A DNA stretch of 64,000 nt. Source: a virus. The stretch is from positions 1 through 64,000 of the IMG/VR virus record IMGVR_UViG_3300017748_000001, one strand, 5' to 3'. Shown here piece by piece: positions 1 through 64,000 of this stretch. A program made the position numbers and the translations under genes. A model generated the notes under the pieces. The model worked only from the letters and a program-made list of their open reading frames with translations, was not told the origin of the DNA and searched no databases. Positions within the stretch are counted from its first letter, which is position 1; every line of letters starts with the position of its first letter.

Positions 1-1421
1 AAGTTGTAGACCTCAAAAGGAATTCCAACTCTCTTACAGAATGTTGCGAGAACGATAGTCTGCTTGACAGTGTTAAGAACAGTAGATCCCATAGATCCGC
101 TCCAGTCTACTACCATAACCATGCCGTGATTCTTGCCATCCGGAGTGTTGGTCTTGCGAAGGAAAATATCCTCATTGACCTGATAACTCCATAACTTAGA
201 AGTGTTGATCGCACCAGTCTTGGCTTCTGAACTCAGTGCCTGAGCGCGAGCAGCCTTCTTCATTTCGAATTCTTTTACGAGATAAGAAATAGTCTTTGAG
301 TTTTCTGAGATCAGTTCTTTGAGAGAAGGAAATTTTAAATCTGGCGCATCGGCGTGACTAAATTGTTGACGATGAACTACATCCAACGCAGAGATTTGAT
401 GTTCAAAATCTGACTGAACTTCTTTGTAATCGTGAATGTAGTCCGAGAACTCGTAGTTGTGGTGAAGATTAATATACACACTTTCGCGGGCATTCTCATT
501 GACCATATCTTTGAGGTTGTCTTCTAAAGACTGACTGGTTTCTGAAGAGAATTCGTCAATGCGAATGCTGGTTTGTTGGCCATCTTGCGGATTTGATTTA
601 TCGTCGGAAGATGTTGTAGACTTCTGCTCTTTTTGATTGGTTTCTTCTCCGTTAGATTCTTCTGAAGATTCTTCTGGAGTTTCATCCGATTCTTCTTCTC
701 CCTCTCCGGATGCAGAAGTCTCATCAAATTCGGTCGCATCTTCATCAGAAGGCATTTCCTGAGTCTCGCCATCTTGAGGTTCGTTGTCGCCCCCAGACTC
801 GGAGGGAGACATTTGTTGCTGAGGTTGCTCCTCTTGCTTCTCTTTTAGATACTTGTAAAGATCTTCGCAGATATCCGCAACTTCAGAATAAGTTTCTGCG
901 TCATCTATTCTACGAATGAATAACATTTCTTCTGAATTGAAGATTGATGGTGCGTATAGGTTTAACGCATATCGCAACTTAAAGAAGAGATTGATGCGGT
1001 CAATGAAATTACGAGATTGAATAGGTTGACCCTTAAGACTGAAAAAGTCTCTATCATAAAGATCTTGATACGCATTCTTGAAGGGAGCCTGAAGACCTTG
1101 AAACTTTCGCTTCATTAACTTCTCAATTCGAGCATCTTCCACTACGTTAAGAAACGCATGGTTGGATCGCTTCATAGCGTCTTCTAGAACTTCTAGATCA
1201 CTTGGAGTGTATAGTGCGTGAGCAACTTCATGACCAACAAAAAGGTCATATATATCAGGAGTATATGATTCATCTTTCCAGATAGGAAGAAGTAAGAGTC
1301 GAGTCTCAACATTGAAACTTGCTGTCACAACTTCTGAGGAGTGTTCGACGCGAATGTTTTCTTCCGCAAGTAGACGAGCAAGAAGACTCTTGGAATTCTT
1401 GGAGACGGTAACTTCGGTCAT
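1..1421 (-). CDS. Metallopeptidase-like protein with VWA domain (partial, C-terminus off window)
   Basis: Partial gene: the ATG is at 1421 and the frame stays open to base 1, giving about 473 codons without a stop. Near the N-terminus is H-E-V-A-H, the HExxH zinc-peptidase signature, in the context DLFVGHEVAHALYTP, with an E-D-A-R about 30 residues later. The middle is a long acidic, Ser/Glu/Gln-rich linker (roughly bases 560-870). Near the left edge is V-D-W-S-G-S-M-G-S, a DxSxS MIDAS motif typical of von Willebrand A domains (around bases 85-120). Marine T4-like phages commonly encode a protein of this type annotated only as peptidase. The role is unknown; a chelatase/CobT-like or protein-remodelling function is possible. 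A sigma70-like promoter lies 30-58 bp upstream. Domain calls are confident, function is not. Confidence 0.8.
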   Translation of the reverse strand, partial: MTEVTVSKNSKSLLARLLAEENIRVEHSSEVVTASFNVETRLLLLPIWKDESYTPDIYDLFVGHEVAHALYTPSDLEVLEDAMKRSNHAFLNVVEDARIEKLMKRKFQGLQAPFKNAYQDLYDRDFFSLKGQPIQSRNFIDRINLFFKLRYALNLYAPSIFNSEEMLFIRRIDDAETYSEVADICEDLYKYLKEKQEEQPQQQMSPSESGGDNEPQDGETQEMPSDEDATEFDETSASGEGEEESDETPEESSEESNGEETNQKEQKSTTSSDDKSNPQDGQQTSIRIDEFSSETSQSLEDNLKDMVNENARESVYINLHHNYEFSDYIHDYKEVQSDFEHQISALDVVHRQQFSHADAPDLKFPSLKELISENSKTISYLVKEFEMKKAARAQALSSEAKTGAINTSKLWSYQVNEDIFLRKTNTPDGKNHGMVMVVDWSGSMGSTVLNTVKQTIVLATFCKRVGIPFEVYN

Positions 1422-1450
1422 TTGGTTCTCTATCAACAAACTATACAGCT

Positions 1451-1479
1451 ATGCTAAGGGGCTAGATGGCAATTGTCAA
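1451..1479 (-). promoter_or_regulatory. Sigma70-like promoter upstream of the peptidase/VWA gene
   Basis: On the minus strand TTGACA (1479-1474) is followed after exactly 17 bp by TAGCAT (1456-1451), four of six matches to the -10 consensus. It lies in the 111-bp gap between the PP-loop gene and the VWA gene, about 30 bp before the ATG at 1421. I see nothing else in this gap. Confidence 0.6.
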
Positions 1480-1532
1480 CTGTTTATTTGGCGATTTAGT
1501 AGAACTTTTTGGAATATCGATAGAACTTTTAG

Positions 1533-2372
1533 TTATAAATCCTTTTTATGCCAGTCTCTGCAGACATCCATCATTCTTTTGCGTCCTAAAAAATTAATAT
1601 CTGGATCATCCAATAAAACCTCAAATATCTTAGGTATGCCCGCATTAAGATGTAAATTTTCATGGTTCTTAATAGTAAACATTTCTAATTCTGGGAAATC
1701 CGCTCGAACTGGTTCTTTTTGACGAGGGCGATTTAGTTGAGGCCAAGTTTTATTCCAAAACAATTCCCTCACTTTAGGATCAAGATATGGAGTAACATGA
1801 ATTTTATTATATTTTTCTACAAGATTTGTGTGTTGACTTAAACCAGCACAATCTCCATCAAGATATGCAGTTCTAAACTGACTCCAAGTTACTCTTGGAG
1901 TGCCCGAAGGATTTTTTCTATGAACTTTTATATACTTCTTTGTTGTCGATATATCTCTGTATCTCTTGTATGCCTTTTTCCCTGGCTGAAAGTAACCATC
2001 AGAACCCCATCCAGTCAAAACATATTTTTGTTTTACTTCTGGATAAACATACAAAAATGGAAATACACACTCAAAGTGAGTCTTTTTTCTACATCCATGA
2101 TCTACAAGAATTTTCCAGTCATCTAGTAAATTTTCAGTTGGAACTTCTATGACAGAACAATCCCATCCCATCTTATCAGAAACTTCTTTTGCCTTAAGAG
2201 AATCATATGAAGGAGAATTTTTGAGATTAAATGTGTACGCAAAAATTCTTTTCCCTACATCTTGAGCTGCGATGGCCACAGATATAGAATCAACTCCACC
2301 AGACAACATAACTGCAACTTCACTTTCTGGCACATTGTTCTTAATGTGATCCTGCAGTATTTTTCTAATCAT
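1533..2372 (-). CDS. Asparagine-synthetase-like PP-loop ATP pyrophosphatase, no glutaminase domain
   Basis: 279 aa. Residues 23-29 are L-S-G-G-V-D-S, the PP-loop that binds ATP and releases pyrophosphate. Around residues 119-127 is T-G-W-G-S-D-G-Y-F, matching the G-x-G-x-D-E-L-F region of asparagine synthetase B. Further on, VTPYLDPKVRELF resembles the AsnB P-F-L-D segment. The family activates a carboxylate as an acyl-adenylate and couples it to ammonia or an amine. The N-terminal Ntn glutaminase half of AsnB is absent, so it would use free ammonia, an amine, or a partner. It overlaps the end of the DUF262 gene by 8 bp, so it is co-transcribed with that gene, the CmoA-like gene and the cytosine methyltransferase. 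I infer that it acts on a carboxylate made by those enzymes; a TilS-like or QueC-like role is the alternative. Confidence 0.75.
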   Translation of the reverse strand: MIRKILQDHIKNNVPESEVAVMLSGGVDSISVAIAAQDVGKRIFAYTFNLKNSPSYDSLKAKEVSDKMGWDCSVIEVPTENLLDDWKILVDHGCRKKTHFECVFPFLYVYPEVKQKYVLTGWGSDGYFQPGKKAYKRYRDISTTKKYIKVHRKNPSGTPRVTWSQFRTAYLDGDCAGLSQHTNLVEKYNKIHVTPYLDPKVRELFWNKTWPQLNRPRQKEPVRADFPELEMFTIKNHENLHLNAGIPKIFEVLLDDPDINFLGRKRMMDVCRDWHKKDL

Positions 2373-3891
2373 TAGCTAATCTTATTGGGGATGATCCGTG
2401 ACTTCGGTTTTCCTTTCTGGTCTCGACATAAGTATCAAAAGGATCAGAAGTGTAACTTTCCTTGTATGACAATTTACCATGGCCTTTTTCATAATCGCCG
2501 GTATGAAGTCTTTCGGGGTCAATTTCCGTTCCGGCTGGAGTCATCCAATCCTGACTTACTGCTGCCTCTGTTTTTTCATTATCGCTAACTACCCTAGGGC
2601 CGCGTTTTATCAAAAATTCTTCTATTTTAAAATTCTCAGTTAATAATTCGTTGCATTTTCGGGCATTTCCCATTTGTATTCCGGTTATTAATTTTTTATA
2701 CTGACTTTCTACTGAGCTTCCTGTCTTTGTAGTAGTGTACTTCTTTTTAGATTTCCAGAGTTTATTGTGCTCCTTAGTCAGCTTATCATAAAGTGCATTG
2801 AGATTTTTTTCTGGAATTACATATCCGTCGAGATACCAATATTTATAGATGTGGTAAAGATGTTGAATAACTATCTTATTCTTAATTCCCAGATATCGAC
2901 AAGAGCCTCTTTTATTTTTAGTTTTGAAAATTATGTCATCGAAAAAATGGTTAATAAACTTAATTGCAGCATTAACTTCCGAATCTTCCAGTTTATCTAT
3001 TTGGTAAATAAGGTCAAGTTTTTTGTTGGTTACTGCGGCCTTTGTCCAATCATAAATAAACATCCAAAGTAATTGTGCAAACCAAGCATCTGCCTTTCTC
3101 ATTGTCAATGCGTTATCGGTAAACCACTTACACCCTTCCTTTATAAGATATTCTTTGTATTTCTTTGGCAGTTCTCTAACCTTTTCTGCAACATAAGATG
3201 TAGAGGTGTTTCTGAACAGTTCTTTAGTAAAATGAACTCCCTCATTAATAGACCTACATATGCTAGAACATTTTTCGCGGCCAATATTAGTGAATACTAC
3301 AGTCGATATTTCGATGTGATTATGAAGATGATATTTCATCTTTTCGTCTAAAGTCGAGTATTTATCACAACTTTCGTCAACCTGTATAAGTTCGTATTTA
3401 TTGTCTGGAGTTATAACCTGATATGTCCCATGAGGAACAGTTATCTTGTCATGAATAAATCCAAGTAAAATTTTACCTTCATTTTCACCAGACGTAACAG
3501 AAGAGCCAGAAACGGTGCCAAGGGTCTCTTGTCTATTCCAAGAGTCTAAAACCATATATCCACCAGAAATACCTTCAGGAAACTTTTTTATCCACTTTTT
3601 CCAGTACTCTATATCTTCTTTTTTGTTGGCCTTCACAGCCGCTTCCCAACAACTCACAATACACGCAAATACAAAAGAAGTCACCGCGCTTCCGGACAGT
3701 AAACTTCTAATATATGCTTCAGCGTCTTTTTGAGACCAACGTCCAGAGCCACCATTTTTACTAGGAAAATCCGAATTAGCTTGATATGCTGGATCTGAAA
3801 GTAATGCAAGTGTTGCACATACATTAATATATTGTAAAAAAGTTAAAACTTCTTTTTTAGAATTTGAATAAAGATTGGTTTCGCTTTTCAT
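2365..3891 (-). CDS. DUF262 (GmrS/ParB-like) protein with possible degenerate HNH tail
   Basis: 508 aa from the ATG at 3891, whose codon overlaps the TGA of the preceding gene (ATGA); GGAG lies about 13 nt upstream. The N-terminal third has the DUF262 layout: R-W-S-Q-K-D-A-E-A-Y-I-R-S-L-L-S-G, then V-L-D-S-W-N-R (around residues 113-119) where the family has D-G-Q-x-R, then a segment ending S-I-N-E-G-V-H-F-T-K-E-L-F-R-N, matching the family's N-x-G-x-x-L-T-x-x-E-L-x-R-N. The C-terminus has L-H-T-G-D-Y-E-K-G-H and E-N-R-S-H-G, which could be a diverged HNH/DUF1524 nuclease. In GmrSD, DUF262 proteins with nuclease tails attack modified phage DNA; here the gene sits inside a DNA-modification cassette. 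The core DGQxR motif has changed, so nucleotide hydrolysis may be lost. Function unknown. Confidence 0.6.
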   Translation of the reverse strand: MKSETNLYSNSKKEVLTFLQYINVCATLALLSDPAYQANSDFPSKNGGSGRWSQKDAEAYIRSLLSGSAVTSFVFACIVSCWEAAVKANKKEDIEYWKKWIKKFPEGISGGYMVLDSWNRQETLGTVSGSSVTSGENEGKILLGFIHDKITVPHGTYQVITPDNKYELIQVDESCDKYSTLDEKMKYHLHNHIEISTVVFTNIGREKCSSICRSINEGVHFTKELFRNTSTSYVAEKVRELPKKYKEYLIKEGCKWFTDNALTMRKADAWFAQLLWMFIYDWTKAAVTNKKLDLIYQIDKLEDSEVNAAIKFINHFFDDIIFKTKNKRGSCRYLGIKNKIVIQHLYHIYKYWYLDGYVIPEKNLNALYDKLTKEHNKLWKSKKKYTTTKTGSSVESQYKKLITGIQMGNARKCNELLTENFKIEEFLIKRGPRVVSDNEKTEAAVSQDWMTPAGTEIDPERLHTGDYEKGHGKLSYKESYTSDPFDTYVETRKENRSHGSSPIRLAND

Positions 3892-4574
3892 TTTATAGCA
3901 ATTGCTCCTACAAATAAGTGGTTTCTCCAAAAAGGTTGGACTTCTTGAAATCCTGCTTCATACATCATGGATAGTAGATCGTCCCAGTGCATTGGTTTCA
4001 GCATGGATCTCAAAGTATACTCTTTATCCATAATATCTTCACAAGAAAACTCTTTTCTTTTGTGGTCATAAAAGAGGAATGTGAGTATCTGTTCTAGTTC
4101 TGGAGATGAGGCATAAGTCTTCTCAGAAAAAACGAATGCTCCGCCGGGAAGAAGAGAATCATATATTGAATCCAGAATAGATTGTCGATCTCGTTTTGGA
4201 ATAAACTGCAAAGTAAATATACTCGTTATGAATGAAGAGTCAACAGGAAATATAAAGTTTCTCACATCTTGAAAATGTAAACTGAGATTAGAATCAATAT
4301 ATTCTTCTTCTCTAGATTTCATATCTTCCGCAAATCCATCTGCATTTTCAACTCCATGATACTGTGCGTTAGGAGCCGATTCCTTATTCTGGTCAATCAT
4401 TGCCCCCAGAGTTTTTCCAGTAGAACAACCAATATCAACTACACTAGTATCATTTTCTACAAAGTATCTAGACATTGCAACTATATCATCATGAAGCGAT
4501 GAATAGTGACGAATAGATGCATCTATGTGAGCATCAAATCCTTCTTTTCTGTGTGCAAAAGTAAAGTCTGCCAA
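3888..4574 (-). CDS. CmoA-like class I SAM enzyme (predicted carboxy-SAM synthase)
   Basis: 228 aa. It begins with TTG at 4574, directly after the methyltransferase stop, with GGAG 9 nt upstream. The next in-frame ATG is 33 codons in and would remove the F-D motif (residues 13-14) that opens CmoA proteins. Motif I is V-V-D-I-G-C-S-T-G-K (45-54). The core S-I-F-T-L-Q-F-I-P-K-R-D-R, then L-P-G-G-A-F-V-F-S-E-K, and the end W-R-N-H-L-F-V-G-A-I-A-I-K follow the CmoA pattern (L-Q-F..R, G-G..SEK, W-F..N-F....A-x-K) rather than a generic methyltransferase. E. coli CmoA converts SAM plus prephenate to carboxy-SAM; from memory its carboxylate is held by an Arg near residue 199. The matching stretch here is around K184-R189, and I could not fix the alignment. 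A plain methyltransferase remains possible. Confidence 0.7.
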   Translation of the reverse strand: MADFTFAHRKEGFDAHIDASIRHYSSLHDDIVAMSRYFVENDTSVVDIGCSTGKTLGAMIDQNKESAPNAQYHGVENADGFAEDMKSREEEYIDSNLSLHFQDVRNFIFPVDSSFITSIFTLQFIPKRDRQSILDSIYDSLLPGGAFVFSEKTYASSPELEQILTFLFYDHKRKEFSCEDIMDKEYTLRSMLKPMHWDDLLSMMYEAGFQEVQPFWRNHLFVGAIAIK

Positions 4575-5771
4575 TTAAATTTTCTCCAATACATTTTCAT
4601 AGATAGACGCAGCAATTGACTGCATCATTTTTGGCGGAACCATTCTACCAATTCTTTCTGATTTCTGGTTCCATTTTCCGGTCAACTTAAAGTCATCAGG
4701 TAAACTCTGAATCCTCTTCAATTCGCCCAGAGTGAGTTTTCTAGGTTCTGCCCAATGGAATGCACCTGCTGTGGTGTCATTACTCCCCATCGCCGTTAGC
4801 GTGGGTGCTGGGGCGTATCTGGATACTCTTTTGAGGTTAAAGTGGTGTCCCTTCGGATGATAGTCCATTCCAGTCAAAACTTTCTTCGGATCGTCTTCCA
4901 TCTTACTTCCGGTCTGTAACCAATACGCAGTTTTACTAAACTTCTCTGTGAGATAATCAACTTCTTCTTGGTCATATTCTAAATCTATCAGAGCGTCCAT
5001 CAGGGGAATTACATCTCTAGATGGTTGTGGGAAAATATTTCCAACAGTCATAAAATTAAGACCAGCCTTCTCAGTAATGTCATTTCTAACACCGATAAAG
5101 ATGACCCTAGTTCTTGTCTGAGAAACACCATAGTATCTTGCGTCCATGACTTGAGATGAAACATCATATCCTATCTTTTCGAACTCGTTAAGAATTTTAT
5201 TATAGTATTGTTTCGCCTCGCCAATGGTTAGTCCTTTAACATTCTCCGCAACAATAACTTTTGGCTTGATGTCATTTGCAACTCTAAGGAACTCAAAGAA
5301 AAGATCTTCGATATTCTCTACCATCTTCCCATCAGAATAATTCTTGGTCTGACCCCAGCCATCGGAATGTTTTCCAGACACATTGACTATAGTTGTTTCT
5401 CCAAATAGATCAACCATCTCTTCCTTTTTAACATTGTGAGATAGTTTCCCTGCAACCGAAAATGCGGAACACGGTGGCGAACCGTCAAGGATATCTAACT
5501 CGCCTACATCCAATCCGACAATATCCAGAAAGTCTGATCCACTCAACTCTTTAATATCATTAGGTAGTATAGGAGTATTTGGGTAGTTTTCTGCATAGGT
5601 ATTTTGTGCTTCTTCGACAAATTCGTTCACACACAATACATTACCGCCAGCTAGACGATAACCAGTACTAGAACCACCGCCTCCTGCAAATGTGGATATG
5701 ACGTTAAACTTATTTTGTGCGGATGCAGTAAATACATCCTTAAGGGTATAAGGCTGATACATAGTATTCAT
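4575..5771 (-). CDS. C5-cytosine DNA methyltransferase with Arg replacing the motif X Asn
   Basis: 398 aa from the ATG at 5771 (another ATG is at 5762; an in-frame TTG at 5798 is really a -35 box). C5-MTase motifs appear in order: I, STFAGGGGSSTGY; IV, D-G-S-P-P-C-S-A-F-S with the catalytic Cys; VI, V-A-E-N-V-K-G-L; VIII, S-Q-T-R-T-R-V-I-F-I-G; IX, LTLGELKRIQSLPDDF; X, R-I-G-R-M-V-P-P. Motif X is normally G-N-(S/A)-V-P; here Asn is Arg (codon AGA at 4646-4644). The target-recognition region between VIII and IX is about 95 residues. The CmoA-like gene starts immediately after its stop. I infer that it transfers a carboxymethyl rather than a methyl group to cytosine in phage DNA. The MTase fold is certain; the altered donor is inference. 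Confidence 0.93.
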   Translation of the reverse strand: MNTMYQPYTLKDVFTASAQNKFNVISTFAGGGGSSTGYRLAGGNVLCVNEFVEEAQNTYAENYPNTPILPNDIKELSGSDFLDIVGLDVGELDILDGSPPCSAFSVAGKLSHNVKKEEMVDLFGETTIVNVSGKHSDGWGQTKNYSDGKMVENIEDLFFEFLRVANDIKPKVIVAENVKGLTIGEAKQYYNKILNEFEKIGYDVSSQVMDARYYGVSQTRTRVIFIGVRNDITEKAGLNFMTVGNIFPQPSRDVIPLMDALIDLEYDQEEVDYLTEKFSKTAYWLQTGSKMEDDPKKVLTGMDYHPKGHHFNLKRVSRYAPAPTLTAMGSNDTTAGAFHWAEPRKLTLGELKRIQSLPDDFKLTGKWNQKSERIGRMVPPKMMQSIAASIYENVLEKI

Positions 5772-5798
5772 TATCTCAAATTTTTTAGTCGTTGTCAA
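5770..5798 (-). promoter_or_regulatory. Strong sigma70-like promoter overlapping the methyltransferase start
   Basis: Minus strand TTGACA (5798-5793), 17-bp spacer, GATAAT (5775-5770), five of six matches at -10. Initiation about 7 bp further on (near 5763) would fall at the second ATG (5762), implying a nearly leaderless message. The box overlaps the last codons of the ribbon-helix-helix gene, a possible autoregulator. Confidence 0.6.
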
Positions 5799-5973
5799 GT
5801 TTTATTTCTACCGAGAAATTGTTGATATATTCTTTCATAAATCTACGGATCTCTCTGGATGCACTTGAGTCGTTTAGTTCGCACAGGGCAATAAACTTTT
5901 TCTTCTCTTCTTTATTGACTTTTATTAGCAGAGTAGAATCTTTTTTCTTAATGTCCAGATCTATTCCATCCAT
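5785..5973 (-). CDS. Small ribbon-helix-helix DNA-binding protein
   Basis: 62 aa. The segment S-T-L-L-I-K-V-N-K-E-E-K-K-K-F followed by two predicted helices (FIALCELND and SASREIRRFMKEYI) is the beta-alpha-alpha layout of CopG/Arc-type ribbon-helix-helix proteins. These bind operators as dimers. The ATG overlaps the TAA of gp46 (TAATG), so it is translationally coupled to gp46. Its end overlaps the promoter of the methyltransferase cassette, making that promoter its most obvious candidate target. The fold call is by pattern only. Confidence 0.6.
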   Translation of the reverse strand: MDGIDLDIKKKDSTLLIKVNKEEKKKFIALCELNDSSASREIRRFMKEYINNFSVEIKLDND

Positions 5974-7691
5974 TACTTCTCTTCCACTATCCTACTGAAG
6001 TTTTTGACTTTATCGAACTTGATGATGCTTCGGAACTTATCATACAGAATCTCTCCCTTGTGAGATATGACAAAGACATTATTTCCGCCAAGTTGATTAA
6101 GAAGTTTTAAGAACTCATCTGTTCCATTACTATCTAATGAACTATCAAATACTTCATCTAATATCAAAAGATTTGTATTTACACTATTCTTCATCTTCGC
6201 AACTTCTCTCCAAGTGAACAGTAAAGCCAAGTCGATTCGCATCTTCTCACCTTCTGAGAATGAACTATAAGAAAAGTTTTCTCTATTACGAGACTTGATG
6301 TTTTCTGAGAAGTTTTCATCCATCGTAAAGTTAACATAGAAATCCATTTGATGAAGATACTTGTTTATCAAACCATTCATAATAGGAAGATAGTACTTGA
6401 TGATAGAAGTCTTGATGCCACCATCCTTAAGAAGTGTAGAGGCAACATTTAAGTATTCTCTTTCTTCCAGAAGTTCTTCTCGCAAATTTTCTATCTTTTC
6501 TTTTTTATCTATAAACTTTTTTAGTTCCTTTCGCATCTTTGTAGTAGATGTATCCGTGGATTCAAGTTCTTCTACTTCTCTTTCATAATCCTTTATAGAA
6601 CTCTTCAGGCCTTTATTATGAGAAGTCTTTTCAGATATATCTGCAGTAAGATTAGATACCTTAGTTTGGGTGTTCAATAAGTCATCCATTCTTGCATTGA
6701 TGACTTCATACTCACTCTTAAAATCTTCTAGAGCTTGTTCTATTTCTTTTTGTTTATCCTTTCTTTCCGAAATCATCATTTCTTTGTGTGATGAATCGAC
6801 ATCCTGTTTACAAGTAGGACAATTATCAATATCGCGAAAAAACTCTTGATCTGTTTTAAGGGACTTAATCTTGGAAGTCAGTCCAGCACTAATACTATCC
6901 ATCTTGGATATTTTCTTTTGTACTGGTTTCAATTCGACAAGTGTATCATTTAACATACCGATCTTTGCATTAAGTTTTTCTACACAAGAATCATTATCAT
7001 CAATTTTTAATTGATATTCTTCTATCTTCTTCTTCGATGACTGTATGAGTTTCTTTCGGTCTTTCTTTATCTCTTCTATACTAGATTCTTGCAAATGAAT
7101 CTGATTATCTATGATGTTTCTTTCATTACTATTTTCTTTGACACTCTCTTTATGATCTATTAATCTAGATTTGAGTATCTCGTTCATAGAAGAAAATATC
7201 TTAATGTCCAGTAGATCTTCAATAATGTCTCTTCGGTCTTTTGCCGATAGTTGCATAAACGGAACAAAAGTTGCAGAACCTAGTATCACTGTTTGAGTGA
7301 AAGACTTGAAGTTAAGTTTGAGGATATTGTCTTCGAGATATTTTTGATAATCTTTTATCTTTGAATCTTGATTGATCATCTTTTTATTATGATATATCTC
7401 AAAGATGCCGGGCTTGATACCTCTACGAATCTTATACTGAGTCTTCCCTACCTTAAACTCAATCTCAATAAGACAATCTTTCTCATTAACTGAATTGGGG
7501 AGTTGTGGTTTGTTTATCTTACGGAAAGGTTTCCCAAACAATCCAAATGTTAGAGCGTCTAGAACAGTAGATTTTCCTGCTCCGTTTGCTCCAAGAATTA
7601 ATGTGGTAGGGGATTTGTCAAATAATATTTCAGTAAAATTGTCTCCAGTGGAAAGAAAATTCTTCCACCGTATTTTTTGAAATTCTAACAC
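5973..7691 (-). CDS. 46: Recombination endonuclease subunit gp46 (Rad50/SbcC-like)
   Basis: 572 aa; T4 gp46 is 560 aa. With gp47 it forms the nuclease/ATPase that resects DNA ends for recombination-dependent replication and degrades host DNA. Walker A is L-G-A-N-G-A-G-K-S-T near residue 35. A central coiled coil is split by C-P-T-C, the zinc-hook CxxC, near residue 285. The signature motif F-S-E-G-E-K is near 480, and Walker B is L-L-I-L-D-E-V-F-D-S. The start is GTG at 7691 (N-terminus LEFQKIRWKNFLSTG is typical of gp46), overlapping the TAG of gp47 by one base (TAGTG). Confidence 0.97.
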   Translation of the reverse strand: MLEFQKIRWKNFLSTGDNFTEILFDKSPTTLILGANGAGKSTVLDALTFGLFGKPFRKINKPQLPNSVNEKDCLIEIEFKVGKTQYKIRRGIKPGIFEIYHNKKMINQDSKIKDYQKYLEDNILKLNFKSFTQTVILGSATFVPFMQLSAKDRRDIIEDLLDIKIFSSMNEILKSRLIDHKESVKENSNERNIIDNQIHLQESSIEEIKKDRKKLIQSSKKKIEEYQLKIDDNDSCVEKLNAKIGMLNDTLVELKPVQKKISKMDSISAGLTSKIKSLKTDQEFFRDIDNCPTCKQDVDSSHKEMMISERKDKQKEIEQALEDFKSEYEVINARMDDLLNTQTKVSNLTADISEKTSHNKGLKSSIKDYEREVEELESTDTSTTKMRKELKKFIDKKEKIENLREELLEEREYLNVASTLLKDGGIKTSIIKYYLPIMNGLINKYLHQMDFYVNFTMDENFSENIKSRNRENFSYSSFSEGEKMRIDLALLFTWREVAKMKNSVNTNLLILDEVFDSSLDSNGTDEFLKLLNQLGGNNVFVISHKGEILYDKFRSIIKFDKVKNFSRIVEEK

Positions 7692-8737
7692 TACGCAGGC
7701 TCTCTTAATGCAGTAATATATAAATCTTGAATCAAACCTTTAAGTCGATTCTTATCCAAATCTAAGTTATAGTCATCTATGTATCCGGAGAGAAGAGACA
7801 TAGTATCTTCTATAGATTGTGTCTCATCCATTCCTTCAAACTCGTATGTATCGTCAACTACAGATACATCAACGACATCGTTGTTGTATAATTCATCTAT
7901 CAGATTATCCAATAAATGTTGTTTTGTCTTATTTTTAACGATCACTTTAACATATTTTTTATTGTATGTCGAGTAATTTATTTGGCCGAGTTTTTCTTCA
8001 TCATAAAAGATCTTATGAAACATACGATATGGATTCTGAATGAATTCTATCTCGTTTGTGTCTGTATCATATATGTGGAAACCTCTAGGATCGTTGTAAT
8101 CAATCCAAGTTGTTTCGTAGGGGCTTCCAAGGTAATGAATATTTCCATTGTTTGATTTGTGATGGAAATGGCCAGAGCAAACCAATTCGAACTTTCGAAA
8201 CATACCAATGTCAAAACCATCTTCGCACTTGATACCGCGACTCATTTCAAATCCGGCTATCTCCAAATGACCAAAGAGAGTTGTTGCTTCAGAGTCCCTG
8301 ATATGAGTTTTGCATATATCATAGTTTCCAGAATTAATCCACGGCATGAAACAAATATCTCTGCCGTCGAAATTGAGAGTTTCTGGATCAGTATAAACTT
8401 TAGGAGCATACTCATGATTGAAGTCTATCAGTTCATTCATAGAATTGATATCATTCGTATTCTTAAAATAGGTATCATGATTTCCGATAATGATATGAGT
8501 TTCTATCTTATCATTTTGCAATCTTTTCATGAAACGAGTATTCATCCCATGAAGGATATTGAAGTTGATAAACTTTCGTCTATCCACAACATCCCCCAAA
8601 TGAATCATCGTAGTAATATTGTTCTCTGACAGATATGGAAAAAACACATTGTCATAGAACTCCATCATGTAATCAAAGAAGACTAGGGAATCCCCCCTAG
8701 CTCCAAAATGAGTATCAGTCAAGAGGGCTATTTTCAT
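7691..8737 (-). CDS. 47: Recombination endonuclease subunit gp47 (Mre11/SbcD-like)
   Basis: 348 aa from the ATG at 8737; AAGGAAC lies 7 nt upstream, so the longer open frame to 8803 is not used. Metallophosphoesterase motifs appear in order: L-T-D-T-H-F-G, L-G-D-V-V-D-R, G-N-H-D-T and S-G-H-F-H-H, which bind two metal ions in Mre11-type nucleases. Partner of gp46, encoded directly downstream with a 1-bp overlap. Its first 23 bases overlap the end of gp55, an arrangement that couples their translation. Confidence 0.97.
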   Translation of the reverse strand: MKIALLTDTHFGARGDSLVFFDYMMEFYDNVFFPYLSENNITTMIHLGDVVDRRKFINFNILHGMNTRFMKRLQNDKIETHIIIGNHDTYFKNTNDINSMNELIDFNHEYAPKVYTDPETLNFDGRDICFMPWINSGNYDICKTHIRDSEATTLFGHLEIAGFEMSRGIKCEDGFDIGMFRKFELVCSGHFHHKSNNGNIHYLGSPYETTWIDYNDPRGFHIYDTDTNEIEFIQNPYRMFHKIFYDEEKLGQINYSTYNKKYVKVIVKNKTKQHLLDNLIDELYNNDVVDVSVVDDTYEFEGMDETQSIEDTMSLLSGYIDDYNLDLDKNRLKGLIQDLYITALREPA

Positions 8738-9266
8738 TCTGTTCCTTTTTCTTCGCTTTTGCTCTGGTCTTCTTAGTCTTCTCAGATTTCTCAAAGTCTT
8801 CAATAAATCCAGACATATTATTTTGCATGAACTCTAGATAACTTTTCTTAGTCACTCCACCTGCCTCAAGTATGTCATCTTCTAAGACATGGCGTTCAAG
8901 AGATTTGTACTTAACATAAGTCTGTTTTTTCTCTTTCTGCATCCTTCTTATAAAGGCATAGTAAATTATCTGAGTAAAATATGCAAAGGGGTTTTTAGAT
9001 TTCTCTGGATTAAAGTTATCTATGTATAGAAGACAGTTCTCTATTCCATCAGAAATCATTTCATCTTTATATGTGTAGTTAATAAAGTTGGGGCGATACG
9101 AAAGATGATTAGAAATCTTCATAATACATTCTCCAATGTAATTGGGAATTCTAGGCCTCGGATTGCCTTTCTCTTTCGCATCAATGACAGAATTGCGAAA
9201 TTCTATCATTGCAGAAAGGAGTTGCTTATTATCTACATAGTGTGCGTTTTTCTTTTTTTCTGCCAT
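8715..9266 (-). CDS. 55: Late-transcription sigma factor gp55
   Basis: 183 aa from the ATG at 9266; T4 gp55 is 185 aa. It directs host RNA polymerase to TATAAATA late promoters, of which this window has more than a dozen exact copies. The sequence N-P-E-K-S-K-N-P-F-A-Y-F-T-Q-I-I-Y-Y-A-F with R-R-M-Q-K-E-K-K is the conserved sigma region 2-like core. An upstream ATG at 9293 and TTG at 9320 extend the frame, but the TTG is the -35 box and the 9293 ATG overlaps the -10 box of the gene's own promoter, so 9266 is preferred. Confidence 0.93.
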   Translation of the reverse strand: MAEKKKNAHYVDNKQLLSAMIEFRNSVIDAKEKGNPRPRIPNYIGECIMKISNHLSYRPNFINYTYKDEMISDGIENCLLYIDNFNPEKSKNPFAYFTQIIYYAFIRRMQKEKKQTYVKYKSLERHVLEDDILEAGGVTKKSYLEFMQNNMSGFIEDFEKSEKTKKTRAKAKKKEQNENSPLD

Positions 9267-9291
9267 TGGGTTCTCGTTAAAAGTTGCATAC

Positions 9292-9320
9292 ATTGTAACA
9301 AATGATGGTGCGTTTGTCAA
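9292..9320 (-). promoter_or_regulatory. Sigma70-like promoter for gp55
   Basis: Minus strand TTGACA (9320-9315), 17-bp spacer, TACAAT (9297-9292). It would start transcription near 9285, 20 bp before the gp55 ATG at 9266. A host-type promoter fits, because gp55 must be made before late genes. Confidence 0.75.
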
Positions 9321-9346
9321 ACATTAAATATTTTTTAATTTAACAC

Positions 9347-9375
9347 TTGACATACGCCGGTTGTATGTGTATAAT
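9347..9375 (+). promoter_or_regulatory. Consensus sigma70 promoter pointing rightward (antisense)
   Basis: Plus strand TTGACA (9347-9352), 17-bp spacer, TATAAT (9370-9375): twelve of twelve consensus bases. It is divergent from the gp55 promoter and would transcribe the plus strand into the antisense of the 128-aa gene and uvsW. AAGGAA (9392-9397) then ATG (9405) opens a 20-codon frame ending at 9467. No other rightward signal is seen in the window. Confidence 0.6.
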
Positions 9376-9401
9376 AAATCTGTTGTGATTTAAGGAATAT
9401 T

Positions 9402-9788
9402 CTAATGCTTAATCTTATCTTCGAATTCTTTCAACGCGTTGATGTAATCATCATTAGATTTATCTAATTCTTTCTCTGTCATTGCATCGTCAAAAGACTT
9501 AAAAGATATTCTTGAATTCTTTGATTCTAATAATTTTTTATAGAACTCTATGATTTCATCTTTACATGAAACTATAATTAAAACTTCACTTTTTTGTATT
9601 TCGTAGTCTAACTGCGGAGAATAAGGAATCCAATCTGAAAAGGCAAGGTATGCCTCGGAAGGTCTTAGGCCCGTGGGTATCCTACTTAATTGCCAAGGCC
9701 TGTGGATTATGTAGTGATCTCTACTTTCCCCCTTCATTCCGCCTAGGATATCCTCACCGTTCTTTAATCTAAGTATCTTATAATCCAT
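9402..9788 (-). CDS. Conserved small protein downstream of uvsW, possibly Sm/Hfq-like
   Basis: 128 aa. It begins M-D-Y-K-I-L-R-L-K-N-G-E-D-I-L-G, a pattern (short beta strand then N-G-E-x-I-x-G) common to small Sm-like proteins of marine T4-like phages, and ends in a charged helical tail. Its start overlaps the end of uvsW by 11 bp. I know of no assigned function; RNA binding would be a guess from the strand pattern. A possible late promoter (9843-9850) lies 55 bp upstream, inside uvsW. Confidence 0.6.
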   Translation of the reverse strand: MDYKILRLKNGEDILGGMKGESRDHYIIHRPWQLSRIPTGLRPSEAYLAFSDWIPYSPQLDYEIQKSEVLIIVSCKDEIIEFYKKLLESKNSRISFKSFDDAMTEKELDKSNDDYINALKEFEDKIKH

Positions 9789-11274
9789 CTTTATACATTC
9801 TTATTTCATTGATCTTAAAGTCAAATTTCTCTTCATTATAGATATTTATACGTTCAAAAAAGTGCCTAAGAGCAAAGTTAGTATGGGATTTATGTTTAAG
9901 ATCATCGACAATATCATAAAGAACCGCACTCTCTTTCCTATCTCCCTTTCTCAATCCTCTACCAATTGATTGAAGATTTCTTATCTTACTCTTAGAAGGA
10001 GAAGCAAACACAACATTGTGAAGATTCTTTATGTTGATACCAGTTGAGAATGTACCATAAGAGGCAACAATGATTGCGTTATCGGATTCTTCTGTGGTGA
10101 GCCTAACCTCTTCTCTATTGCCTACTTTAGTTTCACCACTTACATAGAACAAAGGTCTATCCGAATCTACCTTTTCTTGTAATTGTAAGAATAAAGGCTT
10201 ACCGTGTTTTTCTACAAAGTTAAAGAGAACTAGTGTATTGCCTTTGAGACTATTTGTCAAATTAACTATGAAGTTGTTTCTTTTTTCATTTCTCACTATC
10301 CAATCAATTTCATCCGGATATGGCATTTTCTTTGTTTCTTTACATTGTTCGTCTGAGTATTTGAGAACTAGACATTCAATCTTAAAACTAGAAAGAGTTT
10401 CATTATCAATTAATTTTCTAGTGGTTGTGACTTTCTTAACATCCCCAAATAGACCAGTGAGAACTAACTTGTGAGTTTTAGTTCCGTCTAATGTTCCTGT
10501 GGTGCCGAACCTATATTTACACTCGGTCATCTTCTCCATAATCTTCATAAGAGAGTTGGCTTTGAATAAATGACACTCATCTCCAATAACTGCACCGAAC
10601 TGATCAAAGTATGGCTTTCTCTCTTTGTATATAGATTGCCATGTAGAGATCACCACTCTCTTGTCCGTAGTCTTGGATTGTCCCTGATAAATGACATGGC
10701 ACTTATTCTTGACATCAAATCCATAGTCTTGGAAGTCTGCATACATCTGAGAAACCAAAGAGGTAGTCGGAACAATTATTAGTATTTTCTTACCAGACAA
10801 ATCCGGATGCATTAGATAAAATCTTATCAAGGTATAGATGATAAGAGACTTCCCAGAAGCTGTTGGTGATAACAGCAAACATCTGTCTTTATTGATAGCG
10901 GTCTGTATTGCGTCTAGTTGATAATCTCTGTATGTTAAAGGTTGTCCCTTAGATTGAGGTTTAACATATTCTGCTAGTTCTTTGAGATTATCCTCATTGA
11001 ATATAACTCTATCTGGCTTTTCGCAAAAGAATTCATACTCATTCATTTCGCAGAAGTTCTGGACTTGATTAATCAGTCCAGCATATATCTTTCTATTGGT
11101 AGGGTTAAACAGACGAATCTTTCCATCCCACACCTTATTTCTATATGCAGGCATAAACTTTGCGCCAGGCACTTCGTAGGTAAAGTAATCCACCAATTCC
11201 TTCAGAATGAATAGTTCATCCGAATCCAGAATATAATGCACTTCGCTGTGTTTATGTGCGGTTACCGATTGCAT
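9778..11274 (-). CDS. uvsW: UvsW DNA/RNA-DNA helicase
   Basis: 498 aa. Superfamily 2 helicase motifs: L-L-S-P-T-A-S-G-K-S (Walker A), I-G-D-E-C-H-L-F (DECH box), G-T-T-G-T-L-D (motif III), and S-I-G-R-G-L-R-K-G-D (motif VI). In T4, UvsW unwinds R-loops and branched intermediates and helps switch from origin-dependent to recombination-dependent replication. Its ATG overlaps the TAA of uvsY (TAATG), so the two are coupled. Confidence 0.96.
   Translation of the reverse strand: MQSVTAHKHSEVHYILDSDELFILKELVDYFTYEVPGAKFMPAYRNKVWDGKIRLFNPTNRKIYAGLINQVQNFCEMNEYEFFCEKPDRVIFNEDNLKELAEYVKPQSKGQPLTYRDYQLDAIQTAINKDRCLLLSPTASGKSLIIYTLIRFYLMHPDLSGKKILIIVPTTSLVSQMYADFQDYGFDVKNKCHVIYQGQSKTTDKRVVISTWQSIYKERKPYFDQFGAVIGDECHLFKANSLMKIMEKMTECKYRFGTTGTLDGTKTHKLVLTGLFGDVKKVTTTRKLIDNETLSSFKIECLVLKYSDEQCKETKKMPYPDEIDWIVRNEKRNNFIVNLTNSLKGNTLVLFNFVEKHGKPLFLQLQEKVDSDRPLFYVSGETKVGNREEVRLTTEESDNAIIVASYGTFSTGINIKNLHNVVFASPSKSKIRNLQSIGRGLRKGDRKESAVLYDIVDDLKHKSHTNFALRHFFERINIYNEEKFDFKINEIRMYKDGL
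9843..9850 (-). promoter_or_regulatory. Possible late promoter inside uvsW
   Basis: Exact TATAAATA on the minus strand, 55 bp before the ATG of the 128-aa gene, within the distance range of the other late promoters. It is inside coding sequence (I-N-I-Y-N), so chance is possible. Confidence 0.35.
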
Positions 11275-11708
11275 TAACCGCCCTCTAGAAATTTCCGCAC
11301 ATTAATCAAATCTTTTATTAGCCATTTATTACTATCAAGAAGATTCATCTGTTTTTCTATAAAAGTTAATATTTCTTTTTGGTATGTAAGCTTCTGCGCC
11401 TCTGTGATGAGATCATCATCGTCATCTAACCACATCTGCACATCACCTTTGAGAACTTTATATCCATCAGACTCCCACCCAAGAAGATCTAATTCGTCTT
11501 CGTTGAGTTTACCTAGATAGTATTTCTTTTTCTTTGCTTCGAGTTTTTTGTATTTGAATTGATTTAAACTGACAATAGAAGCCTGATCAATACGATAGTT
11601 ATGCCACTTGGAACATAACATAGAAAGATTGAGAATAGAGGTTTCAAGGTCAGTTCTGTCAATTTGGAGGTCTTTAACGGCCTCTTCCTTGAGTTCACTT
11701 AGTTTCAT
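11274..11708 (-). CDS. uvsY: UvsY recombination mediator
   Basis: 144 aa; T4 UvsY is 137 aa. It helps load UvsX recombinase onto gp32-coated single-stranded DNA. The predicted structure is mostly helical with a basic stretch (KYKKLEAKKKKYY), and the T4 order uvsY-uvsW is kept. No strong Shine-Dalgarno is visible before the ATG at 11708, only 3 bp after the upstream stop, so translation may depend on coupling. Confidence 0.9.
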   Translation of the reverse strand: MKLSELKEEAVKDLQIDRTDLETSILNLSMLCSKWHNYRIDQASIVSLNQFKYKKLEAKKKKYYLGKLNEDELDLLGWESDGYKVLKGDVQMWLDDDDDLITEAQKLTYQKEILTFIEKQMNLLDSNKWLIKDLINVRKFLEGG

Positions 11709-11711
11709 ATT

Positions 11712-12233
11712 TTAGTCTATTTTTTTAATTTCATATCCAGTGTATTGGAAATCTGCAGTAGTCGCTGTTGGTTCATCTCCAGTTTCTAGAGAAGAGAATG
11801 GGATATCCCCTAACGCAATAGGAAATAAATCTTTGAATACTGCCTCATATATTGGAGCGCCCTGATTGTTATATAATAACAAGGAACCATCAGAATAAAC
11901 ATCATCCCCAGTCAATTGTCTTCCTTGTGCAAAACTTCGATATTGGCCAAAACTCTCAGGAAATCCTAGACCCCTAATCCAGTCATATACTTCCATCCAA
12001 GCCTTCATTTCTTCGTCCACTAAGAAACTGACAGAAAGAACTGAGAATATTATTTTATCGCCAGGTTCCTTTCTATCCGCAAAAGGTGTTCCCAGAAGTG
12101 CTTCTCCGAAAGTCATGCCAGGCAAACTGACACCCTGCACAAATGGACTCAATGAAGGACACTTGAGGATGCTCAACTGAAATGACTGATTACTCAGATA
12201 ATTTGGATTTTCAAAATCGACATTTAACGCCAC
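11712..12233 (-). CDS. Tail-tube-like structural protein (gp3 position)
   Basis: 173 aa, GTG start at 12233 with GGAG 9 nt upstream. The pattern F-V-Q-G-V-S-L-P-G, then P-G-D-K-I-I-F, then F-L-V-D-E-E, W-M-E-V-Y-D-W-I-R-G-L-G-F-P is that of T4-type tail-tube-like proteins (gp19/gp54 fold). Marine T4-like phages often carry a tail-completion gene (gp3) between gp23 and uvsY, and this gene occupies that place. Whether it is tail terminator, tube initiator or another tube-fold protein cannot be settled by eye. It has its own late promoter at 12256-12263. Confidence 0.6.
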   Translation of the reverse strand: MALNVDFENPNYLSNQSFQLSILKCPSLSPFVQGVSLPGMTFGEALLGTPFADRKEPGDKIIFSVLSVSFLVDEEMKAWMEVYDWIRGLGFPESFGQYRSFAQGRQLTGDDVYSDGSLLLYNNQGAPIYEAVFKDLFPIALGDIPFSSLETGDEPTATTADFQYTGYEIKKID

Positions 12234-12255
12234 AATAGATACTCCGTAACACTAT

Positions 12256-12263
12256 TATTTATA
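12256..12263 (-). promoter_or_regulatory. T4-type late promoter
   Basis: Exact TATAAATA on the minus strand, 23 bp before the GTG at 12233. It abuts the U-tract of the terminator of the preceding gene, forming a compact terminator-promoter junction. Confidence 0.85.
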
Positions 12264-12265
12264 TC

Positions 12266-12292
12266 AAAAAAAAGGGACTCCGAAGAGTCCCT
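12266..12292 (-). terminator. Rho-independent terminator after the propeller gene
   Basis: Minus strand: AGGGACTC, loop TTCG, GAGTCCCT, then a run of T (plus-strand A run 12266-12272). It is a perfect 8-bp stem with a stable UUCG tetraloop, 20 bp after the stop at 12313. Confidence 0.92.
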
Positions 12293-12312
12293 CTAAGTCA
12301 TAAGGTATATTA

Positions 12313-14478
12313 TTATGCTTTATATGTAGCTACCGCACCCTGTACTCCAGCACTAACGTATATCTGATCATCGCCAAATGCGACATCTGCACCAAATCCC
12401 GTATAACCAGACCCTTGCGGATTCCACATATTTGGCCCGCTTGGAAAATTAGTTCCATCCACTTTTGCAAAGAAAAACTTCCCTGCGCCACCGTCGGCAT
12501 CGGGAGCACCGAACACCACATGGTCTCCTTCTGGAGATATATCAACAGATTGTCCCCACTTACTATTAGACTCGGAAACTTGAGTGTTAGCCCTCCAAGA
12601 ATTGACACAGACCCCAGTAGATACATCAAATACGGAAACAATACCTCCTGTCGAGTTCCCTGACTGTCTACCTCGCATATCTCCAATGACTAACTTAGAA
12701 CCATTTGGAGTAATTGCCATTGATCTATGTTCTGTCCCAGGCCGCGATTCATTATTTACATCGCCGTTCCCGGCCGGGTTACTTGTGTTGATAGTTCTTA
12801 TATAAGAACCATCGGAAAGGTTATAAATGAATACCGCTCCACCAACCATGTCACTCCCGCTCCACATATATTCTGGAGAAGAAACCGCCAGAAGTCCTGC
12901 CGATGCAGCTATCGCAACAGCAGAGCCAAACCTTATATTTGACATTTCGCTCTGACCTGCTGTACCATTGTAAGGATTAGTAGGTCTTTCTAGAACATAA
13001 CCATTTGCAAACGCAGAAGATTCATCTGGTTGACTTAAATCATATACAAAAACTTTTCCGCAGTTAGGTTGTCTGTAGCTAGTATTGACGAGATGTTGCA
13101 TCTTTGCATCGGGCGCGCCAATTGCGAGATAACCACCACCAATGTCAATCGTTTGTCCATACGAAGACCCTCCACTATAATATGTATCATCTTGTACTTG
13201 TTGTGGGAGATATGAATCTCTTGGAGTAAACATAAATTTAGCAACTGGCTGGCCAAGCGTTTGAGTTCCGTCTGTATTCACCTTCCAAACTTGTACATCA
13301 CCATTATTATAGTGAGATTGGAATGCAACCAGATTTCCATCTAATGCTAGTTTTGTTCCTCCGTTGTCTGGAGTATATGCTCCTGTATGCCAAGATAAAG
13401 CATGACCGTTATTTGCCGCTGGGCCCAAACCACCAAAAGATCCCCCTTGCCCAATCCAGTTTGGCAGAACATAATCGATTGTATTTCCAAGAGCGCCGGA
13501 TCCTACAGAACTATCATATATCTCAACAAACCCTCCATTACTATTATATTTCGTCTTGGAGGTTACGAAAAATTCACCAGAAGTGGCCATCCATTTACCG
13601 AATTCCTCGCCTTCATTACTGGTATTATATCTAGTATAAATGTCAATACTGTCCCAATTAAAACCAAAAGTAAGAGTAAACTCTGAAGGAGTTGTGGTTG
13701 TTAAGTTAGTTCCGTCTGATGCAGTGAATGACAATGAGAAAGAACCAGCATCCGCACTATTAGAACTTGCGGAAATTGTGAAAACATTATCTGCTTGTGA
13801 TACCGTAGTTCCACCTAAGGCCCCTGCAGTTACTTGATAACTATATGTTATTGCATCTCCTTGCGGATCTGTTGCAGCAAGAGTAATCACTGTATCAGCG
13901 CCAGGCGATAATGCATAAGAACCATCTGGAGTTGTTGTGAAGTTTGGTTTTTGATCAACCAATCCTACACCAACCCATGATGCACCTGTGAAGATATAGA
14001 GTTTCTTATTCTCTTCTACGATACCCTTTGCACCAGCAGCAACTCCGCTTGATGGCAAATCTCCAACTGTCGCATAAACTGTTAATGCATCTGGCAATGC
14101 AGTGTAAGACAGAACACCAGTTCCAGCATTATATGATAAGTCTCCAGCCGCACTGAATGAACTTCTGACTCTTGAGTCGGTCACATATAGGTTACTAGAA
14201 CCTTCCGCAACTTGAGTAGAAGTCGGAGTTGCAGCACCCGCCGGAGTTCTGAGTTTCTTAACACCGAATGCAAGTTTCTCAATATCTGCAGTAGACGCAC
14301 TAGTCGCCATCGCAGATACTTTTGTATCTAATGCAGTTTCTAAATCTGCATCATCGTCTAGATTTGCCTTCTCAATTGAACGAGACAACTTGACGATCTG
14401 ATCTGCAGTGGTTGCAGAACCTAGCGCAGCCAAGAGTTTTGTTTTGAGAGTATCTCTTGAAGTAAATGTATTAGCCAT
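12313..14478 (-). CDS. Seven-bladed FG-GAP propeller virion protein, type A
   Basis: 721 aa. Order: an N-terminal helical module of about 80 aa (MANTFTSRDTLKTKLLAALG) shared by nine proteins in this window; a beta linker (LYIFTGASWVGVGL); a cadherin/He_PIG-like domain with D-P-Q-G-D-A-I-T-Y near residue 210; then seven beta-propeller blades, each with a hydrophobic strand such as Y-L-A-I-G-A-P-D or H-V-V-F-G-A-P-D followed by V-F-V-Y-D or similar. Integrin-alpha-like FG-GAP propellers commonly bind protein or glycan. Residues 1-270 are nearly identical to the gene at 35680-37584, but the propellers differ. I infer a fibre or surface-displayed receptor-binding protein. AGGA lies upstream; it is followed by a terminator. 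Confidence 0.75.
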   Translation of the reverse strand: MANTFTSRDTLKTKLLAALGSATTADQIVKLSRSIEKANLDDDADLETALDTKVSAMATSASTADIEKLAFGVKKLRTPAGAATPTSTQVAEGSSNLYVTDSRVRSSFSAAGDLSYNAGTGVLSYTALPDALTVYATVGDLPSSGVAAGAKGIVEENKKLYIFTGASWVGVGLVDQKPNFTTTPDGSYALSPGADTVITLAATDPQGDAITYSYQVTAGALGGTTVSQADNVFTISASSNSADAGSFSLSFTASDGTNLTTTTPSEFTLTFGFNWDSIDIYTRYNTSNEGEEFGKWMATSGEFFVTSKTKYNSNGGFVEIYDSSVGSGALGNTIDYVLPNWIGQGGSFGGLGPAANNGHALSWHTGAYTPDNGGTKLALDGNLVAFQSHYNNGDVQVWKVNTDGTQTLGQPVAKFMFTPRDSYLPQQVQDDTYYSGGSSYGQTIDIGGGYLAIGAPDAKMQHLVNTSYRQPNCGKVFVYDLSQPDESSAFANGYVLERPTNPYNGTAGQSEMSNIRFGSAVAIAASAGLLAVSSPEYMWSGSDMVGGAVFIYNLSDGSYIRTINTSNPAGNGDVNNESRPGTEHRSMAITPNGSKLVIGDMRGRQSGNSTGGIVSVFDVSTGVCVNSWRANTQVSESNSKWGQSVDISPEGDHVVFGAPDADGGAGKFFFAKVDGTNFPSGPNMWNPQGSGYTGFGADVAFGDDQIYVSAGVQGAVATYKA

Positions 14479-14495
14479 TTTATTTTTCCTTTAAA

Positions 14496-17387
14496 TTAAG
14501 AAATTATTCCTTTTATGATTCTCAGATTGTTTGTATTCAAATCTCCACCAATCGCATAGTTCTCTACCATAGTTACTCTATCGATATTCAGAAGGGCAGT
14601 TTCATGTTTAATTTCGCCCGTAGATATCTGAATTATATATGAGTCCCAATTATGAGAAACTACTGCGTAGTCTCCGTATGCTTCGATTTCCTGACCGAAA
14701 TTATATCCAGCAGTGCTCTGTCGATCATAATAGGCTATACCTGACCCACCAGCAGTGTTTTCATCTATTGTGAATTCTAATGTTCCTGTAGGCATATCGA
14801 AAATGTGGACTTTACCGTGACCGTCATTCGGATCACCAATAATAGCCTTGTCTCCAGAAACTGCAATTCCATTTTCTCTACCAGAAATACCGCCAAATCT
14901 ACCATTAACTACTGGATTTGGATCGTCAAGTCTAGAGACTTCTTGTCCAGTTAAATAATCTATTATGTGTACTGCCCCCGCTTGATATGCTCCGGAATGA
15001 CTATACATATCTTGAACTGCAAGATAATTTTCTCCCATATCGTGGTTATAAGCTGCGATACCAGCATTTGGATTTGAATTAACTATATTCCAAGGATGAT
15101 TAGTATCGGTATATTGCCAAACTATCTCCCTTGTATCCCATTTGACCATTGCATACTGATTATACGCTGTTCTGGGTAAGAAGATATAATTTCCATGCAT
15201 ACTAATACTCTGGACTTGATTACTTCCCCAGCCTGGGATACTTAGAAGAGATGACCCACCATCAGCATAACTTCCGTCAAGCGCGGAACGAACTCTAACG
15301 CTCCCTCCTTCGATAGCGGCAAAATAATCTCCGGAAGAAGCCATTGCTCCATTATCATCTGGGACACTACCTGCTGATGATACATTCCATATCAGAGAGT
15401 TATCTGCCAAATCATATGCGTAGAACGAATTGTGATCAAACCCAGCGATTACTATATTTCTACCATCCGATAATTGAGTAGAAGTTAGAGTGTGTCCGAT
15501 GTCAGTCCCACCTATTGTGGCTATTGTTGAGTCTGCCGCAGACCAATCTATACTAGAGGCACCAGAACCTCCACCAGATTGAGTAACTGGAGCCTCAAAG
15601 ATATAGGCCCGATGATCCAGAGCGCCCGGGCCCTGAGCAACTAATATTTTTCCGGTTGTCTTGTCTGCTGATATAGAACGACCAAAGTATTTATTGTGGT
15701 TATGATTTGCAGAAGATGAAAGGTCATCTGGATTGTCTAGTGTTGCCAACAAAGATCCGTCTGTTATGCTATAGAAATAAACCCTACCTCTTCGATGAGG
15801 AAAACTTGAGAATTCTCCCCCAGTGTCTGCGGTAGGGGCAGAAATCATAATTGTATCACTAGAAAGAATTTTCGCCTGTGTTCCAAAGTATTCATTTTGG
15901 GAAGCATTTGGAGTTACTATTGTTCTAATTAGATCACCAGAACTATTATATATGTGTACAGCACCGGCGTTTGCCTCGCCCGAGACTATTGCCTCTCTTT
16001 CGCAAAATGCAGCAATGAAATCCCCACTATTTTCGAATACATCAACACTGTGTCCGAATGGGGCTGTATATCCGCTAGGTTGTACAAATTTGCTATCTCC
16101 TACGCCAGAAGGTATCATGTCCCCAGTAGTTGCGTCAAACACCGAACCTCGGTTTTCTAAACCCACGCCTTGATACATTCCCGGCGATGCAGTGACAAGA
16201 ATATTTCCTGATATAGCAACCGACTCGCCAAACTTGTAACTGGGGTTCTGAGTATAACTTTGTAATGAGAGAGTATATTCGTCTGCACTGGGAAGATTGT
16301 TCTTGTCTGAAATGTCATAGACGTATACTCTTCCTCGGTTACTGAGGTTTCGCGGAGCTCCAACAACAAGTTTAGAACAATCTTCATTCAATGCAACACT
16401 CTGACCAAATCTACAGTCGTTAGCTAGTTCTGATGGTCTTGTTATTGTTGCTACAACATTACCTGTACTTGCTTGAATAATTCTTACTCTATCCTGATTC
16501 ATATGATAACCAGAACTAATTGCAATATAATCTCCGGACATCGCTGTTGGGCCATGACCTTCGTAGTCAACTCCTTGTTGACCATTTGATACTGTTCCGG
16601 TAACACTGTGTTGTAGAGTTGCTGTCTCGGTATCGTAAATGTATAGTGTGCCCCTATAACTGCCAGCATTTTCCGAATCCGCAATACAGAAATAATCTCC
16701 GGATATTGCTGCAGAGTTGCCCCACCTAGAATCTCCTAGAGATTGTACTCTATGTACAAATGTCGTATTGACTGACTGCCAGTCTACCTGAGAGGTAGAA
16801 CCTCCACCTGCTGCAACTACCGCTGCAACTTTCCATTCTGATCCATCCCAGTATTTCAATTCTGATGTTTGTTGATCAAAAACAACCTGGCCTCCAAATG
16901 CTCCAGAAGCAGGAATATTTTCTGTTAACCCGATTTCTTGAATTCTGAAAACCTGTGAGTTATTCTCAAATAAACCATTGACATGATTGTAGACCAAAGT
17001 CTCATCATTCATGATAGAAGATATATTGACCTCACTGAGAGTAGAAACTGAAAGTCCACCCCAAGATTCTGCAGTTCCATTTGTTGCAAGGAAGTTACCG
17101 GAGTTTTGTGCTTGGTTTGGAAGTGTTCCACCAGCGACAAATGTTTCTGGTTCTAGGACATTACCGATTGCTTTACCAATACTCTTGAGTTCTGTTGCAG
17201 TCGCGGATGGAGCTAGATCTTCTGCTCTTGCGTTGATTGCAATTTCTAAATCTGTGTTCTCTGACTGTTCCAAACTAGGAGCAAGTCTTGAGATGTTCAT
17301 TAACTCTCTTGCAGTCGCAGTGACAGCAACTGTAGACGCCCTATTAGTGAGGGCGGTTATTGAAGGATCTAAATTTGTATCTGACAT
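14496..17387 (-). CDS. Double seven-bladed FG-GAP propeller virion protein, type B
   Basis: 963 aa. The N-terminal module (MSDTNLDPSITALTNRASTV) holds two copies of an A-T-A-x-E-L helical motif; a linker with L-K-Y-W-D-G-S-E-W-K follows. The first seven-bladed propeller runs from about residue 210 to 610, with blades such as K-L-V-V-G-A-P-R and T-I-M-I-S-A-P-T. A Gly/Ser hinge (SGGGSGASS) leads to a second propeller of seven shorter blades ending at the C-terminus. Paralogue of the gene at 37589-41635: N-terminal modules alike, heads unrelated in detail. It lies between the type C and type A genes with 17-18 bp gaps, so one operon. Predicted role: surface adhesin of the particle. Confidence 0.75.
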   Translation of the reverse strand: MSDTNLDPSITALTNRASTVAVTATARELMNISRLAPSLEQSENTDLEIAINARAEDLAPSATATELKSIGKAIGNVLEPETFVAGGTLPNQAQNSGNFLATNGTAESWGGLSVSTLSEVNISSIMNDETLVYNHVNGLFENNSQVFRIQEIGLTENIPASGAFGGQVVFDQQTSELKYWDGSEWKVAAVVAAGGGSTSQVDWQSVNTTFVHRVQSLGDSRWGNSAAISGDYFCIADSENAGSYRGTLYIYDTETATLQHSVTGTVSNGQQGVDYEGHGPTAMSGDYIAISSGYHMNQDRVRIIQASTGNVVATITRPSELANDCRFGQSVALNEDCSKLVVGAPRNLSNRGRVYVYDISDKNNLPSADEYTLSLQSYTQNPSYKFGESVAISGNILVTASPGMYQGVGLENRGSVFDATTGDMIPSGVGDSKFVQPSGYTAPFGHSVDVFENSGDFIAAFCEREAIVSGEANAGAVHIYNSSGDLIRTIVTPNASQNEYFGTQAKILSSDTIMISAPTADTGGEFSSFPHRRGRVYFYSITDGSLLATLDNPDDLSSSANHNHNKYFGRSISADKTTGKILVAQGPGALDHRAYIFEAPVTQSGGGSGASSIDWSAADSTIATIGGTDIGHTLTSTQLSDGRNIVIAGFDHNSFYAYDLADNSLIWNVSSAGSVPDDNGAMASSGDYFAAIEGGSVRVRSALDGSYADGGSSLLSIPGWGSNQVQSISMHGNYIFLPRTAYNQYAMVKWDTREIVWQYTDTNHPWNIVNSNPNAGIAAYNHDMGENYLAVQDMYSHSGAYQAGAVHIIDYLTGQEVSRLDDPNPVVNGRFGGISGRENGIAVSGDKAIIGDPNDGHGKVHIFDMPTGTLEFTIDENTAGGSGIAYYDRQSTAGYNFGQEIEAYGDYAVVSHNWDSYIIQISTGEIKHETALLNIDRVTMVENYAIGGDLNTNNLRIIKGIIS

Positions 17388-17405
17388 TTGTTTTTCCTAT
17401 TTAAA

Positions 17406-19508
17406 TTATGTTGTTGCCTTGAACAGATATGCAGTTCCTGAGTAATCGTAAGAACCTTGTTGATATCCAGGCGAACCCGCAATTAAAGTCGTTCCATCAA
17501 CTGCAAAGTTATGTCTGGTGTATCCGACCAGCTGCGAGTTTGCAAAGTAATCTTGTTCTGGAGAAGTAGGACTATCTAACGACATAGTAGACATATAACT
17601 AGAAGAAAGATTTGAATTCGCACTTCCGCCAGCTGGAATGTTGTTTAAATTAAATACCGATATTTGACTATACGACCCTTCTTGTCTACCCCCCACTACA
17701 AATAACGCTTCATCGGTCATTTCAACACCATTTCCGAACTGATAAGACGATCCTCCCCAAGCGATAGGAAGATTAAAATCATTAGGAGTTAACCTTCCGC
17801 GAATAACTGGTGCTGCAGCATTATCGTCCGTAGAGTCAAACTCGTACAAATATACCACACCTCTAGCCGACTCGCCTCCTGTTTCGCTAATTGCAATCCA
17901 GTTATCGTTTATTAGAGTATTAAATCCAAAATTCCCATACCCGGCAGGAGATGTAGGATTTATTTCGTATTCTGTATTATTCACTGTGTTTTTTACCCAG
18001 GCCCGCCCAGCTTCATTTTGACCACCATAATCCGCGCCGTCTTCCCCAAAAACTACCCAGTTATTTTTTATATCCAATCCTCTTCCTAGACTACCCAAGC
18101 CAGAACCGCCTTTACTGACAAAGGTTCCAGTTAACGTCGGCGAAGATAGATTAGTGATATCTATGGTATGAATTCCTCTACTATAGCTGGTTGCTAAATA
18201 AAGAGTGTTACCATCATCAGAAAATACCATTTTCTTATTATTAGCGTATGTATCTCCAGTGTATATAAATGTACTTATTAAATTTCCAGAAGTAATATCA
18301 AAGAAATCTATATGAGATCTCCTAGTATTCGCGGAGACTCTTCTATCAGAGAGTGTGGCTACGACATTTCTTCCTTCATGTATCTGACATCTAAAAAACC
18401 CATTATTGATCCATAGATCGTCCGACGAAGCTCCAATTCCAGACGGAGATGTGAAATAAGCAGCTGCCCCCCAATCTAATGTGTGTAATAAGCTTCCCGT
18501 CATATCGTATAGATAGTGTCTGCCTCCCCGATATCCAAACTGAAAACGATCTCCACTACCAACCACAAAATAATTTTCTGATATTGCAACGGATGATCCA
18601 AATTTGTGACCATCGCTGGCGCTTGTCCAAGTCTGCCAGCCAGGATTTGGATTTATTATTTGTGTCGTATTCCAAGAAGAAAACGCAGCCCAATCTGTAG
18701 AGAATGCGAGTGTAAAACTTGATGGCGTCGTTGTTGCGACATTCACTGAGTCATTTGCGGAAAATGTTAATTCGAATGTCGCAGGAAGAACTCCGTGAGG
18801 TGTTATAGTAAAGACATTATCATTCTGTGTAACCGTAGTTCCGTTGAGTGCTCCAGAAGTAACTGCGTGTGAGAATGATACTGGATCGTTTTCTGGGTCT
18901 GTTGCAGTCAAGGTAATGACTGTCGGAGTCATGTCGGTAGCAAGAGTATATGCTGCATCGTTCCCCGATACTGTTGGAGCAGTATTGATTAATGCAACTG
19001 CATACCAACCATCTGCAGTTTTAATGTATAACTTATTATTTGATTGAACAACTGCTTGATCTCCGGCAGAAGCACCAGCGGGTAAATCACCGACTGTTGC
19101 AACAACTTGTAGTGCGGCCGCAGTAGGAGCGGTATAAGAAACTACACCGCCATTGTATGATAAATCTCCAGAAACACTTATTTGTGGTTGAACACTTTCA
19201 GCGTTTAGAAACTTATTTCCACCTTCTGTGAGGTTATCAGTATTTGCAACTGATCCCATATCCGCAGCACCAGTTCTTAATTCTTTAAGACCTTCGGACA
19301 TTTCTACTAGATCATCTACTGATGCACTAGGAATTGCTGCAGCCATTTCGGTATCGATGTCAGTTTCAACTTCTGAATCATCTGTAAGACCGACAAACCT
19401 TGCGGATTTTGCAAGTCTCCCCAAATCTCTTGGGTTAGAACCAGAAACTTGACTTCTTATACGAGTCTTCATGTTCGTTTTTGAGTTGACTAAGTTGGAA
19501 TTAGGCAT
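17406..19508 (-). CDS. Seven-bladed FG-GAP propeller virion protein, type C
   Basis: 700 aa from the ATG at 19508 (MPNSNLVNSK); GGAGAGAG lies upstream, so the longer TTG-started frame to 19574 is rejected. N-terminal helical module, a linker with Q-S-N-N-K-L-Y-I-K-T-A-D-G-W-Y, a cadherin-like domain with D-P-E-N-D-P-V-S-F-S near residue 220, then seven propeller blades ending T-L-I-A-G-S-P-G and Y-L-F-K-A-T-T. The first 290 residues are close to those of the gene at 33382-35634, while the propellers diverge. A late promoter 36 bp upstream makes it the head of the C-B-A operon. Confidence 0.75.
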   Translation of the reverse strand: MPNSNLVNSKTNMKTRIRSQVSGSNPRDLGRLAKSARFVGLTDDSEVETDIDTEMAAAIPSASVDDLVEMSEGLKELRTGAADMGSVANTDNLTEGGNKFLNAESVQPQISVSGDLSYNGGVVSYTAPTAAALQVVATVGDLPAGASAGDQAVVQSNNKLYIKTADGWYAVALINTAPTVSGNDAAYTLATDMTPTVITLTATDPENDPVSFSHAVTSGALNGTTVTQNDNVFTITPHGVLPATFELTFSANDSVNVATTTPSSFTLAFSTDWAAFSSWNTTQIINPNPGWQTWTSASDGHKFGSSVAISENYFVVGSGDRFQFGYRGGRHYLYDMTGSLLHTLDWGAAAYFTSPSGIGASSDDLWINNGFFRCQIHEGRNVVATLSDRRVSANTRRSHIDFFDITSGNLISTFIYTGDTYANNKKMVFSDDGNTLYLATSYSRGIHTIDITNLSSPTLTGTFVSKGGSGLGSLGRGLDIKNNWVVFGEDGADYGGQNEAGRAWVKNTVNNTEYEINPTSPAGYGNFGFNTLINDNWIAISETGGESARGVVYLYEFDSTDDNAAAPVIRGRLTPNDFNLPIAWGGSSYQFGNGVEMTDEALFVVGGRQEGSYSQISVFNLNNIPAGGSANSNLSSSYMSTMSLDSPTSPEQDYFANSQLVGYTRHNFAVDGTTLIAGSPGYQQGSYDYSGTAYLFKATT

Positions 19509-19543
19509 GGATTTTCTCTCTCCAGTATAAAATGATTTTCTTA

Positions 19544-19551
19544 TATTTATA
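19544..19551 (-). promoter_or_regulatory. T4-type late promoter for the C-B-A propeller operon
   Basis: Exact TATAAATA on the minus strand, 36 bp before the ATG at 19508 and downstream of the terminator at 19573-19599. Confidence 0.85.
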
Positions 19552-19572
19552 AAAAAAGTATTTGAGTTTTCC

Positions 19573-19599
19573 AAAAAGGAAGGGGGCGATGCCCCCTTC
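19573..19599 (-). terminator. Rho-independent terminator
   Basis: Minus strand GAAGGGGGC, loop ATC, GCCCCCTTC, then a short run of T: a 9-bp stem. It sits between two late promoters, so it ends the short transcript that starts near 19663, as well as any read-through from gp23. Confidence 0.88.
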
Positions 19600-19663
19600 T
19601 ATCACATTTTTATGAAGAATTGCTCTTCAATAATTTAAATAAGAATGGAAGTCGTTTAACGAC
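19573..19663 (-). ncRNA. Putative small late RNA between gp23 and the propeller operon
   Basis: A late promoter (19669-19676) is followed by no open frame of note but by three hairpins: one of 5 bp at the predicted 5' end (19663-19651), one of 6 bp (19629-19613, TGAAGA/TCTTCA), and the terminator stem (19599-19579). The next gene has its own late promoter after this terminator, so the unit makes an RNA of about 90 nt. Function unknown; it could equally be a by-product of transcriptional insulation. Confidence 0.45.
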
Positions 19664-19668
19664 CAAAC

Positions 19669-19676
19669 TATTTATA
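19669..19676 (-). promoter_or_regulatory. T4-type late promoter for the putative small RNA
   Basis: Exact TATAAATA on the minus strand, located between two terminators and about 160 bp upstream of the nearest start codon. Confidence 0.75.
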
Positions 19677-19685
19677 ATCACCCAC

Positions 19686-19714
19686 AAAAAAAGGGACTCG
19701 AAAGTCCCTTTTTT
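19686..19714 (-). terminator. Terminator after gp23
   Basis: Stem AAGGGACT/AGTCCCTT with a 4-nt loop, flanked by A and T runs on both sides, so it can work in either direction. It lies 24 bp after the gp23 stop. Confidence 0.9.
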
Positions 19715-19737
19715 CTTTTTAGATTTTAAGTAATCGA

Positions 19738-21099
19738 TTAACCGATTGCTGTCAATCCTGATACCGCAACCTTCCTGTAGTATTGGTTTGAACCAGAACT
19801 CATTGAGGCAAATGGGTTTGCAACAATTCCGTATCGGGTCTTGAATCCAATCTTAGGTTGGAAAGTATTTTCGCCGACTGCGCGAACCATTTGTAATGGG
19901 ACGTATGGGCAGTAGAAAATACCAGCATCATAAGGTGAAGATCCCTTATAACCTACAACCAACAACTCATATCCAGAAGTTGATGTGAAGTAAGGATCAA
20001 TATAAACTCTCATTCTTCCGTTAAGAACACCGGCAAAAGTTTGACCTGTGTCATCAACTGAAAGATTAGTTTGTAGTGCGGGGTTGTAATCTAGTACACC
20101 TGACATGGCGAGAGCAGAGGCAACGTCCGAAGAACAGATAACCAAGTTACCTTTTCCTCTACGAGTTTCTTTAGCAATTGCGTTTGCTTCTCTTTCGATC
20201 TGGTAAAGAAGACCTTTATACTTCTCTACTGACCAACGACCATCTGCGTCAGCATCTAGATCAAAAACACCCTTCGTAGTTACACCAGCTTGTGCGCCAG
20301 GCTTTGCAACTGCGTATACTGTTCTCAGAACTTCTCTGTTGATTTCAGCAGTGATTTCTGAAGAAAGAATGTTTGATAATTCGCTTTCAGCGTCTAGACC
20401 GTGAACTGCCTTCAGATCTTGTGCCAATTCCATAGTGTATTCTGCTTTCAGTGCTCTTGATTGCGCTGTGACAGATACTCTATCGATAGAGAATGACATT
20501 TGATTGAAGTGGCCGCCCGTACCCATTCCAGATACAGAACCGTCTCCTAATGCTTCTGCCTTAGCAGTAGCAGCAGATCCGCCCGTTGTGTAGTCACCAG
20601 CAGAATAGTCTAGTTCGGCTGAAGCGCCAGAACCAGAAACTGCAGCACCACTGAATGGGTCAGTTCCTGCATGGGCAGGACTTGAGGCACCAGAGAAAGC
20701 AGTATCTGCTTCGCCGTAAAGTGCTTCACCGGCTTGATCGCCGTATTGTGATTTCATTGCAAAAATGAGACCTGTTGGGCCGCTCATAGGTTGAACACCT
20801 AGAACATCATAGGCCATCAGGTTAGGCATAGAACGTCTGATCAATGAAATCAGTACAGGATCCATACCCTTAATGTTACCTTCGCCACCGACAACTGGAG
20901 ACATACCGCCACCAACTGCATTTATCGGCCCTTCAGTCAACATTGAGGCTTCTTCTCTTGCAATACTTTCTTGGTTTTCAAGAAGCATAGCGGTTACCGC
21001 TCTCTTATAAGAATCTTCGATCTTGGGTAGATCGGGATGCTCGATTACTGGCTTCCACTTCTCTTGAAGTTGCTCTGACAAATGCATTTCTGTATACAT
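19738..21099 (-). CDS. 23: Major capsid protein gp23
   Basis: 453 aa, start ATG 21099 with AAGGAG 7 nt upstream. The N-terminus (HLSEQLQEKWKPVIEH, IREEAS-type propeptide) and the core R-R-S-M-P-N-L-M-A-Y-D-V-L-G-V-Q-P-M-S-G-P-T-G are characteristic of T4-like major capsid proteins. A likely gp21 cleavage site is L54-T-E56 before G57, matching the L-x-E rule known in T4 and giving a mature protein of about 397 aa. It has its own late promoter and strong terminator, fitting the most abundant virion protein. Confidence 0.98.
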   Translation of the reverse strand: MYTEMHLSEQLQEKWKPVIEHPDLPKIEDSYKRAVTAMLLENQESIAREEASMLTEGPINAVGGGMSPVVGGEGNIKGMDPVLISLIRRSMPNLMAYDVLGVQPMSGPTGLIFAMKSQYGDQAGEALYGEADTAFSGASSPAHAGTDPFSGAAVSGSGASAELDYSAGDYTTGGSAATAKAEALGDGSVSGMGTGGHFNQMSFSIDRVSVTAQSRALKAEYTMELAQDLKAVHGLDAESELSNILSSEITAEINREVLRTVYAVAKPGAQAGVTTKGVFDLDADADGRWSVEKYKGLLYQIEREANAIAKETRRGKGNLVICSSDVASALAMSGVLDYNPALQTNLSVDDTGQTFAGVLNGRMRVYIDPYFTSTSGYELLVVGYKGSSPYDAGIFYCPYVPLQMVRAVGENTFQPKIGFKTRYGIVANPFASMSSGSNQYYRKVAVSGLTAIG

Positions 21100-21161
21100 C
21101 GTAGTCTCCTTTGGATTAATTCAATTAAGTTTTTGTCAAGTTTTTCTTAATTTACAGTTAT

Positions 21162-21169
21162 TATTTATA
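21162..21169 (-). promoter_or_regulatory. T4-type late promoter for gp23
   Basis: Exact TATAAATA on the minus strand, 63 bp before the gp23 ATG. Confidence 0.88.
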
Positions 21170-21181
21170 ATATTTTGATTT

Positions 21182-22246
21182 TTACTGTTTTCTACTGAAC
21201 CTTGAGATTGCTCTTGCGTAGTTTTCCATTACTGGGTTCATAGTTTCTTTGGCAGCTTGTTCTTCCAGAACCGCCGGAGAATCTTCAACCGCAGTGACTT
21301 CTTCTTCGCCATCTACAATTTCACTAGAAACAGTCTCTTCACTTGGAAAATAATTTTCCTTAATGACTTTAACCTTTTCAGCAAAATCTTCAGTAGAAGT
21401 AAATTCTATACCTTCAGACAAAGAACGAATCTTATCAGCCTGTTGGATAGTCATACCTTCCACGACATCCCTAATGATTCCATCTTTCTGAACTAATTCA
21501 ACTTCTTTTGAAAGTTTAACATTCTTTTCGATTTCTTCATTGAGTTGTTCTTTAACTTGTTCTGCTTCTGCAACTGCTTCTGCATACAAGTCTGACTTCT
21601 CTTCTGGAACTTCGATATAGTTTTCTTCGAAAACTGTCTTCATGCCAGAAATGAAGTTTTCCATGATTTCGAGCTTAAGGGTGCTTTCAACAACAACCTT
21701 ATTCTCTTCCAACCACTCTTTTGCGACATAAGACAAATACTCATCTACCTTTTCCGCAAGTTGTGATCTAACTTCAAGAACTGACTTCTCAAAATCTTCT
21801 TCGTATTGCTGATCTATCTTTTCAACTTCTGCGTTTACTTGTTCTAGAACAGCTGCTTCGAAAATCGTGCGAGCCTTTTCTTGGAAATCTTCGGACAATT
21901 CATGTCCAGACAACATTGCATCAATGTGTTCTGATACATCAATATCTTCTTTCTTGACCTTCTTCTTCATCATAAAAGAATTCTTAGGTTCTTCTTCGTC
22001 TTCTTCATCGTCGGCCTCTTTCATTTTTTTCTTACCGTAGCCGCCTTCTGCCAAAGACTCTTCTTCTTCACTTTCTTCAGAAGTTTCTTCTTCGTCTAAC
22101 TCGGCAAGAATTTCTTCTACCGCTCCGTCAGCTTGTTCCTCAGAAACTTCTTGAACTAGTTCGTCTTGAGACTCTTCAGAAATTTCTTCAGACTCTACTG
22201 AATTCTCTAGTTCTTCAACTTCATTGACTTCTAGTTCATTAGCCAT
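21182..22246 (-). CDS. 22: Prohead core scaffold gp22
   Basis: 354 aa; T4 gp22 is 269 aa. The first 120 residues are extremely acidic (runs of E, S and D), followed by long amphipathic helices (VEKIDQQYEEDFEKSVLEV and so on) with predicted coiled coil. Scaffold proteins of this type assemble the prohead core and are then digested by gp21. Position between gp21 and gp23 matches T4. AGGAG precedes the ATG; a late promoter lies 36 bp upstream. Confidence 0.9.
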   Translation of the reverse strand: MANELEVNEVEELENSVESEEISEESQDELVQEVSEEQADGAVEEILAELDEEETSEESEEEESLAEGGYGKKKMKEADDEEDEEEPKNSFMMKKKVKKEDIDVSEHIDAMLSGHELSEDFQEKARTIFEAAVLEQVNAEVEKIDQQYEEDFEKSVLEVRSQLAEKVDEYLSYVAKEWLEENKVVVESTLKLEIMENFISGMKTVFEENYIEVPEEKSDLYAEAVAEAEQVKEQLNEEIEKNVKLSKEVELVQKDGIIRDVVEGMTIQQADKIRSLSEGIEFTSTEDFAEKVKVIKENYFPSEETVSSEIVDGEEEVTAVEDSPAVLEEQAAKETMNPVMENYARAISRFSRKQ

Positions 22247-22281
22247 CGTATTATTCTCCTAATTGAGTTGATTTTACCAAA

Positions 22282-22289
22282 TATTTATA
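22282..22289 (-). promoter_or_regulatory. T4-type late promoter for gp22
   Basis: Exact TATAAATA on the minus strand, 36 bp before the gp22 ATG and just after the gp21 stop. Confidence 0.85.
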
Positions 22290-22294
22290 ATAAT

Positions 22295-22942
22295 TTAGTT
22301 TTTAGACAATTTTTCGAAGAAATCTTCAAAGAGTCCTATCTTAGTAGTTTCCATCTCTTTAGACTTTGCAGACCTAACTGCATTTCGATAACTGTCAATT
22401 TGTGCTTCGCGGATAATACCATTATCCCAAATCCATTCCTTACCTTCCATGATTCCATTTACGAATGCATCAGGAGCAGATGGATCCGCCACGATATCGG
22501 CTGCAGTCGCAAGATAAAAATCACCTTGTACTACATTGTTTCCTTCTTTCGTAGACTTCACACTTCCCATACCTCTAGAAGAAACACCAAGAGACGCACC
22601 TTCTTTGATAAGATTTGATACTATTGCACCATAAGGAGTTTCTTTCATAATCTTTGCCTTACCGACATAGTTATCGCCCTCAAGTTTGAGAGATTTAATC
22701 ATGTGGGAAACTCTTTCAAGGTTAATAGAGGGCCCATCCGGATGACCTAATTCACCGAATGCCCTGTTTTTATTAATGTAATTTTCTGTATATCTCTTGA
22801 CTTCTTTCTCAAGAACTTCTTTTGGATACACTCTGCCGTTTCGATTTTCTATATTTGACTGAAGAAAGACTCCTTCAATATAAAGGTCTTTTCCTTTTTC
22901 TTCTACAATAAGATCTTCGCAAATTTCTGTTATAAGTTTCAT
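22295..22942 (-). CDS. 21: Prohead core scaffold and protease gp21
   Basis: 215 aa. The herpesvirus-assemblin-like serine protease pattern is clear: G-E-L-G-H67-P-D-G carries the catalytic His, and L-G-V-S121-S122-R-G the catalytic Ser region. It processes gp23, gp22, gp67 and gp68 during head maturation. The N-terminus (GVFLQSNIENRNGRVYP) is strongly conserved in T4-like proteases. It follows the gp68-like gene by 2 bp. Confidence 0.96.
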   Translation of the reverse strand: MKLITEICEDLIVEEKGKDLYIEGVFLQSNIENRNGRVYPKEVLEKEVKRYTENYINKNRAFGELGHPDGPSINLERVSHMIKSLKLEGDNYVGKAKIMKETPYGAIVSNLIKEGASLGVSSRGMGSVKSTKEGNNVVQGDFYLATAADIVADPSAPDAFVNGIMEGKEWIWDNGIIREAQIDSYRNAVRSAKSKEMETTKIGLFEDFFEKLSKN

Positions 22943-22944
22943 GT

Positions 22945-23214
22945 CTATGTTCCTGTACGTTTGGCCATTGACCTTGCTCTGCGAGTATTAGAAATAGCAA
23001 CTTTGCCCTTTCTCTTTCGAGCAGACTTTTTATTCCTCAAACTCATTTTGACTTTATCTGAAGCAGAAATTTTAATTTCTCTTTTATTGCCATCAACTTT
23101 GTAACCAGCCCGGTCAGATTTAAACTTAATTTTACGTTTGCCACCACGGATAACAACTTTACGTTTTACCGCTTCGTCTAAATCATCTTCTAGAAATTGT
23201 GAAAAAGTCTTCAT
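22945..23214 (-). CDS. 68: Basic prohead core protein, gp68-like
   Basis: 89 aa from the ATG at 23214 (MKTFSQFLEDD); TAGGA lies upstream, and the TTG at 23220 is not needed. After a short acidic start it is very basic (K-R-K-V-V-I-R-G-G-K-R-K and S-A-R-K-R-K-G-K). It has the T4 gp68 place between gp67 and gp21; the assignment rests on position and composition rather than clear similarity. Confidence 0.65.
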   Translation of the reverse strand: MKTFSQFLEDDLDEAVKRKVVIRGGKRKIKFKSDRAGYKVDGNKREIKISASDKVKMSLRNKKSARKRKGKVAISNTRRARSMAKRTGT

Positions 23215-23225
23215 AGTCAATCCTA

Positions 23226-23495
23226 TTATTCGGTTTCTGCAACCTCGGCTTCACCTTCGGGTTCTTCAACTTCCGCAGAAATTTCTTCGGTATCTTCTAC
23301 CTCGACCTCTGGTTCGCCTTGAAACAAAGTCGCAGCAAATTCTTGTTTATGACCTTCGATTTCATCGGCCATATTTTGACTCAGGATACCTTTTATCGCA
23401 TTCTGAGCATCTGCTAACTCGCCACTAACAATGTCATCGACAATATTGGCGGTTGCTTCCAAGTTACTATTTATATTTTCTTCGTTGTCACTCAT
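23226..23495 (-). CDS. 67: Acidic prohead core protein, gp67-like
   Basis: 89 aa with a very acidic C-terminal tail (EVEVEDTEEISAEVEEPEGE), as in T4 gp67. It sits between gp20 and the basic core protein, the T4 order. ATAGGAG precedes the ATG. In T4 this protein is part of the head core that sets capsid shape and is cleaved by gp21. The assignment is by place and composition. Confidence 0.7.
   Translation of the reverse strand: MSDNEENINSNLEATANIVDDIVSGELADAQNAIKGILSQNMADEIEGHKQEFAATLFQGEPEVEVEDTEEISAEVEEPEGEAEVAETE
23468..23475 (-). promoter_or_regulatory. Possible internal late promoter
   Basis: Exact TATAAATA on the minus strand, but inside the first codons of the gp67-like gene (ATA-AAT-AGT) and about 250 bp from the next start. 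It may serve gp68-gp21 or be chance. Confidence 0.35.
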
Positions 23496-23506
23496 TTTTT
23501 AGACTC

Positions 23507-25057
23507 CTATATGAGATTTTGTTCATTATCTTGTTGTCCCTCTTCGCCACCTTCATCTTCTGGTGGCTGGTCTTGAGGTTCGTCACTTTCCAACTCTTTC
23601 TTAATTTGACTGTCCATCTGTTTGATTTCTGAAGTAGTCATCTTAAGAATATTTCTTCTCACCCATTCATTAGAATAGTACTTGCCGATGTAGTCTTGCA
23701 TCTCTGCGACTAACGCAATTCTATCTCTAATCATTTCGGAATTCTTAATTTCTGTATAATATGAATCCTGAGTAAAGTCAAATATAATATCCTGACTCAT
23801 CTCTTTCCATTCGTCTACACTGATAAATCCTTTTAGTATAAGTTGCTTCTTCAATAGATCGGTAAATAGATCTGAAAATTTATCTCGTAGTCGTATGATA
23901 AATCTGTTGAATTTATATTCGTCTCTGGATATCTCTTGAGCTCTTCCCAACTGCATGGTGTTCTCTGGTTCTAATCTTGAGATAGGAACATTCAGAGATT
24001 TGTATAATTTCTTGAGGAAGTAATTGACATCATCCATCTCGCCTAGGTTTGTACCACCGGGCAATGTTTCAATCTCAGTTCCTCGACCACCTTCTCTGCG
24101 AGGAAACCAGTAATCCTCTAACATTGATAGATGTTTTCTATCGTCTCTGACTTCACCAGTAGTTCCATCGTAGACAATCTTGTTCTTGTGTTTGGTCATT
24201 ATTTCAGAAAGGTATTGTTCTGCTTTCTGTTTCGGCAAGTTACCAACATCAATATAGAACACTCTTCTTTCTGGTGCTCTTGTCCATCTGTAAATAACAA
24301 CGGAGTCTTCCACCAGTTTCAATTGATTGAGAGGTTTGATTGCTTTATGAAGATGACTTACGACATAGTTTCTGCGACCATCTTTAAGTCCTGATGTGAC
24401 ATGACAAATAGAATCGATAGTAATTGGAAGTCCGGAAACGCCCTCAGCATTTACAATTCCTTTTTGATTGTAAACATAATATTCTTCTTGGTTAGAAACT
24501 AACCCTGCAGTATTTACGGGATCTTGCGCTGAAACTTTGTCTTTCTTGACTTGTTTTACTTTTTTAATTTTACGAGGATCGATATTGCGAAGTTCTCTGA
24601 TGCCTTCTTTTGGCTTAGATTCATTGATGATGATATGATAGAATATTCTTCCGTCAACATACCAATTGCGGAAAATATCATAACCTCTTTCTTTGAACTT
24701 AAGAAGTTTTAGAATATTATTAAATTCCTCTTCAATAGTTTTTCGAAGAGAAGCACTCTTGATGTTCTTTGTGTGAATTTTGACAGGATATTCGATAGTG
24801 TCGTGGACTATCGCTTCGGATGTGATATCGTCAACGGCAATCTCCACTTCTGGATGCATCACCATTTCACGATATTTGTTTATAAGTTCTGAGTCCGACT
24901 TAGCATTATTTTCCAATTCTAAGTAGGTTCCGGAGAACCCACTCTGAATTGTTAATGCACCGTCATCGGTTTGATCTTCTCTAGGGACAAAGGAACGAAC
25001 AGGTTTGTTGTCCTCCGAATTCCTAGATATATTGAAACCAAAAAGTTTAATCGCCAT
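23507..25057 (-). CDS. 20: Portal vertex protein gp20
   Basis: 516 aa; T4 gp20 is 524 aa. It forms the dodecameric portal through which DNA is packaged and to which the neck attaches. Recognisable stretches include M-V-M-H-P-E-V-E-I-A-V-D-D-I-T-S-E-A-I, W-T-R-A-P-E-R-R-V-F-Y-I-D-V-G-N-L-P, and M-Q-L-G-R-A-Q-E-I-S-R-D-E-Y-K-F, all typical of T4-like portals. The C-terminus is acidic and low complexity. A late promoter lies 28 bp upstream. Confidence 0.97.
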   Translation of the reverse strand: MAIKLFGFNISRNSEDNKPVRSFVPREDQTDDGALTIQSGFSGTYLELENNAKSDSELINKYREMVMHPEVEIAVDDITSEAIVHDTIEYPVKIHTKNIKSASLRKTIEEEFNNILKLLKFKERGYDIFRNWYVDGRIFYHIIINESKPKEGIRELRNIDPRKIKKVKQVKKDKVSAQDPVNTAGLVSNQEEYYVYNQKGIVNAEGVSGLPITIDSICHVTSGLKDGRRNYVVSHLHKAIKPLNQLKLVEDSVVIYRWTRAPERRVFYIDVGNLPKQKAEQYLSEIMTKHKNKIVYDGTTGEVRDDRKHLSMLEDYWFPRREGGRGTEIETLPGGTNLGEMDDVNYFLKKLYKSLNVPISRLEPENTMQLGRAQEISRDEYKFNRFIIRLRDKFSDLFTDLLKKQLILKGFISVDEWKEMSQDIIFDFTQDSYYTEIKNSEMIRDRIALVAEMQDYIGKYYSNEWVRRNILKMTTSEIKQMDSQIKKELESDEPQDQPPEDEGGEEGQQDNEQNLI

Positions 25058-25084
25058 TTAACATCACCTTTAAATCTACACAAC

Positions 25085-25092
25085 TATTTATA
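25085..25092 (-). promoter_or_regulatory. T4-type late promoter for gp20
   Basis: Exact TATAAATA on the minus strand, 28 bp before the gp20 ATG. Confidence 0.88.
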
Positions 25093-25124
25093 ATGAAAAA
25101 ATAGTTGTATAGATTGGGGAAATA

Positions 25125-25676
25125 TTAGATGCTTACGCTGACCTGTAGGCCTCCTGCTGCTTCTTCATGCAACCAGAAGTCATATGCAAATGTGCAAGTA
25201 AACTCTTCGATCTGGTCATTAGAATCCCAAGCAAGTTCTACTGCACCAAGTTCTGTTGGGAAAATACCAACAAACTTATATGTCGCAATAACTGCGCCGT
25301 CTTTTCCATAATGAACGACTTTAGAATCTCTGTTCTTGTAAGTTGTTTGATTGTTAAACTGCAAGTTTGATGCGTGGTCGTTGATACCGCCCATCCAGTT
25401 TTCCAATGAAGTTCTTACTGAGAAATCTTCGTCATTAAGAATTGTAACAGTCCAAGGTTCGAATGTCCTATTTCCGGCAAGTCTTACTTGTCTACCGAAA
25501 TAAGGAACATCGATTGCAGGAATAGTTGAAGCCGGCAACTGAGCAGCTCTACAATGAAAACGGAATACGTTATCCGCAGAACCGTCAATTGGGTTTCCAA
25601 CTTCCACTTCGAATAGGTTAGGTCTTGCCCCACCGTTTCTCAGATTTGATTTGAATGATGCGATATCAAACGCCAT
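25125..25676 (-). CDS. 19: Tail tube protein gp19
   Basis: 183 aa; T4 gp19 is 163 aa. The start MAFDIASFKSNLRNGGARPN and the later L-A-G-N-R-T-F-E-P-W-T-V-T-I-L-N-D-E-D-F match T4-like tail tube monomers, which stack as hexamers inside the sheath. AGGAGAAAACA precedes the ATG, and a dedicated late promoter lies 24 bp upstream, suiting a high-copy protein. Confidence 0.95.
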   Translation of the reverse strand: MAFDIASFKSNLRNGGARPNLFEVEVGNPIDGSADNVFRFHCRAAQLPASTIPAIDVPYFGRQVRLAGNRTFEPWTVTILNDEDFSVRTSLENWMGGINDHASNLQFNNQTTYKNRDSKVVHYGKDGAVIATYKFVGIFPTELGAVELAWDSNDQIEEFTCTFAYDFWLHEEAAGGLQVSVSI

Positions 25677-25699
25677 TGTTTTCTCCTAAATTTTAACTA

Positions 25700-25707
25700 T
25701 ATTTATA
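25700..25707 (-). promoter_or_regulatory. T4-type late promoter for gp19
   Basis: Exact TATAAATA on the minus strand, 24 bp before the gp19 ATG. Confidence 0.88.
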
Positions 25708-25714
25708 ACGATTA

Positions 25715-27769
25715 CTATACAGATCCAACAATTTCTTCAAAATCTGTTCCAGTTCTTGTAGCAACAAAGTTTAACTGGATGAAGTTGATAGACCTAGCAG
25801 GTTTAATGAAGATGTCACCAACAAACTCATTACTGTCAACAACTTGAGCAGTATTATTTGTTGAGTCACAAACAACCTTAAAGTCAAATATACCTCTACG
25901 ACCCTTTACTTCTCGTAGGAAAGGTTCGACCAGAGATACAAATTGTGAACGTGTGAATTCATCATTCATTTCGAACAAAGTAAACTTAGATGCTGTTGCA
26001 ATAGTCTTCTCTAGAACAATAAACAATCTTCTTACATTAATTCTGTCAAAGGCACTTGGTTTAGTGGTGAACGTCTTGTCACCATAAAGAACTGTACCTT
26101 GGCCTGGGAATGTAACAACTGGGTTTAGAGCCTTTCTGTAAAGATCGTCTCTGTTTGCCTTTGTTTGTGTCCAAGCAGTCTTAACAACATTCTTGATAAC
26201 TCCACGGTTGAAACCAGCAGGAGAGAACCAAGGATCTCTTTCACTATCAGTTCTTGCCATAAGACCAGCGATGTCTCCGTTTAAAGGAACCCATCGATAC
26301 TTATCATTGTACTTGTCGTATTGATACTTGTAGTTTGAATCTACAAATGCATAATTGCTGTTACTTGTCATTGTAGAAGTGAAATAACTAATAACGTCAG
26401 ATGCTGGAGATGAGCCTGCACAATCTACATATCGTGCAGATATCAGAGCGACTGCATCTCTTCGACCAGCGGCAACTGTGTCGATGATATGTGTTTGTAC
26501 TGTATTGCCGTCTGTAATATCTCCCCACTCTCCAGACATCACTAAGGCAACATCTGTAGTTTCTGAATCTTCAAATACGCTATATCCAGAAATTGCTTCT
26601 CCGGCAGTTGGAACAGAACCTTCCGATCCACCAGAAAATTCTACATATACTATAGAACTTAAGGTTGCAAATGTTGTTCCTAGAGATGGTGTTCCCCAGT
26701 TTGTACCTTCTGTGGTGTGGTTTACTGCAAATATATAATCGGAATATTCGTTTACATAGTCTATATAGTAAATATTTGTTCCGTCTTCGAGCTTTCCATC
26801 AGATGCTTTTGATAAGAATGAAAATTTTTCAATAACTTTATCTGTTCCAGATTCAGAAGAACATACAAGGATATGTACTTCTCCAGTGACTGGGGCTCCA
26901 GAAAATTCATTTTGCAGCGTTGATGATAAACTAGAGAATGTTCCGGAATCTACCATATAAACTTTTAAAAAATTACCATGCGGGCCCGGAGTTCTTGCAA
27001 CAAATTCAGAACCACCGGCCTGACCGGATCCAAACGCAACATCACTTTCAGTCCCAACTAATACTGGGGTATATGCAAATGACGTAACTGTTGGGCCCTT
27101 GACTGTAATTGTGATATCACTTGTCGGGGCAGTTGAGAAGTCAATTGATTGACCACTAACAGTAAAATCAACACCAATACTAAATCCGTCCACTTCTACT
27201 GTGTCATTTGCCCCAACTGTTTGAGAAACTTCAAATTTACTTCTCGCGGGAACATCTACAAGAATAGTTCCGGTTGGAGCCGATCCAAATGTCAAAGTTG
27301 TTCCATCACCTGTAAAGTCTGTAGTCGCAGTTCCGTCCACAGTTACCGTGAGAGTTTCGTCGTAAGTAACTCTAGATAAGGTAAATGTTGTATCTGCGCC
27401 GTTACCAGTGAATGTTTCTCCACTTATTGCAGAGACAGCAGTTCCTGTTTCTGTTGCAAGAGTAGGAGTCGATGTAGTAGGGACTCCTGCGACTGCGTTT
27501 AATGTTCCACTTCCGACAACTCTAGAAACTTGCAAGTTCCCAGCATATGCCAAGAAATTCGCAGCGGTGTAAAAAGATCTATAGTTTTGGTCTGTTGGTT
27601 TACCAAAAACTTGCGCCAATTCAGTTTCACTAGAAACCGTAACTATTTCACCTACTGGGCCTTTTGCAAATTGACCCACCAAAGCACCTACGGATACCGC
27701 AGCTGCTGGAGTGGTGGTAGTTAGGTCTACTTCTGATACATTAACGCCGGGACTTACTTGAAATGGCAT
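25715..27769 (-). CDS. 18: Tail sheath protein gp18
   Basis: 684 aa; T4 gp18 is 659 aa. The N-terminus P-F-Q-V-S-P-G-V-N-V-S-E-V-D-L-T-T and the C-terminal half (G-Y-S-V-F-E-D, K-Y-R-W-V-P-L-N-G-D-I-A-G-L, F-D-R-I-N-V-R-R-L-F) are those of contractile sheath proteins. Residues about 110-235 form a Thr/Val-rich beta region that looks like an inserted surface domain. AAGGAG precedes the ATG; a late promoter lies 63 bp upstream. Confidence 0.97.
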   Translation of the reverse strand: MPFQVSPGVNVSEVDLTTTTPAAAVSVGALVGQFAKGPVGEIVTVSSETELAQVFGKPTDQNYRSFYTAANFLAYAGNLQVSRVVGSGTLNAVAGVPTTSTPTLATETGTAVSAISGETFTGNGADTTFTLSRVTYDETLTVTVDGTATTDFTGDGTTLTFGSAPTGTILVDVPARSKFEVSQTVGANDTVEVDGFSIGVDFTVSGQSIDFSTAPTSDITITVKGPTVTSFAYTPVLVGTESDVAFGSGQAGGSEFVARTPGPHGNFLKVYMVDSGTFSSLSSTLQNEFSGAPVTGEVHILVCSSESGTDKVIEKFSFLSKASDGKLEDGTNIYYIDYVNEYSDYIFAVNHTTEGTNWGTPSLGTTFATLSSIVYVEFSGGSEGSVPTAGEAISGYSVFEDSETTDVALVMSGEWGDITDGNTVQTHIIDTVAAGRRDAVALISARYVDCAGSSPASDVISYFTSTMTSNSNYAFVDSNYKYQYDKYNDKYRWVPLNGDIAGLMARTDSERDPWFSPAGFNRGVIKNVVKTAWTQTKANRDDLYRKALNPVVTFPGQGTVLYGDKTFTTKPSAFDRINVRRLFIVLEKTIATASKFTLFEMNDEFTRSQFVSLVEPFLREVKGRRGIFDFKVVCDSTNNTAQVVDSNEFVGDIFIKPARSINFIQLNFVATRTGTDFEEIVGSV

Positions 27770-27831
27770 TTTATCATCTCCTTAAAATTTATCATAAACT
27801 CATTAGTTTAAGTATATTCTTCTTTGATTAA

Positions 27832-27839
27832 TATTTATA
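27832..27839 (-). promoter_or_regulatory. T4-type late promoter for gp18
   Basis: Exact TATAAATA on the minus strand in the 92-bp gap between gp17 and gp18, 63 bp before the gp18 ATG. Confidence 0.88.
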
Positions 27840-27861
27840 AAAAAAGTGTTTTTTAATAATC

Positions 27862-29484
27862 TCAAAGACTATTTTCGACAACCTGCCAGACTTGACCTTC
27901 ATCGTCTGAAAAATTCTCAAATTCTGCACCATCTTGGATGTACCCAAACGGCGTCATATTCTCTTCTAACATACGAATTCTTTCTTCGTAAATTTCTCTT
28001 CTGGTGTCTAAATCGGACAGTTCTTTGAAATACGCATCAGTGACCATCCAAGAAAATAAAATCAAGGTATCTACCATGTCATCGGTTCTACCGTTCTCGG
28101 CCTCGTATTTGTGACCCTTCGAAACAAAAGTTGTTAACTCGTTTATGGTATCGAAGTCGTTTATAATTAATTTATTTTCTTCAACCAAACTCTTCATATT
28201 AAAACAACCGATTTTTTTTGTTGACTTAGTTGTTCTGATTCCCATCGTAAAGGCTTTACCGAAACCAGAACTAATCGACTGGCCTTTGCGAGTATCATTG
28301 TGAATCGAAATAATATTTTCGTACTCGAGCTCATGATATAAAATATCGCTAACCTGTTGCCCTACGTCATTAATTTCTACTAGTATATACGCATTATTAT
28401 ACTGAACTGCTATTCCTTTTATAAGTGTCGGATATACCATCGGCGGCATTTCGTTGGATCTGAATGTTGCTACCTGTTTATATGGAACTTCTGATGCGTC
28501 AATTACCGATAGTGCAGAGTAATCCTGACCCCTTCCTCTACTCACATCTACAGTAATAAAGTATGTACTTGTTTCTTTAGGCTCCTCATATATCTTTACT
28601 GTTCCATTGCGAGTCATCTTTATGGGAGAACTATAAGAAAGATTTTTTAATTTCGCAGTATTAATGAGAGTATTAGTACTACCTAAAAACTCGGTCTCAA
28701 ACTCCTGCCGAAATTGTTCTTCAGAAGTATTCTTAATTGTTTCTTCTTTCCATTTTTCATCACGGCCCGGAACCTCAGACCAATGAACTTCTATAGATTT
28801 ATAAGAATTGGTATTTTGAATTGAATCATTCCAAAGTTTATAGAAATGATTCATACCTTGTGGAGTAGATACAATAATAACTTTAGTAGAAGCACCAGAT
28901 GAAATTGTAGGATACACCGAATTAAAAAACTCTTCTGCAATTTCATTTGGTACGAACGCAAATTCGTCTAAGAATAGGATATTGAAGGATCCACCTCTTA
29001 TAGCAGAGGATGAAGTCGCAGCAGCCATTATCTTTGCACCATTCTCTAATTCTATATTAGTCTTGTTCCAAACCAATACTCCCTGTTGTAACCAAAGAGG
29101 AAGATTCTCATACGCCCTCTGAAGTCTACTGAGAAGTTCTCTAGCGGTTGCAAGTTTGTTTGCAAGAAGAGCAACAGATACATCTTTATTGAAGAGTATA
29201 TAATGAAGGAAGAATGCGATACAAGTGATAGACTTTCCTGACTGTCTCCCAATTTTGCATATAGTAAATCTTTCCTCGTGGAAAGTTTGAATCATATTTT
29301 CTTGAAATGGATATAATTCAAAAGGAACTAGTCCAACATCTAGGTTTACAATCTTCATATATTTCTTGATGAAATACACTGGATTCTCTAGACACTTAAC
29401 ATATTCCTGTGCTTGTTCTTGAGTCCATTGAATCTCAACCCCTGCGTTTTTTAGGTTGGGATTATTTAAATAGATATCACTCAT
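27862..29484 (-). CDS. 17: Terminase large subunit gp17
   Basis: 540 aa; T4 gp17 is 610 aa. ATPase motifs: K-I-G-R-Q-S-G-K-S (Walker A), I-L-F-L-D-E-F-A-F-V (Walker B), V-S-T-P-Q-G (coupling). The RNase-H-like nuclease has V-D-V-S-R-G-R-G-Q-D-Y-S and, near the end, R-T-D-D-M-V-D-T, holding the metal-binding Asp residues. It packages DNA through the portal and cuts the concatemer. It overlaps gp16 by 8 bp. Confidence 0.97.
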   Translation of the reverse strand: MSDIYLNNPNLKNAGVEIQWTQEQAQEYVKCLENPVYFIKKYMKIVNLDVGLVPFELYPFQENMIQTFHEERFTICKIGRQSGKSITCIAFFLHYILFNKDVSVALLANKLATARELLSRLQRAYENLPLWLQQGVLVWNKTNIELENGAKIMAAATSSSAIRGGSFNILFLDEFAFVPNEIAEEFFNSVYPTISSGASTKVIIVSTPQGMNHFYKLWNDSIQNTNSYKSIEVHWSEVPGRDEKWKEETIKNTSEEQFRQEFETEFLGSTNTLINTAKLKNLSYSSPIKMTRNGTVKIYEEPKETSTYFITVDVSRGRGQDYSALSVIDASEVPYKQVATFRSNEMPPMVYPTLIKGIAVQYNNAYILVEINDVGQQVSDILYHELEYENIISIHNDTRKGQSISSGFGKAFTMGIRTTKSTKKIGCFNMKSLVEENKLIINDFDTINELTTFVSKGHKYEAENGRTDDMVDTLILFSWMVTDAYFKELSDLDTRREIYEERIRMLEENMTPFGYIQDGAEFENFSDDEGQVWQVVENSL

Positions 29485-29941
29485 GATCTATGACTCGGTT
29501 CTTTCCTTTAATAACTTCTAATAGGTCATTAGTGTTTCCAACAAAGACTGCGTTGTTGTTCACCACTTTACTTGGCCCACCTTCTTTTGTGTTCTGTATC
29601 TTATTCATAGTGACTTGAAGTTCAATGAGGTCTTTTGTGAGATCCCCAGTAGTTTTCATCAATTGACCTACCACTTCGTATGCTCTTGGATGTTCGCTCT
29701 GTTTCGCAAGTTCAATGAGATTATTGAGAGTGTCCTGACCCTTCTCTACCAAGTCGTGTAGATTGTGACGATGAAAATCATAATCATTCTCTATATCTTT
29801 TTGGCGTTGTTCGTTTTTTTCTTCTTGATACTCTTGTATATCATTATTAGCTTTCACAACTAACTCTTGAGATGTTTCCTTTATCTCATTTTCAATTCCA
29901 AGAAAGTCATTAAGTCTTTCGTCTACACTTTTAGTCTTCAT
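29477..29941 (-). CDS. 16: Terminase small subunit gp16
   Basis: 154 aa; T4 gp16 is 164 aa. Mostly helical and charged, with a central predicted coiled coil (DLVEKGQDTLNNLIELAKQS), as expected for the ring-forming regulator of gp17 that recognises DNA and stimulates packaging. It overlaps gp15 by 11 bp and gp17 by 8 bp; the assignment draws on this order. Confidence 0.85.
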   Translation of the reverse strand: MKTKSVDERLNDFLGIENEIKETSQELVVKANNDIQEYQEEKNEQRQKDIENDYDFHRHNLHDLVEKGQDTLNNLIELAKQSEHPRAYEVVGQLMKTTGDLTKDLIELQVTMNKIQNTKEGGPSKVVNNNAVFVGNTNDLLEVIKGKNRVIDHE

Positions 29942-30683
29942 TATTAAACTCTGTTATACTTTGGCTAAATCCATAATCATCAAGTTCTGTGGCAGTAGTA
30001 GGATCTACTTCATACTCTTGTTGAGAAAAATCTCTGTTTGTATCTATATTAACAATCTTTGCAGTTGACTTCTTGATTGTCTTTCTGTTGTCTTGAGAAC
30101 CATACAGATATCCTTTTAGGGTGAAACCTAAAGTCCACTCTAAAACTCTTCTTGTTTGATAATCTCCTTCATATGTATCCTGTACATCTACTGAATCCAA
30201 TATGACAGGAGTATCTCTCACTATATCCAATTCATCTACTTCCTTTATAGGCACAATAAAGGACGGAGTAAAGAAAGGAAGTATCTGTTCTAATATCTGA
30301 GTACCGTCTTCTGCATTCTTTACTAATAAAGAAAGAGTAACTGATATGTCCCAAGGAACTGGATTATAAACGAATGTTTTGTTTCCCTCTGTAGTATGCG
30401 CCCCAGTATATCCTGACATCTTGGGGAGTTTTCTTCCTGAGTCATAACTGATACCAGATATCTCAAAACTCATTCTAGGTAGGACTACTGCGACATCACT
30501 ACTCTCTGCGTTAATTCTAGAGATATACTTTTGAGCAGGCCCATAAGATAGAGGCACTCTTATAATGCTCGTGACAACTCCAGAAGAATTTTTTCTCTGG
30601 ATATCGATATCATCAAAGAGAGAACCAAATGCTATAATATAGTTCCTCAGAGTTCCTCTATATTGTGGGGTTATGCCTAACAT
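29931..30683 (-). CDS. 15: Tail terminator / sheath stabiliser gp15
   Basis: 250 aa; T4 gp15 is 272 aa. It caps the tail and joins it to the head. The segment M-S-G-Y-T-G-A-H-T-T-E-G-N-K-T-F-V-Y-N-P-V-P-W-D and W-T-L-G-F-T-L-K-G-Y-L-Y-G are conserved in T4-like gp15. The ATG overlaps the gp14 stop (TAATG). Confidence 0.92.
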   Translation of the reverse strand: MLGITPQYRGTLRNYIIAFGSLFDDIDIQRKNSSGVVTSIIRVPLSYGPAQKYISRINAESSDVAVVLPRMSFEISGISYDSGRKLPKMSGYTGAHTTEGNKTFVYNPVPWDISVTLSLLVKNAEDGTQILEQILPFFTPSFIVPIKEVDELDIVRDTPVILDSVDVQDTYEGDYQTRRVLEWTLGFTLKGYLYGSQDNRKTIKKSTAKIVNIDTNRDFSQQEYEVDPTTATELDDYGFSQSITEFNNED

Positions 30684-31549
30684 TAGTAACTCTCACTGAA
30701 TGGGTTGGTAACTGAGAAGTCAATAACAGAGTCAGTAGTTCCTGAGAAATCGGATCCCCCACTATTATCCACTGTATTCTCAGTTGTTTCTATATAAGTT
30801 ATTTGTTGTGTCGCACCTAAGAGATACTCTGCTGCAGAGGTTGCACCGATTGTATTTGTATTCTGTGCGAATGTTCCGGTAAGTGAACCAACTCTCAGAA
30901 CATTAGTTCCGGAGTTCCAAGAGATTACTTCTCCAGTGGCGGTTGCGTTTGCAAGATCTGCTCCCTGATATATAGTCTCACCTACAGAGAATTCCCCAGT
31001 TCCAGTTCCAAAAGTCAAGTCCACACTGAATGATGTGTTCTCAGTTCCAATATCATCTATCTCTGCAACACCAGTATCGAATGACTCATGTGAGTATTCG
31101 AAGAGCTCTGTTGTCAATCTGAATACATACATTTTGCCAAGCTGATAGAATGGCACTTCATCTTCAACAAATTGAATCTCGAAACACCTATCAACTAAAG
31201 GAAAGTATATTAAGTCTCCGGATAGAGGGATTGTTTTGCTTGTGGCTTCTGTGAATCTTTTCTTTGATACAATAACATTCAATTGATCTCGTACTTCAAG
31301 TCCGAACTTAGAAAGGAAGTCTCCTTCACCAGCAAATCCATCCGTATCTTCTATATGCATCTCTACCAGATATGCAGTATTGAATTCACTTAGAGTTGCT
31401 TCGTTGAATACAGTATCAGAGTTTACTTCAGTTCTTTCTATATAATAGAAGTCTTGACCGTGAATCTGAATAGACTCAACGACCAAATCTTCCAAAAGAT
31501 TTTGTTCAGATGCAAAGTTTGTCTGATTAAAATATTGATTGACTGCCAT
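30683..31549 (-). CDS. 14: Neck protein gp14
   Basis: 288 aa; T4 gp14 is 256 aa. It opens V-N-Q-Y-F-N-Q-T-N-F-A-S-E-Q-N-L-L-E-D-L, typical of T4-like gp14, which with gp13 forms the neck that seals the filled head and receives the tail. Residues about 180-250 are a Gly/Thr-rich beta segment not expected in T4. It follows gp13 by 1 bp. Confidence 0.92.
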   Translation of the reverse strand: MAVNQYFNQTNFASEQNLLEDLVVESIQIHGQDFYYIERTEVNSDTVFNEATLSEFNTAYLVEMHIEDTDGFAGEGDFLSKFGLEVRDQLNVIVSKKRFTEATSKTIPLSGDLIYFPLVDRCFEIQFVEDEVPFYQLGKMYVFRLTTELFEYSHESFDTGVAEIDDIGTENTSFSVDLTFGTGTGEFSVGETIYQGADLANATATGEVISWNSGTNVLRVGSLTGTFAQNTNTIGATSAAEYLLGATQQITYIETTENTVDNSGGSDFSGTTDSVIDFSVTNPFSESY

Positions 31550-31550
31550 G

Positions 31551-32300
31551 TTAACCTACCAAGAAATCTACAGGTAATTCGTAGTTAGTAGACATCTCTT
31601 CCTCAAGTTGAGTTATCTCTTGGTTTGCTTCGTCCAAGATTCTTGTTCCACTAAATGTCATGCCGCCAGGCATTTGAATTCCTTCGTATTTCGATAGATT
31701 CTCTCCCCATTGCTTCTTTATAAGTGCAGTTGCGTATCTCTTCAACCATCTGTCATTCCAGACATCCGTATAAGTATCCGGATCCAAAACACGATACACT
31801 TCTACAATTAGATATTCATCAACACCTAGACTCTCCTCCCAGTCTATATCTAAGAATAAACGATTCTGGTGACGATTAAATCTAATCGGCACTCTTCCTG
31901 TGATCATATCATTGACTAACTGGAGATGTGACTGTGTAAGTTCATAAGTCAACAACTCCATACTTTTAAGATCATAAATTTCATTTAGATGCATTTGATA
32001 ACGAACATCAAAGAAACTTTTAGAATATCCGTCTGTCTTATCAAATAAAGGTAGAACTCTTTTGACACCAACAATCGCATCGTTGAGCTCGATGTATCCG
32101 TTTGTGATATTATCCTGAGTGACTTGATGTTTTAGATAAACCTTTTCTACCGCATCATAGTGATAGTCGCGATAGTGCTCAAACGCATCATCAACACGAT
32201 CATCTACTTGTTCGTCGGCTATGTTTATCTGGATTACAGGTTTGCCCAATTTTCTGAGACAGTATTCTTTGAATTCACTTCTGCTGGTTATTGCAGGCAT
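31551..32300 (-). CDS. 13: Neck protein gp13
   Basis: 249 aa; T4 gp13 is 309 aa. The motif V-D-D-R-V-D-D-A-F-E-H-Y-R-D-Y-H-Y-D and the block K-K-Q-W-G-E-N-L-S-K-Y-E-G-I-Q-M-P-G-G are hallmark sequences of gp13 in marine T4-like phages. AGGAG precedes the ATG and a late promoter lies 25 bp upstream, so it heads the gp13-gp17 operon. Confidence 0.94.
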   Translation of the reverse strand: MPAITSRSEFKEYCLRKLGKPVIQINIADEQVDDRVDDAFEHYRDYHYDAVEKVYLKHQVTQDNITNGYIELNDAIVGVKRVLPLFDKTDGYSKSFFDVRYQMHLNEIYDLKSMELLTYELTQSHLQLVNDMITGRVPIRFNRHQNRLFLDIDWEESLGVDEYLIVEVYRVLDPDTYTDVWNDRWLKRYATALIKKQWGENLSKYEGIQMPGGMTFSGTRILDEANQEITQLEEEMSTNYELPVDFLVG

Positions 32301-32324
32301 ACTAATACTCCTATTCTATAAGAG

Positions 32325-32332
32325 TATTTATA
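32325..32332 (-). promoter_or_regulatory. T4-type late promoter for gp13
   Basis: Exact TATAAATA on the minus strand, 25 bp before the gp13 ATG. Confidence 0.88.
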
Positions 32333-32335
32333 TTT

Positions 32336-33355
32336 TTAGGATTTCCTTCTTTTTCTTGGTTTGTAAAAAGGAAACTTAATAACCTCTGAGTCTAGGTTTA
32401 TTTGATGTTTTTCGAAGGTTTCTTCGTTGAGATCTATCTTCTCTATACGAGCATTGACAGGAAATTCCTCCATAGGAAACTCTTTCATTCTCTGAAAGAA
32501 CATACCTTCGACATTGAACTCAAGATCCGGATCTTCTTCAAACAATATATTCTGTCTCTCAGAGAAATACGATACATTATTACCTAGACATACCGGATAG
32601 AATCTAAGGTTCTTATAATTAGAAGAGTATGTATAATGATCTAACTTAGTATATTTAGAGCTTTGATTGTCGTATAAGAATATCTCGTTATTTGAGTTGA
32701 TAGATACTTCATAATCTCCAAAGAAGAACTTCTTATCCTTGAATGCAAATCTGGGGATAGATACATCGAAGATACATACGCCAAGATTGGTGTTGATAAC
32801 CAGAGAAATCTTATTCTCTTCTTTAGTTCCTATCTCTACATTCTTGATGATTTTGTTTCTTAATTTAATCTTTCTTGCGGATTGGAAATTATTAGAAACA
32901 ATTATGATTTCACTTTGAGTGATAAAGAAGTTGTAATAGCTCTTTCCAAAGATCGCAGTCTTTGATTCTACCAGAGAATCTATTTTAAGACTAGAGGAAT
33001 TAATCCAAGCTTTCTTTCTGGCGTGACTATAATTAAGAAGCGATATGGTGTTGTTAAATACTATCGGAAAAGTATTTGTCTTTTGTTTCTCTTGAAAAAA
33101 AGTTCCAAATGTGTTAGTATTGCGAGTTCTATATTTGTACTCTATCTTGTCATTTGGAGAATAGAAAAAAAGAGATTCTTTTTTGTTTCCAATACAGAAC
33201 CCCCCTTTGTTATCATAGTTGAGGGAAAATGCGAAATTATTATCAACCTTGATGGGAAAGTTACATTCATATTTCGATGTTAACTTCTCGCCATCAAGAT
33301 TGTAATAATCATCCAAGTAGTTTATTGAGTCTTCACTCAGCGTCAATTCTTTCAT
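32336..33355 (-). CDS. Unknown 339-aa late protein
   Basis: Not recognised. 339 aa, rich in Asn, Lys, Phe and Tyr, with many short predicted beta strands (S-E-I-I-I-V-S-N-N, I-S-L-V-I-N-T-N-L) and a strongly basic end (K-P-R-K-R-R-K-S). No signal peptide or membrane segment. Because of the strand pattern a propeller or fibre-like fold is possible. The late promoter ends 6 bp before its ATG and no Shine-Dalgarno is visible, implying a leaderless message. It sits between the propeller genes and gp13, so a virion or neck-related role is a reasonable guess. Confidence 0.75.
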   Translation of the reverse strand: MKELTLSEDSINYLDDYYNLDGEKLTSKYECNFPIKVDNNFAFSLNYDNKGGFCIGNKKESLFFYSPNDKIEYKYRTRNTNTFGTFFQEKQKTNTFPIVFNNTISLLNYSHARKKAWINSSSLKIDSLVESKTAIFGKSYYNFFITQSEIIIVSNNFQSARKIKLRNKIIKNVEIGTKEENKISLVINTNLGVCIFDVSIPRFAFKDKKFFFGDYEVSINSNNEIFLYDNQSSKYTKLDHYTYSSNYKNLRFYPVCLGNNVSYFSERQNILFEEDPDLEFNVEGMFFQRMKEFPMEEFPVNARIEKIDLNEETFEKHQINLDSEVIKFPFYKPRKRRKS

Positions 33356-33361
33356 AAAGAA

Positions 33362-33369
33362 TATTTATA
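33362..33369 (-). promoter_or_regulatory. T4-type late promoter, very close to its start codon
   Basis: Exact TATAAATA on the minus strand, followed by only TTCTTT before the ATG at 33355. Late transcripts normally begin about 6-7 nt after this box, so the RNA would start at or next to the start codon. Confidence 0.75.
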
Positions 33370-33381
33370 TTGTATTATTAA

Positions 33382-35634
33382 CTACGGTTTCCAAATATAT
33401 GCGGAGGGATACCCATCTTCCCCACCATACTGGACACTATAACTAGATCCATATTTTCCAGTTACTGCAATAAAATCTCCTTGGACATATACTGCAGGAG
33501 CGTGACCTATAGGATATGTAAACATCCATGCATTTACGAGTGTATGAACTATACTTCCATCCGATGCACTATAAATGTCAACATCTCTTGTGTTAGCTCG
33601 ACCTGCCACAACTACATTTCCATCAAATGCAATCCCTCTGCCGAGCTGATATGCTCCATCCGATCTAGTAATATTCCCATATCCATAGTTTTGTGGGTGT
33701 TCTATTTCTGTTATCATGTTTCCGTTTGTTAGATCAAATATGTATATCTTTCCGCCTCTCTCATACCAACTATTCGTTTGAGTAAAGTCTGATCCATTCC
33801 AACCGCCAGTACCGCTTGGATGATCTGTACTAGTATAGTTTCCTGGCGAACCCACAGCAAGTTTATCTCCAACCACTACCATACTATTAAATTCAAAATT
33901 ACCCAGTCCGTCTTGTGAACCTCCCCCAAAGTATGCATAGTGAGCCTTAGATCCACCACCAACAGGAACTTTCGCCCCACTGTAGTCTGGATTATTTAAC
34001 GTATGTAATAATGTTGGAGATGCTGGATTGCTTATGTCGTATACATAAACCACCCCAACGTAAAAATGATTGTCTGCCGGGCCATCGCCCGATGCCGCAA
34101 CACACAAATATTGATTATTCATTACCATATTATCACCAAAATAATCGGAGTGTGTCGTATTACCGCCCGTTTGCCTAGCTGCAGAACTGGAGTGAGTCAA
34201 GTCAGTAATATGATTTCCGGTAGAGTTTTCAAATATTTTAACTGTTCCTGAGTTGTCATTGGTGTTAACTCTTGCCACTGCAGAGTGTGTATCGTTTACT
34301 GCAACCGCCCGACCAAAGTTTCCGACTTGAGATGCCAGAGGATCGTCCAATGTTACATATGAATTTGTGTCTGTGTTATATACATATGCTCTACCAGCCT
34401 TTGTGTATGAGTTAGCTATAGGAACCCATTCTTCTTTTGCACCAACTACAACATATCGACCATTAGGAGAGGCATCTATTTTATCGCCAAATCTATCTCC
34501 ATTTGTCTGATCAGAACTGTCCGGATACTGATTTGGATTTACAAATCCCCAGTGATCCGAATATGGATAGCCATCTAATCCGGAGGAAGAATCTAACTTC
34601 ACCCCCATAACTATACCTCTAGTGTCCGATCCTTTTTTTACTGTAGGATCTGCAAAAACAATCCAGTGTTCACCATTTTTTTCATAAGAACAAAATGATG
34701 TTGTTTTGTCGCCGTTTGGAAATTGGCCAATATTGCCAAAGATATTAAACCCACCCTGTTGATATAAGTGAAAAATACCATTTCTCTTATCTTCGCCAAT
34801 CAACGTAGGACTACTCCAATCAGTTCCAAAAGCTAGTGAGAAACTTGATGGTGTTGTTGCAACATTCACAGAGTCATCTGCAGAGAATGTTAATTCGAAT
34901 GTTGCAGGATTAGATGCGTGTGGAGTGACAGTGAACACATTGTCGCTCTGAGAAACCGTGGTTCCATTCAATGCACCAGAAGTTACTGAATGCGAAAACG
35001 ATACAGGGTCATTCTCTGGGTCTACTGCAGTCAATGTGATAACTGTAGCGGTTCCGTCCGTTGCAAGCGTATATGATGCGTCATTTCCTGATACTGTTGG
35101 TGCAGTGTTAATCAATGCAACAGCATACCAACCGTCTGCAGTTCTAATATATAATTTATTATTAGATTGGACAACCGCTTGATCTCCTGCACTTGCGTCA
35201 GTAGGAAGATCTCCGACTGTTGCGACAACTTGGAGTGCAGAAGAAGTCGGCGCAGTATATGAAACCACACCACTGTCATACGACAAATCTCCAGAGACAC
35301 TTATTGCTGGTTGTACGTTTGCTGCTTTGAGAAACTTATTGCCGCCTTCTGTAACATTGTCTGATGTACTGACTCTACCCATATCTGCATTGCCAGATCT
35401 CAACTCTTTAAGACCTTCTGACATTTCTACGAGTTCATCTACGGATGCAGCAGGAATCGCAGCAGCCATCTGAGTATCAATATCAGTTTCTACTTCTGCG
35501 TCATCTGTGAGTCCCACAAATCTGGCGGACTTAGCAAGTCTACCTAGATCTCTTGGTGTTTGACCAGCTTGGACTCGGTTTCTAATACGAGTCTTCATGT
35601 TAGTCTTTGAGTTTTCTAAATTACTATTAGGCAT
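33382..35634 (-). CDS. Seven-bladed FG-GAP propeller virion protein, type C paralogue
   Basis: 750 aa. Residues 1-290 nearly repeat the type C protein at 17406-19508: helical module MPNSNLENSKTNMKTRIRNR, linker R-T-A-D-G-W-Y-A-V-A-L, cadherin-like domain with D-P-E-N-D-P-V-S-F-S. The seven-bladed propeller that follows (blades such as Y-V-V-V-G-A-K-E, K-L-A-V-G-S-P-G, F-I-A-V-T-G-K-Y) differs from the paralogue and has a long loop in blade five (NYTSTDHPSGTGGW region). Last gene of the array that begins near 43756. Confidence 0.75.
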   Translation of the reverse strand: MPNSNLENSKTNMKTRIRNRVQAGQTPRDLGRLAKSARFVGLTDDAEVETDIDTQMAAAIPAASVDELVEMSEGLKELRSGNADMGRVSTSDNVTEGGNKFLKAANVQPAISVSGDLSYDSGVVSYTAPTSSALQVVATVGDLPTDASAGDQAVVQSNNKLYIRTADGWYAVALINTAPTVSGNDASYTLATDGTATVITLTAVDPENDPVSFSHSVTSGALNGTTVSQSDNVFTVTPHASNPATFELTFSADDSVNVATTPSSFSLAFGTDWSSPTLIGEDKRNGIFHLYQQGGFNIFGNIGQFPNGDKTTSFCSYEKNGEHWIVFADPTVKKGSDTRGIVMGVKLDSSSGLDGYPYSDHWGFVNPNQYPDSSDQTNGDRFGDKIDASPNGRYVVVGAKEEWVPIANSYTKAGRAYVYNTDTNSYVTLDDPLASQVGNFGRAVAVNDTHSAVARVNTNDNSGTVKIFENSTGNHITDLTHSSSAARQTGGNTTHSDYFGDNMVMNNQYLCVAASGDGPADNHFYVGVVYVYDISNPASPTLLHTLNNPDYSGAKVPVGGGSKAHYAYFGGGSQDGLGNFEFNSMVVVGDKLAVGSPGNYTSTDHPSGTGGWNGSDFTQTNSWYERGGKIYIFDLTNGNMITEIEHPQNYGYGNITRSDGAYQLGRGIAFDGNVVVAGRANTRDVDIYSASDGSIVHTLVNAWMFTYPIGHAPAVYVQGDFIAVTGKYGSSYSVQYGGEDGYPSAYIWKP

Positions 35635-35679
35635 TATTGTTTCCTATTCTGAATTAATCTGTTGTGCGTATAATATCGT

Positions 35680-36770
35680 TTAACCTAACGATACAGCGGA
35701 TCCAAACTTATGGACAAATCCACCATCGCTTGCAGTGACCTTAATTTCATTAGATCCACCTAAATCATAAATATAAATTGCCCCTGATTGGTTATCTATG
35801 CTACTGTCACCAAACGCGCCGACTACAATCTTGCCGTCTGCAACTCCTACGGAACTACCAAAGTACTGATAATCCGTACCGCTATTGGCCATGAGTTTAA
35901 CTTCATTATTTCCATTTAGATCGTAGATATAAACAGCACCGGCGTTAGTTCCATTCTCATCCTCGTTGCGTGCTCCCACAACAATTTTGCCTTCGCCGAC
36001 TGCAATTGCGTCTCCAAAATAATCTCCGTTTGCGGAATCACTTGCCTTGATGTGGACTTCATTGGAACCATCTAGGTTATAAACATGAACTGATCCAGAT
36101 TCATTATCATTGCGGTATGAACCAACAACGATCTTATTTTCGCCAACTGCAACCCTATATCCAAAGTATTCCCAAGCGGTCACGTCGGCCGAAGTTATCT
36201 TAAATTCATTAGAACCATCTAGATCATAGACATAAACTGATCCAGAGGCGCTTCCGTTATCATCATCTCCATATGCGCCAACAACGATCTTGTTGTTTCC
36301 AACTGCGACTGATTGGCCAAAGTTATCCGATTGAGCTCGATCACTGGCGATTATCTTGACTTCATTAGTTCCATCTAGATCATAAACATAAACGGCTCCA
36401 TTATCAAATCCGTTGCCATCATCGCTGAATGCCCCAACAACGATTTTGTTGTCTCCGCCTGCAACGGAATAACCAAACTCATCACTTTCCGCAGCATCGC
36501 TCGCGGTGATCTTGACTTCGTTAGTTCCATCTAGATCGTAGATATAAACGGCTCCAGAGTCGTTTCCGTTATCATCGTCTTTATTTGCCCCAACAATAAT
36601 CTTGCCGTCACTAACTGCAACTGAGTAACCAAACGAATCGTAGGCCCCAGCGTCACTTGCGGCAATTTTTACTTCATTAGTTCCATCTAGATCGTAAACA
36701 TAAACGGCTCCTGCGCTTGTCTGGCCATTGGCATCTGCATAATAAGCGCCAACAACAATCTTCGCAGGAA
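35680..36770 (-). repeat. Tandem blade repeats (7 units, about 156 bp each)
   Basis: Seven in-frame repeats encode the propeller blades of the type A paralogue. The segment encoding Y-D-L-D-G-T-N-E-V-K-I recurs with few changes in every unit and again in the neighbouring 1348-aa gene, so it offers homology for recombination between and within genes. Confidence 0.8.
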
Positions 36771-37584
36771 CTACAAATTGCACCGTAAATTCTGAAGTTG
36801 TATCTGTGATATTTGTTCCGTCACTTGCTCTAAATGTTAATGTGAAAGGAGCAGTATCGTTAGTATCAGAACTTCCTGTGATTGTGAAGACATTACCTGA
36901 TTGTGATACCGTAGAACCTCCCAAAGACCCGGCAGATACCACATGAGAAAATGTGATAGGATCTCCTTGAGGATCAGTAGCAGACAAGGTAATAACTGTA
37001 TCGCCGCCAGGGCTTAATGTATAAGTACCATCTGGAGTTGTTGTGAAACTTGGTTTCTGATCTACAAGACCTACACCAACCCAAGATGCACCTGTGAAGA
37101 TATAGAGTTTCTTATTTTCTTCTACAATTCCTTTCGCGCCAGCTGCGACTCCGCTTGAAGGTAAATCTGCAACTGTCGCATAAACAGTCAATGCATCGGG
37201 AAGCGCGGTATAAGATAGAACTCCAGTTCCGGAATTGTATGATAAATCTCCAGCAGCACTAAATGAACTTCTGACTCTTGAGTCAGTCACATAGAGATTG
37301 CTAGAACCTTCTGGGATCATACTAGAAACTGGATCTGTTGCAGTCGTTTCAGTTCTTAATTTTTTAACACCGAATGCAAGTTTCTCAATATCTTCAGTAG
37401 ATGCACTAGTCGCCATCGCAGATACTTTTGTATCCAACGCAGTTTCTAGATCTGCATCATCGTCTAGGTTCGCTTTTTCTATTGTTCTAGATAACTTGAC
37501 AATTTGATCCGCATTTGTAGCACTACCTAATGCTGCGAGTAGTTTTGTCTTGAGAGTGTCTCTTGCGGTAAACGTATTAGCCAT
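35680..37584 (-). CDS. Seven-bladed FG-GAP propeller virion protein, type A paralogue with near-identical blades
   Basis: 634 aa. Residues 1-265 match the type A protein at 12313-14478. The propeller (about residues 273-634) has seven blades of about 52 aa that are unusually alike: K-I-V-V-G-A, a Ca-type loop such as D-D-D-N-G-N-D-S, A-V-Y-V-Y-D-L-D-G-T-N-E-V-K-I, then F-G-x-S-V-A-V. The last half-blade (F-G-S-A-V-S-L-G) ends the protein and would close the ring against the first. Blade similarity extends to DNA, pointing to recent internal duplication or gene conversion. Inferred role: particle-surface binding protein. Confidence 0.78.
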   Translation of the reverse strand: MANTFTARDTLKTKLLAALGSATNADQIVKLSRTIEKANLDDDADLETALDTKVSAMATSASTEDIEKLAFGVKKLRTETTATDPVSSMIPEGSSNLYVTDSRVRSSFSAAGDLSYNSGTGVLSYTALPDALTVYATVADLPSSGVAAGAKGIVEENKKLYIFTGASWVGVGLVDQKPSFTTTPDGTYTLSPGGDTVITLSATDPQGDPITFSHVVSAGSLGGSTVSQSGNVFTITGSSDTNDTAPFTLTFRASDGTNITDTTSEFTVQFVVPAKIVVGAYYADANGQTSAGAVYVYDLDGTNEVKIAASDAGAYDSFGYSVAVSDGKIIVGANKDDDNGNDSGAVYIYDLDGTNEVKITASDAAESDEFGYSVAGGDNKIVVGAFSDDGNGFDNGAVYVYDLDGTNEVKIIASDRAQSDNFGQSVAVGNNKIVVGAYGDDDNGSASGSVYVYDLDGSNEFKITSADVTAWEYFGYRVAVGENKIVVGSYRNDNESGSVHVYNLDGSNEVHIKASDSANGDYFGDAIAVGEGKIVVGARNEDENGTNAGAVYIYDLNGNNEVKLMANSGTDYQYFGSSVGVADGKIVVGAFGDSSIDNQSGAIYIYDLGGSNEIKVTASDGGFVHKFGSAVSLG

Positions 37585-37588
37585 TTAA

Positions 37589-40500
37589 TTATTCTCCTTT
37601 GAATACATAGATTGCGCCAACATTATTTTGACTTGCATGATCTTCGCCTTTTGCGGAGATTGCTATGAAAGTTCCTGATATTGCAACTTCGGAACCAAAT
37701 CTATCATCAGTTCCCCCACCAGAATATACATTTGGATCTTCAATGGTATGCAATAGATTTCCTGATACTACATCATAGAGGTAACACTTACCAGAGTCTG
37801 CTCCTCCGGCTCCAGTCTCATACCATGCACTAACTATTGCAGTTTGACCTTCGACATCAACTGACCAGCCCATGTAATCTACTTCAGTTCCACTGTCCGG
37901 ATTCGGGTTGTCAATGGTGTGTAAGAGTGTTCCTGTTGCGACATTGTAGAAGTACGCCTTACCAGAACCAGACCCTACAGCAGCGTCAGATTCGCCGAAA
38001 GCACCCACTACAAGATAGTTTCCATCAATCGCGCAGTCAATTCCGAAGTTATCCAGAGCACTTGTTCCGTGTGCATTAGGATTGACAAATGTATGAAGTA
38101 AACTACCAGCGTCCACAGTATAAACATATGCGACACCTGAGTTACTACCATCTGCAGCATCTTCTTCTACGGTAGAAACTACCATAAAGTTTCCAGAAAT
38201 ATCAACTACCTGTCCGAATTGATCCGGAGTAGATCCGTATACATTTGGATTTGTCAGTGTGTGTAGAATCGCACCTGTCGATGTAGAACAGATATATGCT
38301 TTATCCTGATTATATCCACCGACTACGATATAGTCTCCGTCAATCTTTACAGAGTGACCGAACATCGCACCAGAATCTGGGCCAGTGATAGTTCTCAGAA
38401 GTGTTCCTGTCATATCGTAGACATATACTTGATCTTGATCTCTATTACCAAGAACAACATGAGTACCATCTGTACCGACAGAGTTTCTTCTTCCGAAACT
38501 TCCTGCCGTTAATGGATTAGGATTGTTTATGGTCGCAGTAACATTTCCAGATACAGTATCTATGATATATGCTGATCCGTAACCACTGTATGCTTTGTCT
38601 ACTCCAAGAACGGTATGCGTTTCTGTCATATCTACTGCGAGATCTGACTCCCCCGTAGTTCCACTAGTAATATCGTACACACTCTTACCAGCCGTCTGGA
38701 GCAATGTTAACGGACTCCAATCTACTGGTGTGGATGAGCTAGAAGAACCACTGGAACTTCCAGCACTTTGTACCATTGCAACTGCTCGACCAAATTGATC
38801 GTTTGCTGCGCCATCACTTGCGGTGATTTTAACTTCATTAGTTCCATCTAGATCATAAACATATACTGATCCGGAATTATTGCCGCCATCGTCATCTTGA
38901 TTAGCCCCAACAAGGATCTTGTTGTTTCCAATTGCAACTGAGATACCGAACTGGTCATCGAATGCACCATCACTTGCTGTCAGTTTTGTGGGTGTTGCAG
39001 ATAAATTACTTGCGTCATATACATAAACGGCCCCAGCGGCATTTGCGACAGTAGAATCTCCTCGAGCACCAACTACGATGTGGGTAGAAGAAACTGCAAT
39101 CGATATTCCAAATTTGTCACTAGCAACACCTTCGCTCAACTTAGTCGGTTGTGCAGATAAATTACTTGCGTCATATACATAAATCGCACCAGTCGAGAAT
39201 TCTACCCCAGAAGAAACAACAATATAATCGTCATTTGCTGCTAGAATCAACCCAAACTTCTTATCGGAAGAACCATCAAACGCAGTTAGTTTGGTGGGTG
39301 TTGCAGATAAATTACTTGAGTCATATACATAAACCGATCCAGAATTCCCTCCGACATCATCGTCCTCTGGAGATCCTATTACGAGTTTATTGGAGGTTAT
39401 AGAAATAGATGCTCCGAAATCATCTCCATCTGCCACGTCAGCTGCCACTAGTTTTGTAGGTGTTGATGTTAAATCACTTACTTCGTATACATATACCGCA
39501 CCTTTGCCGTTTGTCGAACCGGAATTACGAGCACCAACAGCAAGTTTACCCTCACCTAACGCAACTACGTTTCCGAAAAAATCGTAGTTAGAACTGTCAT
39601 TTGATGTTATCTTAACTTCATTAGAACCATCTAGATCGTAGACATAAACAGAACCAGACGAGGCCCCGTTGTCGTCATCGTTCCGAGCTCCGATAGCGAC
39701 CTTTCCGTCATCAACTGCAACTGTCCATCCAAAGCTGTCTTCTGCTGCACCATCGCTCGCCGTGATTTTGACTTCATTAGTTCCATCTAGATCATAAACA
39801 TAAACAGAACCAGACGCAGCACCGTTATCATTGTCTCTCCATGAACCAACAATCATCTTATAAGTAACTGTAGAACCACCGGAACTTTCTTCAGAACTAC
39901 CGCTAGAACTTCCAGCACTTTGTACCATCGCAACTGAAGACCCGAATCGATAATCTGATCCCGCGTCATGTGCTGTTACTTTGGTTGCAGCCGCAGAGAG
40001 ATCAGATAAATCAAATATATACGCAGATCCACTATTGTTTACAACATCGTCATCTGTCTGGGAACCAACAATAAGTCTATCTGAATTTATAGAAATTGAT
40101 CCGGTTCTTGCGAATTGGTCATAATCAGATCCGTCAAATGCAGTCACTTTGGTCGGTTGAGCAGATAAATCACTTGCGTCATATACATATACGGCCCCAC
40201 TCATATCACCGTTGTCGGTATCTTCGTGCGTCCCAATGGCAATATAATCATCACTTGCCGCGACTGATGCACCAAATCGATGGCCGATGAAAGTATCATA
40301 TGCTGTTAGTTTTGTGGGAGATGCAGATAAATTACTCGCATCGTATACATAAGCTGCCCCGCTTACATTCCCAACTGTGGAATCATACCAGGCACCAACT
40401 ACAATATGATTAGAAGATACTGCTATAGAAACTGCAAATTTATCACTAGCGACACCCTCGGTTAACTTAGTTGGTTGTGCAGATAGATCGTTTGCATCGA

Positions 40501-41030
40501 AAACATAAACTGAACCAGTCGCGTTATCAAATCCAGCAGAAACAACAATGTAATCATCACTTGCCGCTACCAATGCACCAAATTTCTGATCGCCAGAACC
40601 ATCAAATGCTGTCAGTTTTGTAGGAGTTGCAGACAAATCAGATGTATCGAATACATAAACAGATCCGGAATTGTTGCCGAGGTCGTCGTCTTCTGGAGCA
40701 CCTACTACCAGTTTATTCGAAGAAGCAGCAATGCTTTTTCCAAACGAATCGTCATTTTGTCTATCGTGTGCTATTAGTTTTGTCGGCGCAGCGGTTAAAT
40801 CGCTTACATCGTATGCGTATACCGCACCCATACCACTGGTATCTCCATGAGCCCCGGCAAAAATAAATTCAGAATTTGCCGCAACATAAAGACCAAATCT
40901 GTCTCCGCTATCAATGCCCGCAGGAGTTAATTTAGTTGCTTGAGCAGATAAATCACTTGCGTCATACACATAAATTCCACTAGCACCATAATAACTATTC
41001 TGGTTTCCGACAACCATTAAAGTCGTCGCA
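37589..41030 (-). repeat. Twenty-one propeller blade repeats in three sets of seven
   Basis: Repeats of about 150-170 bp encode blades. The first two sets interleave two blade types and share long near-identical stretches, including the hinge M-V-Q-S-A-G-S-S-S-G-S-S that ends both; the third set is a different lineage. Confidence 0.75.
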
Positions 41031-41635
41031 GCACTAGAGCTTCCACCTCCAGATGATGCTGCGACTACAGCTGCAGTCTTCCATTCTGATCCGTCCCAGT
41101 ATTTGAGTTGAGATGCCTGAACATCAAAGACAACTTCCCCAGCACTTGCAGATGCTGGTAAATTTTGTGTTAGTGAGTATTGGGGAATATCAAATGCTCT
41201 TGAAGAGTTTTCGAATTTGCCGCTGACACTATTATATACAAGTGTCTGATCATTCTCTATAGTGGACAGCTGAACCTGTTGAAGTCCACCCATAGTGACT
41301 CCGCCCCAGTTTTTTGCAGTTCCATTCGTAGAAAAGAATTTTCCAGAATGACCAGATTGAGCACCAATAAACTCTCCCGATACGGAAGCAGTTTGTGGTT
41401 CTAACATATTTCCGATTGCCTTTCCAATCTTTTTCAAGTCAGATGCAGTCGCAGTTCCAGCAATTGCTGCTGCTCTGGTGTTGATTGCAACTTCTAGTGC
41501 TGCGTTTTCTGATTGTTCAAGACTTGGAGCAACTCTGGATATTTTTTGTAACTCATCCGCAGAGGCCGTTTGCGCGACCTCTGATGCTCTTTCACTAATT
41601 GATGTTATCGACGTTGATAGTTGTGCGTCAGCCAT
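37589..41635 (-). CDS. Triple seven-bladed FG-GAP propeller virion protein, type B paralogue
   Basis: 1348 aa. The N-terminal module and linker (residues 1-200) resemble those of the gene at 14496-17387. Then come three propellers of seven blades each: about residues 203-572, 593-955 and 975-1348. The first two are joined by M-V-Q-S-A-G-S-S-S-G-S-S and share Y-D-A-S-D-L-S-A-x-P-T-K-L-T and D-L-D-G-T-N-E-V-K-I blade types; the third, after another M-V-Q-S-A-G hinge, has a distinct blade type ending G-x-L-L-H-T. Predicted to be a long chain of binding heads on the particle. No Shine-Dalgarno other than GGGAG near the ATG. Confidence 0.77.
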   Translation of the reverse strand: MADAQLSTSITSISERASEVAQTASADELQKISRVAPSLEQSENAALEVAINTRAAAIAGTATASDLKKIGKAIGNMLEPQTASVSGEFIGAQSGHSGKFFSTNGTAKNWGGVTMGGLQQVQLSTIENDQTLVYNSVSGKFENSSRAFDIPQYSLTQNLPASASAGEVVFDVQASQLKYWDGSEWKTAAVVAASSGGGSSSAATTLMVVGNQNSYYGASGIYVYDASDLSAQATKLTPAGIDSGDRFGLYVAANSEFIFAGAHGDTSGMGAVYAYDVSDLTAAPTKLIAHDRQNDDSFGKSIAASSNKLVVGAPEDDDLGNNSGSVYVFDTSDLSATPTKLTAFDGSGDQKFGALVAASDDYIVVSAGFDNATGSVYVFDANDLSAQPTKLTEGVASDKFAVSIAVSSNHIVVGAWYDSTVGNVSGAAYVYDASNLSASPTKLTAYDTFIGHRFGASVAASDDYIAIGTHEDTDNGDMSGAVYVYDASDLSAQPTKVTAFDGSDYDQFARTGSISINSDRLIVGSQTDDDVVNNSGSAYIFDLSDLSAAATKVTAHDAGSDYRFGSSVAMVQSAGSSSGSSEESSGGSTVTYKMIVGSWRDNDNGAASGSVYVYDLDGTNEVKITASDGAAEDSFGWTVAVDDGKVAIGARNDDDNGASSGSVYVYDLDGSNEVKITSNDSSNYDFFGNVVALGEGKLAVGARNSGSTNGKGAVYVYEVSDLTSTPTKLVAADVADGDDFGASISITSNKLVIGSPEDDDVGGNSGSVYVYDSSNLSATPTKLTAFDGSSDKKFGLILAANDDYIVVSSGVEFSTGAIYVYDASNLSAQPTKLSEGVASDKFGISIAVSSTHIVVGARGDSTVANAAGAVYVYDASNLSATPTKLTASDGAFDDQFGISVAIGNNKILVGANQDDDGGNNSGSVYVYDLDGTNEVKITASDGAANDQFGRAVAMVQSAGSSSGSSSSSTPVDWSPLTLLQTAGKSVYDITSGTTGESDLAVDMTETHTVLGVDKAYSGYGSAYIIDTVSGNVTATINNPNPLTAGSFGRRNSVGTDGTHVVLGNRDQDQVYVYDMTGTLLRTITGPDSGAMFGHSVKIDGDYIVVGGYNQDKAYICSTSTGAILHTLTNPNVYGSTPDQFGQVVDISGNFMVVSTVEEDAADGSNSGVAYVYTVDAGSLLHTFVNPNAHGTSALDNFGIDCAIDGNYLVVGAFGESDAAVGSGSGKAYFYNVATGTLLHTIDNPNPDSGTEVDYMGWSVDVEGQTAIVSAWYETGAGGADSGKCYLYDVVSGNLLHTIEDPNVYSGGGTDDRFGSEVAISGTFIAISAKGEDHASQNNVGAIYVFKGE

Positions 41636-41690
41636 TCGGCAACTCCCTTAAATTACTTTGTTATTGACAGTATAAGGAACCAACCAAATA

Positions 41691-42230
41691 TTAAGATACT
41701 GGTACGCTATACCATCCTGATCCTGTGAAGATGTACAGTCTGTTGGTAGAAGTAACGAGTGCTTGATCGCCCGCGTTATTTCCACTCAAAGGTAATTCTG
41801 ATGAATTAGTATAAACTGTCAAACCACCCGCTGGGGCAGTGAAAGAAAATTCACCAGTCACTGAATTATAACTTACGTCTCCACTAGATTGAACTAGCCC
41901 TCTTGTTCCACCTTCAGAAAAATACTGGTTTGTAGAACCAGCAGGAACATCATCAGAACTAGAAATAGAAACACCGCCGGTGTCTACATCTCTTGTGATA
42001 AGTTTCTTAATTCCTCTACTTAACTTGTCTACTTCGCCTGCATTAGCAGTCGTGGATAGAGACAATGCTCGAATGTTGAAATCTCCCTCAACATCTCCGT
42101 CTGTATCCAAACCTGTATTCTTTGCGGCTCTAGACAACTTTAATACATTATCTACATCCGCACCACCGACCTCTGCACGAATTTTTGTTTTCATCGCGCC
42201 GATTGCGTTTTGTAAATTTGAATCTGCCAT
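41691..42230 (-). CDS. Anchor-type paralogue without a propeller (type C-like)
   Basis: 179 aa. It has the helical module (MADSNLQNAIGAMKTKIRAE), the linker A-G-S-T-N-Q-Y-F-S-E-G-G-T-R and the beta segment ending R-L-Y-I-F-T-G-S-G-W-Y-S-V-P-V-S, then stops where the propeller proteins continue into cadherin-like and propeller domains. It could be a minimal structural subunit or a trimming partner. The reading frame is intact, so it is probably not a decayed gene. Confidence 0.7.
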   Translation of the reverse strand: MADSNLQNAIGAMKTKIRAEVGGADVDNVLKLSRAAKNTGLDTDGDVEGDFNIRALSLSTTANAGEVDKLSRGIKKLITRDVDTGGVSISSSDDVPAGSTNQYFSEGGTRGLVQSSGDVSYNSVTGEFSFTAPAGGLTVYTNSSELPLSGNNAGDQALVTSTNRLYIFTGSGWYSVPVS

Positions 42231-42266
42231 GTCTTTTATCCCTCGTTATTTTGTTTTATTATATTG

Positions 42267-42857
42267 TTAGGAAGCAACAAATGAACCGAATGCAGTCCAT
42301 GCAGTTCCATTCCAATAATAAATGTTGCTGTTCTCTAGAACATATGCAAAGTCACCATTGCTTGCACTTGCGGGCAATCCAGCAACTGAGTTATATTCTG
42401 CAGCGATAGTTTTATTTACTAAGGTTTCTCCCGTAAATCCAGAACCAGTATAAACTGGAACTTCTCCGTTAGAAACACTGGTTAAATCAGAAACATCTGA
42501 TAGTGCTGGTGTTCCCCAAGAGACATTTGTTCCGTCTGTTGTAAGATACTTACCACCATTTCCAGATTGTGTAGGAAGTTCTCTTCCTGTTTCTGTATTA
42601 GGTTGAACCAAGTCCAATACCTTTGACAAACTGTCAGAAAGATCTAAAAGAGTATCGACATCATCTTCTGTAGAAAGAAGAGACTCCAATCTTGCGTTGA
42701 TTAATGTTTCGATTGTTACATTATCAGTTTCTCTTAGATTCTTGACCATTCTTGCATATTTCAAGAGTTCGTCTTTGTTTGCGGTAGAGACTTGTGCTTC
42801 GATGTCAGCAACCATTGTAAGTCTTGCTGCGTCTAATGCGCTATCTAAATATGACAT
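42267..42857 (-). CDS. Anchor-type paralogue without a propeller (type B-like)
   Basis: 196 aa. Helical module (MSYLDSALDAARLTMVADIE) with two helical repeats, then G-N-G-G-K-Y-L-T-T-D-G-T-N-V-S-W-G and N-S-N-I-Y-Y-W-N-G-T-A-W-T-A-F-G, the type B linker, ending there. Together with its neighbour it suggests the module alone can be a working virion part. Confidence 0.7.
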   Translation of the reverse strand: MSYLDSALDAARLTMVADIEAQVSTANKDELLKYARMVKNLRETDNVTIETLINARLESLLSTEDDVDTLLDLSDSLSKVLDLVQPNTETGRELPTQSGNGGKYLTTDGTNVSWGTPALSDVSDLTSVSNGEVPVYTGSGFTGETLVNKTIAAEYNSVAGLPASASNGDFAYVLENSNIYYWNGTAWTAFGSFVAS

Positions 42858-42880
42858 TCGTTTTCTCCGTTATAATTCTT

Positions 42881-43756
42881 TTAGTTTGCAGCCGTTACTG
42901 CGACCCAAGGACTTTCAACAGTGATAGTCCCTACCATTGATGAGTGATTTCCACATTGATAGTATAGAGTAGAAGGAGCATCTGAAGGAACTGTGATTGT
43001 TACACTTCCTGATGTTGCTCTAGAATTTGTTACTCCACTTGTGTATTCTCCAGTATAACTTCCAGAATTGCTTGTCGCAAAGTAGAAAGGATGAGATGAA
43101 GTTGAAGTTCCATCAAGTGCGAATGTGTATGTGCTTCCTCTGTAGAAAGTCAATGCAGGATTATTCTCTGAATTAATAACATATGCACCAGTTACTGCAG
43201 TTACACCGTGAGTTACATTCTTCACACAATAGAATTTGAAGTCTGTACCACAAAGAACTAGTTCGCCTTTCTCACCATCTGTTGGGAGACTTGCGGCGTC
43301 TGCGTAGTATCGAATCTTTGCAGCATCAGCAGGAGTAGAAACAAATGCAGTTGAACTAGAATCGTAAACTAGAATATCTCCAGCGGTAGGAGTTCCAGAT
43401 AGGGCATTCATATCAGACAAAGATACTTTTGCCCACTGAGTAGACATACCATTTGTCTTTAGAATTCTATCGGATATACCAGTATCATCTGGAAACTGGA
43501 TACCATCTACAAATTTTGTTTCCAACATATTTGCGACAGCTCTAGATAGTTTAAGTTTTTCGTCAATCGTTGCAGTAGAATACAACGAACTTACTCTTGC
43601 GTTGACAGCAGATTCTGCTGTTGAGTCATCAGTCTTTTTGATTTTTTTAAGTGCTTCGGTGATGTCAGCAAGTTCTGATGCGGTTGCACTTGAAATAAGT
43701 GATTGACCTCTAGAAAGTACTGCAGCAATCGAAGTGCTTAGATTTGAATCCGCCAT
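42881..43756 (-). CDS. Anchor module fused to a cupredoxin-like domain
   Basis: 291 aa. The first 180 residues are the type B anchor and linker (MADSNLSTSIAAVLSRGQSL). The C-terminal 100 residues are cupredoxin-like: N-P-A-L-T-F-Y-R-G-S-T-Y-T-F, then H222-P-F-Y, and Y-Y-Q-C268-G-N-H271-S-S-M274-V-G, giving the His-Cys-His-Met set that binds type 1 copper. Such domains occur in marine phage fibres, where metal binding has not been shown to my knowledge. First gene of the array; a near-consensus late box (CATAAATA) lies about 62 bp upstream. Confidence 0.75.
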   Translation of the reverse strand: MADSNLSTSIAAVLSRGQSLISSATASELADITEALKKIKKTDDSTAESAVNARVSSLYSTATIDEKLKLSRAVANMLETKFVDGIQFPDDTGISDRILKTNGMSTQWAKVSLSDMNALSGTPTAGDILVYDSSSTAFVSTPADAAKIRYYADAASLPTDGEKGELVLCGTDFKFYCVKNVTHGVTAVTGAYVINSENNPALTFYRGSTYTFALDGTSTSSHPFYFATSNSGSYTGEYTSGVTNSRATSGSVTITVPSDAPSTLYYQCGNHSSMVGTITVESPWVAVTAAN

Positions 43757-43817
43757 TTATGATTCTCCTTTGCGAAAATTAGAATTAATTTAATCTCATC
43801 AAGTAATTGTATGTGTA

Positions 43818-43825
43818 TATTTATG
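43818..43825 (-). promoter_or_regulatory. Near-consensus late promoter for the propeller array
   Basis: Minus strand CATAAATA, one mismatch from the late box, 62 bp before the ATG at 43756. Nothing else is seen in the 119-bp gap 43757-43875, and no better box precedes the six-gene array. Confidence 0.5.
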
Positions 43826-43875
43826 GATTTATTTCTCTCAAGACACCCGAAAATAGAAATAATTTTAAAATATTT

Positions 43876-44097
43876 TTAACTTTTTGTTTCCCTGACTTCT
43901 TGAGATGTACCAACGAAGTATAAACTACCCTCTAATACTCTCTCTGCGATATCAAAAAGTTCTCTCTGATATCTAATATATGCCATTTTTTCTTCTTTCG
44001 AAGAATTTGCATCATAAAAATTGAAGTCTTCTAGGTTCTTTTCTATCTTACTTATAAATGTAAGAAGTTGAGGCCCGTGTACAGTTCTCTTACTCAT
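43876..44097 (-). CDS. Small helical protein of unknown function
   Basis: 73 aa, mainly helical (LLTFISKIEKNLEDFNFYD and KMAYIRYQRELFDIAERVLEG). Not recognised. It overlaps the preceding small gene by 8 bp, so the pair is likely translated together. Located between fibre genes and expressed from the late promoter at 44326-44333. Confidence 0.6.
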   Translation of the reverse strand: MSKRTVHGPQLLTFISKIEKNLEDFNFYDANSSKEEKMAYIRYQRELFDIAERVLEGSLYFVGTSQEVRETKS

Positions 44098-44296
44098 TTT
44101 CTAACATCAACTCCATAATAGTTAAATAGTTTTTAACTAATCGCAAATCTTCAGAATATCTTTCTCTAATATCGTCTTCATTAAAATCTGCGAGAATGCA
44201 GTTCTGTTTAAGAATACTAACCGCCTCTTCAATAGCCTCTCTCACTCTTTCCGGACTTTTCATTGTCTGGATATTATATAGTCTCATTGGAACCAT
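44090..44296 (-). CDS. Small helical protein of unknown function
   Basis: 68 aa, helical and acidic (SPERVREAIEEAVSILKQ). Two ATGs are possible, at 44296 and 44287; AAGGAAAGAT lies upstream of the first. Not recognised. A dedicated late promoter lies 30 bp upstream; perhaps an assembly factor for the flanking fibre proteins, but this is only a guess from position. Confidence 0.6.
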   Translation of the reverse strand: MVPMRLYNIQTMKSPERVREAIEEAVSILKQNCILADFNEDDIRERYSEDLRLVKNYLTIMELMLENE

Positions 44297-44325
44297 TTAT
44301 CTTTCCTTTTAAATGTTCACCTTAC

Positions 44326-44333
44326 TATTTATA
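44326..44333 (-). promoter_or_regulatory. T4-type late promoter for the two small genes
   Basis: Exact TATAAATA on the minus strand, 30 bp before the ATG at 44296. Confidence 0.85.
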
Positions 44334-44353
44334 ATATATTTTCCGAAGAACAT

Positions 44354-44380
44354 AAAAAAAGGGGAGCAATGCTCCCCCTT
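44354..44380 (-). terminator. Rho-independent terminator after the repeat fibre gene
   Basis: Minus strand GGGGAGC, loop ATT, GCTCCCC, then a T run (plus-strand A run 44354-44360): a 7-bp GC-rich stem 22 bp after the stop. Confidence 0.9.
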
Positions 44381-44401
44381 TTATCACTTAATAGATATCT
44401 A

Positions 44402-47400
44402 TTAAATATCTGACATTGACATTACAGATACTCTAACGTGTCTTGCTTCCGTGAGGTAACAAGTAAGAGTATTTGCGTCAGTCTCTTCTACAGGTACGAG
44501 ATCGTTAGCATACAATCCGTCATCACCCAATACCATAACTTGTACAACCAAGAAGTTGGAGTTCAAGTTATGTGAAATTGTGTGAGTCGTAGCAGTTGAT
44601 GTAGACTGGAAGGTAAACTTCGTAGAGTTTACAGCAGATCTGATCGCACTGTCACCAGAAATTCTAGCAGCAGTTTCTGTTGAGAGGTCACCCTCAACAT
44701 CAGAGATCAGTGAGTCTAACTCAGAATGACTAGCAGCAATCTGCGCGTCAAGAGCAGCATCAACACCCTTCATGGTTGTAGCAGAATCAATATAGTTCGA
44801 TCCACTGTGAGCGGAGAACGAACCATCTGCATTCAAACCAGCAGCAGCTTGAGTTGCATCAACTTCAGATTGCAGACCAGAAATTCCAGTTGTAATTGAA
44901 CCAGAAACTGAATCCGCAACAGACTTGATTTGTGCATCAAGAGCTTCGTCAGCAGATACTAATGAAGTCGCAGAAGCAAGATAGTTCGTAGAACCATTTG
45001 CTGTGTACGAACCATCTGTTCCAAGACCAGCGCCAGACTGAGTAGCATCCAATTCAGATTGGAGTGCGGTGTCGGCGGATGTTCTAGCAGAAGCTTCGGC
45101 AGTATCGGCAGAAGATCTAGCAGAAGCTTCCGCAGTAACTGCAGCAGTTCTATCTGTAACTTCTTGAGCAATCGCGTCAGCATTTGCTTTTGCCTGATCG
45201 TCTAACAACGAGTCAGCGTTTGCCAATGAAGTTGCACCAGAGATGTAATCTGCAGAACCGTCAGCACTGTAAGAACCATCTGTTCCAAGACCAGCACCAG
45301 ACTGAGTAGCATCTAATTCAGTCTGAAGACCAGAGGCATCAGATTGAAGGTTAGAAATGTCAGTAATTACTGAAGAAGCAACTCTAACACCAGAAGCCGT
45401 CTTTGTAAGAGTGGCACCGTCCAACTTCAACTGAAGCGTAGCAGCAGTATCTGTTGAAGAGGTAGATCCATCTGTAGACAACATCATACCAGAATCAGAC
45501 GCGAGGTCTAGACCAATTTCGTCTGAAGGTAGTTCTACAACACCAGCACCAAATGACAAGAACAGTTCATTACCATTCTTCTTGATACCAGCACCAGCTT
45601 CGATTTGTCCAGCACCTGAGAACTGTTCAAACGCCATGCTGGTAGAACCAACTGTGATTGCGTCTGCACTTACAAGTACGAAACCGTTGCTTGCGTTTGT
45701 AGTACCTTCTTCAACGAATGTGAACGCACCAGAAGTAACTTCGACATCAGAATCAAAATCTCCTGCTCTTACAGCAGCACCAGATGCCTGAACGACATAG
45801 ATACCGTTTTGACTTGCAGTAGACTGATCTTTAACAAGTACTCTGTCACCAGTTACCAATGAAACACCGTCAACTGTTGAACCATTAGCGAGTGCGCTTG
45901 AAAGGTCTACATTTCCTGTTGTAGCAACTCTTACTGAACCCTTAACATCAAGACCTTGAGAGTTCGCATCTACATATGCCTTTGTGGCAGCATCTGCGTC
46001 ATCTGTTGGTGAAGGCAAGTTAGTGATTCGGTTGTTACTCATGTTCAGAGTACCAGCCATTGTATCACCGGCCTTCTCTACTGCAGCGTCAGCAACAACA
46101 GATACTGCTGCGATAGCAGCGTCTAGTGCGGCGTCAACAGCCTTGAGGTTTCCAGATCCATCAATGTAGTTAGAACCACTGTGGGCGGTCATTGAACCGT
46201 CAGCAGCAAGACCAGCACCAGTTTGTGTTGCGTCTAACTCTGATTGCAGTGCCGCGTCAGCGTTTGCTCTAGAAGTTGCTTCAGAGGTGTCTGCAGCAGA
46301 TCTAGCCGAAGCTTCGGCAGTAACTGCAGCAGTTCTATCCGTAACTTCTTGTGCAACAGCATCTTCATTCGTCTTGACTTGAGTATCAAGTGCTTCAGCA
46401 GCACCTTTGACAGTAGTAGTTGAGTCGAGGTAGTTAGTACCACTGAATGAATCAAATGAACCGTCAGAAGCAAGTCCGACAGCAGCCTCGATTGCATCAA
46501 CTTCATTTTCTAGGGCAGTAATACCACTAGATACTGATCCAGCAACTGAATCTGCAACTGTCTTGATCTGTGCATCCAAACGTGAGTCTGCATCATGCAA
46601 AGATGTTGCAGCAGTAATGTAATTAGATGAACCATCAGCAGTATAACCGCCGTTAGCATCAAGACCAGCACCAGTTTGACTTGCGTCTACTTCAGACTGA
46701 ACTGCAGCAACAGCAGCATCCAAAAGATCATCAGCATTAGCTAATGATGATGCACCACTGATGTATGTTGCAGAACCGTTAGCGCTATACGCACCACTTG
46801 CAGCAAGACCAGCACCTGATTGAGTTGCATCCAACTCAGACTGTACATTTCCAATAGACGTTGCATTTGCGCTGTCTGCAGAAGCTCTTGAAGTGGCCTC
46901 AGCAGTAATCGCATCAGCGTTCACCTTGATCTGCGCGTCCAATAAAGAATCAGCATTCTTTAATGTAGTTGCAGTCGTAATATAGTTTGATGAACCATCA
47001 GCGGTATATGAACCGTCTGAGTTTAACCCTGTACCAGATTGTCCAGTGTTAACTTCATCTGATACTGCTTTAATTGCAGCGTCCAACAATGCGTCAGTCC
47101 CTTTAAGGGTTGTTGCACTATCAATATAGTTTGTTCCGCTATGCGACGTTAGAGAACCGTCAGAAGCAAGGCCAGCGCCAGATTGCGTGGCGTCTAATTC
47201 AGATTGAATCGCCGCGTCTGCAGTTTGTCTTGCGGATTCTTCAGCATTGACATCAGCAATTCTATTTGCAGTTTCTGCTGCAATTGCTGCTGTCATCTCT
47301 GTGAGTGTAACCGCTTGACGTACTACGACTTGATCGCTTCCGTCTAAACTAGAGAATTTAAATACCTTCTGAGTAGTATTATACCACAAACGACCAGCGG

Positions 47401-47503
47401 CCGCGGGTGTGGGGTCGGCAGCGACTTGCTCAATTCGTAAACTTTCGATTACTGAATTGTCTGCAAGCTTAATGCCATGAAATTTAATGTACTTATTAGA
47501 CAT
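44402..47503 (-). CDS. Repeat-rich tail fibre protein
   Basis: 1033 aa. The N-terminus (MSNKYIKFHGIKLADNSVIE and R-L-W-Y-N-T-T-Q-K) is a common fibre start in marine myoviruses. Nine repeats of the form A-T-Q-S-G-A-G-L-x-x-D-G-S-Y-x-A-x-G-S-x-N-Y-I plus a helical spacer with L-D-A-Q-I follow: six before and three after a central block with G-D-T-M-A-G-T-L-N-M and D-A-A-T-K-A-Y-V-D, a phage tail-fibre motif. The C-terminal 70 residues (H-T-I-S-H-N-L-N-S-N-F) form a beta tip. Likely a long trimeric fibre shaft. AGAGAGG precedes the ATG; late promoter upstream, strong terminator downstream. Confidence 0.8.
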   Translation of the reverse strand: MSNKYIKFHGIKLADNSVIESLRIEQVAADPTPAAAGRLWYNTTQKVFKFSSLDGSDQVVVRQAVTLTEMTAAIAAETANRIADVNAEESARQTADAAIQSELDATQSGAGLASDGSLTSHSGTNYIDSATTLKGTDALLDAAIKAVSDEVNTGQSGTGLNSDGSYTADGSSNYITTATTLKNADSLLDAQIKVNADAITAEATSRASADSANATSIGNVQSELDATQSGAGLAASGAYSANGSATYISGASSLANADDLLDAAVAAVQSEVDASQTGAGLDANGGYTADGSSNYITAATSLHDADSRLDAQIKTVADSVAGSVSSGITALENEVDAIEAAVGLASDGSFDSFSGTNYLDSTTTVKGAAEALDTQVKTNEDAVAQEVTDRTAAVTAEASARSAADTSEATSRANADAALQSELDATQTGAGLAADGSMTAHSGSNYIDGSGNLKAVDAALDAAIAAVSVVADAAVEKAGDTMAGTLNMSNNRITNLPSPTDDADAATKAYVDANSQGLDVKGSVRVATTGNVDLSSALANGSTVDGVSLVTGDRVLVKDQSTASQNGIYVVQASGAAVRAGDFDSDVEVTSGAFTFVEEGTTNASNGFVLVSADAITVGSTSMAFEQFSGAGQIEAGAGIKKNGNELFLSFGAGVVELPSDEIGLDLASDSGMMLSTDGSTSSTDTAATLQLKLDGATLTKTASGVRVASSVITDISNLQSDASGLQTELDATQSGAGLGTDGSYSADGSADYISGATSLANADSLLDDQAKANADAIAQEVTDRTAAVTAEASARSSADTAEASARTSADTALQSELDATQSGAGLGTDGSYTANGSTNYLASATSLVSADEALDAQIKSVADSVSGSITTGISGLQSEVDATQAAAGLNADGSFSAHSGSNYIDSATTMKGVDAALDAQIAASHSELDSLISDVEGDLSTETAARISGDSAIRSAVNSTKFTFQSTSTATTHTISHNLNSNFLVVQVMVLGDDGLYANDLVPVEETDANTLTCYLTEARHVRVSVMSMSDI

Positions 47504-47574
47504 ATTTTCCTCTCTGTTAAAAAGATTTATTTTTGCAAAATTAAATGATCCGGTAACTCGAATCGACAGTGTTC

Positions 47575-47582
47575 TATTTATA
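47575..47582 (-). promoter_or_regulatory. T4-type late promoter for the repeat fibre gene
   Basis: Exact TATAAATA on the minus strand, 72 bp before the ATG at 47503, in the 96-bp gap after the 144-aa gene. Confidence 0.85.
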
Positions 47583-47599
47583 AAAAGAGAAGAGTTTAA

Positions 47600-48034
47600 T
47601 TATGGGGTTTCTGGTAACAATTCTACATTGTCGAAAATAACATCAACATAGCCAGTAATTGTTTCTGAGAGGTGTACTTTGAAACTATTAGAATCTAGTA
47701 CTTCCACATAGGCAAGAAATGGAGTTCCGTCCGTTTCGAAAAGTTTTTCATGAAACGAAGTAGTTCCTTTGTCATGTTGGATGACCCACTGATTCGCAGC
47801 ACTATTAATAACATATCTAAATGTTCTTAATACAGGTTTGTTTATCAGATCTGTGTAATCTGAAGATACAGCAATACTTGCAAGTTCTAAATTAGTTCTC
47901 GCTTCTTCAGCAGTGGAACCACCAGTTCCACCATGCTCCAGGCCGATGTGCTCGCCGGTTTGAAATTCAGCGAGCCCTTCGGTATTTCCTGTGCCATCCT
48001 TATTAACTCTAATTGGGATAGTAGAGTTAGACAT
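47600..48034 (-). CDS. Small virion/fibre protein with a fibre-tip-like C-terminus
   Basis: 144 aa. The first half has L-E-H-G-G-T-G-G-S-T-A-E-E-A-R-T-N-L, the G-G-T-G..A-R-x-N-L element found at junctions of many phage fibre proteins. The second half (W-V-I-Q-H-D-K then A-Y-V-E-V-L-D and T-G-Y-V-D-V-I-F) resembles the C-terminal tip of the 1033-aa fibre. Probably a short fibre or fibre-tip protein in the same operon as the 1975-aa gene. Confidence 0.65.
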   Translation of the reverse strand: MSNSTIPIRVNKDGTGNTEGLAEFQTGEHIGLEHGGTGGSTAEEARTNLELASIAVSSDYTDLINKPVLRTFRYVINSAANQWVIQHDKGTTSFHEKLFETDGTPFLAYVEVLDSNSFKVHLSETITGYVDVIFDNVELLPETP

Positions 48035-48047
48035 ATTTCACTCCTAC

Positions 48048-51000
48048 TTACGATGATAGGAGCCGTGTATCCGCCTGTGATGATGTGATTCCATATCCAG
48101 CGACCATTGTCAAAACTCTCATACCATTACCAAATGGTTTAGTTGACATCAGGGCTTTATAGAGTCTTCTCTTATCTGTCGTTCCGGCAGTACTGAATCT
48201 ATCACTTGTTATCAAAGTATCCTGACCTACGGCACCTCCATCAGAAAACGCAATCAAATCCAATTCTTTTCCTGTAAAGAAGTATCTTTGTGATCCCAAC
48301 CTATTCGGGAATTGGATTACTAATTGTCCGTCTTCATTCAATGCAAGTTGTTCTAATATATTTAGTACCGCATGAGAGTCCGTCTCAGATATACCGGCGA
48401 AAACGTGTCTATCCCAAGGTTTCAGTACGTCTTTCTCGCGAACTACGAATCTTCTGAATCGTCCTTGGTTCTCAATATCAAAGGCTTTCAATTCTTGTTC
48501 TACGAATTCGTCAACCCTAAAGTCGAAGATTCTAGATCCGAATTGATTTGTCAAACCTTCTACAAAGACAGAAGTTGTTCTGTCTATTGTTTCTCCACTC
48601 GCCTCATCTACAGAGAAGAAAGGAGTCAAATCCGAATACAATAACGGTGGCTCTGAAGTCTGGTATACGCAGTGTACTGGTTGTGATAATGAATCATAAT
48701 CCGGAACACCAGTTGTAGAATCAACGTGTCTCTGAATAACAAACCATGCGTAATCGTCTGCCTGTGTGCTTGCTGCCTGATCTCTTAGGTAAAAAACAAC
48801 ACCATGATCCGCTACAGTCAATGTATAACTCATTGGGTATGTCAAAGCAACATTTCTTTCTTGCTTTCCAGTTCTTCTAAAGAATCCTTTTTGCATCCTT
48901 AGAGTACCAGTATTGAATGGAGTATCAAATACTAATTCTGTACTTGATCCTCTCAGATACTTATCTTCGTATCTAAATTCTGATTTGGTTGTTTCTGTTC
49001 CGTCAGAACTTCCTCCACCAAGAACTCTTTCTCCCTCTGTACCAGCAGAAACTTTATTGTAGTCGTTATAACCGACAATACCAGCAGAAGGATTCAGACC
49101 ACTGGTTCTGATTGCCTTGAGAGATTGTACTTCCAAGAAATCAGTAACTTCTGGAGATATTAAGTGAGTTCTTGCTCGGACATATCCTGAGTATTGAGGT
49201 CTAACTCCACCAAGGAATCCTGGCTCTCTAAACTCGCCCCTTTCAAGACCATCAGCACTTTGTATCGATGTTACAGTACCGTCTGCCTTAATCTGATATT
49301 CTGTGGCAACGTGAACCTTCAAATATTCAAAGTCTGTATTTCCTTTACTTCCCCCAACACCCTGATAGTTTTGGGTTGCGATAAACGGAGACGCATCAGT
49401 TACTTCATAACCTCTGCTGACTTCAAAACGAATTCTCCAAGGTTGATCTCCTGCGACACCACCCAAGTTTGATTGGTCATTTGTTTCTAAAACAACTGGG
49501 CCAATTGAGTGATCTGAGATTACTTCAAAACTTTCTAATTCTAATCCACACTCATGGTATGGGAAAGAAGAATAGTGTGCGTAGTTATCAGATACAGAAA
49601 CTTCTGGATGGAATCCACGCAAATCAGGATCGAATGATGTCTCTGGGCCCTTTCTATCTCCTTGAGAAATAAATCCTTCAGTAGAATATGTAGAACCAGC
49701 ACCAGATACAAACTTAGGCCCTGATGCACCAACAACGTGTTGTTTGTAGGAAGTAAAGTACTTAGTATTACCTCCCAAAGTTGTTGGATGCGTTACCGCA
49801 TTCGCTGAAGCAGTGGCCGCATTATTATAACCAGCACCAACCGCATCTGATAAGTGCGATATTGGATCTGCAAATGTTCCAAAGTCTCTTGCAAATGGGA
49901 ACTTAATTTTGACCTTTTGTCTTCCCAAAGATTCTGGCAATTGTGACCGAACAAATCCAACAGAAGTCAGAGGCCCTAAGTTAGGCGCTGCTTGTGCATT
50001 GAAATCTAACATAGTCATAGGCGTTACTGTTAGTTCACCTGCGAAAACTGCTTCTGATGGTAAGTCATCAATATACATTGTATTGTTGACATACTGAATT
50101 CCATCCCAAACTTCCATATCATACAAAGATACCGTAGTTGGAATATCTGTATAACTGTTTGATGTCATTTCGTTCATCATTAACAAGAATGCATCGTCAG
50201 CAAGAGAATCAGTTCCTGTCATTACAGAACTGAATGGATCCGAATCTGCAGTTCCAGCAGTATGAACTGTTGTATACTTGACAGAGTTCTCGTTCATCAA
50301 ACCATATGCACCAGTTTGGTTATGTATGGTAGTTTTATCCAAATACGCCCATGAATCTGTATTATACTCAAACTTAATTAGGTTAGACTCTAAACTAACT
50401 TTCATAAACTTGGAGACATAAGAATTCTTCATTACAGAGGTTCTTATCGCAGAACCTAATGCCGCAGCACTGAAATATTTTCTATCTGCAACATATTCCA
50501 AATTTAAATCGAATGTCGTTGGAGTGCTATATGTTTCAGAAGTAGAACTTTGAGATATTAAACCTTTTAGGACAAACTCAAATTTATCTCCATAGTACGC
50601 TTCGCTTGGAAGTGCAAAATCTACTTTGTGATGATAACCTCCCAGATAATAATTTCCGTCAGCATCCGAAGTGGTGTCTACTGTAGAACCAAATGATCCA
50701 TTTATCGCAGTTACTCCGATAGGTGCAGCAACAGCATTTCTCAATGAAGTATCGACAGCACCCATACCAGCGTTTGACCTTGAAGATTCTGTCCTGATTG
50801 GTTCTTTAGATTCTTGTCTGGTAGATGAATCATATCCTATTGCTAGATCAAAACCAACTTCATTAGATCTAAAGATAATATTAGAAGTATTCTGAGAATC
50901 TATTTCAAAACTATACTCAGGAAGATTATCGTTAAATAAATCTACCAAACGAGCGGCGAAAGTTGAAACTGAAGTAGATTCTACAGTAACTGTTAATTGT

Positions 51001-53975
51001 ACCGGATCTCCAAATAGAACATCACTGGAGGATCCAGTATACTTACCCTTAAATCTTTGGAAACTAAATGTGTATTCATCTCCTAACTGAAGACCAGTTA
51101 TTGCGACAGGAGATACACTATCATCTTCCGTTTCTAAAGATAGAGTCATAGAACCAAGAAGAGGCTTTGGTTCTATTTGATCTGAAGTGAAGAATGTTTC
51201 TGATTTATCTAATGCAATCCAGAAATGATGTTTGTTTCCTTGAACAAGTTCTTCTTCCTTATACTGAACCAAACTTGCTTCTGTGGAAGTAGAGAGCCCA
51301 GTAGTGACATCTTCCGGAGAGAACTTAACGCCCCTCGCAGAGTTAATCAAACATCTCTTAACTTTATTAAATTCATTCTCATAAATGAGTTTAGCGACAG
51401 TACCAATACCTACATATCCCGTAGAGTAGCCAGAACCAGAAACAACTCCACCGATAGGATCTTTCTTTAAGAAAGTTTTACCTTCGCCCGATCCCGATAT
51501 TGGATCATTTGCACTTTCTGGTTGAATCATATCTAATGTAATATAACTCATTCTTTCTGTTGGCGCGGCACCCCTACCATCATACTCATTTTGTTCATCG
51601 TAGGTTTGTCTGTTGAAGTTGCTGACACTATTATTCTGTGTCCAGCCAGGAACTAATGATGGGAATAAAGAAGATGTGGCGGCCGCCTGAACATCAGTAA
51701 CAGTCCAAGAATTATCTCCAGATGTTCCACCGATAGTAACAGAATCTCCGATTGAGTAAGTCGTTCCTTTGGAGTCATTAACAAGATTAACTATTTCTTG
51801 ACTATCCAGAGTAAATGTTTGAGATGCACTTCTTGCCTGAAGTAAAGTTTTTATTCTTTCAAATTCAATTCTAAATGAAAGAGATGTCTGTGAACCAACA
51901 CCAATGCCGGGACTATATGTTTGACTATACCCAGACCTCACATCACTCACACCTGTCAATTCTGTTTGTGCGCTAAATCTACTCAGTTTAGCAAAAGTCA
52001 GAGCACCAAAATCTCCGGTCTTGTCTCCCTTTTCCCCTAAAGTTCTAACTCCATTACTAGAAAAACCTGTCGATTGTGGAGGAATTCTAGTTCTTGTAGC
52101 AACAACAGAATCTCCTACTTCATATTCGACAAGCAGTTTTCCTCGTCTGGGAGAACTAGTGGATGCTGATGCTGATGTCGAACCACTACTGGGATAGTAA
52201 TTATAAGTACCAGTACTGATATAGATAATTGCAGTAGGGCCACCAGTTTGAACGGTGAAATTTGAGGCACTAACTTCAACCCATTCGCTGTCCGGGCTTA
52301 TATCTCCCGACCAATTTTCTGGTTTAAAGGTTAATGCGCCTATTATTGCATTTGGAGACGCCCCCAAAAATTGTGATGATGGGATCTTTGTATCGAAAGA
52401 TCTCTGTCCGTTGTTTGCGACATCCAAAGTATCTGAAAAATTTTCAAACCAACCACTGGCAGATGCGGTAGAAACATCATCATCTCCAAATGGATTTTCG
52501 GAAAATACTTTCTCGCCTGGGAAGAAATCTTTAGATAATGCTTCGACAACTAATTGTCTTCCTTCTGTCTGTTCTACCCATTCATCTATAAAAATTGTTT
52601 TTCTTTGTAGATTCCCGTATGGTCTATTTTCGACGTTGACTCTTGTGTTAATTTTTGCGTAAGTAGAATCGTCACTATCTGGAAGATCATTTTCGGGAAC
52701 ATAATTTCCTCCGTAAACCATTCCAGAGCTTGGAAGTCTACTCTTTAACATCTTGGGGCCGTAGGAAATGGTTACTGTCGAATCTTGCGACCAACTGCTT
52801 CCTGTCTTTGTTATCCCTGTAGAACTTACTGTGTAGTCGGGAGATGAACCTAATGAAGATAGTTTTGTTACAACCCCTGCTTCTTCAACAGTTACTGTGT
52901 ATACTTGGTCAACCGTATCATCAAAATCTGCGATTGAAAAATGTGTAGAAAATGTTAACTCAGTTTCTATTTGTGATCTGCCAGAAGATGATGCAGATGA
53001 ACCTCTAACTGATGCGAGAAGTTCTGAATCGAATGCCATATTCTTTTCAAATATATTTCTACCAACTACACACGGATTTCCATCTTTATCTAAAAATTCT
53101 GTAACAACACCAACCGCGCCAGATTGTTCGCCTATCACTCGTTGGCCAACTCTGAATTGTGCTACTTCAGTAAATCTTGCTGCAGCAGGATAAATTTCTT
53201 TTGCGAGAGGCTTATTATCGGCACCAGTATCACCAGCCAAAGAACCAGAGACATTTGAAGTCGTTACTGTGTCTTCGTCATTTGATCCTAAGAAAACACC
53301 AGAACCCTGTTCACCAACAGTGTCTAATTGATTAAAAACTCTTTCATACTTGTCTGCACCAACACTAAAAATGATTTTCCTTACTGGATTTTGGTGACTA
53401 GTATTGCCAGAAACTCCAGAAACACTAGTTTCATTGGTCATCATATTTGATGGGTGCGGATTTAGATATGCAAATAATTCTGAGTTAGGGCCTAGATATG
53501 TTGCTGATGCTGTAGTTCCATTTATTTGTTCTAGAGTAGGAAACTCTGACCATCTTTTATTCCATCGTTCCGCATCAGCATATGCTTGGTGAATAAATTT
53601 GAATCTTTGACCAGACGGTGTATTTCCATTTGTCAAAGGTAAATCGTAAACGAATTTATTGTGATCGTGTTCATTAACAGGAGGTACTGTATAATTTGGA
53701 ACCTTGTCGGGATCTTCATATGCATTACCATACGCTCCGCCGCCAACCGTAGAGGGATCGGAGTCGTAGTGGTATACAATGAATTTATCGATAAATGATG
53801 TTAATTCGCTGTCAGAAATCGTAAGTTTGATAACTTCGGGGCCTACATCGGTAAATCCGTTCGCCAATAAATCGTCGGTCAGCTGACTAAGAAGTGGTTT
53901 ATCGTCATCTTTATCCTTATCCCAATGATACCCGTCAAGATGTATAACATTATTTCGTTCAAGATTGACGCCCAT
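48048..53975 (-). CDS. Giant 1975-aa virion structural protein
   Basis: Largest gene in the window, not recognised. 1975 aa, beta-rich, Ser/Thr/Asp-rich and with almost no Cys. It begins M-G-V-N-L-E-R-N-N-V-I-H-L-D-G-Y-H-W-D-K-D and ends with a domain containing K-P-F-G-N-G-M-R-V-L-T-M-V-A-G-Y. That end resembles the partial gene at the right edge. AAGGAG precedes the ATG and a late promoter lies 53 bp upstream. Location between baseplate-type and fibre genes suggests a tail or baseplate appendage. Confidence 0.7.
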   Translation of the reverse strand: MGVNLERNNVIHLDGYHWDKDKDDDKPLLSQLTDDLLANGFTDVGPEVIKLTISDSELTSFIDKFIVYHYDSDPSTVGGGAYGNAYEDPDKVPNYTVPPVNEHDHNKFVYDLPLTNGNTPSGQRFKFIHQAYADAERWNKRWSEFPTLEQINGTTASATYLGPNSELFAYLNPHPSNMMTNETSVSGVSGNTSHQNPVRKIIFSVGADKYERVFNQLDTVGEQGSGVFLGSNDEDTVTTSNVSGSLAGDTGADNKPLAKEIYPAAARFTEVAQFRVGQRVIGEQSGAVGVVTEFLDKDGNPCVVGRNIFEKNMAFDSELLASVRGSSASSSGRSQIETELTFSTHFSIADFDDTVDQVYTVTVEEAGVVTKLSSLGSSPDYTVSSTGITKTGSSWSQDSTVTISYGPKMLKSRLPSSGMVYGGNYVPENDLPDSDDSTYAKINTRVNVENRPYGNLQRKTIFIDEWVEQTEGRQLVVEALSKDFFPGEKVFSENPFGDDDVSTASASGWFENFSDTLDVANNGQRSFDTKIPSSQFLGASPNAIIGALTFKPENWSGDISPDSEWVEVSASNFTVQTGGPTAIIYISTGTYNYYPSSGSTSASASTSSPRRGKLLVEYEVGDSVVATRTRIPPQSTGFSSNGVRTLGEKGDKTGDFGALTFAKLSRFSAQTELTGVSDVRSGYSQTYSPGIGVGSQTSLSFRIEFERIKTLLQARSASQTFTLDSQEIVNLVNDSKGTTYSIGDSVTIGGTSGDNSWTVTDVQAAATSSLFPSLVPGWTQNNSVSNFNRQTYDEQNEYDGRGAAPTERMSYITLDMIQPESANDPISGSGEGKTFLKKDPIGGVVSGSGYSTGYVGIGTVAKLIYENEFNKVKRCLINSARGVKFSPEDVTTGLSTSTEASLVQYKEEELVQGNKHHFWIALDKSETFFTSDQIEPKPLLGSMTLSLETEDDSVSPVAITGLQLGDEYTFSFQRFKGKYTGSSSDVLFGDPVQLTVTVESTSVSTFAARLVDLFNDNLPEYSFEIDSQNTSNIIFRSNEVGFDLAIGYDSSTRQESKEPIRTESSRSNAGMGAVDTSLRNAVAAPIGVTAINGSFGSTVDTTSDADGNYYLGGYHHKVDFALPSEAYYGDKFEFVLKGLISQSSTSETYSTPTTFDLNLEYVADRKYFSAAALGSAIRTSVMKNSYVSKFMKVSLESNLIKFEYNTDSWAYLDKTTIHNQTGAYGLMNENSVKYTTVHTAGTADSDPFSSVMTGTDSLADDAFLLMMNEMTSNSYTDIPTTVSLYDMEVWDGIQYVNNTMYIDDLPSEAVFAGELTVTPMTMLDFNAQAAPNLGPLTSVGFVRSQLPESLGRQKVKIKFPFARDFGTFADPISHLSDAVGAGYNNAATASANAVTHPTTLGGNTKYFTSYKQHVVGASGPKFVSGAGSTYSTEGFISQGDRKGPETSFDPDLRGFHPEVSVSDNYAHYSSFPYHECGLELESFEVISDHSIGPVVLETNDQSNLGGVAGDQPWRIRFEVSRGYEVTDASPFIATQNYQGVGGSKGNTDFEYLKVHVATEYQIKADGTVTSIQSADGLERGEFREPGFLGGVRPQYSGYVRARTHLISPEVTDFLEVQSLKAIRTSGLNPSAGIVGYNDYNKVSAGTEGERVLGGGSSDGTETTKSEFRYEDKYLRGSSTELVFDTPFNTGTLRMQKGFFRRTGKQERNVALTYPMSYTLTVADHGVVFYLRDQAASTQADDYAWFVIQRHVDSTTGVPDYDSLSQPVHCVYQTSEPPLLYSDLTPFFSVDEASGETIDRTTSVFVEGLTNQFGSRIFDFRVDEFVEQELKAFDIENQGRFRRFVVREKDVLKPWDRHVFAGISETDSHAVLNILEQLALNEDGQLVIQFPNRLGSQRYFFTGKELDLIAFSDGGAVGQDTLITSDRFSTAGTTDKRRLYKALMSTKPFGNGMRVLTMVAGYGITSSQADTRLLSS

Positions 53976-54027
53976 ATGGAGCTCCTTTGCGCTTAGTTTA
54001 ATACTATATTTAGTTAGATTGTGTTAG

Positions 54028-54035
54028 TATTTATA
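54028..54035 (-). promoter_or_regulatory. T4-type late promoter for the giant structural gene
   Basis: Exact TATAAATA on the minus strand, 53 bp before the ATG at 53975. Confidence 0.85.
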
Positions 54036-54051
54036 ATTATTTTTTACTCTA

Positions 54052-54969
54052 TCAAGGAGTAGAACCAGAAACTACCAAGTCAATATCATCCTGAGTTCCG
54101 TTTGCTAGAGTAAATCTTAACAGACCACTTATCAACTCTTGACCATCAAATGTAGTCAATAAAGGAACTTGTTCTTCTGTTCCATTGTTCAGTAGAAGTG
54201 GCAAGAAAGGAACGCTACTGCTACTAGTCGCACCGCCGCCCGATGTAGTAGATATTGTAGAAGGTATGAACTTACCAGTCGTATCGTCATACACAATACC
54301 TACAGGTTCTCCACCAGCAACCAGAGTATCTATTTCTGATTGCGTGTGTCCAGAATATTCGAAGTTATTTAGTGCGTTTTGAATGTTCTGTATATTATTA
54401 ACCAGAGACTGTATGTCTGTGCCGATAGATCCACCGCCAACTCCAAAGTCACCAACATATCTCGCACCAGATATGTAAATTACATTTCCATTGATTCCGC
54501 TTGGAAGATTATTTCCGATAAAATGAAGAATACCGCTTTGATAATCAAAGAACCATTCGTCGTTGTTTCCAGAACCAGCCGCAAATATTTGACTTCCAGT
54601 AGATTGGGGGGTTGACTCTCCGGAAGATTCTATGTATACTTTGACCTGATATGTAGAACCAAACTCTGGCGGAATCCAATCTGTCAATCCCGTTATCCAT
54701 GTCCTATTCGCAGAAGCGGTCAAATCCTTCGTACATTCCACTGTACTGGACTGAGAATCTAAATAGACCCCAACATAGGTAGTGTCTTCTACGGGCATCA
54801 CGGCGGGAATCTGTGCGGAATCTGACCACAATTTATCCCCTCTTATCAATAAAGGACTAGGAATGCTCTCGTTTGTCGCACCTTTTATTGAATTGATATC
54901 TGTCTTGGAAGCACCATAACCAAGCTTCTTCCATAGATAGTCAATTTTTTGATCGTCGGAGATTGCCAT
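54052..54969 (-). CDS. Conserved marine T4-like virion protein
   Basis: 305 aa. The start D-Y-L-W-K-K-L-G-Y-G-A-S-K-T-D and P-S-P-L-L-I-R-G-D-K-L-W are the hallmark of a family I recall as conserved in cyanophage virions, without a defined function. The middle is beta-rich (T-Y-Q-V-K-V-Y-I-E-S; L-H-F-I-G-N-N-L-P); a short coiled coil (I-Q-S-L-V-N-N-I-Q-N-I-Q-N-A-L) precedes the C-terminal beta part. Probably a baseplate-proximal fibre or adaptor. Confidence 0.75.
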   Translation of the reverse strand: MAISDDQKIDYLWKKLGYGASKTDINSIKGATNESIPSPLLIRGDKLWSDSAQIPAVMPVEDTTYVGVYLDSQSSTVECTKDLTASANRTWITGLTDWIPPEFGSTYQVKVYIESSGESTPQSTGSQIFAAGSGNNDEWFFDYQSGILHFIGNNLPSGINGNVIYISGARYVGDFGVGGGSIGTDIQSLVNNIQNIQNALNNFEYSGHTQSEIDTLVAGGEPVGIVYDDTTGKFIPSTISTTSGGGATSSSSVPFLPLLLNNGTEEQVPLLTTFDGQELISGLLRFTLANGTQDDIDLVVSGSTP

Positions 54970-54977
54970 TATTGCCT

Positions 54978-57797
54978 CTATGTGATATTAATAGAATTGA
55001 CTGACTGTCCAGTGTTCAATGCAATTCTAACCAATGCAACATTTCCAGTCGCGTTTGTCAAGTTCTCTGTTCCCAATGTCATTCTGTAAAACCCGCTTAG
55101 TGTGGTGTTTGATTGTATTTTGTCCGAACCCGTAGACGCACAACCATTACTTCCGTTTCCTCCAGCAGCAGTATCCTCGCCAGGCACACCAGCACCAGCA
55201 TACTGAACTGAACAATCCAACCATCCGCTGATTGTACTGGAGTTATCTATTGTAGTGCCCGGCGCAGCAATCCAAATACCACTAATACCTCCAGAGGATA
55301 TATTGATGTTGAAGTTTGCGGTCACTGTTCTTCTGAACGCAAAAGTAAAATACTGAATTCCTGTGTCTCCACTTCTATCTGGCCCAACCGGAAGATATCC
55401 AGAAGTATAATCTGCGACACTATGAGATAATCTTCCTAGTCTTATAGTTGCCTCTTGTGTTCCCTCTACGCCCGGATCTGATGACTCTGTGTAAAGACTA
55501 TTTGTATAGTAATTTATTGAGTTACTTATAGAAGGATTATCCGTAGTCTCTGAAGCAAAATTAAATATTCTCACTCCATTATCATTAAAACCATCTCCCA
55601 GAGAAGAACTTACAGGTATAGATGTTTCGTTGATGCCTGTCTGGTTTGCGGTGTGAACCTGTAAAATCATATCATTAGTTTCATAACTGCCAGCACCGTT
55701 GACATTCAGACCTCTAACTTTTATTTTTTCCACAGACCGAACACTTGACGAAGTAATATTGACAGTCAAATCTCGTATGGTATATTGAGTATCTTTTGCT
55801 GTATTTGCATTCGGTATTCCTCCAGTCAAGAAAGAGTCTGGTGGATTGTCCACCTCAGAATAAGAATAATTTTCACTCGCAATAGAACTTCCACTTGTCC
55901 CTTCTAAGTTTGTGCTTGAAGAAACTTCTATCACACTATTAGTTACTCTATATGTTTGACCTATGAAGTTTGTTATTTGTATTCCGCTCCATGTAAGAGA
56001 TGACCCAGTATCGTAGTAGGGAATACCACTGATGTACTTGTATGTTCCAGTTTTTTCTGTTATAGTACCATTCGTAACTGTCGGTGTAGATGTCAGATCG
56101 TCTTTAACAAATTCTACTTTGTTTGTGCTTCCAGTTTCTGTATGTGTCAATTTAAAACTATTGATACCGTTTGGAATTGTGCTTGAGTCTTTTGATACCT
56201 TTGCCTTGAATCCCTTGTACAGATCCGGATGATATATGCTTGAATTGAAGATAGTTGTAGCACCTTCTGCGTTGAGAAGATTGTAGTCACTTTCTTGCGT
56301 GACAACTAAACTTCCATGTGTACCTGTGTTGCTTCCAGTAGTTAAGGTTACTGAACCGTCTGCGGCCTCATTCACTATAGCACTCAACGCACCAGAGTCT
56401 GCGTTATACGCAAATGAAGTTATCTCACTAGACTCAGTAGTTCCAGAAGTTGATGTAATTCTATTGACCTCATCTCCATCGGATTGAGTTGTGACTCCGG
56501 TGTTGTCGGTAAAACCGTGTGCAAGTCTTGGAGAAGAACCAACATCTTGAGTGAATGTGATTGTCTTTGTGTTCAATCCATTTGGAGGATCTATGTCATC
56601 ATCATACACCTTCAGAGAGAGTACGTTGTTGATAGGAATTACAGACGGATCTGCAGTTGTGTGAGTGTCCAACGTAAGTCTCAAAGTATCCCTTCCAGTT
56701 CCAGACTCGGTTCCTTGAGCCCATGTATGTTGTAGTCTGTCCCCGCTCACACCACCAGCAGCAGAATCACTTGCGATTGTATCGTCAGTAGAACCATCGC
56801 CCCAGTCCATAGAGTAAGTAACATCGCCCATTGATGTATTTGTTGTAAGATTTTCCATCCACAAAGAGTTTCCTTCTATGACATATAAATCATTCATAGT
56901 CAAGTGCGAACCACCGGAAGAGTTGCGATACAGTCTGAAAGCAACTGCCGGGTTTGCGGTGTAAATTATGATATAGTCTTCTCTGGTGTGGGAAGCTTCA
57001 CTTCCAGTTCCCGATCCCTGATTATGAAATGCTTTGACTGTAATAGTGTAAGGACTATCCGTGTTGGATGTGTATATGTGACTTGGAGTAGAGCTAGAAG
57101 AGCCGTTTGTTTGAGACCCATCTCCCCAATCTATATCATAACGATTTGGATTGCCGTCTGAAGTTATATTAAGAGTGACATTCAGACCTTCGCCACCAGA
57201 CAGTGGGTTTCCTGTGAACGAAACACTTTTGACAAATGTATTATTTCTGATATTATCTAATGCTTCATTGAGATCATCAATAACATCCGCAGTCTTCGCA
57301 GTATCCGATATTCCTATCGCACCGTCATCGTAAGTCCCATCTGTTGGAAGACCTATAGTCAACTCATTCGCGGTCAAAGTTGCACTGACTGATAGAGTTC
57401 CTACTTTAGTTGCTGAATCGTAATCAAATATTAAATTGCCATTGAATACGAGTTTCTCTACTTCGACATCATTTATTGCAACTCCAGAGACATCTGTTCC
57501 AGAAACTATCTGCGAACTTCCAACCTCTATCCAATTGTTATTGTGAGAATAGTAAAGAGAACCAGTAGATAAATCTTTTGCAAGTCTGCCACTTTCTGGA
57601 CTCGCAGGGAAGTCTGCGAAGGTTGCGAAATCTTCGTATTTAATTGCGCTGAGATTTGCTCGAAACTGATCTAATGTAGTAGTTCCAGTTCCACCACTCG
57701 CAACCTCAAGAACATCATCCTCGTTGAATTCTCCAAGGATAACTTCTCCATCGCTCTGAAATATGGCCTTTAACGGTCTTGGTGTATTAAATGCCAA
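54978..57797 (-). CDS. PKD-domain virion structural protein (TTG start)
   Basis: 939 aa. The TTG at 57797 is the start: AAGGAG lies 8 nt upstream and the product begins A-F-N-T-P-R-P-L-K-A-I-F, with no nearby ATG. It contains the G-G-T-G-T-T-T-L-D-Q-F-R-A-N-L fibre junction element near residue 35. Two PKD-like domains follow, with D-W-G-D-G-S near residues 220 and 330, an Ig-like fold often used for adhesion or spacing. Ser/Thr-rich beta repeats make up the rest. It directly follows the PAAR gene, suggesting a baseplate or tail-appendage role. Confidence 0.75.
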   Translation of the reverse strand: MAFNTPRPLKAIFQSDGEVILGEFNEDDVLEVASGGTGTTTLDQFRANLSAIKYEDFATFADFPASPESGRLAKDLSTGSLYYSHNNNWIEVGSSQIVSGTDVSGVAINDVEVEKLVFNGNLIFDYDSATKVGTLSVSATLTANELTIGLPTDGTYDDGAIGISDTAKTADVIDDLNEALDNIRNNTFVKSVSFTGNPLSGGEGLNVTLNITSDGNPNRYDIDWGDGSQTNGSSSSTPSHIYTSNTDSPYTITVKAFHNQGSGTGSEASHTREDYIIIYTANPAVAFRLYRNSSGGSHLTMNDLYVIEGNSLWMENLTTNTSMGDVTYSMDWGDGSTDDTIASDSAAGGVSGDRLQHTWAQGTESGTGRDTLRLTLDTHTTADPSVIPINNVLSLKVYDDDIDPPNGLNTKTITFTQDVGSSPRLAHGFTDNTGVTTQSDGDEVNRITSTSGTTESSEITSFAYNADSGALSAIVNEAADGSVTLTTGSNTGTHGSLVVTQESDYNLLNAEGATTIFNSSIYHPDLYKGFKAKVSKDSSTIPNGINSFKLTHTETGSTNKVEFVKDDLTSTPTVTNGTITEKTGTYKYISGIPYYDTGSSLTWSGIQITNFIGQTYRVTNSVIEVSSSTNLEGTSGSSIASENYSYSEVDNPPDSFLTGGIPNANTAKDTQYTIRDLTVNITSSSVRSVEKIKVRGLNVNGAGSYETNDMILQVHTANQTGINETSIPVSSSLGDGFNDNGVRIFNFASETTDNPSISNSINYYTNSLYTESSDPGVEGTQEATIRLGRLSHSVADYTSGYLPVGPDRSGDTGIQYFTFAFRRTVTANFNINISSGGISGIWIAAPGTTIDNSSTISGWLDCSVQYAGAGVPGEDTAAGGNGSNGCASTGSDKIQSNTTLSGFYRMTLGTENLTNATGNVALVRIALNTGQSVNSINIT

Positions 57798-57808
57798 AGT
57801 ATATCTCC

Positions 57809-58096
57809 TTACCCACCAGCACTAACATTATCACTTCCTTCCAAGATAGCAGATCCACAAGATACCGGATCTCCTTTTCTTGCAAGAGGTTTTCCATTTA
57901 CATAAACAGTAGAAGATCCCACAGAAGTAACTCCACCGTGTTTCGATTTACCGCACTTATGAAGATTCCAAGAATCTCCTTTTCTGTGCGCTGCCTTTCC
58001 GTTTATAAAGACATTATTACTGCCCTTCACACAAGTCCTAGGCGCATAACATCCATGACCTGTACAAGAGTCTCCTAATCTAGTTACAGCTGACAT
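57809..58096 (-). CDS. PAAR-repeat spike tip protein
   Basis: 95 aa. Typical PAAR layout: T-R-L-G-D-S-C-T-G-H, V-F-I-N-G-K-A-A-H-R-K-G-D, then S-S-T-V-Y-V-N-G-K-P-L-A-R-K-G-D-P-V-S-C. The Cys and His residues are placed to hold the zinc ion of the cone tip. In T4 the equivalent is gp5.4 on the gp5 spike, which pierces the outer membrane. It overlaps the end of the 891-aa gene by 17 bp. Length and motifs leave little doubt. Confidence 0.95.
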   Translation of the reverse strand: MSAVTRLGDSCTGHGCYAPRTCVKGSNNVFINGKAAHRKGDSWNLHKCGKSKHGGVTSVGSSTVYVNGKPLARKGDPVSCGSAILEGSDNVSAGG

Positions 58097-60755
58097 ATAT
58101 TGGATATCCTCTTGTTGTAACTCTTTCTGGATTATCTTCGTAATAAGTCTGTTCGTCCACTTCTTCTTTACAATCCAATTTAAATTCTTCTATTCTTTCT
58201 AATCTTTCGTAAGTTTCTTCTTCGAAAGGATTACCTTTCGATAACTCTAGGAACTCTATTTCTTCATTAAATTGTTCCAGAGTAAGATTGGTTCTTCCTG
58301 CTCTATAATCCTTCGTCAGTTCGTCTATAGATTCTTGTATTGCAGTTATATTTGCGTCTACATCAAATCTATAATGGCCCAGACTTCTCATATGAGTCAA
58401 CCATTCGTATTGATCTTCTCTGTCAGATATACCTTCAGTATTTAATAAGAACCTATCTTTATCATAAGTATAATTATTATTTATGGGGAAAATTAAGTCA
58501 ATCTGTTTTATTAATCCGCTAGCCGTAGATAATTCTGATTCTAAAACTACCAACCCATTGACTCTTTCTAAACTTTCCAATACTATTCTCAATTCATCAT
58601 TCACAAATATTTGATTAGTTTCGGAAGAAATGAAAGAACCCTCTATATTATCTATTTCATATCTTATAATATTGAGATTTGTTGGATCTGCTCCAAGAAC
58701 AGAAAACTCTTTGGTGTAATTAAATAGAATCCTTGTCACCGTAGCGGAACCTTGTAAGTTGCCAGAACTATCTCTTTGTATTATATTGTCTCCAACAGAA
58801 AAACCAACGTCATCTATAATATCTATAGTTCCTTGTGTAGTTGCCCTTCCGACAATTGTAACCTCTACCTCTTTAACCTGCTCTGGATTAAAGTCATCAT
58901 AGTTAGTATCTATCTCTAAGTTCTGCGTCTTTATCCACGATTCATATGAATACTGATTTAGGAACTGTTCTGTTTCGCCTATATTGCCACTAATAATTCC
59001 ATTGTTGATTGTTAAACAATTAGGCAATCTGCCATTTACTACTTCATACACAAAATTAAAAGTATCTCCTATTGCGTTTTGGTCTAAATCGTGGAATACT
59101 GGATCAAACTCAAAAAGTTTCCCAAACGCAGAATCTCTTCCTACAACACTCTGAGAAAATCTATATTCCTGATCTACATTTTCTGCAGTAGTCTCCTTTA
59201 TGTATTCTGTTTCCATGAGTCTGATGCTATTACTCATAACCATAACATGAGGAACGGTATGGCCCAAATGAGATCCTCCATTTACTGGATGATTTGACTC
59301 TGGTCTATAATATAATGTCTCGTGTGGCTTTATTGAATCATGAGACGTTAAGTTAGTCGATAAGAATAAATCATTGATATACTCATAGACTGTATCATAT
59401 TCTTTAAAGTATCCAGCATATCTTGCTTCTAGAGAATTGTAGAATATGAATACTTCTCCTGCTTCTGATACAACATATTTTCCGCCAAACTTAATCTCTT
59501 CATATCTAAACTTAAAGATATTCTTATCTGGGGTGTAAACTTTTGTTTGAATAAACTGTTCGTCTGGGATATATGCGGTATCAGTAGAAGTTTTAATATA
59601 TGGAACATACCCAAGATAATCCTGATAATCTTCCAGTTCAATATAGAATATACTACGAACAAAAGTCCTGTCACTATCTGAAATATATTTTGGCGACAGA
59701 TCGATAGTTATATCATTCTTTTCTTGTGTGTAAAATTGAGTTTCAATTACAAGATCCGAAATGATTTCATGATGTTCACCTGATGCTGTTTGTCTTGGCA
59801 TATATCTTTGGAAGAAATTATTAATTGGATGATATTCTACATTAGGACTTCCGTATATTAAATTCTGAGCCTCATACACCCTATCTACATCGTTATCAAA
59901 AAACATAGAATCGTCTATCTGTTCTATCGTATCTTTAAACTCTAGATAGTAAAGACCAGTTTCTGGATTTTGTAGAATGGGAACAGTTTCTTCAAAAGTG
60001 GCCTTTTCTATTTCTTTGTATATTCCCCTTTCTTCTATATCTAAAATAAACGAACTCTTATTTAGTGAGAAGTCTTCTAGTCTAGATTTAATCAATAGTT
60101 CAGTAACAATATTTAAATTGAGAGTTCCGTCGAGAGGATTTAGTGCGGATTTAACATCTTGACTACTTGTGCTAAAATAAAGTGCCCGAAGTAATTGTTT
60201 AGATTCTATATCTCCAATTCCAACTTCTTTTATCTGATCCTCAACTATATTTAAATTTCTAAGGGCGTACTCTTTCTTTCTTTCAAATAAATCTAGAGTC
60301 ATAGATGAATATGCTAACAATTGCACTTGAATTTTTGCACTTACTTCTTCGTAAGACATTCCAGTAGAAAGAAGATTATCCAGAGATTGATATATTTCTG
60401 AAGTATATTTTGTGTTTATAAGATTGGTGTTGTCTTCTACATTAAAAGAAGAACCCAAGATATATTCTAAGTTATGCTCGGGGGCATCGAAAAATATATT
60501 GTATCTTTCTCCACTATAGACTTCCTTGGTATCAAATGAAGTAGAAGTAACTCGGTCAAGATAATCGCTGTACTTAAATGGATCGTAGTAAATATTTTGA
60601 CGCTCAGAAAACCCATCAACCATGTCAATGACATATTCTTTGAAGTGGTTCTCATAAGTAATATCAACTTCGGAAGCCTCAGTATAGATAAATGAAGACA
60701 TACGAACTGTCTTCGCTTTCGTTATTATATTACCGGATCCAAAAAATACTGGCAT
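58080..60755 (-). CDS. Large baseplate-region protein (891 aa)
   Basis: 891 aa, mixed alpha/beta, rich in Tyr, Glu and Ile; no signal peptide, membrane segment or motif I can name. It begins P-V-F-F-G-S-G-N-I-I-T-K-A-K-T-V-R. A central segment H-L-G-H-T-V-P-H-V-M-V-M-S-N and an S-V-G-D-N-I-I-Q-R-D-S-S-G beta element are visible. Marine T4-like phages have a large baseplate protein (often labelled VrlC-like) next to the PAAR gene; this could be that protein, but I could not confirm it. It starts 2 bp after the stop of the 998-aa gene. Confidence 0.6.
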   Translation of the reverse strand: MPVFFGSGNIITKAKTVRMSSFIYTEASEVDITYENHFKEYVIDMVDGFSERQNIYYDPFKYSDYLDRVTSTSFDTKEVYSGERYNIFFDAPEHNLEYILGSSFNVEDNTNLINTKYTSEIYQSLDNLLSTGMSYEEVSAKIQVQLLAYSSMTLDLFERKKEYALRNLNIVEDQIKEVGIGDIESKQLLRALYFSTSSQDVKSALNPLDGTLNLNIVTELLIKSRLEDFSLNKSSFILDIEERGIYKEIEKATFEETVPILQNPETGLYYLEFKDTIEQIDDSMFFDNDVDRVYEAQNLIYGSPNVEYHPINNFFQRYMPRQTASGEHHEIISDLVIETQFYTQEKNDITIDLSPKYISDSDRTFVRSIFYIELEDYQDYLGYVPYIKTSTDTAYIPDEQFIQTKVYTPDKNIFKFRYEEIKFGGKYVVSEAGEVFIFYNSLEARYAGYFKEYDTVYEYINDLFLSTNLTSHDSIKPHETLYYRPESNHPVNGGSHLGHTVPHVMVMSNSIRLMETEYIKETTAENVDQEYRFSQSVVGRDSAFGKLFEFDPVFHDLDQNAIGDTFNFVYEVVNGRLPNCLTINNGIISGNIGETEQFLNQYSYESWIKTQNLEIDTNYDDFNPEQVKEVEVTIVGRATTQGTIDIIDDVGFSVGDNIIQRDSSGNLQGSATVTRILFNYTKEFSVLGADPTNLNIIRYEIDNIEGSFISSETNQIFVNDELRIVLESLERVNGLVVLESELSTASGLIKQIDLIFPINNNYTYDKDRFLLNTEGISDREDQYEWLTHMRSLGHYRFDVDANITAIQESIDELTKDYRAGRTNLTLEQFNEEIEFLELSKGNPFEEETYERLERIEEFKLDCKEEVDEQTYYEDNPERVTTRGYPIYVSCN

Positions 60756-60756
60756 C

Positions 60757-63753
60757 TTATAACCTTATATCTCTACTTATTCCAAGTCTATCTATGAATG
60801 GCCCAATGAATTGATCAGTAGTTGCGATTCTAAATGGCCGCAGTTTATAAAATGTCATCGTTCCGTCTCGGAGTTGTATAATCCCCTTTGTCTCAAAGTC
60901 ATCATTTACCTCATCCGGATCCTGGCCATCGTCTGCGTTGTCTAAAGGAGTCTCTGATTCACCAGAACCATCACTAATATTTCCCGCATCAGTTTCAGTT
61001 TCGTCTGCCTCATCTGTTATTTCGCTTACTTCATCTTCAGCGTCATCAGAAGAATCCCCTATGTTTGTTGGATCATCTTCGACTACATCTGTAGAATCTC
61101 CTATGATAGATGGATCCTCTTCGAAATCATCAGTAGAATCGCCGATCTGAGATGGCGTCTCTTCAACAACATCAGACGAGTCTCCAGTGTCTGTTGGTTG
61201 TTCTGTTCCAATATCAGAGGAATCTCCGGTGTCTATTGGTTGTTCTGTTCCAACATCAGCAGAATCGCCAGTATCGCTCGGATCTACTTCGCCAAGATCG
61301 GCAGAGTCTCCTGTATCTTGCGGATCTACTTCTCCAACATCAGCCGAGTCTCCAGTATCTTGAGGATCTACCTCACCAACATCAGCAGAATCCCCAGTAT
61401 CTTGAGGATCTACCTCACCAACATCAGCAGAATCCCCAGTATCTTGAGGATCTACCTCACCAACATCAGCAGAGTCTCCGGTATCGCTTGGATCTACCTC
61501 ACCGACATCTGGAGATATCGCAGTGTCTTCTGTAACTTCTATCGCATCTTCTGGAGATATAGACACATCCGGAGCATCTTCTAATACTTCATCTGCTGGA
61601 TCTGATATATCGGATGCTTCTTCCTCTGCCTCATCAGAAGATAGCCCGACATCCGATATCGGATCCACTGCGTTATCTGGTGGCGCAACAGTGTCAGAGG
61701 ATTCTTCTAAACTTTCATCAGAAGATACGCCAACATCAGTTATTGGATCAACCGCACTATCTGGCGGTGCAACAGTATCTTCTATTTCCTGTTCTGCAAC
61801 TTCTATTTCTGGAGAAACTTCTCCCAGTTCGTCTTCTGCTAGTTGAGTTGATTGTGAAGAATCTTCTGTAGTATCTTCGCCCTCAATTGTTGTGGTTGAT
61901 TCGTCATCTATAATGGTTTCATATTCTAAAACATCAGAAGTTCCTTCTTCTGAAGTGTCTTCTCCAGTGACTGCCGAATCTGTTTCGTCAGATCTTTCTT
62001 CTTCTCCAGTAACTGTAGAAGTTGATTCATCATCTACTGTGGCCTGACCCAACACTGTATCATCAGTCGCGAACAGTCTTAGAATATTATCTACAAATTC
62101 ATTCTCTTCAGTAGACACAAAATTCAATAAATCTTGTATCTCTAAAGTGCCTTCTGTAAAGTCAAGATCTCTTAATTCTGCGACCACATCATCAAATGAC
62201 GATCCTATTATAAAGCTTTCAAAGTTGTTCTCTAGTTCTGATATGAGAGTTTGATCTAGAAGTTGAACTCTATCAGTATCCTCTATTAAATTCTGAACAT
62301 TTTCTAGGAATGTTTCCACAAAACTTACAATATTAAGATTGACCAGAGTATCTAATAGAGTTGTTTCCGCAAGATCATACTGGAATTCTGATTGCTTTTC
62401 TAATTCTTCGATTAGGGTTTTCGCAAAGACATCATCAACATCTGTTATCTCTGTTCTTCTTATGGTTTCTAGATCAAATGATTCTTGTTCTTCGCCAAAT
62501 AATCTCTGAAGGGCATCAACTAATAATTCTTCTTCTGCTGTTACTAGAGTTTTAATTAATGCCTGTTCGACAAATTCCGTGACCAATTGAGTCAATACTT
62601 CTACTATTTCTGCTTCTTCGCCTAACAATCTATTAAATAAATCATCGACAGTTTGCAATCCGACAGATCGTATCGTAGATAAGGATAATGATTCTGGAGC
62701 AGTTATAGGTTGGAATGATTGTAACGATTGATCTACAATATCAATTAGTTCGTCAATTGGTTGAGGATCTTGTACATCAATGATCTCGCTCAATTCTTGA
62801 AGAACATTATCACTTATCTCTGTAGATTCTAAGAAATCCGCAAAGGCCTGTTGCGATAGATCCGGATCGTCTGAACTTTCTCCAAGTTGTTGTTGGATTG
62901 ATTGTAATAATTCTTTCGTTTCTATTAGTGTTTGTTCTCTTCCTTCCAGAGTTTCTGATACTTCTGTTGTTTCTGGGGCCTCTGTAGTTTCTGTTATCTC
63001 AGAAAACAACTCATTCAATCTAGTGGTGAATGATTCCTTTAATTGTTCAGAAGTATTCTCTACATCAGTTAATAAAGTTTCTTCGGAGTCTGAAGTGAAT
63101 TGTTGGAGTAGTGTATCGTCATTTAAAATATCTTCTACAATATTTCTAGAAGTGTCATTTATTATTTCTCGGAAACTATCGAATATTTGACCTATCGAAC
63201 TTAAATCTATTTCGCCCGAAGTATCAGTATCTACAAATCCAGCTTTCTGTAAAACTTCTAATATTAGATCTGGTTCTATTTGATTTATCGGAGAAGTCGC
63301 GGAACCTCTATTTGCAGAAATCGCGTCGGATAAACTAGAGGCAACAATAGAAGTAAGAATTTCTGATATTCTTGTATTTTCGTCGTTAGATTGACTAGAG
63401 AATTTCGCTGGTTCATTTGCGAGAGGATCATTTATCTCGACACTCCAAGAAAAAGTGTCTGCGACTTCGTAAATAAATCCAGATACTCTTTCAAGAACTT
63501 GAACTTCGTATGCGACAGGCTGATTTATTACTTGATGATTGACTTCTAATCTTAGTCTATCACCATTCTGAACTGATACTACATTTCCCCAGAAAATGTC
63601 ATCCACATACATGAACGCACTTAAGGATACGAGTACAATAATATCATCTAATCCAGAGATGACAATTTCATTTGAACCAACTGATTGTGGTTGAGCATTT
63701 AGTTGGGTTTCAACATAATCCTCAAATAAAAATATTGTTTTATAATCTGGCAT
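60757..63753 (-). CDS. 998-aa acidic structural protein with 14-residue tandem repeats
   Basis: Not recognised. Four parts are visible: a beta-rich N-terminal domain (1-115); a long helical, Glu/Leu/Gln-rich region (about 115-560) with repeated L-L-x-x-L-x-E-x heptad-like units; a very acidic low-complexity region (about 560-930) with eleven clear 14-aa repeats such as D-V-G-E-V-D-P-Q-D-T-G-D-S-A; and a conserved-looking C-terminal end (FETKGIIQLRDGTMTFYKLR). The ends look structured and the middle flexible, as in a tether. It probably belongs to the baseplate/tail region with its neighbours. Confidence 0.65.
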   Translation of the reverse strand: MPDYKTIFLFEDYVETQLNAQPQSVGSNEIVISGLDDIIVLVSLSAFMYVDDIFWGNVVSVQNGDRLRLEVNHQVINQPVAYEVQVLERVSGFIYEVADTFSWSVEINDPLANEPAKFSSQSNDENTRISEILTSIVASSLSDAISANRGSATSPINQIEPDLILEVLQKAGFVDTDTSGEIDLSSIGQIFDSFREIINDTSRNIVEDILNDDTLLQQFTSDSEETLLTDVENTSEQLKESFTTRLNELFSEITETTEAPETTEVSETLEGREQTLIETKELLQSIQQQLGESSDDPDLSQQAFADFLESTEISDNVLQELSEIIDVQDPQPIDELIDIVDQSLQSFQPITAPESLSLSTIRSVGLQTVDDLFNRLLGEEAEIVEVLTQLVTEFVEQALIKTLVTAEEELLVDALQRLFGEEQESFDLETIRRTEITDVDDVFAKTLIEELEKQSEFQYDLAETTLLDTLVNLNIVSFVETFLENVQNLIEDTDRVQLLDQTLISELENNFESFIIGSSFDDVVAELRDLDFTEGTLEIQDLLNFVSTEENEFVDNILRLFATDDTVLGQATVDDESTSTVTGEEERSDETDSAVTGEDTSEEGTSDVLEYETIIDDESTTTIEGEDTTEDSSQSTQLAEDELGEVSPEIEVAEQEIEDTVAPPDSAVDPITDVGVSSDESLEESSDTVAPPDNAVDPISDVGLSSDEAEEEASDISDPADEVLEDAPDVSISPEDAIEVTEDTAISPDVGEVDPSDTGDSADVGEVDPQDTGDSADVGEVDPQDTGDSADVGEVDPQDTGDSADVGEVDPQDTGDSADLGEVDPSDTGDSADVGTEQPIDTGDSSDIGTEQPTDTGDSSDVVEETPSQIGDSTDDFEEDPSIIGDSTDVVEDDPTNIGDSSDDAEDEVSEITDEADETETDAGNISDGSGESETPLDNADDGQDPDEVNDDFETKGIIQLRDGTMTFYKLRPFRIATTDQFIGPFIDRLGISRDIRL
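61048..61509 (-). repeat. 42-bp tandem repeat array (11 units)
   Basis: Eleven in-frame 42-bp units encode D-V-G-E-V-D-P-Q-D-T-G-D-S-A and variants. Four central units are identical in protein, flanked by more diverged ones, as expected from slippage or unequal recombination. A twelfth, degenerate unit follows at 61006-61047. Confidence 0.9.
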
Positions 63754-63769
63754 TAGGTTCTCTGGATAT

Positions 63770-63796
63770 AAAAAAAGGAGACATAGGCCTCCTTTT
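63770..63796 (-). terminator. Rho-independent terminator after the right-edge gene
   Basis: Stem AAAAGGAG/CTCCTTTT with an 8-nt loop, then a T run on the minus strand (A run 63770-63776). It lies just after the stop of the partial gene at 63819. Confidence 0.75.
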
Positions 63797-63803
63797 ATTT
63801 ATG
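63796..63803 (-). promoter_or_regulatory. Near-consensus late promoter for the 998-aa gene
   Basis: Minus strand CATAAATA, one mismatch from the late box, 42 bp before the ATG at 63753. It touches the terminator stem, the same terminator-promoter packing as at 12256-12292. Confidence 0.45.
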
Positions 63804-63818
63804 ACGATTTATTGAGGT

Positions 63819-64000
63819 CTAAGTCCTAACAACAAAATCCGAATAGATAGGATTGATAGGGCCACCTCTTACTAGAACAAATATTCTCATACCGTTTCCA
63901 TAACTCTGCGTAGATTGCATACCTACATAAGATCTGGATGCAGAACTTGATGAAGTATCTGTTCCGGTGTGCCAAGAATATATGTCTCTGTAGTTAAGAA
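63819..64000 (-). CDS. C-terminal end of a virion structural protein (partial)
   Basis: About 60 codons to the TAG at 63821-63819; the start lies beyond the window. The end Q-S-Y-G-N-G-M-R-I-F-V-L-V-R-G-G resembles the C-terminus of the 1975-aa protein (K-P-F-G-N-G-M-R-V-L-T-M-V-A-G-Y), so the two probably share a terminal domain. A terminator follows directly. Confidence 0.65.
   Translation of the reverse strand, partial: LNYRDIYSWHTGTDTSSSSASRSYVGMQSTQSYGNGMRIFVLVRGGPINPIYSDFVVRT

Follow-up and report, generated by a model that had tools for sequence, protein, structure and literature searches.

The closest described system is that of the Synechococcus phage S-B43, in which CmoA, CmoX and CmoY give rise to 5-carboxymethylcytosine and its glycine amide (Nat Commun, Dec 2025; PMC12783734). 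The function of ParBc proteins encoded near CmoX was given as unknown in that study. Two further systems serve for comparison. In the Ssp defence system, the effector SspE, a DUF262-HNH protein, senses phosphorothioates (PMC9646914, PMC13251355), and the T4 endonucleases II and IV (denA, denB) cut unmodified host DNA, while its modified cytosine protects the DNA of the phage (PMC6071114).

Here, we analyzed a cassette at positions 1533-5771 of the window, i.e., the whole stretch of 64 kb under analysis, which is part of a viral record of 127 kb. An initial annotation had described four co-directional genes that touch or overlap, for a C5-methyltransferase, a CmoA, a DUF262-type protein and an AsnB-like ligase, and the open reading frames on the minus strand bear this out. 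The features are as follows.

4575..5771, minus strand: CmoX, homologue of the DNA cytosine C5-carboxymethyltransferase; ATG at 5771, with a TTG at 5798 as a possible start
3888..4574, minus strand: CmoA, carboxy-SAM synthase homologue (TIGR00740, CmoA structures, identity to SpCmoA)
2365..3891, minus strand: DUF262/GmrSD_N-type protein of 508 aa, a putative modification-linked NTPase/nuclease (hhalign, Foldseek)
1533..2372, minus strand: CmoY, AMP-forming amide ligase with the AsnB synthetase domain only (PF00733, identity to SpCmoY)
5785..5973, minus strand: small ORF of 62 aa directly upstream of the cassette, ribbon-helix-helix-like by sequence reading

The TAA of CmoX is followed immediately by the TTG start of CmoA, whose stop codon is in turn overlapped by the ATG of the DUF262-type gene (ATGA), and CmoY begins 8 nt inside the latter. 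The 62-aa ORF found no match in a Pfam scan; it possibly encodes a regulator, and its membership in the cassette is unsure. Judging from the sequence, the cassette very probably serves to hypermodify the phage DNA by a pathway of the CmoA-CmoX-CmoY type. That such a pathway is combined with a modification-linked role of the fourth gene, the nature of this role being left unspecified, we regard as likely.

The family calls for the three enzymes held up, with matches of CmoX to PF00145 (Pfam, 4e-57), of CmoA to TIGR00740 as its best model (1.2e-26; at 93.8 bits below the curated cut-off of 193.3) and of CmoY to PF00733 (7e-16, residues 3-166). For CmoX, the best match in the PDB is the full-length SpCmoX with Cx-SAM (8YF3, E 1.5e-144), and the identity to this crystallised enzyme is 59%. 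Reference residues for Cx-SAM contacts and catalysis were taken from PMC12783734. The cysteine of the SPPC motif (C110), the equivalent of Arg350 (R385) and the counterparts of the Cx-SAM contacts F25, E47, F48 and D69 (F37, E59, F60 and D81; all in TTG-start numbering) are present in the window protein and invariant in 60 homologues. The window CmoX is longer than SpCmoX by two insertions, and for this reason its target motif may be other than GC.

CmoA matches the CmoA structures 4GEK/1IM8 at 1e-18. Its identity to the active SpCmoA is 52%, which, with TIGR00740 as the best model, places it with CmoA and not with other class I methyltransferases. Arg199 of the E. coli enzyme, a carboxylate contact, is replaced by Glu in the window CmoA as well as in all 53 phage CmoAs. 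However, the active SpCmoA also carries Glu at this position, and hence loss of this arginine is not a valid ground for excluding members of the phage CmoA clade.

CmoY has 279 aa and a PP-loop of the sequence SGGVDS. Since PF00733 begins at residue 3, there is no room for a glutaminase domain. The protein is 43% identical over its full length to the glycine-ligating SpCmoY, and it has the invariant residues common to SpCmoY and 61 homologues. By domain content and identity to SpCmoY, it appears to group with this glycine ligase and not with the glutaminase-bearing cluster. The initial annotation had proposed that the carboxylate is amidated or conjugated. The use of a ligase stands, but because CmoY groups with the glycine ligase and has no glutaminase domain, the primary amide of +57 Da is less likely as the product than 5-glycylcarboxymethyl (dC+115 Da).

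The identity and the conserved residues are shared with close homologues in which the reaction steps were shown (PMC12783734), and from this we infer the same steps for the window phage. CmoA would convert host SAM and prephenate to carboxy-SAM. In CmoX, the cytosine would be flipped out and attacked at C6 by the SPPC cysteine, and the carboxymethyl group would be moved to C5 with its carboxylate held by the Arg350 equivalent. The carboxymethyl group on cytosine is then probably joined to an amino acid, and the mark on the phage DNA would confer protection from restriction. This order of events, from prephenate-derived carboxy-SAM via 5-carboxymethylcytosine to a ligase acting on the carboxylate, had been anticipated by the initial annotation, and it is backed by the homologue biochemistry and the diagnostic residues. 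Its statement that 5-carboxymethylcytosine is described only as an engineered base, in contrast, is outdated, since the base occurs naturally in S-B43. Thus, the pathway itself is no longer new (PMC12783734), and the fourth gene is the new part.

Co-occurrence in viral metagenomes had been suggested as a check, and it speaks for the pathway. A search of IMG/VR with CmoY only gave 80 loci, 76 of which have CmoX and 68 CmoA, such that the association of the three is far beyond chance. All four genes are found together in locus L014 in the order DUF262-CmoY-CmoX-CmoA, and L012, whose contig ends at CmoX, agrees with this order as far as it goes.

One may ask whether CmoA serves instead in the modification of the tRNA wobble position (cmo5U), next to an ordinary 5mC methyltransferase. 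The homology to CmoA would agree with this, as would five tRNA genes in the 127-kb record. However, the CmoB family (PF08003) is absent from this record, whereas an E. coli control was positive, and the methyltransferase keeps the Arg350 equivalent and all Cx-SAM contacts. A ligase in the same operon and the biochemistry of the homologues (PMC12783734) also argue against such a role, which we consider highly improbable and have rejected. The earlier observation that neither tRNA genes nor CmoB lie nearby holds for the 64-kb window, and for CmoB in the entire record, but not for the tRNA genes, which are all located elsewhere in the record.

The DUF262-type gene is the least explained part of the cassette and had been left uninterpreted in the initial annotation. 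The N-terminal domain of its product is ParB/Srx-like and carries LDSWNR where DGQQR would be expected; this motif, in which D and R are kept, is invariant in three family members, and a sister family has DGGHR. The protein found no match in Pfam (including PF03235), PHROGs, NCBIfam or PADLOC, its copy in record G045 was not matched by PF03235, and a direct search of a phage collection returned no relatives. Relatives are present in L012, L014 and L022, in each case immediately upstream of CmoY. A profile comparison (hhalign) with the DGGHR-HNH family gave 94.8% at an E-value of 5.4e-8. With a model of low confidence (pLDDT 50), the top Foldseek matches were SspE (6JIV, 2.9e-3) and BrxU (7P9K), both of them restriction enzymes that sense DNA modification, and viral GmrSD_N proteins were matched down to 6.5e-7. 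Because of these structure and profile comparisons, the DUF262 call is upheld although the protein has no Pfam or NCBIfam match of its own, and a GmrSD_N/DUF262 fold is supported at the level of models. The C-terminal region is colinear with HNH-bearing relatives in a full-length alignment, and H471..D486..N495 have an HNH-like spacing; compared on its own with the HNH domain of the relatives, this region scored 0.5%, which does not confirm an HNH. Given DSWNR for DGQQR, the missing Pfam match, the poor model and the unmatched C-terminus, nuclease activity may have been lost.

The position just upstream of CmoY is a slot that in 55 of 75 related loci holds one of four different ParB/Srx-type families, several of them with HNH or GIY-YIG-like domains. 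The commonest has a fold like ParB/KorB/sulfiredoxin. The DGGHR sister family has a clear C-terminal HNH domain (8.8e-5 and 2.8e-4) with invariant H, N and N and matches a model for type II restriction enzymes (5.7e-7), and one of its members matches PF03235 (GmrSD_N) at 6.4e-7. No nuclease domain was found in one ParB_N-like family. Members of family A2 have conserved residues Y48, Y63-x-G65, Y80 and E115 and in the model a beta-beta-alpha-alpha-beta-alpha order; since GIY-YIG was not matched in a Pfam scan and the conserved arginine is missing, we term them GIY-YIG-like only. A profile comparison of A2 and A3 showed no similarity, and one A3 protein searched against GTDB genomes had no relative there. 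The slot gene is exchanged cleanly between flanks that are 98.7% identical, and the CmoY tree implies at least 11 swaps.

Tentatively, we regard the product of the fourth gene as an effector, i.e., a modification-linked nuclease, or as a reader, with which the phage would distinguish its own marked DNA from unmarked DNA. An NTPase of the ParB/Srx (DUF262) type, with a nuclease-like region at the C-terminus, would use the modification of the phage DNA to spare self, or would be licensed by the mark, and would attack unmarked DNA of the host or of rival phages, in a manner similar to SspE with phosphorothioate DNA or the T4 endonucleases II and IV with hmC DNA. It is conceivable, if somewhat more speculative, that phages with hypermodification based on 5-carboxymethylcytosine carry interchangeable ParB/Srx NTPases, many of them with HNH or GIY-YIG-like domains, as SspE-like effectors at a hotspot directly upstream of the ligase gene, with amidated cytosine read as "self" and unmarked host or competitor DNA cut, which would amount to modification-licensed restriction under diversifying exchange.

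Mobile HNH and GIY-YIG genes are frequent in T4-like phages, and slot families contain such domains, which raises the question whether the fourth gene encodes a freestanding homing endonuclease and lies in the cassette by chance. Presence, absence and exchange at a single intergenic site would fit this, including a few loci in which a DNA polymerase gene directly adjoins CmoY and the slot is empty, and so would the A3 genes that lie away from Cmo genes, two of them on contigs (62 and 125 kb) without any. Nonetheless, this seems unlikely to us. A ParB/Srx NTPase domain is atypical of homing endonucleases, the ParB_N-like family is without a detected nuclease domain, and the window gene shares start and stop codon overlaps with CmoA and CmoY. 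Furthermore, the slot is refilled by other ParB/Srx proteins rather than merely gained or lost, and on contigs G003 and G004, an A3 gene unlinked from CmoY is nevertheless accompanied by CmoX, CmoA and CmoY.

Alternatively, the protein might have no nuclease activity and, as a DNA reader or an NTPase clamp, recruit CmoX and CmoY or regulate them. What the slot families share is the ParB/Srx fold, the slot adjoins the ligase gene, and the HNH-like region of the window protein is unconfirmed; such a role would also agree with the remark on ParBc proteins in PMC12783734. However, a fourth-type gene was not found beside the cassettes of S-B43 and S-CRM01, from which we conclude that it is dispensable for modification; S-B43 makes 5gcxmC without such a gene next to its cassette (PMC12783734). 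The clear HNH of the sister family also speaks against a mere recruiter, and repeated replacement by dissimilar proteins is unlike the behavior of a core subunit, such that we consider a recruiting role rather unlikely. The slot proteins provide a handle on the open question in PMC12783734 regarding the role of ParB-type proteins near CmoX. The PF02195 profile given in that study misses most slot proteins of the present clade, with a match in 1 of 40 records.

Compared with S-B43 (PMC12783734; 8YF3), the locus has the same three enzymes at 52% (CmoA), 59% (CmoX) and 43% (CmoY) identity with the diagnostic residues, likewise in a compact co-directional cluster of a T4-like phage. The pathway very probably extends the base modification, published in December 2025, to a further T4-like lineage. 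The locus differs from that of S-B43 in gene order (X-A-[DUF262]-Y as opposed to A-Y-X), in the embedded DUF262-type gene and in the longer CmoX with its two insertions. SspE is the best PDB fold match of the low-confidence model. Both proteins have a DUF262 N-terminus, with DGQQR or a possible variant of it, and a long C-terminal region, and both genes are coupled to DNA modification genes. In contrast to SspE, the fourth protein is phage-borne and adjoins a base modification pathway, its motif is DSWNR, its HNH is unconfirmed and it has no Pfam match. The type IV restriction systems GmrSD/BrxU (PMC4619093) share the GmrSD_N fold, and the sister family has its PF03235 match and C-terminal HNH. 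Whereas GmrSD is a weapon of the host against modified phage DNA, the window gene is part of the phage's own modification operon, so that the logic would have to be reversed or self-tolerant. The T4 endonucleases II and IV set a precedent for phage nucleases that spare DNA with modified cytosine, but their folds differ from that of the fourth protein, and they are not in a cassette with modification enzymes. If the slot proteins are modification-licensed nucleases, these phages would mirror the bacterial phosphorothioate/SspE immunity, with exchangeable effectors.

The four-gene cassette of the initial annotation is borne out: its open reading frames lie on the minus strand, running from 5771 to 1533 in the order C5-methyltransferase (CmoX), CmoA, a 508-aa DUF262-type protein and an AsnB-like ligase (CmoY). 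The TTG start of CmoA, preceded by GGAG, immediately follows the TAA of CmoX, stop and start overlap as ATGA between CmoA and the DUF262-type gene, and CmoY starts 8 nt within the latter. On sequence reading, the flanking genes are as follows:

5973-8803, upstream of the cassette: T4 gp46- and gp47-like genes
3-1448, downstream of the cassette: peptidase-like ORF

Elsewhere in the window, long ORFs that look structural form arrays of paralogues at 12316-19598 and 33385-43756 (minus strand); their N-termini are nearly identical, and they seem to be tail or fibre genes that were duplicated. Five tRNA genes lie outside the window, at 102882-103171 and 121107-121670 of the full record.

The proposal that carboxy-SAM (Cx-SAM) made by CmoA feeds cytosine carboxymethylation, followed by amide ligation, was mostly right and matches the biochemistry of homologues from Synechococcus phage S-B43, but it had already been published: there, phage CmoA makes Cx-SAM, CmoX installs 5-carboxymethylcytosine in GC motifs, CmoY ligates glycine to it, and 5gcxmdC was detected in virion DNA (PMC12783734). 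Our literature search found no second paper on DNA modification by CmoA-CmoX-CmoY. What is new in the cassette is the SspE/GmrSD-like gene embedded in it, together with the hotspot of exchange; the modification pathway is known from homologues.

Window CmoX matches the crystal structure of the S-B43 enzyme over its full length (E 1.5e-144), and identities to S-B43 are 59% for CmoX, 52% for CmoA and 43% for CmoY. All 60 aligned CmoX proteins, that of the window included, share SPPC, R350 (which binds the carboxylate), F25, E47, F48 and D69. Two tandem CmoX genes, 67% and 63% identical to that of the window, occur in another record (G004, 7651-9850), possibly with different target motifs. In Erwinia phage phB78 (PP942979.1, 29068-31146), the CmoX-like matches form three pieces within one 723-aa frame, a putative C5-methyltransferase with large insertions, which is separated from CmoA and CmoY by about 15 kb.

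Among 80 IMG/VR loci retrieved with CmoY alone, CmoX was present in 76, CmoA in 68 and both in 67, and loci lacking either mostly do so because the contig ends there. In one locus (L022), DUF262-type, CmoY and CmoA genes touch, with CmoX missing between the last two. Named phages with CmoA relatives include Synechococcus, Erwinia, Dickeya and Staphylococcus phages.

At the position of Arg199 in E. coli CmoA, window CmoA (3888-4574) has Glu, and so does every one of the 53 phage CmoAs that were aligned, the proven S-B43 enzyme among them; an Arg one helical turn later is retained in 43. As the S-B43 enzyme is highly active despite this Glu, carboxylate binding in the phage clade must take another form. 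Alcaligenes phage Afa-NA1 (PV550095.1, 57473-68138) encodes a CmoA homologue; some 2.5 kb downstream of it lies a gene annotated as DNA adenine methylase, and a search of the phage's whole record found no CmoX relative; this is a lead to a non-C5 carboxymethyltransferase, none of which was found in the 2025 study (PMC12783734). In two Staphylococcus phages (L118, 5643-7468; L121, 5648-6646), CmoA adjoins an HhaI-like C5-methyltransferase with Gly at the Arg350 position, which either binds Cx-SAM in another mode or is an ordinary methyltransferase. In L118, a PP-loop protein with SGGNGS in place of SGGVDS lies between the two.

In a Pfam scan, window CmoY consists of the synthetase domain only, so that ammonia derived from glutamine is unlikely as its amine; an alpha-amino acid is expected, probably glycine. 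Seven loci (L067, 1074-1979; L073, 349-1377; and five others) carry a second, distinct PP-loop ligase immediately upstream of CmoY, which suggests two amide ligations, successive or alternative.

The position directly upstream of CmoY, here called the slot, holds a member of one of four families of exchangeable ParB/Srx-type proteins, unlinked to one another by BLAST, in 55 of the 75 loci that have a gene there.

Families in the slot
A2: 31 loci; GIY-YIG-like region at the N-terminus; model with pLDDT 78 that matches KorB, ParB and sulfiredoxin best
A3: 13 loci; DGGHR + HNH; HNH matches in PDB at 8.8e-5 and 2.8e-4
ParB_N-like: 7 loci; PF02195 match at 8.8e-6 in L019
Window's own family: 4 loci; DUF262-type

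The slot gene still precedes CmoY in rearranged loci (X-A-slot-Y, A-slot-Y-X, slot-Y-X-A). Two loci with flanks 98.8% and 98.7% identical (L010 and L011) differ in carrying an A2 and a ParB_N-like gene, respectively, and at least 11 changes between families are required on the CmoY tree. Computational comparison shows fold type, location and exchange of the slot proteins. Of ten A3 contigs initially without CmoY, two carry CmoX, CmoA and CmoY elsewhere; in two long ones, a search for these three genes found none. A homing endonuclease would fit part of these data, as would a factor that recruits the modification enzymes.

No database family is assigned to the window's fourth protein, which we identify as DUF262/GmrSD_N-type from profile comparison, a weak fold model and motif order. 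A profile of this protein and two relatives aligns with its sister family A3 over 316 columns (94.8%, E 5.4e-8), one member of which matches PF03235 (6.4e-7) without reaching the curated cut-off. The AlphaFold model is weak (pLDDT 50); its two best PDB matches are SspE (2.9e-3) and BrxU (5.1e-2), and viral proteins annotated as GmrSD_N or DUF262 make up the majority of its top named matches in BFVD (down to 6.5e-7). The motif order LDSWNR, then ICRSIN-x-G, resembles that of DGQQR and FxxxN in GmrS (PMC4619093). At the C-terminus, H471, D486 and N495 are spaced like the HNH of the sister family, but this domain alone is undetectable by profile comparison.

NTPase and nuclease activity of the slot proteins, and their target, are inferred. 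By analogy, these proteins may read the carboxymethyl-amide mark and act on unmarked DNA; slot exchange would fit an arms race. In SspE, phosphorothioate on self DNA stimulates the GTPase, and unmarked DNA is then nicked (PMC9646914, PMC13251355). In T4, cytosine-specific endonucleases attack host DNA, the phage's own DNA containing hmC (PMC6071114).
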